Positions 1 to 20,699 of a stretch of 20,699 nucleotides of DNA are shown here, one piece after another. The stretch covers positions 1 to 20,699 of IMG/VR virus record IMGVR_UViG_3300044648_000212. One strand, given 5' to 3'. The notes below the pieces were generated by a model. It did not search any database, was not told where the DNA came from, and was given only the letters and a program-made list of their open reading frames with translations. A program made the translations under genes and the position numbers. This DNA comes from a virus. Numbering within the stretch: the first letter of the stretch is position 1; the number at the start of each line of letters is the position of its first letter.

Positions 1-402
1 GACGAGTTACTTGACCTCTCCGACCACGGCTGGCGCATCACGAAATATAAAGACCATACCACCGTGGGAAAAGCGTATGCCACACATGACCTCGGGAAAG
101 CTGGTGATAACGCGGTTAAGGATGCCCTCGCCTCATACCAAGATAACGTTGTCATCAACCACACTCACCGTATGCAATTCAGGGTGGAAGGTAACGCCAA
201 AGGGGTTCCGCATGTCGGAGCATCGTTTGGTTGGCTTGGTGACGTTACGAAAGTCGATTATATGTACCGCGTGCGTGCCAATCGGGATTGGGCATTAGGC
301 TTTGGTGTCGGCCTGCTACGAGAGAACGGCATTATTTACCTAACACCAGTGCCTATTGTGCAGTACACCTGTGCGATTGGACTGGAACTATATGAGGTCT
401 AA
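1..402 (+). CDS. Calcineurin-like metallophosphoesterase, C-terminal part (5' truncated by window edge)
   Basis: The frame is open from base 1, so the gene begins outside the window and at least 133 residues are present. NHTHR matches the last metal-binding motif of calcineurin-like phosphoesterases (usually GHTHR). The preceding THDLGKAG and following GASFGWLGD segments fit the small phage members of this family, which hydrolyse phosphoesters using two metal ions. The N-terminal metal motifs (DxH, GDxxD, GNH) must lie upstream and cannot be checked. The substrate is unknown; phage versions could act on nucleotides or nucleic acid ends. The Asn replacing Gly in the GHTH motif is slightly unusual. 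A structured intergenic segment follows directly. Confidence 0.75.
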   Translation, partial: DELLDLSDHGWRITKYKDHTTVGKAYATHDLGKAGDNAVKDALASYQDNVVINHTHRMQFRVEGNAKGVPHVGASFGWLGDVTKVDYMYRVRANRDWALGFGVGLLRENGIIYLTPVPIVQYTCAIGLELYEV

Positions 403-404
403 GC

Positions 405-525
405 GGTGCCGGCCTTATTCCTGTTAAGTGGTGGGTGCTAGCTGGCCCACTCGCGGATAGGACACTGTACCGGCACCTTTGGTAGATTCAACTCCCGCGA
501 TTGAAAGTCGCGGTCAACTGTTACC
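405..525 (+). other. Intergenic segment with nested inverted repeats (structured RNA or regulatory leader)
   Basis: This lies between the phosphoesterase stop and the next likely start. An 8-bp perfect inverted repeat, GGTGCCGG (405-412) with CCGGCACC (470-477), encloses a second stem, GTGGG (431-435) with CCCAC (446-450), and a weak CTT/AAG pairing. A separate hairpin follows: CCGCGA (495-500) and TCGCGG (508-513) with a 7-base loop, flanked by direct repeats of TCAACT (488-493, 514-519). No U-run follows either hairpin, so a standard terminator is unlikely. The outer element is 73 nt long, like a tRNA, but no T-arm can be formed. It could be the leader of the next gene, an RNA processing site or a degraded tRNA. 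Confidence 0.4.
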
Positions 526-550
526 ATCACAGCAAGGATATTATAACACA

Positions 551-733
551 ATGGACAAATATCTACGCGGTGCGATTGAAGAACTGCTACGCCAATCTTA
601 CAAGTGTTCATCCGATAACTTCGGATTCATCCAGGGCCTTCCCATGAAGCAAGTTGCCATGCTCCATAAGCAGTTCGATAAATACCTACGGAAGCATGGC
701 AAGAGACCTGTCAGGCCAGAAGTCGCTGCCTAA
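551..733 (+). CDS. Hypothetical protein, 60 aa
   Basis: Not recognised. I chose the ATG at 551 because AAGGA lies about 13 bases upstream. A TTG start at 479 would add 24 residues but has no Shine-Dalgarno and would run through the hairpin region. The protein is charged and probably helical (MDKYLRGAIEELLRQ near the start, HKQFDKYLRKHGKRP near the end), with two basic DKYLR repeats at residues 2-6 and about 42-46. It could bind nucleic acid. Its stop overlaps by three bases the stop of a convergent gene on the other strand. Confidence 0.5.
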   Translation: MDKYLRGAIEELLRQSYKCSSDNFGFIQGLPMKQVAMLHKQFDKYLRKHGKRPVRPEVAA

Positions 734-930
734 CAATCATCGTCACCGTAAAGATACTGCGGCTTACGCATCGCTTTCCCGCGTCTATCGAACGCGACAT
801 AGAGAAGCGTAATCGTCAGATGGCTAGCAAGGCGCATCGTATGTTCCCATGCGTCGCCAAATGGCGAGTCAGCGATGAACTGCTTTGCAGTTTCCTGTCG
901 CGGTGCAAGACGATCCACAGTATCCATCAT
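730..930 (-). CDS. Hypothetical protein, 66 aa
   Basis: Not recognised. The start is a double ATG; AGGAGGGG lies 4 nt before the first ATG (930) and 7 nt before the second (927), so the 65-residue version is equally likely. The protein is soluble and mixed-charge (DTVDRLAPRQETAKQF near the start, DRRGKAMRKPQ later) and ends in GDDDC. It is the last gene of the leftward operon, downstream of the integrase and a 44-residue membrane peptide, and meets a rightward gene stop-to-stop. Confidence 0.6.
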   Translation of the reverse strand: MMDTVDRLAPRQETAKQFIADSPFGDAWEHTMRLASHLTITLLYVAFDRRGKAMRKPQYLYGDDDC

Positions 931-955
931 AACCCCTCCTGGCTAGACGGTGAAA

Positions 956-1090
956 TTACCTGAGATCAGCTTCCACTATCGGCTTCTCATTCGCTTCGGA
1001 AACGAACATTGCTGTCGCCAGTACCGCTAAGAGTATACACACAGCCATCAGGACGCACAGGGCCACTTCACGAACGGTTATCTCTGTCAT
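956..1090 (-). CDS. Small membrane protein, 44 aa
   Basis: Reading leftward from ATG 1090, the protein starts MTEITVREVAL and then has one hydrophobic helix (about residues 9-30, VALCVLMAVCILLAVLATAM). A short acidic tail ends in EADLR. The ATG overlaps the integrase stop as ATGA, which suggests translational coupling. No function is recognisable. It is one of many single-span microproteins in this genome. Confidence 0.6.
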   Translation of the reverse strand: MTEITVREVALCVLMAVCILLAVLATAMFVSEANEKPIVEADLR

Positions 1091-1923
1091 GGTTGCACCC
1101 CCATGATTCTTCCCGCATTCGTTTCTAACGCCTTCTGGACTGGTGCTAAGTTCAGCCTAGTGTAGATCCCTGTGTTCGCCAGGGTAGTATGATTCAAGAC
1201 ACCCTTGCTAATCAAGGCGATATTTTCCCCATGGATAGCCAGCCAAGACGCACAGGTACGTCTGAGGTCGTGGATTGTCACATCAGGCAGGCCAGCGGCA
1301 CGGCGTATGCTTGTCCATCGGAGATGGGCTGCGCTCTTACTCCAGTGGCCTCGTTTGCTCGCAAAGACGTACTCATTATGATGAGTCAGTGCCTTGATGC
1401 GTTCTAACAAGGGGGTTGGGATGGGCACGGCATGTTTAATCCTGGTTTTGGTACGGTCCTTATGCCAAACGCCTCGAAAGAAATCAATGTCAGTCCATTG
1501 AATCGTGAGCCCTTCCATCTTCCGACAGCCCACCAGGAGGCAGAGGAGGAAATAGCACTGCCAATCCTCTGGCTCGGTACTGAGTACCTTAATGAGCAGG
1601 GGCATTTCCTCGGGCTGCACAAATCTGTCCCGTTCGTTCTTGGGATACTTTTTCACATTTCGGCACGGGTTGTCCCCTTCGTACATCTTCCAGTCTCTCG
1701 CCTTATCAAACATGGTGCGGAGAATGGACAGGCACTTATTGGCCTGGGACTTCGAGTGCTTCCCGATATTGTGATACCACTTCTCCACTATCAGGGGCGT
1801 CACGGCCTCGAGTGAATAGGGCTTGAGTGGGCCAAAGTATTTCGCAATGACCCATTCAAACTCTCGGCGTACCGAGAGATTGGCGACGTGACACTCCTTA
1901 AACTCCTGCATTAAAGCGTCCAT
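1087..1923 (-). CDS. int: Tyrosine-family site-specific recombinase (phage integrase)
   Basis: This 278-residue integrase would join attP and attB by strand exchange through a 3'-phosphotyrosine. The catalytic set is visible: R134 (VGCRKMEGL), K159 in the beta-hairpin (RTKTR), H218 and R221 (HDLRRT), H245 (LNHTT) and the nucleophile Y254 (GIYTRL). Residues 1-90 form the helical core-binding domain. The protein is shorter than the roughly 380-residue integrases because there is no clear N-terminal arm-binding domain. The start has GGAGG about 6 nt upstream. It is transcribed leftward from the same side as the RHH regulator, as expected for a lysogeny module, and a repeat-rich intergenic stretch sits just upstream of its start. 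Confidence 0.93.
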   Translation of the reverse strand: MDALMQEFKECHVANLSVRREFEWVIAKYFGPLKPYSLEAVTPLIVEKWYHNIGKHSKSQANKCLSILRTMFDKARDWKMYEGDNPCRNVKKYPKNERDRFVQPEEMPLLIKVLSTEPEDWQCYFLLCLLVGCRKMEGLTIQWTDIDFFRGVWHKDRTKTRIKHAVPIPTPLLERIKALTHHNEYVFASKRGHWSKSAAHLRWTSIRRAAGLPDVTIHDLRRTCASWLAIHGENIALISKGVLNHTTLANTGIYTRLNLAPVQKALETNAGRIMGVQP

Positions 1924-1967
1924 GATACCTCCGACAAGGTGTTAAATAATCGGACGCGCCGGCCAGC

Positions 1968-2027
1968 GCCCCCTAGTATGGGGGCCTTGTACCCTAGGGC
2001 CTTCCCTAGTTGTAATAGAGTCAACTA
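1968..2027. repeat. Repeat cluster next to int: GC hairpin, three CCCTAG and two GGCCTT copies
   Basis: The 114-bp gap between the integrase start and the neighbouring gene holds a perfect hairpin, GCCCCC (1968-1973) and GGGGGC (1980-1985) with a 6-base loop. CCCTAG occurs at 1971, 1992 and 2004, and GGCCTT at 1983 and 1998. A second inverted repeat is TAGTTG (2007-2012) with CAACTA (2022-2027). Short repeats beside an integrase gene could be arm-type binding sites or part of attP. The GC hairpin could instead be a terminator or attenuator for leftward transcription. No host junction is visible, so the att core cannot be placed. Confidence 0.35.
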
Positions 2028-2037
2028 CGTACATGCT

Positions 2038-2229
2038 CTACGTATTCTCCCTGTCCTTCTTTTTCTGTCGCAATTCTTCGACAAGCCGCGCCAGTTCGTC
2101 TCTTACTGAGCAGCAATGCTCTAACAGGAGCTTCTGAGCGTGCATCCCCTTCCTGAGTTTGTTGCACCGATCTTGAACCAGCCGCAACTTGGCTCTGAGT
2201 GCCAATAAAACCCGCGCCGCCTTTCCCAT
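2038..2229 (-). CDS. Basic, helix-rich hypothetical protein, 63 aa
   Basis: The protein starts MGKAARVLLALRAKL and ends in EELRQKKKDRENT. It is rich in Leu, Lys, Arg and Glu, with heptad-like leucines (LLLEHCC, LARLVEELR), so it is probably a short coiled coil. Its composition is more protein-like than that of the overlapping longer frame starting at 2278, although that frame has a better Shine-Dalgarno (AGGGA). Only a weak GAAAGG site precedes the start chosen here. No function is recognised. Confidence 0.5.
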   Translation of the reverse strand: MGKAARVLLALRAKLRLVQDRCNKLRKGMHAQKLLLEHCCSVRDELARLVEELRQKKKDRENT

Positions 2230-2305
2230 GATGCCGGCCTTTCACATCATGCCCCAGATTTATTTCACGTACGCCCATACTGTCCCTGCACTGTTCAGAA
2301 GCAAG

Positions 2306-2392
2306 TTATGCACCCTGACCGCAGTAGCGAAAAAGAAATAGCAGCAATAAACTGTAGAAGATTGCTGCTGCACCGTACGCCCACCATCTCAT
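2306..2392 (-). CDS. Tiny membrane peptide, 28 aa
   Basis: It starts two bases after the preceding gene's stop. The sequence begins MRWWAYGAAA and continues with a hydrophobic run, IFYSLLLLFLF, then RYCGQGA. A single transmembrane helix fills most of it. The Shine-Dalgarno is weak (AGCGAAAT), so expression probably depends on coupling to the upstream gene. No function is recognised, and coding status is likely but not certain. Confidence 0.4.
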   Translation of the reverse strand: MRWWAYGAAAIFYSLLLLFLFRYCGQGA

Positions 2393-2394
2393 TG

Positions 2395-2565
2395 CTATTT
2401 CGCTGTCAGACTTTGGCTGTTGATCGCCTCAATAATTCTGTCAGCCTTATCGCCAAACACTGAGGCGAGTACAAGGTTGCCGTCAGCGTCTACGACTTCA
2501 AAGACTGGCGTGTTGTCCCAGGCGTTACCGATTTCACGCTTTCTCCATGGCGCTGGATATTGCAT
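2395..2565 (-). CDS. Small phage protein, 56 aa
   Basis: ATG 2565 is preceded by AAGGAGG (2574-2580), a near-perfect Shine-Dalgarno, which decides this start over a longer reading from 2634. The core VFEVVDADGNLVLASVF followed by DKADRIIEAIN resembles a frequent small phage protein type with two beta-strands around a DADGN turn and a C-terminal helix. No biochemical role is known to me. Its first bases overlap the end of the zinc-ribbon gene by about 32 nt. Confidence 0.65.
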   Translation of the reverse strand: MQYPAPWRKREIGNAWDNTPVFEVVDADGNLVLASVFGDKADRIIEAINSQSLTAK

Positions 2566-2695
2566 CTGAGCTACCTCCTTTTTCTGGCTTAGGCCGGCAC
2601 ATCGTACAACCGCAGCAATATGCACAATGACCATTTGGCTGAAATGCCATATCGCAGTTGTTGCAAGTGTAGATGCTGAAGTCTTGGTCTACCAT
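2534..2695 (-). CDS. Zinc-ribbon small protein, 53 aa (start uncertain)
   Basis: The segment YTCNNCDMAF, then HCAYCCGCTMC, contains a CxxC pair followed by a closely spaced Cys cluster typical of a small zinc-binding knuckle. I chose ATG 2695 because GGGGG lies about 6 nt upstream. In-frame alternatives are ATG 2794 (86 aa) and TTG 2872 (112 aa), which would fill the otherwise empty 2696-2881 gap, but both lack a good Shine-Dalgarno. The role is unknown, probably nucleic acid or protein binding. The C-terminus is Ser-rich. Confidence 0.55.
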   Translation of the reverse strand: MVDQDFSIYTCNNCDMAFQPNGHCAYCCGCTMCRPKPEKGGSSDAISSAMEKA

Positions 2696-2881
2696 CGCAG
2701 CCCCCATTTCTGAACGGTGCAACTCAATCCAACTTTCCCCATTCTTCACATTCCCCTTACCGCTCTGGCTGTTTCGACCCACTTTCTTCTCCATTTTATA
2801 CGGTATACAATGGGACGTTTTCACAACAACCACGAACTGTCCTCCGTACTGTTCACCTTTCCAAGGCCCCAAAGACCCTAT

Positions 2882-3097
2882 TCAGACCGCTGCATCCAAG
2901 CGGCGGCGGGACCGTTCATGAATAGGGTGCGATTGTTCCATTTCTAGTAGCGGTATAAATCTAATGAGAGCCTCTTTAATCATGCGGCTCTCACTCCACA
3001 TGGCATCCTGCTTGCGGATAGAAGCCATACGGCGCTTCAGATCCTTCGGCACATACCCAAAGACTTCAGCCGAGTGTTTGCTAATCATTCCCACCAT
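2882..3097 (-). CDS. Ribbon-helix-helix DNA-binding regulator, about 72 aa (likely repressor)
   Basis: The fold is read as a beta-strand (AEVFGYV), helix A (PKDLKRRMASIRKQ), a turn, and helix B (SESRMIKEALIRFIPLL), the Arc/CopG/MetJ pattern in which a dimeric ribbon contacts DNA. A basic tail (ERSRRRLDAAV) follows. AAGGAGG (3100-3106) lies 2, 5 or 11 nt before ATG 3097, GTG 3094 and ATG 3088, so the exact start is open. It is the first gene of the leftward operon and faces a second RHH gene across an operator-rich promoter region, as expected for an autoregulated lysogeny repressor. The repressor role is inferred from position. Confidence 0.75.
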   Translation of the reverse strand: MVGMISKHSAEVFGYVPKDLKRRMASIRKQDAMWSESRMIKEALIRFIPLLEMEQSHPIHERSRRRLDAAV

Positions 3098-3139
3098 CAC
3101 CTCCTTCCTGGCCTTGTAAGACAAAGTGTAAGACTAGAG

Positions 3140-3165
3140 TAGTACCGATACTAGTACCCTGTCAA
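3140..3165 (-). promoter_or_regulatory. Leftward promoter with overlapping GTACTA operators
   Basis: On the minus strand TTGACA (3165-3160) is followed by GTACTAGTAT (3157-3148) and GTACTA (3145-3140). The operator lies between the -35 box and the expected -10 position, where TACTCT is a poor hexamer about 18 nt downstream. A protein bound to the GTACTA half-sites would block polymerase. The downstream gene is the RHH regulator, so autorepression is the simplest reading. Confidence 0.6.
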
Positions 3166-3206
3166 GTGTGGGATTTACGTAACGGTCACTTTTATACAGA
3201 CAAAGG

Positions 3207-3254
3207 ACTTGACAAGGGTTCTCCCTTGGTGGTACTAGTACTACTCAAGTACTA
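3207..3254 (+). promoter_or_regulatory. Rightward promoter with palindromic GTACTAGTAC operator
   Basis: TTGACA (3209-3214) is followed, after an 18-nt spacer, by TACTAG (3233-3238, 4 of 6 matches to TATAAT). This -10 lies inside the perfect 10-bp palindrome GTACTAGTAC (3232-3241). A further GTACTA half-site lies at 3249-3254, just before the Shine-Dalgarno AAGGAGG. The same half-site occurs in the divergent promoter, so one regulator probably controls both. The rightward transcript begins with the 50-residue RHH gene and the early operon. Confidence 0.65.
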
Positions 3255-3267
3255 AGGAGGAACCCTG

Positions 3268-3420
3268 ATGCCAAAGCCACTGAAGCCCACCTCAATCAAG
3301 TTCACCGAACCACAAAAGCGATTCCTCAAGCATACGGCCAAAGCACAGGGCCATTGCAAAATCAGCGTCACCATTAAGCGACTCATAGACCGTGAGATGA
3401 ACCAAAACTCCGCAGCCTAA
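3268..3420 (+). CDS. Second ribbon-helix-helix protein, 50 aa (Cro-like position)
   Basis: ATG 3268 follows AAGGAGG with good spacing. A beta-strand (TSIKFTE) leads into helix A (PQKRFLKHTAKAQ), then a turn and strand (CKISV) and helix B (TIKRLIDREM), giving a minimal RHH fold with no extra domain. The protein is very basic. As first gene of the rightward transcript, opposite another RHH gene and beside shared operators, it occupies the place of Cro in lambdoid switches. It could instead be an antirepressor or a transcription activator of the early operon. The role is inferred from fold and position. Confidence 0.65.
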   Translation: MPKPLKPTSIKFTEPQKRFLKHTAKAQGHCKISVTIKRLIDREMNQNSAA

Positions 3421-3431
3421 GGAGGTGTCCA

Positions 3432-3542
3432 ATGTCGGACTTCCAACTAGGTATTTTACTCGGTGGTCCCGTCTGGTTCGCTGGTCTCGCATTCTTTAGC
3501 TACATCATGTTCACCGGCATGGTGAGAAGGGGGAAGCCATGA
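3432..3542 (+). CDS. Small membrane protein, 36 aa
   Basis: AAGGAGG precedes ATG 3432. After MSDFQLG comes one hydrophobic helix (residues 8-29, including PVWFAGLAFFSYIMF) and a basic tail, RRGKP, which predicts a cytoplasmic C-terminus. Its stop overlaps the next start as ATGA. No function is recognised. It opens a chain of three overlapping membrane microproteins. Confidence 0.6.
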   Translation: MSDFQLGILLGGPVWFAGLAFFSYIMFTGMVRRGKP

Positions 3543-3709
3543 AGCGAATCATTGGCCTCCTCATGTTCATCCTGCCGCTGATTGCCCTGACTGGCTACAT
3601 CACAATCGAGGTGTTGGGATGGCATGGGTTAGCCATGGATCTGACTGCGATTGGCGTTGGCTTCTACATATTTGTGTCGATGATTCTGACTATGGAGGAC
3701 TTTTTATGA
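3539..3709 (+). CDS. Two-span membrane protein, 56 aa
   Basis: ATG 3539 overlaps the previous stop, and an AGAAGGGGGAAG Shine-Dalgarno precedes it. Residues 4-24 (IIGLLMFILPLIALTGYI) and 34-52 (MDLTAIGVGFYIFVSMILT) form two hydrophobic helices joined by a short loop (EVLGWHG). The layout resembles small phage holin-like or superinfection-exclusion proteins, but its place in an early operon argues against a lysis role. Function unknown. Confidence 0.6.
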   Translation: MKRIIGLLMFILPLIALTGYITIEVLGWHGLAMDLTAIGVGFYIFVSMILTMEDFL

Positions 3710-3849
3710 CCGATTACGCCACCGATAAGCGTACTCAGTGGGTGAAGGAGGCTCAGGAAATCTCCTGGGTGGAAGTGATTGAGGCGAAGGACTTTGTGAT
3801 GATTCTGATTCTGCTCAATTTGATCTTGGCGATTCTGATACTGGCATGA
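3706..3849 (+). CDS. C-tail-anchored membrane protein, 47 aa
   Basis: ATG 3706 overlaps the previous stop. Shine-Dalgarno-like GGAGG lies inside the upstream gene about 9 nt before it. A charged soluble N-terminus (DYATDKRTQWVKEAQ and EVIEAKD) is followed by a strongly hydrophobic C-terminal helix (FVMILILLNLILAILILA) that ends at the stop. This is a tail-anchor arrangement. The role is unknown. It is the last of three coupled microproteins, before a structured stretch. Confidence 0.6.
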   Translation: MTDYATDKRTQWVKEAQEISWVEVIEAKDFVMILILLNLILAILILA

Positions 3850-4070
3850 GACACGGCACGGAAGGCGTGGGAGGAGGCGGGGCTACTCTACCGCGACTCG
3901 CCCCTACTAGTGGGGAACAGCCTAGAGCCGTAACCAGTCGGCACCGTGTCGCCTTTGAGGGTTGGCCGTACATATCCCTTGAAACGGCCTCGCTGTCCGA
4001 CAGCAGCGATCAGGAGAGGTCACGGCTTCTTAGTGTTACCTCACCCGGGATGCTAGGGAGCCGTACCTTC
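3850..4070 (+). ncRNA. Candidate structured RNA, about 220 nt
   Basis: This stretch has at least seven ordered inverted repeats. GACACGG (3850-3856) pairs with CCGTGTC (3944-3950) and encloses CACG/CGTG (3857-3860, 3866-3869), CTCTA/TAGAG (3886-3890, 3923-3927) and CCCC/GGGG (3901-3904, 3912-3915). Then come GGCCGT/ACGGCC (3964-3969, 3984-3989), GCTGT/ACAGC (3992-3996, 4000-4004) and GGT-c-ACGGCT (4018-4027) with AGCCGTACC (4059-4067). A 75-codon frame spans it (3846-4073), but its Gly/Ser/Arg-rich product has no recognisable fold and no Shine-Dalgarno. I therefore favour noncoding RNA or a long structured leader for the gene at 4083. No known RNA family is recognised. Confidence 0.45.
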
Positions 4071-4082
4071 TAGGGAGGAATT

Positions 4083-4175
4083 ATGGCTACGCTCATTACA
4101 GTAGGAATACTTATAGCCTTGGTTGGTTTCGGGTTTCTCTTGGGATTCATTTATGCGTGCAAGGTATGCCCCTGA
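4083..4175 (+). CDS. Tiny membrane peptide, 30 aa
   Basis: A strong Shine-Dalgarno (AGGGAGGAA) precedes ATG 4083. The peptide is almost entirely one transmembrane helix (ITVGILIALVGFGFLLGFIY) ending in ACKVCP, with two Cys at the membrane edge. Function unknown. The excellent ribosome site makes translation likely despite its size. Confidence 0.55.
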   Translation: MATLITVGILIALVGFGFLLGFIYACKVCP

Positions 4176-4177
4176 TT

Positions 4178-4300
4178 ATGAGTGAGAAGCCTGTTACGGA
4201 CCGCAAGTATCGTCAAGCCAGACGGCGTAGTGCTCGCAAGAATGCCATGAATAAGTTAGCCAGAAACGTGTGGAAGAAGTTGGAGGTCAAGAAGCCATGA
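4178..4300 (+). CDS. Highly basic small protein, 40 aa
   Basis: It begins MSEKPVTDRKYRQARRR and continues SARKNAMNKLARNVWKKLE, so about 40% of residues are Lys or Arg. It is probably a helical nucleic-acid binder. It starts 2 nt after the previous stop, and its own stop overlaps the zinc-ribbon start as ATGA. No clear Shine-Dalgarno is visible, so coupling is assumed. No function is recognised. Confidence 0.5.
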   Translation: MSEKPVTDRKYRQARRRSARKNAMNKLARNVWKKLEVKKP

Positions 4301-4476
4301 AAGACTACGAAATGCATTATGTAGACGGCAAGCTGCTGATTCATACCTACAAACAAATCACCTGTCGCAAGTGTCGGTCTGGGCATTACTTCTTTGAGAA
4401 TTACCACGGTCAAACGGTCTGCGTAGCCTGTAGGGGCGAAGAGGAAGGGAGGAGGAAACGTGAGCGGATTAGCTAA
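4297..4476 (+). CDS. Zinc-ribbon protein, 59 aa
   Basis: ATG 4297 has GGAGG 10 nt upstream inside the preceding gene, which favours it over an in-frame GTG at 4270. The protein holds two CxxC knuckles, ITCRKCRSG and VCVACRG, about 20 residues apart, separated by aromatic residues (HYFFENYHG): a classic four-Cys zinc ribbon. A very basic tail (EEEGRRKRERIS) follows. It probably binds DNA, RNA or protein; phage zinc ribbons of this size often have regulatory roles. Its tail overlaps the next membrane peptide gene. Confidence 0.65.
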   Translation: MKDYEMHYVDGKLLIHTYKQITCRKCRSGHYFFENYHGQTVCVACRGEEEGRRKRERIS

Positions 4477-4558
4477 GGCGAGATTGCTAGTCATTCTATT
4501 ACTCCTCGGCTGGTTATTCTCAGTTCTCTACGCCTTGCTCTACATGGGGGTGCGCTGA
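4460..4558 (+). CDS. Tiny membrane peptide, 32 aa (GTG start)
   Basis: GGGAGGAGG lies just upstream of GTG 4460, inside the zinc-ribbon gene. After VSGLAKAR comes one hydrophobic helix (LLVILLLLGWLFSVLYALLY) and the tail MGVR. Its TGA shares a base with the next ATG. Function unknown. Confidence 0.5.
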   Translation: MSGLAKARLLVILLLLGWLFSVLYALLYMGVR

Positions 4559-4779
4559 TGCCAAACGGTAGCAGATGGACGGATCACTGCCTGTCACAGT
4601 TCCGACGCTATTCGACCACCATACGGGCTGAGTTATTCGCTGAAGCTCGCCGGCCAGTGGAGTCGTTGAGCGAGGCCCATGTGGACTGGTTACGGGAACA
4701 GATGGTGATACAGAACAGGCTTCGATACGAGATTAAGTCACATCATGCGGAAGGGAGCTTCAATGTCGAGGCCGACTGA
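4558..4779 (+). CDS. Hypothetical protein, 73 aa
   Basis: ATG 4558 has GGGGG 8 nt upstream and overlaps the previous stop (TGATG). The protein is soluble and helical with many charges (RWTDHCLSQFRRYSTTIRAE, EAHVDWLREQM). No motif is recognised. It overlaps the start of the PD-(D/E)XK nuclease by 17 nt, so it belongs to the recombination operon. Confidence 0.6.
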   Translation: MPNGSRWTDHCLSQFRRYSTTIRAELFAEARRPVESLSEAHVDWLREQMVIQNRLRYEIKSHHAEGSFNVEAD

Positions 4780-5419
4780 TGGCTATAAGATTGACGGTGA
4801 GCGGGTGCCGGGAGTGACGACAGTAATTAGCCGCTTCAAGCCCAGCGGTGGTCTCATCCACTGGGCATGGTGTCAGGGCCGTGATGGGAAGGACTATCGG
4901 GAAACCCGTGATGCTGCGGCTGATGCTGGCACCATCGCGCATGACATGGTGGAGGCAGATATTTATGGGGCAACGTTCGATACGAGCAAATACGAGCCAG
5001 ACATCATTCTCAAAGCCGCAGGCGCATTCAAAGCCTACAAAGAGTGGCGGGAGCAAACACAGCTTGAAGTCGCCGAAGCGGAAATCAGCCTCCTCTCCAC
5101 AGTGCATCGTTTTGGTGGGACACTTGACGCTCTCTTCATACGAGGCAATCTTGCGCTCGGGGATTGGAAAACAAGTAATTCCGTCTATGCCGATTATCTC
5201 ATTCAGCTTGGTGCCTACGCTATCCTTTGGGAGGAGAACTATCCAACTCGACCGATCACTGGTGGGTTCCATCTCCTGCGATTTAGCAAACAAGAGTGTC
5301 AAGATGATCCTGTCTCCTTCTCCCATCACTACTGGTCAAACCTCGACCTAGCTAAAGAACAGTTCCTGCTTTACCGCCGTGCTTACGACATTGATAAACG
5401 ATTAAGCAAACTCGTCTAA
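4763..5419 (+). CDS. PD-(D/E)XK superfamily nuclease (RecB/Cas4-like phage exonuclease)
   Basis: The motif order fits the PD-(D/E)XK fold: GTIAHDMVE (residues 56-64, with the conserved His of RecB/Cas4-like members), D122 (GGTLDAL), D134-x-K136 (GDWKTS) and the QLGAY box (148-152). No Cys cluster for an iron-sulfur site is visible, so a plain exonuclease is more likely than Cas4 itself. I chose ATG 4763 because GGGAG lies about 6 nt upstream; an earlier GTG-type start at 4745 would add six residues. The next gene encodes a putative annealing protein, so the pair probably acts like lambda Exo-Bet, with end resection followed by strand annealing. The annealing pair is inferred from synteny. Confidence 0.8.
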   Translation: MSRPTDGYKIDGERVPGVTTVISRFKPSGGLIHWAWCQGRDGKDYRETRDAAADAGTIAHDMVEADIYGATFDTSKYEPDIILKAAGAFKAYKEWREQTQLEVAEAEISLLSTVHRFGGTLDALFIRGNLALGDWKTSNSVYADYLIQLGAYAILWEENYPTRPITGGFHLLRFSKQECQDDPVSFSHHYWSNLDLAKEQFLLYRRAYDIDKRLSKLV

Positions 5420-5428
5420 GGAGGACGC

Positions 5429-6322
5429 ATGACCACAGCCGTAGCGACGACCAATAATCAAGTGCAGGTGCCAGCCGATCTACAGGAGAAGGCGTTATTA
5501 GGTGGGGATCTCTCGAAGCTCTCATCCAGTGAACGCCTCTCATTCTATAACTCAGTCTGTACCAGCCTTGGCTTGAATCCTTTAACGCGCCCTTTCGAGT
5601 ATATCCAACTTAACGGCAAGCTCACGTTGTATGCGAGGAAGGATTGCACTGAGCAGTTACGCAGCAATCGCCATATCAGTATTGAGATTGCCTCAAGGGA
5701 AATCGTTGATGGTGTCTATGTGGTCAGGGCTAAGGCTACGCAAACGGCGGTCAGTCAGCTGCAACAGTACAGTGTTCCACGTACTGACGAATCCCTTGGA
5801 GCCGTTGCCATTACTGGATTGAACGGTGAAGCCAAAGCCAATGCCATGATGAAGGCTGAGACGAAGGCGAAACGTAGAGTCACGCTCTCTATCTGCGGCT
5901 TAGGCATGTTGGATGAGACGGAGATTGAAACCATACCGGGAGCGAAGGTCGTTGCTGACCATCTGCCTGGTTCAGCAAAGAATCCGATCTACGATCCCAC
6001 ACAATCACTTAATGCTCCCATAGCAAAGCCAGAGAACGGACCTGTAACGCAGCTGCCTCCTGCTGCCGTTGCCCCTCCACAAGCACAGGATAGCTCTGGC
6101 CCCTATATCGTCAAGATTGGCCGGCAGAAGAATATGCCGGTGACGCAGCTCTCCGATGAGAACTTATCCTGGGTGCTCGGTTATTACCTCGACAAAATCA
6201 GAGACATGCCAAACAGCAAGTTCATGGACGAATGGGAAACAGCAGTGATGGCCCTGCAGGAAGAGAAGGATAAGCGCACCGATTTCAACCGGGAGGCTGA
6301 AGATGCGATGCCCCAAATGTAG
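5429..6322 (+). CDS. Putative single-strand annealing recombinase (RecT/Erf/Rad52-like), 297 aa
   Basis: AAGGAGG precedes ATG 5429. Residues 32-165 form the core: SERLSFYNSVCTSLGLNP, then a beta-rich stretch with LNGKLTLYARKDCTEQLR, and KAETKAKRRVTLSICGLG at 142-159. I recognise this as a phage protein type usually found next to exonucleases. The AETKAKRR segment resembles the AxTRAxxRAL signature of annealing proteins. A Pro-rich linker (about 190-220) leads to a small C-terminal domain (residues 225-290). The annealing role is inferred from context and partial motif resemblance; the family assignment needs a profile search. Confidence 0.6.
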   Translation: MTTAVATTNNQVQVPADLQEKALLGGDLSKLSSSERLSFYNSVCTSLGLNPLTRPFEYIQLNGKLTLYARKDCTEQLRSNRHISIEIASREIVDGVYVVRAKATQTAVSQLQQYSVPRTDESLGAVAITGLNGEAKANAMMKAETKAKRRVTLSICGLGMLDETEIETIPGAKVVADHLPGSAKNPIYDPTQSLNAPIAKPENGPVTQLPPAAVAPPQAQDSSGPYIVKIGRQKNMPVTQLSDENLSWVLGYYLDKIRDMPNSKFMDEWETAVMALQEEKDKRTDFNREAEDAMPQM

Positions 6323-6542
6323 TGGCTTAATTGTCCTGAATCACGATGAATGGCTGTGCCTGAACTGCTCGTATCGGCCGGCGAATGATATACGGCCGGT
6401 CTTTCGTGAGCGGCTTCGCTGTTACTATTGCAATAAGCAACCGCCCGACCTTGAGCGTAGCAACCTCGCCTGTGGTCCCTGTCTCACGAAGCAAGCCAAC
6501 TACAAGCGCAAGAAATTGGTGGGGGTAAGTGATGACGTTTAA
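6303..6542 (+). CDS. Double zinc-ribbon protein, 79 aa
   Basis: GGAGG lies 6 nt before ATG 6303, which overlaps the previous gene by 20 nt. Two four-Cys units are visible: MRCPKCSG with CLNC (residues 3-22) and LRCYYCNK with CGPC (residues 39-60). A basic tail (KQANYKRKK) follows. A duplicated ribbon suggests nucleic-acid binding in the recombination operon; phage proteins of this kind are usually of unknown function. It overlaps the RusA start by 11 nt. Confidence 0.65.
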   Translation: MRCPKCSGLIVLNHDEWLCLNCSYRPANDIRPVFRERLRCYYCNKQPPDLERSNLACGPCLTKQANYKRKKLVGVSDDV

Positions 6543-6915
6543 GCTACTTGGGAACCTACCGAGTGGAAAGAATCGAATCATAGTGACGCGAACAGGAAAG
6601 CGTTTCCCTGACCCTAAGAGCAGGTTCCCTGGTTGGCGAGACGATGCCATGAAGCAATTAGCCGCACAGATGAGTGTCATTGATAAGCCGTACAAGAATT
6701 ACCCATTCACCCATAAATGCAAGCTAGTCGTGGATTACACCCCAGCTGATGCCAGAGTGCGCGATGTAGACGGCATGTTGAGTGCGTTATGTCATGTCCT
6801 GGCCAAGGCCGGAATCGTCAAAGACGATGGCTTAATCCGCGATGTGGAATGGCATGAGTTCCCCATAGACCGTGAGCAGCCTATGGCGGTGGTGACGATA
6901 CGGAGGCTGGCATGA
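6532..6915 (+). CDS. rusA: RusA-family Holliday junction resolvase
   Basis: The 127-residue length is that of RusA. The acidic cluster RDVDGMLSALCHVLAKAG followed by KDDGLIRDVEWHE matches the RusA active site (DxDN...DD), which binds metal and cuts four-way junctions symmetrically. The usual DxDN is DVDG here, a mild change. GTG 6529 directly precedes ATG 6532 and either may serve; GGGGG lies just upstream. It would resolve branched DNA made by the upstream exonuclease and annealing protein before packaging. Its stop overlaps the next start as ATGA. Confidence 0.85.
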   Translation: MTFKLLGNLPSGKNRIIVTRTGKRFPDPKSRFPGWRDDAMKQLAAQMSVIDKPYKNYPFTHKCKLVVDYTPADARVRDVDGMLSALCHVLAKAGIVKDDGLIRDVEWHEFPIDREQPMAVVTIRRLA

Positions 6916-7112
6916 GCAATGATACGCACGCATATATCGGTACAAGGCCATGCGGCTGCACCGTGGCAGTCTGCGTGGATATGGTAGATACGCCGAAAAC
7001 TACAGCCAAAGGTGTGTCAGAGATGATTCGCAATGGCTACGCTGTCACACGGCATCCACTTACTGAACTGCATGACGGCACGATTAAGCTACAACACTGT
7101 GAGCATCAATGA
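6912..7112 (+). CDS. Small Cys-containing phage protein, 66 aa
   Basis: It begins MSNDTHAYIGTRPCGC and continues TVAVCVDM, a beta-rich start, then has a helix (TTAKGVSEMIRNGYAVTRH) and ends in LQHCEHQ. The CGC and a late Cys-His pair could bind metal. It resembles a common small phage protein of unknown function that starts YIGxCxCG. It is coupled to its neighbours by ATGA overlaps on both sides. Confidence 0.6.
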   Translation: MSNDTHAYIGTRPCGCTVAVCVDMVDTPKTTAKGVSEMIRNGYAVTRHPLTELHDGTIKLQHCEHQ

Positions 7113-7252
7113 CCGCTAACGCCTTTGTCTATCTGATGATGACGCTCAATGCCTGTGCCTCCATCGCCTATGTGTGGCAGGGGGAGCCGTGGCGAGCGGT
7201 TTACTGGGCAGCGGCGTTTACGTTGAACCTCTGCGTGGTCAATCTCAAATGA
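7109..7252 (+). CDS. Two-span membrane microprotein, 47 aa
   Basis: ATG 7109 overlaps the upstream stop, and TGA 7250-7252 overlaps the methyltransferase ATG at 7249, so it sits exactly between two genes. Residues 5-21 ([17 protein letters not shown]) and 29-45 ([15 protein letters not shown]) are hydrophobic, joined by WQGEPWR. It may exist mainly to couple translation, or may be a real membrane factor. Function unknown. Confidence 0.55.
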
Positions 7253-8181
7253 GCCTCCCTAAGCCCTATTACGAAGAGAACGGCATTGTGATTTACAACG
7301 CTGATTGTCGTGAAATCCTCCCCCATTTAGCCCCAGTGGATTTGGTGCTGACTGACCCGCCGTATGGGGTGAGGGATGACCAGTCATGGGACGCCTTAGA
7401 TCAATATGAATTTGCCCGTGTCTCTATGGACTGGATGAGCGGAGCTAAGGGCCTAGCCAGTTCCTTCCTTGTGTTCTCAGTATCATCTGGCCCAATGCGC
7501 CATATCTGTGAACTGCTATTCCCTAAGGTGCGTCAAATCATTTGGCATAAGCCAGAAGGCAGCCAATACACTGGAGCAAGTGAAGCAAAGCTCTGGTATG
7601 CCCACGAAACCATATTCCATTGCCATGACGGTTCAACGTGGGAAGTGGTGCTACCGAAAGCTAGGCGGCTCGCCTCCATATTAAAGGCTGCAAGGGAGAC
7701 GGCTGGCCTGTCGCGTGGTGCTGTTGATATTGCCATCAGGGGCAAGCGTACTGGCCTATGCTATCGGTGGGAAGAGGCGGCATGTATTCCGACCAATGAA
7801 CAGGCCGAACAGCTCAAGGCGCTGTTACGCTTAAATGGTGAGTTTAGCGAGGCTCTACAAGAGGCGTATAGCTCTAGGGATATAGTCCTAGAGAAAGCCG
7901 CAGAGAAAGCCGCAGAGAAAGCCGCAGAGAAAACTGACGTACTGTCTCACCGCACCATAACAAGCCCGCTCCATCCTTGTGAAAAGCCAGTAGGCTTGCT
8001 TTCCGATTTGCTCCTTACTGTTGGCTATGAAGCTGGCACCATCCTAGACCCCTTCATGGGTTCAGGCACTACGCTACGAGCGGCGAAGGATCTAGGCAGG
8101 AAGGCCATTGGTATAGAGATTGAGGAGAAGTATTGCGAGATAGCAGCAAAGCGGTTGGCTCAGGAAGTGTTGCCATTATAG
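7249..8181 (+). CDS. DNA methyltransferase (N6-adenine/N4-cytosine) with inserted HTH-like domain
   Basis: This 310-residue enzyme has motif IV TDPPYG (residues 35-40) before motif [10 protein letters not shown] (267-275), the beta-class order of solitary or phage methyltransferases. Motif X-like HPCEKPVGL (242-250) is also present. Between them, residues 140-198 ([20 protein letters not shown] ... [16 protein letters not shown]) look like an XRE helix-turn-helix rather than a usual target recognition domain. A four-copy EKAA repeat (215-227) follows as a linker. I chose ATG 7249 by its overlap with the upstream TGA; a GTG at 7174 would add 25 poor residues. It probably protects phage DNA from restriction or marks origins. 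Target sequence unknown. Confidence 0.85.
7891..7932 (+). repeat. 12-bp tandem repeat inside methyltransferase gene
   Basis: GAGAAAGCCGCA is repeated three times exactly, followed by a partial fourth copy (GAGAAA). It encodes the EKAA linker between the HTH-like insert and the C-terminal catalytic half. In-frame copy-number change would only alter linker length. Confidence 0.9.
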
Positions 8182-8189
8182 GAGTCTGA

Positions 8190-8942
8190 ATGCCTGCTAA
8201 ATTTCTCTCCATTAAGAACTTTGAGAAGTATCAGAAGACCAAAGAGAAGGACGGTAATAGACCATGGATCAAATTATGGAAGACGATTTTGAGCGATCCT
8301 GAGTTTATGAACCTGTCCCCACATGACCGTTTTCTCTACATCGGTCTTCTACTTTTAGCCGACGACACCAACAATAAGATATACGCGGACCATACATACC
8401 TTAGACAGAGACTATACATGACACATACAGATGGCATACACGGGGAATACATTGGGCATACAAAACTTAACCTAAGTGCGCTATATCGTTCAGGACTGCT
8501 AAACACATCAAATTTAAGTAGGGTGCTCTCAGAGACAGAGGCAGAGACAGAGGAGAGACAGAGTACAGCTCACGCTGTGGTGTTAGTGGATTTTGATACG
8601 TTCTGGGAACAGTACCCGAGAAAGGTCAGTAAGCAGCAAGCGGTCAAAGCCTGGAAGTCACTCAACCCTGACCACACCCTACTGACCACGATGCTGCAAG
8701 CGCTCGAGAAGCAGAAGCGCTCTGAGCAATGGCAGAAGGACCATGGCAAGTTCATTCCCCATGCGGCTACCTGGCTCAACGGCAAACGCTGGGAGGATGA
8801 ATTAACGCCTAAATACTCACCGCCTGAAGTGCGTAAGCCTGCGGTGATTGTAGACATTCAGCCGCAAATGCCGACGATTGGCAAGGATGAAGCGAGCAGT
8901 ATACTCAAGCGATTAGGCATGACCAGCGTGGGGGAATTATGA
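8190..8942 (+). CDS. Phage replication initiation protein (O/DnaD-like), 250 aa
   Basis: TAGGAG precedes ATG 8190. Residues 1-75 (WIKLWKTILSDPEFMNLSP, then DRFLYIGLLLLADDTNN) match the winged-helix start of phage replication organisers. A variable acidic linker (TEAETEERQS, about 115-125) follows. Residues 133-205 (FDTFWEQYPRKVSKQQAVKA and FIPHAATWLNGKRWEDE) form the C-terminal domain common in these proteins. They bind the origin and recruit host helicase. No helicase loader or polymerase gene is visible in the window. Direct repeats inside the gene may be the origin, as in lambda O. Confidence 0.75.
   Translation: MPAKFLSIKNFEKYQKTKEKDGNRPWIKLWKTILSDPEFMNLSPHDRFLYIGLLLLADDTNNKIYADHTYLRQRLYMTHTDGIHGEYIGHTKLNLSALYRSGLLNTSNLSRVLSETEAETEERQSTAHAVVLVDFDTFWEQYPRKVSKQQAVKAWKSLNPDHTLLTTMLQALEKQKRSEQWQKDHGKFIPHAATWLNGKRWEDELTPKYSPPEVRKPAVIVDIQPQMPTIGKDEASSILKRLGMTSVGEL
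8531..8563 (+). repeat. Three direct repeats AGAGACAGAG within the replication gene
   Basis: AGAGACAGAG occurs at 8531-8540, 8543-8552 and 8554-8563, in the segment encoding the acidic linker of the replication protein. In lambda the origin iterons lie inside gene O at a comparable place, so these may be initiator binding sites. The spacing (12 then 11 bp) is close to one helical turn. They could also simply reflect a low-complexity linker (ETEAETEE). Confidence 0.5.
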
Positions 8943-9037
8943 CTAAACGAGTTGTGATGTGGGCCGATCTAGGGGACTTGGAAATGGCGAAATGGCTGTA
9001 TGACGATGCGAAGAAAGCCATAAGGAGAAAGCGATGA
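8939..9037 (+). CDS. Small hypothetical protein, 32 aa
   Basis: It reads MTKRVVMWADLGDLEMAKWL, then YDDAKKAIRRKR. It is soluble and ends in a basic helix. ATGA overlaps occur with both neighbours, which supports translation as part of the chain. The upstream gene offers GGGGGA as Shine-Dalgarno. No function is recognised. Confidence 0.5.
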   Translation: MTKRVVMWADLGDLEMAKWLYDDAKKAIRRKR

Positions 9038-9732
9038 GTGAGATATTAACCGAAGAACAATACGAGGCGCTGATAGATGACATATTTGGAGATTACTATT
9101 CTGAAGCAACCGAAAAGTTTATTGATGCTTACCGCGCCCTGCACAGCCAGGTGGAGGAGTTGAAGCGTGAGCGGGACAAGTTCAGGGAGGAAACTAAATC
9201 GGCGTCGTTGCAATTCAGTCGATGTGACTTAATTTTCGAGCGTGTAGGTATCGTCCCTCAAGGAGATACTGAATTAGGTCTGCGTCAGTTCTTTGTGAAG
9301 TACCAAGATGTAGAGCGCCAACTGACCGCAGCCCAAGCCAGAATCACGGCGCTGGAGGCTGTCATAGCGAAGCAGCAGTTTAGCATTGAAGATTTATCAA
9401 AGGAACATACCAAGCAAGCGAACAGGGCAACGCAACTGGAAGGGGCGCTGAAGGATGTGATGGCTTTGGTAGACAGAGGCGTACTAGTCCGAAATACCCA
9501 GTCGGATAGTGATGTCATAGCCTTTATGAAGCAGAGCGTCGAGTTAGCGAAGGTCTTACAGCAAGCCCAGCACGCCCTGACGCCTGAGATGCTGAAGAAT
9601 GCAGTGCGTAAGACGTTAGAGCGGGATAATCAATTAGGGCCAGATCGAGGGGTGTACCGCGAATGGTGCCGTGACCCGAAGCTGTGCGAAGGGAAGAACT
9701 ACTGCCCCAAGAAACCCACCTGTGCCGATTAG
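9034..9732 (+). CDS. Coiled-coil protein with C-terminal Cys cluster, 232 aa
   Basis: AAGGAGAAAG precedes ATG 9034. After a short acidic N-terminus (TEEQYEALIDDIFGDYY), residues 37-60 (HSQVEELKRERDKFREE) and 93-145 (ERQLTAAQARITALEAV onward) have heptad character. The last 30 residues hold four Cys (WCRDPKLCEGKNYC and KPTC), possibly one zinc site. No enzymatic motif is seen. It is the last gene before a control region. A structural or regulatory role is possible, but the function is unknown. Confidence 0.65.
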   Translation: MSEILTEEQYEALIDDIFGDYYSEATEKFIDAYRALHSQVEELKRERDKFREETKSASLQFSRCDLIFERVGIVPQGDTELGLRQFFVKYQDVERQLTAAQARITALEAVIAKQQFSIEDLSKEHTKQANRATQLEGALKDVMALVDRGVLVRNTQSDSDVIAFMKQSVELAKVLQQAQHALTPEMLKNAVRKTLERDNQLGPDRGVYREWCRDPKLCEGKNYCPKKPTCAD

Positions 9733-9888
9733 CTGTCAAGTAAAATCTTTATCAACGAATACAGAAATTAACACTTGACAAACGAAAATAAACCTGTATG
9801 CACGTTCTTGAGCATCATTCTGTTCTGAGCAACTAGCGAAGAACAGCCTAGCTGAAAGCGTTATCCCTTGAGTGACAAAATATCCAAG
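9733..9888 (+). promoter_or_regulatory. AT-rich control region with promoter and hairpin
   Basis: The gap contains an inverted pair TGTCAAGT (9733-9740) and ACTTGACA (9773-9780). On the plus strand TTGACA (9775-9780) is followed, 16 nt on, by TATGCA (9797-9802), a plausible sigma70-type promoter for the packaging and accessory genes. Downstream, CTGTTCT (9820-9826) pairs with AGAACAG (9840-9846) as a 7-bp hairpin with a 13-base loop. The stretch 9740-9795 is clearly AT-rich compared with neighbours. TTATCAACG (about 9750-9758) faintly resembles a DnaA box. No gene is visible before 9868/9889. Confidence 0.5.
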
Positions 9889-10032
9889 ATGACGAAAGAG
9901 CAATGGTTCAAACACTCAAGGAAAGCATTTGAGAGAGTGAATAAGGAAGGAAAGAATAGAGTTGGATGCAAGGTCAGTTCTACCAAGCAAGCTCTACGAG
10001 GACTACAACGACTGAAGGAGCTGGGATTGTGA
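9889..10032 (+). CDS. Basic small protein, 47 aa (start uncertain)
   Basis: It starts MTKEQWFKHSRKAFERV and ends QALRGLQRLKELGL, with about 30% Lys/Arg. A TTG at 9868 in the same frame would add seven residues (MSDKISK). Neither start has a strong Shine-Dalgarno. The sequence looks like a small helical DNA-binding or virion-associated protein, but no family is recognised. Its stop overlaps the next GTG start. Confidence 0.45.
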   Translation: MTKEQWFKHSRKAFERVNKEGKNRVGCKVSSTKQALRGLQRLKELGL

Positions 10033-10100
10033 GTGCTGCCTTATTCATCATTGCGTTCTTCATCGTTGTGGCTATTGTCCTTGATTACTACTTCAGCTAA
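10029..10100 (+). CDS. Tiny membrane peptide, 23 aa (GTG start)
   Basis: AAGGAG lies 8 nt before GTG 10029, which overlaps the previous TGA as GTGA. The peptide VSAALFIIAFFIVVAIVLDY followed by YFS is one transmembrane helix with almost no soluble part. Function unknown. It ends 3 nt before the small terminase start and may serve for coupling. Confidence 0.4.
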   Translation: MSAALFIIAFFIVVAIVLDYYFS

Positions 10101-10103
10101 CCA

Positions 10104-10565
10104 ATGCCAACTGAGCTAATGCCTAAAGAAGAGAAGTCCGTAACGAAGCGTATTGATGTCGCTAAGGCATTGAAACTCAGAGTGCAGGGGAACACGTATG
10201 AAGAGATAGCTATTGTGTTCGGAGTGACTAAGGGAGCGGTACACGCTGCGTTGAACAAGTTTGAATCCTTCCTCACTGATGCTGGACAGCCAGGAGTTCT
10301 ACAAGCATTTCAAGACAATAGGGGGCATCTGCTGACAGCCATTGAGATGCGCTTGATGCGGTCCATGGTAGACGAAGAGGCCATTTCAAAAGCCACGCTC
10401 AACAACCGAGCGTATGCATTTCAGCAGATCCATGCAGCTCGAAGACTCGAAGAGGGCAAATCAACAGAGAATGTGAGTGTTCTGGGTAAGCTCATCCTGT
10501 CGGCAGAGGACAACCTAGGGAATACTAAGGGCAAAGCCTCTGCATCTGATCCTGAGACCAAGTAG
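10104..10565 (+). CDS. Small terminase subunit candidate, HTH protein, 153 aa
   Basis: Residues 17-50 (RIDVAKALKLRVQGNTYEEI, then FGVTKGAVHAALNKF) form a helix-turn-helix typical of terminase small subunits and homeodomain-like recombinases. The helical middle part (HLLTAIEMRLMRSMVDEEAI) could be the oligomerisation region, and a Ser/Glu-rich tail follows. A small terminase of this size normally binds the pac or cos site and loads the large subunit. It lies about 5 kb from the large terminase because an accessory cassette lies between. No clear Shine-Dalgarno is seen; an in-frame ATG at 10119 is an alternative start. A transcription regulator is the other possibility. Confidence 0.6.
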   Translation: MPTELMPKEEKSVTKRIDVAKALKLRVQGNTYEEIAIVFGVTKGAVHAALNKFESFLTDAGQPGVLQAFQDNRGHLLTAIEMRLMRSMVDEEAISKATLNNRAYAFQQIHAARRLEEGKSTENVSVLGKLILSAEDNLGNTKGKASASDPETK

Positions 10566-10633
10566 CCCAAAGCTAGGGTTATTTGCGTCACGCATTGCAT
10601 CTCATTGATAGATAAGCAAAGCCAGTGGATAGT

Positions 10634-10783
10634 ATGCGCTACACTGTGCAAATGGGGTTGAGCTGGCTGGTGATCGGACTATGGCCAGCGGGTCCCCTTT
10701 CCCGCTCAGTATTTGGCCGGCTACGGGGGGAAATCCATTCGCTGGAGCTAGAGCAGGTCATGCGGAGAAGTTTTGCTAGCTAA
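10634..10783 (+). CDS. Possible small protein, 49 aa
   Basis: The frame reads MRYTVQMGLSWLVIGLWPAG and then a basic amphipathic part (RSVFGRLRGE, QVMRRSFAS). Its Shine-Dalgarno is poor (GTGGAT). A perfect hairpin, AGCGGG (10687-10692) with CCCGCT (10701-10706), lies within it, enclosed by GGCC pairs (10683, 10715). The stretch could therefore be a structured untranslated leader for the Acb2-like gene instead of coding. Confidence 0.3.
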   Translation: MRYTVQMGLSWLVIGLWPAGPLSRSVFGRLRGEIHSLELEQVMRRSFAS

Positions 10784-10811
10784 AATTCTTCACTTACCTA
10801 AAAGGAGCTAT

Positions 10812-11030
10812 ATGGAAAGCACTTCAGATGAACGAGTAGTGAATAACGTTATGCGCCATCAGTACAAAGTTCTTAGCGAGATTGAGAAGGCGCAAATCGG
10901 TAAGGTGAAAGATTTAGGGCTCACATTCCATGAGTTCTGTGCTCATCTTGGAAAGTCACGCGAGTTGTCGTTAGCGGCTACGAAGATCGAAGAAGCGGTG
11001 ATGTGGGCCGTGAAGCATATTTCCGGCTAA
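10812..11030 (+). CDS. acb2: Acb2-like anti-CBASS cyclic-nucleotide sponge, 72 aa
   Basis: AAAAGGAG precedes ATG 10812. The helical hairpin HQYKVLSEIEKAQIGKVKDLG, then SRELSLAATKIEEAVMWAVK, matches the Acb2 (Tad1-hairpin) family of phage proteins. These form hexamers and bind cyclic di- and trinucleotides, so that CBASS effectors are not activated. Y18 and K33 are 15 residues apart, the same spacing as the ligand-binding Tyr and Lys I recall for Pseudomonas phage Acb2 (Y11 and K26). The typical C-terminal SRELSxAxTKxEEAVMWAVKHI is intact and the length is normal. It would act in the cytoplasm during infection. Ligand preference cannot be read from sequence. An upstream in-frame TTG at 10773 is less likely. 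Confidence 0.85.
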   Translation: MESTSDERVVNNVMRHQYKVLSEIEKAQIGKVKDLGLTFHEFCAHLGKSRELSLAATKIEEAVMWAVKHISG

Positions 11031-11057
11031 AATTTCTTCCTCACTAAAAAGGCCCTA

Positions 11058-11183
11058 ATGTCTTGCTTCCTGTTGAGCATATTCGGTGTTGCCCTGGCAG
11101 TGTTTTTCTACGTACTCGGTGTGGCTGTTGTGAGGGAGTTGATTAAGCAGCAAGCACAGTTTGATCGGGTAGTGAAGAAATGA
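11058..11183 (+). CDS. Small membrane protein, 41 aa
   Basis: AAAAAGG lies about 6 nt before ATG 11058. Residues 2-25 (SCFLLSIFGVALAVFFYVLG) form one transmembrane helix, followed by a short helical tail (RELIKQQAQFDRVVKK). The N-out, C-in orientation predicted by the basic tail resembles other single-span phage peptides. Its stop overlaps the next start as ATGA. Function unknown. Confidence 0.55.
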   Translation: MSCFLLSIFGVALAVFFYVLGVAVVRELIKQQAQFDRVVKK

Positions 11184-11431
11184 GCCTCTGGGACCGTCAT
11201 TCCACGAAGCAATGTGACCCCTTGTCGTGCTGGTACTGCCTGCATCCTGAGCATGATTACTACTGCAATCTGTATTTTCCTGAGAATTGGCAGGCGAAGA
11301 AGCGTAAGGAACGTAGGGTGGACGTAAGCGCGAATCAGCGTCCAACGGGTGGGCTTAGCGGCTCACCCGGCCCAGAAAGCCTCACGAAGGCCCCTAATAG
11401 CCCCGTAGAGCCTTTATCTGAAGGAGAATGA
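11180..11431 (+). CDS. Cys- and Pro-rich hypothetical protein, 83 aa
   Basis: The N-terminal half has a Cys/His/aromatic cluster (QCDPLSCWYCLHPEHDYYC, residues 11-29) that could bind zinc. The C-terminal half is low-complexity and Pro/Ser/Gly-rich (GGLSGSPGPESLTK), probably disordered. Start and stop fit the operon, but the tail composition is odd enough that the true protein could be shorter. Function unknown. Confidence 0.45.
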   Translation: MSLWDRHSTKQCDPLSCWYCLHPEHDYYCNLYFPENWQAKKRKERRVDVSANQRPTGGLSGSPGPESLTKAPNSPVEPLSEGE

Positions 11432-11435
11432 CCTA

Positions 11436-11642
11436 ATGCTTATCTTCCTGGTGTTTCTGCTTATAACGGCCTGTGCGCCTCTTCACTGTGCCGATGGCTT
11501 ACCGCCGCATGTACGGGAAGAGTTGGGCTGCCCACCCCAAATGCCCGTACAGCCCTTCCGCTGCTTTGATGCCTTCGGCAAGGAAGTGCCCTGTATTGAA
11601 GAAATGGACTGCCATGAGGAGCCGAAGGGGAAGGAGTTGTGA
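11436..11642 (+). CDS. Predicted small lipoprotein, 68 aa
   Basis: The signal MLIFLVFLLITAC carries a lipobox (ITAC), so Cys13 would be lipidated and the mature protein anchored facing the periplasm. The mature part has further Cys and many Pro (GLPPHVREELGCPPQMP; CFDAFGKEVPC), with four Cys that could form disulfides. Size and Pro content recall Rz1-type outer-membrane spanins, but no Rz partner is visible next to it and the location is not a lysis cassette. A surface-exclusion lipoprotein is the alternative. Confidence 0.5.
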   Translation: MLIFLVFLLITACAPLHCADGLPPHVREELGCPPQMPVQPFRCFDAFGKEVPCIEEMDCHEEPKGKEL

Positions 11643-12025
11643 AGGTACGGCATAAGGTCAGTGGGAAGGTGGCTGAGGTGCTTGAGGAGTCCCCGCGTTT
11701 CTTTCTGATTCATTGGGGCGAGGAGATGCCGTTGCTGTATACCGATGCATGGCTCAAGGCTGATTGCGTGATTCACCCCACCGAGACCTGGCGTGATGTG
11801 ACGGGGGAATGTGAGGTACAGCCTAACGGAGAAATTTGGCACAAGCACAAGAATGGGTGCGTAACTAACGCAACGTATTATTCCGTGTTCTCAGACCCGG
11901 CTGGCTACCGCCTCCGCAAGGTGCAGGTGATGCAACCAGAAGGTGCTGTGGTGAAGGCTGATGGAATGTTCGGCACGCAATGTCTCGTTACAGACGCCTT
12001 CATCGTGGAGAAGCGTGAGCCATGA
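11639..12025 (+). CDS. Hypothetical protein, 128 aa
   Basis: GGGGAAGGAG precedes GTG 11639, which overlaps the upstream TGA. The first 40 residues (MKVRHKVSGKVAEVLEESPR) look like a small SH3-like beta fold; a second part (GECEVQPNGEIWHKHKNGC) is also beta-rich with Cys and His. No family is recognised. Its TGA overlaps the start of the NeuB-like gene as ATGA, so it could be the first member of the cassette. Confidence 0.55.
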   Translation: MKVRHKVSGKVAEVLEESPRFFLIHWGEEMPLLYTDAWLKADCVIHPTETWRDVTGECEVQPNGEIWHKHKNGCVTNATYYSVFSDPAGYRLRKVQVMQPEGAVVKADGMFGTQCLVTDAFIVEKREP

Positions 12026-12855
12026 GCGAAACGTACAAAACGTACATAATAGCCGAAATCGGGATTAATCATAACGGGTCGTTAGATTTAGCCAAGAGGT
12101 TAATAGATGCCGCGAAAGAAGCGGGGTGTGATGCCGTCAAGTTCCAGAAGCGGACGATTGAAGCGGTCTACACGAAAGAGGAGCTTGAGAAGCCGCGAAG
12201 TTCCCCTTTTGGGACCACAAACGGTGACCTCAAGCGAGCTTTGGAATTTGATCGTGGACACTATGAGACCCTATTCGCGTATTCCAAAGAAGCCGGTCTT
12301 GATTGCTCGGCTAGCTGCTGGGACGAAGATAGTGTACGGCTAATCGCCTCCTTCAATCCCCCCTGGCTCAAAATCCCCTCCGCATTGATTACCAACAGGC
12401 CGTTATTGGAGGCGTATGCCAAAACTGGCATAAAACTGTATCTCTCTACTGGCATGTCTACGGCCGAGGAGGTGTCTGATGCGATGCTCTACCTTGACGC
12501 GAAAGGCTGTGATGTATTCCCCCTTGCCTGTACGAGTACATACCCGTGTGCTCCCAGCGAACTCAACTTGCTCTATGTGCGAACTCTCATCGGTCTATAC
12601 GGACGGGCGGGGTTTTCTAGTCATTGTGTATCGCCTTGGCCAGTCCTCGGTGCGGTTGCGCTTGGGGCCACAGTTGTCGAAGCCCACCTTACGCTTGATC
12701 GCACATCGTTTGGATCGGATCAGGCAGCAAGCCTTGAACCTAAAGCATTTGCCAAGATGGTGGAAGAAATCAGAACGCTCGAAACGGCGTTAGGCACAGG
12801 GGAGAAGGTGGTCTATCCCAGTGAAATTCCGGTGAGGGAGAAGCTGAGACGATGA
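12022..12855 (+). CDS. NeuB/SpsE-family nonulosonate synthase-like enzyme, 277 aa
   Basis: The family condenses phosphoenolpyruvate with a hexosamine (for example ManNAc) to give sialic, legionaminic or pseudaminic acid. The TIM-barrel motifs are present: AEIGINHNG (11-19), AVKFQ (38-42, K40), LKIPSA (116-121, K117, S120), LSTGMST (141-147), the metal-binding His201 (GFSSHC, normally GLSDHT) and His222 (VEAHLTLDR), and GSDQAASLEP (231-240). The length is short: the C-terminal SAF/antifreeze domain of typical 340-residue NeuB is missing. That domain contributes a sugar-contacting Arg, so the substrate may differ. It is the first enzyme of a four-enzyme cassette in the packaging region, coupled to neighbours by ATGA overlaps. 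Confidence 0.85.
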   Translation: MSETYKTYIIAEIGINHNGSLDLAKRLIDAAKEAGCDAVKFQKRTIEAVYTKEELEKPRSSPFGTTNGDLKRALEFDRGHYETLFAYSKEAGLDCSASCWDEDSVRLIASFNPPWLKIPSALITNRPLLEAYAKTGIKLYLSTGMSTAEEVSDAMLYLDAKGCDVFPLACTSTYPCAPSELNLLYVRTLIGLYGRAGFSSHCVSPWPVLGAVALGATVVEAHLTLDRTSFGSDQAASLEPKAFAKMVEEIRTLETALGTGEKVVYPSEIPVREKLRR

Positions 12856-13013
12856 TTAAATCAATTCTTGATGCTGGTCTCGGTCTGTTCTTGCTTGTCG
12901 GTGGAATCTACACCGCCTATCACTATGAATCACAACTTACTTACTTCCAGGCCGTGACGATGTTGACTGGTGCCTGTTATTGGTTCGATGAAGCGAAGAG
13001 AGACTTGGAATGA
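12852..13013 (+). CDS. Membrane microprotein within the cassette, 53 aa
   Basis: ATG 12852 overlaps the stop of the NeuB-like gene and its own TGA overlaps the aminotransferase ATG. Hydrophobic segments are at residues 4-22 (SILDAGLGLFLLVGGIYTA) and more weakly 31-44 (YFQAVTMLTGACYW). A charged end (DEAKRDLE) follows. It might tether the pathway to the membrane or merely couple translation. No function is recognised. Confidence 0.5.
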   Translation: MIKSILDAGLGLFLLVGGIYTAYHYESQLTYFQAVTMLTGACYWFDEAKRDLE

Positions 13014-13936
13014 GAACCATCTATCTCAACGGCGAATGGATACCGGAAGCTGACGCCAAGATTTCCGTCTACGACTTGTCCGTTATGCAAGGGGTCGCCT
13101 GCTTTGAAATGACCCGTAGCTTCTCTCACCAACACTTCCGCTTAGACGAACATATTAGCCGCTTACGGGAATCCATGAAGCTGCTAGGCATTACCGACCC
13201 CTTACCTGGCAAATGGGGCTGGCATGATGTGGTGCGGGAGTTGACTGATAGAAACCCGATGGGGATTGAAGATGAATACCGACTGCTTCTGGTGGCTAGC
13301 CCTGGCTGTGCCGAGATGTACCATAATATCGAAGGCACCATTACGCATTCTTACGCCTACGCAGCAACGTTTCCCCTGCGGTACACCGTATCCGGCCTAT
13401 CTCACTACTTTGACGATGGGGTTAAATTAGTCATTAGCCCTGTCCGTCAGGTGCCTTCCCTCTCTGTGCCGGCCAGAGCTAAACACAGAAGCCGCTTACA
13501 TTTCCACTTAGCCCAGCAAAAAGCCGCTCCCGATTGGGCGCTGATGCTCACCTATGACGACAAGGTAGCAGAATGTCCCGGTGCCAATATCTGCGCGTTA
13601 GTAGACGATGAGCACTTGATTTGTACCACGGATGAAGCCTTACCGGGGATTTCTCAGCGCATGGTCGCTGATTTAGCGGAAGAGGAAGGCTTGCATGTCA
13701 TGTGGGATGAGTTGAGCGTGAGGGATTTGATTAATGCGGAAGAGATTTGGCTTACGGCAACACCGTTCTGTGCGTTTTGGGTTTCGCATATTGAAGGCCG
13801 GCCGATTGGCTCAGGCATGGGCTTGGTACCACCGATGTATGAAAAGATTATGGACCGCTGGTCTGAGCGTGTCGCATGTGACATCAGGGGTCAAATGTCT
13901 GGATGGGACAATGCTATCAGGACTAGCACAACTTAA
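13010..13936 (+). CDS. Class IV PLP aminotransferase (fold type IV, BCAT/D-amino acid transaminase-like), 308 aa
   Basis: The family exchanges amino groups between amino acids and 2-oxo acids, or performs related PLP chemistry. The start (YLNGEWIPEADAKISVYDLS) and the strand with ARAKHRSRL are typical; K158 is the likely Schiff-base lysine. E188 (KVAECPGAN), R51 (HISRLRE), GISQRMVAD (213-221) and EIWLTATPF (245-253) complete the fold type IV pattern. Length is normal. Nonulosonate pathways normally use DegT-type (fold type I) aminotransferases on nucleotide sugars, so a class IV enzyme here suggests an amino- or keto-acid substrate. The start is coupled to the microprotein upstream, and the 3' end overlaps the radical SAM gene. 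Confidence 0.85.
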   Translation: MRTIYLNGEWIPEADAKISVYDLSVMQGVACFEMTRSFSHQHFRLDEHISRLRESMKLLGITDPLPGKWGWHDVVRELTDRNPMGIEDEYRLLLVASPGCAEMYHNIEGTITHSYAYAATFPLRYTVSGLSHYFDDGVKLVISPVRQVPSLSVPARAKHRSRLHFHLAQQKAAPDWALMLTYDDKVAECPGANICALVDDEHLICTTDEALPGISQRMVADLAEEEGLHVMWDELSVRDLINAEEIWLTATPFCAFWVSHIEGRPIGSGMGLVPPMYEKIMDRWSERVACDIRGQMSGWDNAIRTSTT

Positions 13937-14708
13937 TATCGAGCTAACTAGTAAGTGCGACAAGACGCACCTCTGCCCCATGTGCGGCCATCAGAATCCT
14001 GATGTGAACCCTATTACCTACGGAGATATGGATGTACGGTTACTCGCAAACATACGGAGCCAGTTGCAACCTGGAATTACCATCTCCTTCCATAGAGACG
14101 GTGAACCGACAGCGCATCCAAGATTGCGAGATTGCTTGGAACTCTTTAGTGGATTCACTACGTCTCTTGTTACTCACGGGCTTAATCTCGAAACGCTCTG
14201 GGAGGAAATTGTTGGGCGATGTACTACAGTTACGGTCTCGGTATTCCGTGGCGATAAAGACGCAGAAGCGCAGATGCGAAGCATTAAAGGATTTCTGCGT
14301 AATAAAGGCTCCCGCCTCCCGCAAGTCCAAGTCAAAATCGTTGGCGACATGCTCCAAGACGGCATTGAAGAGTACGAAGCGTTAGGCGTTCGGGTGATAC
14401 GGAGGCTTATTCATGTCCCGATTGATAACAGCAAGTATGCTCATCGCGCTCCGGTGGTGCCAGAAGTTGGAATCTGCCTTGACGCATTGCATCGTCCAAC
14501 GATTGCTCAAGACGGGCGTATGTATCTTTGTAACCGGCTCGATGCTCAAGGACATGGATACATCGGAGACGCTAACACAGAAACACTCGAATCCATCTGG
14601 AACGGACCGACACGGCAACGCATGATTGAAGCGCATAAGGCGGGACGGAGGGACTTAGCCAATCCGTTATGTGCAACCTGTAAACACTGGGGCACTCCAA
14701 GTGCTTGA
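13911..14708 (+). CDS. Radical SAM enzyme with CX5CX2C motif and SPASM-like tail, 265 aa
   Basis: C16, C22 and C25 (SKCDKTHLCPMCG) would hold the [4Fe-4S] cluster that cleaves S-adenosylmethionine, but the spacing is CX5CX2C instead of the usual CX3CX2C. DGEPTAHP (63-70) corresponds to the GGE motif that contacts SAM. C189, C207, C254 and C257 resemble a SPASM/twitch auxiliary-cluster domain found in peptide- and sugar-modifying enzymes. I chose ATG 13911, with GGATGGG upstream, because the longer frame from 13734 only reads through the aminotransferase gene out of frame. It probably does a radical rearrangement, epimerisation or dehydrogenation on an intermediate of the cassette pathway; the substrate is unknown. 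Confidence 0.8.
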   Translation: MLSGLAQLNIELTSKCDKTHLCPMCGHQNPDVNPITYGDMDVRLLANIRSQLQPGITISFHRDGEPTAHPRLRDCLELFSGFTTSLVTHGLNLETLWEEIVGRCTTVTVSVFRGDKDAEAQMRSIKGFLRNKGSRLPQVQVKIVGDMLQDGIEEYEALGVRVIRRLIHVPIDNSKYAHRAPVVPEVGICLDALHRPTIAQDGRMYLCNRLDAQGHGYIGDANTETLESIWNGPTRQRMIEAHKAGRRDLANPLCATCKHWGTPSA

Positions 14709-14811
14709 ACGAATATTTGCCGCGATAGTTGGTCTGTTTGTGATTGCCATGGCCTGTATGTTCCTGTTCGGAATTGCCAAGCACGTATTTATAAGAGTGG
14801 TGCTCAATTGA
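14701..14811 (+). CDS. Membrane microprotein within the cassette, 36 aa (GTG start)
   Basis: GTG 14701 overlaps the end of the radical SAM gene by 8 nt, with TGGGG upstream. After VLERIF comes one helix (AAIVGLFVIAMACMFLFGIA) and a tail (KHVFIRVVLN). Its TGA overlaps the TTG start of the cytidylyltransferase. It is the second membrane peptide placed between the enzymes of this cassette. Function unknown. Confidence 0.5.
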   Translation: MLERIFAAIVGLFVIAMACMFLFGIAKHVFIRVVLN

Positions 14812-15464
14812 AAGTCGTCGCTATTTTGCAGCAAAGAATGGGCAGCACTAGGCTCAAGGGGAAGGCTCTACTACCCCTGGCCGGTAAAAGCATGACGGAG
14901 AACATTATTGAGCGGGTGAAAAGGGCAAAGCGGCTAGATCATGTGGTGCTAGCCGTTCCTCCTCAGGATGAGAACGCTTTTGCCTGGATGCCCTGTCGTG
15001 TTCATGCGCCATTGGTGGATGAGAACGATTTAGTAGCACGTTACCTCACCGTAGCTGAACGCTGTCATGCTGACATTATCGTGCGAGTGCCATGTGATAA
15101 TCCATGCATTCAGCCTGAGTACATAGACGAGGTTATTGAAACCTATCTTTCTTGCGATGTCACGTTCTCATCGAATACTACGGCAAAGGTGAACGGAAAG
15201 TGGGTTGATGGTGTTGGGGCAGAGGTGTTTAGCGTAAGTCGGCTAAAAATTCTTGACCATGAAACGCGGAACCGTGAGTGCTACCGAGATGCGAGCTACC
15301 GCGAACACCCACACAAGTATTTTAATTACATCCTCCCGAAAGCTGATGTACGCCTAGATGTCAACACCCAAGAGGATTACGACTTCATCAACGGCATCTA
15401 CGAGATGTTTGGACATAACAATTTCCATGTGAATGACGTACTAGCCTACCTGGAGTCGAAGTAA
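14808..15464 (+). CDS. SpsF/NeuA-type cytidylyltransferase, 218 aa (TTG start)
   Basis: Enzymes of this family transfer CMP from CTP onto 2-keto-3-deoxy sugar acids (CMP-sialate or CMP-KDO type). ILQQRMGSTRLKGKALLPL (residues 6-24) is the nucleotide-binding signature, followed by PLVDENDLVARY (68-79) and VRVPCDNP (92-99) with the metal-binding Asp97. WVDGVGAEVFS (132-142) and RLDVNTQEDY (182-191) are typical for SpsF. The TTG start overlaps the previous stop as TTGA. It would activate the product of the NeuB-like enzyme. No glycosyltransferase that would use the CMP product is visible in the window. Its TAA shares a base with the large terminase ATG. Confidence 0.8.
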   Translation: MKVVAILQQRMGSTRLKGKALLPLAGKSMTENIIERVKRAKRLDHVVLAVPPQDENAFAWMPCRVHAPLVDENDLVARYLTVAERCHADIIVRVPCDNPCIQPEYIDEVIETYLSCDVTFSSNTTAKVNGKWVDGVGAEVFSVSRLKILDHETRNRECYRDASYREHPHKYFNYILPKADVRLDVNTQEDYDFINGIYEMFGHNNFHVNDVLAYLESK

Positions 15465-17002
15465 TGGCCCTCTCCCAAGAACAGCGCATGATTAAGAAAA
15501 TCATGGAGTGGCAATTCTCGCCACTGACATTCGTGCGCGAAGTGTTCAAAGAGGAGCCGACATTTCAGCAGGAAGCGGCGTTAAAGGATTGGGGGTTATT
15601 GATACGGGCGAAGGTCAAGAGTGCCAAGGGAACGCCACTGGAGGAAGAGGAGAAGCCCTATAAAGACAAAATGGGCATGAGCATTCAGTCTGGTCACGAT
15701 TCAGGCAAGTCCCACTTCGCCGGCTGGATCGGGATGCATACGCTATTTTGCTTCCCCCATTCTAAAACCCGCGTCACCGCTCCAGCTGGTCCTCAGATTG
15801 AGTCAGTGTTATGGCCTGAGTTCCACAAGCTCTGGCGTGGATCTGAAATGCTCAAGACCAACATTGAGCATCGGGCTACTAAGATTTACATGAAAGAAGG
15901 CGGTGGCTCTGAGTGGTTCATTGAACCTCGCACGATTCAGAAGAATTCCAGCCCTGAGGAGCAAGCTGAAGTCTTGGGCGGTCTCCATGAACGCTACGTG
16001 ACGATTATTGTAGATGAAGCCTCAGGTGTACCGGATGCCGTATTCAAGCCGCTGGAAGGTGGTTTGGGCGGTGTCTGCAACCTGATTCTGATGATATTCA
16101 ACCCTACTCGCTCCCATGGGTTCGCCATTGAGTCGCAGTCTAAATTCCGTAAGTATTGGGCCTGTCACCACTGGGATTGCGAGGAATTAGCCAAAACACG
16201 GCCGGTCTTTGCTCCCAACATGGAAGCCGATCATGCGCGATTGGCTGAGAAGTACGGCAAGGAATCCAACTTCTACCGCATCCGCGTCAAGGGCTTACCA
16301 CCGTTAGCGGCTCCCGATGTGCTGATTCCGTGGGATTGGGCCTATGATGCGATGCACAGGGAAGGCGAAATTGACCCATTGGAGCCTCTCACCATTGGTG
16401 TAGACGTAGGTGGCCAGGGGGATGATAAAACCGTGATTATTCCAGGCAGGGGCCATGTGATTATCCCCCACTCGCCTTCCATGCCGTTCTATGAAGTGCA
16501 GGGGATGGATACGACACAGATAGCCTGGAAGGTGGAAGGGTGCTTAAGGGACTTACTTTCTGATGAGGAGGGGCAGTATGCCATCGCCATTGACATCATC
16601 GGACTGGGTGCAGGCGTTCATTCCCATCTTGCGCGTGTTGCAAATCTCAGGAACCTCTACGATGTCAATGTTGCCGAAGTCCCAAGTGAACAAGAGCGAT
16701 ACCACAGACTCAGAGACGAACTCTGGTGGAACCTCAGAGAGGCCTTTGAGAAGCGCCAAATATGCCTGCCGATGGACGACGAGCTATTGGGCGAGCTTAC
16801 TGACATCCACTGGCGGGAAGAGAACGGCAAAATCAGGGTTGAAAGCAAAAAAGAACTCAGGAAAAGGGGCGTAGCGTCACCGAACAAGGCTGATGCCCTG
16901 TGCTTGCGGGAATTTGCTAGACGCTACTGCATAAGCCGCATTCCCCTAGCAGCCCGTCGCAAGGGCCAGCAATCTAAAACCGTGCCGTGGCAGTGCGTAT
17001 GA
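15464..17002 (+). CDS. terL: Terminase large subunit, 512 aa
   Basis: This is the packaging motor that hydrolyses ATP to push DNA into the prohead and cuts concatemers. Walker A is SGHDSGKS (76-83), Walker B IIVDE (181-185), and the coupling motif FNPTR (212-216). The RNase H-like nuclease acidic residues are D314 (GVDVGGQGDD), D377 (AIDIIG) and D477 (KADALC). Length is normal. Its start overlaps the cytidylyltransferase stop by one base, so the accessory cassette and the motor are translated from the same message. A small membrane peptide overlaps its end. Confidence 0.93.
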   Translation: MALSQEQRMIKKIMEWQFSPLTFVREVFKEEPTFQQEAALKDWGLLIRAKVKSAKGTPLEEEEKPYKDKMGMSIQSGHDSGKSHFAGWIGMHTLFCFPHSKTRVTAPAGPQIESVLWPEFHKLWRGSEMLKTNIEHRATKIYMKEGGGSEWFIEPRTIQKNSSPEEQAEVLGGLHERYVTIIVDEASGVPDAVFKPLEGGLGGVCNLILMIFNPTRSHGFAIESQSKFRKYWACHHWDCEELAKTRPVFAPNMEADHARLAEKYGKESNFYRIRVKGLPPLAAPDVLIPWDWAYDAMHREGEIDPLEPLTIGVDVGGQGDDKTVIIPGRGHVIIPHSPSMPFYEVQGMDTTQIAWKVEGCLRDLLSDEEGQYAIAIDIIGLGAGVHSHLARVANLRNLYDVNVAEVPSEQERYHRLRDELWWNLREAFEKRQICLPMDDELLGELTDIHWREENGKIRVESKKELRKRGVASPNKADALCLREFARRYCISRIPLAARRKGQQSKTVPWQCV

Positions 17003-17115
17003 CGGTGTTAATAGCGTTGGCTATATGGGCTTTCTGCATGGTTGCACTTGGAGTCTATCGTTTTGGGCAGATTCGTAAGTCAAATAGACGATTAAAGGCG
17101 TTCGTGGAGCGATGA
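16999..17115 (+). CDS. Small membrane protein, 38 aa
   Basis: ATG 16999 overlaps the large terminase stop. MTVLIALAIWAFCMVALGVY forms one helix, followed by a basic tail (RFGQIRKSNRRLKAF). Its stop overlaps the next start as ATGA. Function unknown. Confidence 0.55.
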   Translation: MTVLIALAIWAFCMVALGVYRFGQIRKSNRRLKAFVER

Positions 17116-17267
17116 CAGACCAAATCCTTGGCCGTACCACCGTGGACCTATCACACATGAGCCGCGAGGACTTGCAGCTCTTTAGGCGACATTTACTAGG
17201 TGTTTTAGCCATGATTGACCGATTACTGGGATTACATAAAAAAGACTTGACATCTTTCCAGAAATAG
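17112..17267 (+). CDS. Hypothetical helical protein, 51 aa
   Basis: It reads MTDQILGRTTVDLSHMSRED, then LQLFRRHLLGVLAMIDRLLG and ends DLTSFQK. It is amphipathic and probably helical. ATGA coupling to the preceding gene supports translation. An ACTTGACA octamer (17245-17252) overlaps its 3' end and could be a promoter element for the portal gene. No function is recognised. Confidence 0.5.
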   Translation: MTDQILGRTTVDLSHMSREDLQLFRRHLLGVLAMIDRLLGLHKKDLTSFQK

Positions 17268-17275
17268 TGTAAGCG

Positions 17276-17350
17276 ATTAGTTTGAACTAGGACTAATTCT
17301 CCAGCCCCCCACCTAACGGTGGCTCCCTGGATTCTCAGGGAGAGCCGTTG
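17276..17350 (+). promoter_or_regulatory. Leader of the portal gene with start-site hairpin
   Basis: CTCCCTG (17323-17329) pairs perfectly with CAGGGAG (17336-17342), and an outer AACGG (17315-17319) pairs with CCGTT (17345-17349). The 3' arm holds the Shine-Dalgarno (GGGAG) and the first bases of the portal TTG start, so translation may be repressed until the hairpin is opened. Upstream, ATTAGT (17276-17281) and ACTAAT (17292-17297) form a second inverted repeat around TAGTT-TG-AACTA. There is no U-run, so a terminator is less likely. Confidence 0.55.
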
Positions 17351-19462
17351 GCAGCTACCTACTCACACACAAGCAGCAATCTCAATATCAGCGAATACAC
17401 GATAGGTCGGGAAACTGACCGCGATGTAGTCGTGCGTCTCGAGCGCATGTTTGGTTCAGCCCTGTTCTCTCCTGTTTGGAGAGCATGGCGCACCAATGCT
17501 GACCAGGATTACAAGTTCTACGAAGGCGAGCAGTGGACCGCCTTTGAACGGGCCATGCTCGAGGAACGCGGCCAGCCCGTTGTTACCGAAAACCTCATCA
17601 AGCCCAAAGTAGACCGCATTCTCGGCCAGTTCCAACGGCAGCATACCACTGTCACCGTGCTCGGCCGTAACGCCGTGGTAGACGAGCAGACCGCTTCTAG
17701 CGCCTCTGACATCTTCCGGTGGGTGGATCAGGTCAACGGGGCTGAGTTTGAAGAGTCTGACCAGATTAAGGACGGCTATACCGGGGGCTTTGGCGTCATA
17801 GAGATTTGTTCCGCGAAGGACTCTGACGGCAAGCCCTCCATCGTCATTCGCAACGAGAACCCCTTTTACATCTTCCCTGACCCCCATTCCCGCAAATACG
17901 ACTGGAACGAGGATGCCAAGTTCATTTGTCGGTCCAAGTGGATTGACCTTGAAGATGCCATCTGCCTCTGGCCTGAGAAGGCGAAAGAGCTACGCCAGTG
18001 CGTGAACCATCTGCCCAGCGGGTTGGGTGGAACGGGAATGCCGATAGATCCAACCGTGCTGCGTATGACGGATTGGACCTATGTAGACCCGAACCGTGGC
18101 CGTCTCCGTCCTGTCGAAATCTACTACAAGCGCAAAGTCGTCAAGACCATCCTGATTACGCCTGAAGGCGTGCGGGTGGAACTGGACTACCTGGGACCGC
18201 GCCAAGCCATGAAAGCGGCTCAGGAGATACCAGGAGCGTCTATTGACCGTGTAGTAGGCGAGGAAATGTGGCTGGGCATCTACTGCGCCGGCACCCTCAT
18301 TTATCACGATAGGTACCAGGACCAGGACGGCATGTTCCCCTTCGTGCCGTACTTCGCAGACCGCAAGAAATCGGGAGAACCATTCGGACCAGTCAGAAAC
18401 CTCGTCAGCATCAGCCAGGAAATCAATAAGCGCCGATCCAAGGCGATGCACCTGATTAACACCAATCAGGCCATTGTGAGCCAGAACGCCGTGGAGGACT
18501 GGGCTGAGTTCGCCAATGAGAAGGGCCGTCCTGACGGAATTATGAAAGTCAGGGGTAAGGCCGATGAAGTGGTCCAGCTCATTAAGAACCAGGACATGGG
18601 CCAATCCCAAATGGCCATGCACGAAGAGTCCAAACGGGCCTTCAACATGGTCAGCGGTGAAGATCCCACGAACATGGGCGCGGCTTCGCAAATGCGGAGC
18701 GGTGTCGGCAAAGCCCGTGAGCAGATGATGACGGACTGGGTGAACATGCCATTGCTCACCAATGTTCGCCGTACCCGCAGAATCAAGCTGAATAAGGTCT
18801 GGGGCCTCATCTGTCAGCACTTCAACGAGGACATTGTTTTTCAGATTACCGACGACCCTGCGGCTCCAAAGGTCATTCAGCTTCCCAAGTCTCGCTTAGA
18901 TGCCATGCGGGATATGCGGTTCAACTTCGTCATTGCTGACGTTGAGGACTCGCTGACGCTCCAGACTGAGCAGTTTGAAATTGTGGCCAATCTGCTCCCG
19001 CAAGTCCTGCCATTTGGCACAGGGCCGGCCAAGTTCCTCTTAGAACTCTCCAGCATCAAGCCGAAGCAAAAAGAAGGGCTGATGAAGATTCTGGACGGCA
19101 TGGCCCAAGCGCCTCCGCCTGAGCCGAAGATTTCCATAGCGATGAACTGGTCAGAGCTTACGCCTGAAGAAAAAGCCGTCTTTGCTCATACCAAACTCGG
19201 CTTGCCAATGCTGGCTGAGTACGAACTGACGCAGGGTGAGCCATCAGCCAAGCGTCTTGCTCTCGAGGAAGCGTTGGCGAAACAGGCCAGTGTGGAGCGC
19301 ATGAACGATAAGCGCCAGGAAGTGGAACTGATTAAGCACGGCTCAGACTCCAAGCGGGAAATGCTGGTGGAACTGATGCACCGGCAGACAGAGCTACAGA
19401 AGAAAGACAAAGACATTGAGAAGGAAAAGGCGAAGCCGAAACCAGCAGCAAAGGCGAAGTAA
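17348..19462 (+). CDS. P22-type portal protein, 704 aa (TTG start)
   Basis: The dodecameric portal forms the DNA entry channel at one capsid vertex and docks the terminase. The 704-residue length and N-terminal pattern (DYKFYEGEQWTAFERAMLEE, then VTENLIKPKVDRILGQFQRQ) match the P22-like portal family. Residues 150-190 (ENPFYIFPDPHSRKYDWNEDA) are characteristic. The C-terminal 90 residues are helical, ending in a Lys/Ala/Pro-rich tail (DIEKEKAKPKPAAKAK), perhaps the barrel region. The TTG start has GGGAGA about 5 nt upstream within a hairpin. Large frames on the opposite strand (for example 17990-18820) are shadows of this gene. Confidence 0.88.
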   Translation: MAATYSHTSSNLNISEYTIGRETDRDVVVRLERMFGSALFSPVWRAWRTNADQDYKFYEGEQWTAFERAMLEERGQPVVTENLIKPKVDRILGQFQRQHTTVTVLGRNAVVDEQTASSASDIFRWVDQVNGAEFEESDQIKDGYTGGFGVIEICSAKDSDGKPSIVIRNENPFYIFPDPHSRKYDWNEDAKFICRSKWIDLEDAICLWPEKAKELRQCVNHLPSGLGGTGMPIDPTVLRMTDWTYVDPNRGRLRPVEIYYKRKVVKTILITPEGVRVELDYLGPRQAMKAAQEIPGASIDRVVGEEMWLGIYCAGTLIYHDRYQDQDGMFPFVPYFADRKKSGEPFGPVRNLVSISQEINKRRSKAMHLINTNQAIVSQNAVEDWAEFANEKGRPDGIMKVRGKADEVVQLIKNQDMGQSQMAMHEESKRAFNMVSGEDPTNMGAASQMRSGVGKAREQMMTDWVNMPLLTNVRRTRRIKLNKVWGLICQHFNEDIVFQITDDPAAPKVIQLPKSRLDAMRDMRFNFVIADVEDSLTLQTEQFEIVANLLPQVLPFGTGPAKFLLELSSIKPKQKEGLMKILDGMAQAPPPEPKISIAMNWSELTPEEKAVFAHTKLGLPMLAEYELTQGEPSAKRLALEEALAKQASVERMNDKRQEVELIKHGSDSKREMLVELMHRQTELQKKDKDIEKEKAKPKPAAKAK

Positions 19463-19671
19463 TGGCGCACAAAGAAATCCGCATTGACATGAGTGAGATA
19501 CAGGATTCCAAGACCATTACGCAGGTCAACTTGCGGAAGTTTGCTGAAGCGTTCGGGTCTAAGGACGCGATGAAGCATCAAGAGGTTGATGAACTGATAG
19601 ACGATTTCGATAAGCACCAACGGGTGCTCAAGGTGCGAGGGGTGAAAAAGTATTTTCTCATGGGGAAGTAG
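19462..19671 (+). CDS. Hypothetical protein, 69 aa
   Basis: ATG 19462 shares a base with the portal TAA. The protein is soluble, acidic then basic (MAHKEIRIDMSEIQDSKTIT; RKFAEAFGSKDAMKHQEVDE; RGVKKYFLMGK). No motif is recognised. Its place between portal and scaffold suggests a head-assembly accessory role. A weak hairpin (GATCC 19677-19681, GGATC 19688-19692) follows before the next Shine-Dalgarno. Confidence 0.6.
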   Translation: MAHKEIRIDMSEIQDSKTITQVNLRKFAEAFGSKDAMKHQEVDELIDDFDKHQRVLKVRGVKKYFLMGK

Positions 19672-19708
19672 TCAGCGATCCACTGTCGGATCTTCCTGAA
19701 GGAGCAAC

Positions 19709-20038
19709 ATGGCGAACGAAGTGAAAAAAGAAACCGTCAAGATGAAGTACGTGGGGCATTTCAAGGGCAATACCAAAGTAGTTGAACTGCCCATCCCCTT
19801 AGTCAGTAACAGCATGAAGCAGGAGGAAGTGTTGACGTTCAGCCGTACCACCAAGAACGGCATCGCCTATTGCGAAGTGCCGTTGCGCTGGGCTGGTGCG
19901 CTGCTTTCAGTCGGTGGCAACTTTCAGTTGGCCGAAACACTCACACCCGACCTCAAGGGCCGTCTTGAAGTGGAGAAGGCTGAGAACGATGAACGCATGA
20001 GGAAATTCGCTCTTGAAAATGAGTTGGTGGAAGCATGA
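19709..20038 (+). CDS. Hypothetical protein, 109 aa
   Basis: AAGGAGC precedes ATG 19709. The first two thirds are beta-rich (KMKYVGHFKGNTKVVELPIP; VLTFSRTTKNGIAYCEVP; WAGALLSVGGNFQL), ending in a charged helix (GRLEVEKAENDERMRKFALE). It may be a small virion or head-completion protein, but no family is recognised. Its stop overlaps the scaffold-like start as ATGA. Confidence 0.6.
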   Translation: MANEVKKETVKMKYVGHFKGNTKVVELPIPLVSNSMKQEEVLTFSRTTKNGIAYCEVPLRWAGALLSVGGNFQLAETLTPDLKGRLEVEKAENDERMRKFALENELVEA

Positions 20039-20699
20039 GCGCCGTAACAGAAAAGGAAAAGCCAGCAGCGAAAGCGCCTGCTCCCATGGGCAGCTTCCTA
20101 GGGAAGTTACAGGACAAAGCGAAGCCAGCATCCAAGCCAGAGGAGAAAGCCGATGAACAAGGAGAGAATAAAAACCCTGTTGTGGCTGAGAAGCCAGTGG
20201 CTGCGGCTCCTGTGCAAGCTGAACCTGTACCAAAAGCCGAAACCAAACCTGAAGCTGGTAGCAAAACAGAACCTGAAAAAGCTGAACGGCAAACTGACAA
20301 AGACACCCTCGAAAAGCGTCTTAAGGACACCCAGTCCTGGGCGAATGAAGAACATAAAAGGGCGCTGCGAGCAGAACGAGAATTAAAAGAACTCAAAGAA
20401 GCTGTGGTGCGCGTCGAGAAAAAGATTGACGGCACCTATGAACCCCCACAACTCCCTTCCCCCGAACAGCAAAGCGCCGATGCACAAGTGCGAGGTCGTA
20501 TTGAGTCCTCGCATGATGCGGCCGTCAGGCAGTACGGGGAGGAGTACGTCATGCAGACCGTGTGGGCTGAGGACTCGCTCTATCAGAAATTGCAAGCAAA
20601 TCCTCTGATTCGAGCGAGAGTGATGGAAGCGAAATCCCCAGTGCTGGAAGCCATCGCCGTCGTCAAGGAACACCTAGACGGTGAGAAGTATGGCCGCAC
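20035..20699 (+). CDS. Scaffolding-like protein, N-terminal part (cut by window end)
   Basis: The frame from ATG 20035 stays open to the last base (221 complete codons). Residues 1-90 are low-complexity Lys/Ala/Pro/Glu-rich (KPAAKAPAPMGSFLGKLQDK), then a coiled-coil segment follows (about 95-130, HKRALRAERELKELKEAVV), then DAAVRQYGEEYVMQTVWAED and a helical region. A disordered charged start plus coiled coil immediately after the portal is the usual make-up and position of a capsid scaffolding protein. No catalytic motif is seen in the visible part. Overlapping frames on the other strand are shadows. Confidence 0.65.
   Translation, partial: MSAVTEKEKPAAKAPAPMGSFLGKLQDKAKPASKPEEKADEQGENKNPVVAEKPVAAAPVQAEPVPKAETKPEAGSKTEPEKAERQTDKDTLEKRLKDTQSWANEEHKRALRAERELKELKEAVVRVEKKIDGTYEPPQLPSPEQQSADAQVRGRIESSHDAAVRQYGEEYVMQTVWAEDSLYQKLQANPLIRARVMEAKSPVLEAIAVVKEHLDGEKYGR

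Follow-up and report, generated by a model that had tools for sequence, protein, structure and literature searches.

The segment from 2882 to 3420 of the window, by which we mean the whole 20.7-kb virus record analyzed here, is probably a self-contained lysis-lysogeny (immunity) cassette that encodes two putative ribbon-helix-helix (RHH) repressors with common operators. As read from the DNA, a divergent two-gene switch with common operators is well supported, because sister phages keep the layout with another shared operator and because exactly this two-gene unit has been exchanged. The features are collected in Table 1.

Table 1. Features of the cassette and its surroundings (positions in the window)
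Feature	Position	Strand	Remarks
Tyrosine integrase	1087..1923	-	PF00589, E=8e-24; left of the cassette
Exchange unit	2882..3420		Alignment edges at the P1 and P2 stop codons
Left gene, P1	2882..3088	-	68 aa from ATG 3088; putative RHH
Shine-Dalgarno sequence of P1	3097..3106	-	AAGGAGGTGA; from the sequence
Left operator (candidate)	3140..3157	-	GTACTAGTAT plus GTACTA 12 bp beyond; directly after the leftward -35
Leftward -35 candidate	3160..3165	-	TTGACA; from the sequence; same place in the sister phages
Rightward -35 candidate	3209..3214	+	TTGACA; from the sequence
Right operator (candidate)	3232..3254	+	GTACTAGTAC plus GTACTA at 3238 and 3249 (11 bp apart)
Shine-Dalgarno sequence of P2	3254..3260	+	AAGGAGG; from the sequence
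Right gene, P2	3268..3420	+	50 aa; putative RHH
Conserved small protein	3706..3849	+	47 aa; right of the cassette; 87% identical in the sister

The cassette has the integrase on its left and recombination, RusA, and replication genes on its right. Besides a RusA-like protein and replication genes, the window codes for a DNA methyltransferase, a large terminase, and a P22-type portal. Bacterial genomes searched with the integrase profile gave one weak archaeal match. Directly to the right of the cassette are three small hydrophobic ORFs (36, 56, and 47 aa; 3432-3849), of which the 36- and 47-aa ORFs are conserved in relatives. Farther along, the methyltransferase (7174-8181) has within it a segment resembling a helix-turn-helix insert, and the region just before the terminase (12022-15464), encoding a NeuB-family synthase, a class IV aminotransferase, a SPASM-domain protein, and a cytidylyltransferase, looks like a phage-borne nonulosonic-acid-type cassette.

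Two divergent genes and a mirrored control region

A preliminary description of this DNA reported two small genes facing each other across 170 bp and sharing a GTACTA-type operator region. The paired genes and the shared region are real, but the genes are divergent, lying back to back, and the gap is 179 bp (3089-3267) when P1 begins at ATG 3088. That start, behind the Shine-Dalgarno sequence, is the most likely one; the 80-aa ORF listed for P1, from TTG 3124, is a mechanical maximum. Both genes are preceded by a strong ribosome-binding site, that of P2 sharing one base, the last, with the third half-site on the right. By its position and direction, P2 is the first gene of a rightward early operon.

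Each promoter had also been described as TTGACA followed by GTACTA/ATACTA sites. The -35 boxes and the sites were found as described, but good -10 elements are missing: at spacings of 15 to 19 nt, no hexamer agrees at more than 3 of 6 positions, and no sigma-70-like site passed in a promoter scan of the region. The promoters of the window are thus placed by their -35 boxes and by comparison with the relatives. Both sequences pointed out earlier are present, GTACTAGTAC at 3232-3241 and GTACTAGTAT at 3148-3157 (read from 3157 to 3148). On the left side, RTACTA sites occur at 3140-3145(-), 3148-3153(+), and 3152-3157(-), and on the right side at 3232-3237(+), 3236-3241(-), 3238-3243(+), and 3249-3254(+). 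The right operator covers the expected -10 position and reaches up to the Shine-Dalgarno sequence of P2.

Seven of the 15 RTACTA sites in the whole window lie inside 115 bp. The gap holds 7 where 0.75 would be expected, a count reached in none of 5,000 dinucleotide shuffles, albeit for a motif picked after the fact. Because the motif came from the region itself, we also used a motif-free test that counts the 6-mers common to the reverse-complemented left half and the right half of the gap. There were 16 such mirrored 6-mers (p=0.0008 by shuffling), and the mirror score of the gap was the highest among 4104 sliding positions in the window. A mirror-score peak at L002 14391 sits within a long coding gene and was rejected. 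At the level of sequence, the region has the anatomy of divergent promoters with common operators.

An imperfect 16-nt inverted repeat (3215-3266) pairs the ribosome-binding site of P2 with sequence at the -35. As RNA, this hairpin has a predicted energy of -24.1 kcal/mol (z=-2.6), and on any transcript begun upstream of the predicted promoter it could keep P2 silent.

The same layout with another operator in related phages

A sister phage from the same metagenome, reached via its integrase (IMG/VR contig 3300045996_000725, here L004), is 84-97% identical to the window across the integrase and left-end genes and 79% identical in the flank just left of the cassette, with 88% over the small gene to its right. 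In the same place as P1 and P2, it carries divergent genes of 71 and 51 aa, the start of its 71-aa P1 being chosen by alignment. At the DNA level, the window can be aligned with L004 as far as 2884, at the P1 stop codon (2882-2884), and with a third phage (contig 001019, here L042) again from 3420, at the P2 stop codon (3418-3420), which makes 2882-3420 the exchanged unit. Inside the cassette, the window and sister DNA are 32-46% identical, compared with a mean of 29% and a maximum of 40% for unrelated stretches. Contig 001019 itself begins (L042:1-20) at the base matching the sister P1 stop codon, where the alignment of window and sister ends, and we infer that its start is an assembly break where the common flank meets the variable unit.

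Within this unit, the layout is kept and the operator is changed. A 12-nt word, TAGTAGGGCATA, is mirrored with 100% identity at both L004 promoters (motif-free p=0.0008), and GTACTAGTA is absent throughout the L004 contig. The L004 promoters are better than those of the window, with TTGACA-18-CATACT on the left and TTGCAT-17-CATAGT on the right. Three 10-bp units in direct orientation (AGGGCATGAT/ATGGCATAGT/AGGGCATAAC) make up its right operator, spaced by about one helical turn; the corresponding spacing in the window is 11-12 bp. L042 has the same operator type as L004 (type B). Between these two phages, the operator blocks are 94-100% identical, compared with 68% for the inter-promoter DNA and 65% for P2 after codon 15, and the conserved blocks are, as judged from this comparison, the footprint of the putative operators. 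The sister P2 genes (51 and 50 aa) resemble the P2 of the window in position and size, at a sequence identity of 17-24%. In its anatomy, with edges at both stop codons and a changed operator, the replacement has the form of a heteroimmune cassette exchange.

The preliminary description had suggested looking for paired RHH genes in relatives. The divergent two-gene layout is indeed found in L004 and L042, but family and fold searches did not identify these proteins as RHH. Beyond these relatives, the window P1 and P2 as queries gave no matches among the viral contigs, and the window P1 and the sister proteins gave none in a phage collection. A scan of the viral contigs for the window operator returned 3 matches, all in one tail-fibre-like coding stretch, which we attribute to chance.

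Relationships of the proteins and the putative RHH fold

The window P1 aligns with the sister P1, from the start of the latter, at 31% identity over 48 aa (E=6e-4). The sister P2 was in turn retrieved by a profile built from both P1s (E=2.9e-4), and BLASTP matches the sister P1 and P2 at 37% over 35 aa (E=1e-5); taken together, these matches indicate that the pair arose as paralogues. The best match between the type-B proteins is the N-terminal strand, M-A-T-K...Q-V-V-G-Y-V versus M-[PA]-T-K...Q-I-V-A-Y-V. When DNA-facing residues are placed by alignment to the DNA-contact positions of Arc, those predicted are Q-V-Y for the sister P1 and P2 alike, E-F-Y for the window P1, and P-S-K for the window P2. 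In the sister phage, it thus seems likely from the sequences that P1 and P2 bind a common site.

For the window pair, one can envision that the GTACTA sites of both promoters are bound by P1 alone, which would be autorepressor and lytic repressor in one, and that P2 is a small early protein of another kind (an anti-repressor, an excision factor, or other). The difference between P-S-K and E-F-Y, predicted by analogy with Arc, would fit this, as would the finding that no profile links the window P2 to P1; the N-termini of the two also have no obvious match, unlike those of the sister pair. We nonetheless consider this rather unlikely, given that the type-B P1 and P2 are homologous with matching N-termini (M-A-T-K...Q-[VI]-V-[GA]-Y-V), which points to a common site there.

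The assignment of both proteins to the RHH family, made in the preliminary description, was not borne out by family, PDB, or fold searches. No RHH match to P1 or P2 was obtained in Pfam, PHROGs, NCBIfam, or PDB-sequence searches, and fold searches with the P1 and P2 models were empty. The AlphaFold models are weak (pLDDT 70 and 68, pTM about 0.3); at this low confidence, P2 is a loop-helix-helix and P1 a long helix. The sister P2 had a sub-threshold match to DUF3408 only, and a 7-member RHH profile run against 32 related records gave one weak match. By eye, the spacing of strand, helix A, turn, and helix B in P1 and P2 fits Arc, and the RHH fold is put forward here as a putative reading of the sequence pattern. 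A PDB profile match to a TFIID subunit, spanning 28 residues of a low-diversity profile, was discounted, and a hand-made RHH regular expression was dropped after it missed Mnt itself.

Comparison with known switches and a proposed mode of action

The idea of a divergent RHH pair has a precedent in Mnt/Arc of P22, and immI, where these are encoded, is the nearest precedent for the cassette. Mnt is reported to be a relative of Arc (about 40%), with Mnt acting in lysogeny and Arc in lytic growth (PMC7549136, citing Youderian 1982); in P22 the pair constitutes a secondary immunity locus that works via Ant (PMC11016777). Both loci have a divergent pair of small genes, the longer on the left and the shorter on the right, with operators in the shared promoter region, and the sizes agree (83 aa for mnt and 53 aa for arc, compared with 68 and 50 aa in the window and 71 and 51 aa in the sister). 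They differ in that P1 and P2 have no sequence match to Arc or Mnt: there was no Pfam match to PF03869, and an Arc-plus-Mnt profile ranked neither protein among 1002 ORFs. Nor is there an ant directly downstream, the next rightward ORFs being the three hydrophobic ones. Because homology and ant were both looked for and not found, we do not file the cassette as an immI. The two also differ in setting, immI being a second immunity locus beside the C2/Cro region whereas the window cassette adjoins the integrase and early genes, and in that close relatives of the window phage differ by exchange of the whole unit, operator included.

The pair might still be a secondary locus in the manner of immI, controlling an antirepressor or exclusion gene, with the main repressor in a missing part of the genome. 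The matching gene sizes and layout would be in keeping with this, and all the contigs, including the window and the fullest sister contig (20.7 and 34.5 kb), may be fragments from which a further repressor could be missing. Against it are the location of the pair between integrase and recombination/replication genes, the lack of an ant-like gene among the ORFs that follow, and the result that neither the window nor the 34.5-kb sister contig has an HTH_3 (PF01381) match; we regard it as quite unlikely. A role outside immunity is very improbable: RHH proteins commonly serve in plasmid-style copy or partition control (CopG/ParG-like), in excision, which could place one next to int, or as antitoxins, but the early genes inspected included no toxin-like partner, ParA, or plasmid Rep, and an excision factor needs neither a divergent pair with mirrored promoters nor replacement as a unit together with its operator.

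The preliminary description had likened the region to a CI/Cro switch built from RHH proteins. In the sense of working like immI and CI/Cro, the comparison is supported by the layout, operators, exchange, and position; the RHH part of it is the part that the tools did not recover. Like the immC region of lambdoid phages, the cassette lies between integration and early replication functions, has divergent promoters sharing operators, and comes in what would be heteroimmune versions. Unlike immC, it yielded no HTH_3 match, and its proteins of 50-71 aa have no second domain and hence no CI-type cleavable domain. Two other systems share single features. In the archaeal virus SSV1, the small RHH protein F55 maintains lysogeny via tandem repeats at early promoters and its own (PMC5569661), but it is a single protein acting at tandem ATAGATAG sites in archaeal promoters, with no paired counter-repressor. 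Related cluster A mycobacteriophages are heteroimmune when their repressors, and with them the matching sites, have diverged (PMC6550527), but there one repressor has many sites across the genome, whereas the sites in the window are concentrated in the switch only.

We imagine that the immunity cassette favored here would work as follows. P1, read toward the integrase, would be the lysogeny repressor (the CI/Mnt role); its position and direction suggest that it would be expressed along with the integrase side and keep the rightward early operon off. P2, from the first gene of the early lytic operon, would be a Cro/Arc-like counter-repressor. The two would be small RHH proteins, probably dimers, expressed from divergent promoters, with copies of one operator family (GTACTA in the window) in both -35/-10 regions, so that occupancy would decide which promoter fires. 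Exchange of the cassette between related phages would then change immunity specificity (heteroimmunity).

Since neither ant nor an HTH_3 repressor is found in the available DNA, the pair may be the main switch. More tentatively, the primary switch of this group of tailed phages may lack a CI-type repressor and consist entirely of a duplicated pair of RHH proteins. It would then exist in at least two specificity types, in which proteins and operators have changed together and which are exchanged from stop codon to stop codon within one natural population. If this is right, about 540 bp would make up a minimal, complete immunity module that occurs naturally in two specificity types. Such a cassette would permit a direct test of a repressor pair and its shared operator changing together while control persists, and it would mean that the Mnt/Arc design can be the main switch of a temperate phage.

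Follow-up and report, generated by a model that had tools for sequence, protein, structure and literature searches.

Phage RNAs that act through their own folds are known in several forms. RNase III hairpins occupy intercistronic positions in the early region of phage T7, and where a very stable stem separates phage early genes, its most ordinary role is as a site of message processing or stability. GOLLD and ROOL are large phage-associated structured RNAs. With put elements of the HK022 type, termination is suppressed through the zinc-binding domain of the RNA polymerase beta-prime subunit. The putRNAs are about 70 nt long, form two stem-loops and lie promoter-proximal in early operons, according to the sections of PMC9378689 that deal with them. 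The locus described here carries an element of three adjacent hairpins among the small early genes of a phage, which we present as a candidate for a new structured RNA belonging to a narrow group of phages. Annotation easily mistakes small structured RNAs in such operons for short open reading frames, and a search of the open-access literature found no published description of this one.

The window, by which we mean the whole stretch of DNA analysed, is the full 20,699-base virus record IMGVR_UViG_3300044648_000212 (positions 1 to 20,699, one strand), and its source is an uncultured temperate phage. The genes that define the setting are as follows.

1087-1923, minus strand: integrase
3706-3849, plus strand: upstream 47-residue microprotein gene (MTDYATDKR...), its product called a membrane protein from its sequence
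4083-4175, plus strand: downstream 30-residue microprotein gene, its product likewise called a membrane protein
4178-4300, plus strand: conserved gene for a basic 40-residue product (MSEKPVTDRKYRQARRRS...)
4745-5419: exonuclease-like gene
5429-6322: recombinase-like gene
7174-8181: methyltransferase
15464-17002: terminase
17348-19462: portal

The early operon appears to start near 3210-3260, where a promoter was placed by eye, and continues as a series of tiny genes. Ahead of the early genes, the region 3133-3250 contains inverted and palindromic repeats with TAGTAC/GTACTA that have the appearance of a repressor operator. The recombinase-like product of 5429-6322 has no match among the protein family models, and our reading of it as RecT-like is based on its position beside the exonuclease gene. 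The methyltransferase has a central helix-turn-helix-like stretch (noted by eye) and a repeated AEKA run between its methylase motifs, and directly before the terminase gene, at 12022-15464, genes for NeuB, a class IV aminotransferase, a SPASM iron-sulphur protein and a cytidylyltransferase form a sugar-modification-like block that perhaps serves surface modification.

An initial annotation of this DNA had placed the structured site between membrane microprotein genes of the early operon, and this is indeed where it lies, the flanking genes being those at 3706-3849 and 4083-4175. The first of these has protein-like substitution (pS 0.20-0.52, pN 0.03-0.18), as has the basic gene at 4178-4300 (pS 0.24-0.48 and pN 0.01-0.08 when its first 34 codons are compared across the four phages that carry the element); the gene at 4083-4175 is not conserved, and its position is taken by other genes in the relatives. 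Between the two microprotein genes we distinguish the following parts.

3846-4073, plus strand: overlapping open frame of 75 codons, its start overlapping the upstream stop codon (ATGA) and its TAG stop overlapping the next Shine-Dalgarno sequence
3850-3950, plus strand: proposed first domain, closed by GACACGG (3850-3856) and CCGTGTC (3944-3950), unsupported as a structured unit
3959-4072, plus strand: core structured RNA element of 114 nt, comprising three adjacent hairpins and a linker (covariance model score 99.9 bits, shuffle z -4.26)
3964-3989, plus strand: hairpin 1, GGCCGT/ACGGCC, with conserved loop bases TATCC..TGAAA
3990-4009, plus strand: hairpin 2, TCGCTGT/GCAGCGA, with loop CCGACA
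4010-4016, plus strand: linker TCAGGAG, identical in all four copies
4017-4068, plus strand: hairpin 3, AGGT-c-ACGGCTTCTTAGTG with TGCTAGGGAGCCGT-ACCT, with an inner loop containing ACCTCACC

The core folds at -51.5 kcal/mol; its dinucleotide shuffles average -36.3, and none of 500 was as low; the same is true of the copy in a related viral contig, L002 (z -5.46, 0 of 500). Hairpin 3 consists of 18 near-continuous pairs with a single bulged C and contains the second closing stem that had been proposed from the letters, AGGT-c-ACGGCT at 4017-4027 with AGCCGTACCT at 4059-4068. It ranks first among all 54-nt folds of the window (both strands, in steps of 2), first among the local 54-nt folds of L002 and of a second relative, L050, and second in a third, L039. 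Taken whole, the 241 nt of 3840-4080 are unremarkable (z -1.18, with 25 of 200 shuffles equally stable). Stability by itself is not decisive, because other 114-nt segments of the record reach z values of -3 or below (12 of 1084 sampled, at 40 shuffles each, a setting at which the core has z -3.53) or a lower raw energy (one of 6862, at 4819 inside the exonuclease gene). Two places on the minus strand, 609-760 and 1787-1900, hold 114-nt segments with z values stronger than that of the core (-5.65 and -5.04, respectively).

The initial annotation had seen one ordered series of hairpins resembling a structured phage RNA, a description that survives for its second domain, with its low z score, compensatory changes and non-protein-like substitution, and is not supported for its first. 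The letters of the 7-bp stem said to close 3850-3950 are present there, and the enclosed sequence was set aside as a structured RNA for want of support, having a z of -0.71 (119 of 500 shuffles as stable) and an L039 counterpart with z -0.86. This part is missing from L002 and L050, and L039 has a different sequence in its place, the local similarity between the window and L039 versions being matched by 168 of 1000 shuffles. As a curiosity, closing stems occur in both.

Relatives were retrieved with recombinase and exonuclease protein searches and with DNA patterns. The core is carried by the three viral contigs L002, L039 and L050, all from the same single metagenome; 17-nt exact, gapped and 16-nt exact patterns run against viral contigs returned these three and chance hits only, and a 20-nt pattern from the first domain returned no match. 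A covariance model, R1, built from L002 and L039, which are identical over the core, matches the window with an E value of 2.5e-20. Run on 39 viral records, the window counted, it detects the core in 4; among 11 portal-bearing records it detects one, that of L050 once more. The scoring run took 47 loci and the window, with duplicates and the chance-hit loci of the pattern searches set aside; the latter, scored separately, gave no R1 match. The upstream microprotein gene is present in 4 of 12 close records, precisely the four that have the RNA, and every record that shows this part of the operon has the element, in a sample of four phages whose records are possibly fragments.

Beyond these records the core had no match in the phage collection or in plasmids. 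Rfam gave no match anywhere in the window at the gathering score and, with E values up to 5, two chance-level hits on the window's minus strand only and none in L039; ARAGORN found no tRNA or tmRNA gene in the window. The genomes searched with R1 were likewise without a match (0 of 288, 0 of 398 and 0 of 6), counts that carry little information in a search not guided by a known host, and a terminase search of genomes matched 3 of 282, at no more than 37% identity, which is uninformative as to the host.

Two observations concern the history of these phages more generally. Window positions 1-402 are 97% identical to L002:758-1159, against 79-91% for the remaining shared stretches on the upstream side of the element, a pattern that points to mosaic exchange between these phages. 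At L039:341-826, within the run of early microprotein genes, lies a gene for an HNH endonuclease with an AP2-like domain (HNH_3, E 1.1e-10), and because the window has a different small gene at that place, homing or insertion at the locus is suggested.

The cores of L002, L039 and L050 have zero differences over 111 nt, and the small genes that the same three contigs share are 72-94% identical with pS of 0.20-0.69. The edges of the identical block coincide sharply with the borders of the element; to its left L050 has different genes, and to its right there are three kinds of gene across the four phages. The window copy differs from the other three at 15 aligned bases, of which 11 lie in paired columns, and by a 3-nt insertion, and keeps 34 of the 35 pairs. 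In hairpin 1, three of the six stem pairs have changed on both sides relative to the other copies (GGTGCT/AGCACC) and are still paired. Hairpin 2 is invariant in all four copies, and for that reason its covariation is neutral on pairing, while in hairpin 3 four one-sided changes (G-C to G-U or U-A to U-G, in one direction or the other) are still paired and one inner pair is broken. Changes that keep a pair by altering both of its sides, as expected of a conserved structured RNA, thus number three, alongside the four one-sided changes and the broken pair, between two distinct sequences.

Pair counts and substitution trials used four rows comprising these two distinct sequences. As many pairs survived random substitution at the same sites in 187 of 200000 trials; with a transition bias of 60% the figure was 2951 of 200000, and with substitution at random sites 233 of 50,000. 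Of 500 shuffles within columns, 69 attained the observed counts. When the partners were slid by 1-3 columns, at most 53% stayed paired, versus 98.6% in the true register, a comparison that is biased toward the fold because the structure was derived from the same sequences. Alignment A5 holds the seven matches of the model, three of which, with E values of 3.1-6, are excluded from A7. The covariation is thin because the core is represented by just two distinct versions.

The strands of the window core are also unequal, the plus strand having the z of -4.26 given above and the minus strand one of -0.44. A DNA hairpin or recombination site was considered and is disfavoured by this poor reverse-strand fold and by the four changes in hairpin 3, which keep G-U pairs in the sense of the transcript; the rejection is not absolute, because the reverse strand of the L002 core folds well too (z -3.01).

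The conservation of the region could also be laid to the open frame at 3846-4073, if this were a genuine gene for a small protein whose N-terminus varies, its structure incidental or secondary and its identical copies the result of co-occurring phages having recently exchanged DNA. All four phages keep the frame open and in phase (75, 39, 76 and 44 codons). It starts on the upstream stop codon (ATGA in three, TTGA in one) and extends to the ribosome-binding site or start of the next gene, or close to it, and the N-terminal part in L039 has a coding-like codon score (0.104 in frame 0, versus -0.541 and -0.142), all of which speaks for a gene; the two variable first-domain parts stay open in 0.15 and 0.20 of shuffles, before phase factors of 1/3. 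The initial annotation, which made no mention of the frame staying open in all four phages, had called its composition non-protein-like, and this is borne out for the second domain, where the core has a lower codon score than 110 of 111 gene chunks in the window and than every one of the 111 in L002. Between the window and L002 the core has pS 0.14 and pN 0.15, so that the synonymous excess and gene-like codon use of a protein gene are both lacking, unlike in the neighbouring genes, which are protein-like with pN well below pS. The frame product has no match in protein family searches, the changes in the core preserve pairing, and recent exchange would not be expected to stop precisely at hairpin borders. 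It had been suggested at the outset that protein-like, synonymous substitution in homologues, with no compensatory base changes, would speak against an RNA; what the homologues have is pN equal to pS in comparison with the window, no synonymous change among the relatives, and compensation. We consider the small-protein account unlikely.

Because related phages keep the three-hairpin fold, we regard the element as a new small structured RNA and not as an ordinary protein gene; that 3959-4072 is a structured RNA is highly probable. Translation through it is nonetheless not to be dismissed, because the frame is open in all four phages, and it is likely that ribosomes pass through the element in some form or that a short peptide is made.

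A regulatory RNA role is possible, and the account of it that we favour, in which the element acts in cis, is put forward tentatively, as a whole and with its mechanism at somewhat less than an even chance. The segment 3959-4072 would be transcribed on the plus strand within the early polycistronic message and would fold autonomously, and it would act in cis on that transcript, most likely as a barrier that serves processing or stability. Cleavage or binding at hairpin 3 would separate the upstream from the downstream parts of the message, and from the length and stability of its stem this hairpin may be an RNase III processing site. A pure processing hairpin leaves the retention of hairpins 1 and 2 unexplained; stacked ahead of hairpin 3, these could form a recognised platform, and the invariance of hairpin 2 and the linker together with the preservation of hairpin 1 suggests a bound factor. 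The frame is probably kept open so that stop-start-coupled ribosomes run on to the next gene without stalling or loss.

A translational attenuator would be another way of acting in cis, with GGAGAGGT pairing with ACCTCACC in place of hairpin 3. In its favour, the two pairings exclude each other and both alternative strands are invariant, but the alternative costs about 7-10 kcal/mol, the fold has no consistent effect on access to the downstream ribosome-binding site (z +0.28, -2.42, -0.85 and +0.18 in the four phages), and the gene that would be controlled differs among relatives, making this very improbable. Since the downstream ribosome-binding site is neither consistently hidden nor exposed and the alternative pairing is costly, the element is best treated as an autonomous unit.

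Such autonomy would also suit an element that is excised from the early message to act in trans as a small RNA, whether regulator, sponge or decoy, and so constitutes an RNA accessory gene among protein ones. Folding independently of its neighbours, remaining while the genes on both sides change, and having unpaired linker and loop letters that are invariant or nearly so all point that way. Against it, the region 2900-12000 offers no promoter or terminator of its own above chance, and a conserved antisense target is lacking: searches within these phages gave chance-level 10-11-mers only, and the sole site shared by the window and L002 falls in a homologous stretch of 97% identity, where it carries no information. 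On the decoy or anti-defence role put forward in the initial annotation the results fall on neither side; the defence gene models had no match to the small neighbours tested. On balance we hold action in trans to be a minor though real possibility.

A processive antitermination element like the HK022 putRNA, letting RNA polymerase read the long early operon, was the remaining role weighed. A multi-hairpin RNA of about 110 nt on the sense strand of an early operon is like putRNA as it appears in the relevant sections of PMC9378689. The architecture and position are nevertheless not those of an HK022-type put, since the element has three hairpins in 114 nt and lies about 0.75 kb past the apparent operon start, not promoter-proximal; it is also without a DNA match in the phage collection. 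Because terminator-like sites in 2900-12000 (one on the plus strand) do not exceed chance, there is nothing obvious to read through, and antitermination is decidedly unlikely.

A broader proposal is that of a new class of phage accessory RNA, a three-hairpin cassette kept letter for letter amid changing genes, with a frame compatible with translation, that would act in trans on a host target such as the polymerase, the ribosome or a defence component; we think this rather unlikely. Should the element prove to act on host polymerase, nucleases or defence, the small proteins that dominate this field would be joined by an RNA. The element is now precisely delimited at 114 nt, has a fold and a way of testing coding versus structure, and can be cloned and assayed.

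Among described systems, the HK022 putRNA shares with the element a compact multi-hairpin form and a place on the sense strand of the early operon in a temperate phage; it differs in having two stem-loops in about 70 nt near promoters, as characterised in those sections of PMC9378689, whereas the element has three hairpins in 114 nt and lies in mid-operon. GOLLD and ROOL are likewise structured RNAs of phage or prophage genomes that are not themselves protein genes, but the element is far smaller and belongs to no matching Rfam family. With the T7-type RNase III hairpins it has in common that a long and highly stable stem separates small early genes, and it departs from them in its two preceding hairpins, in an invariance that extends beyond the stem, and in an open frame that runs throughout.
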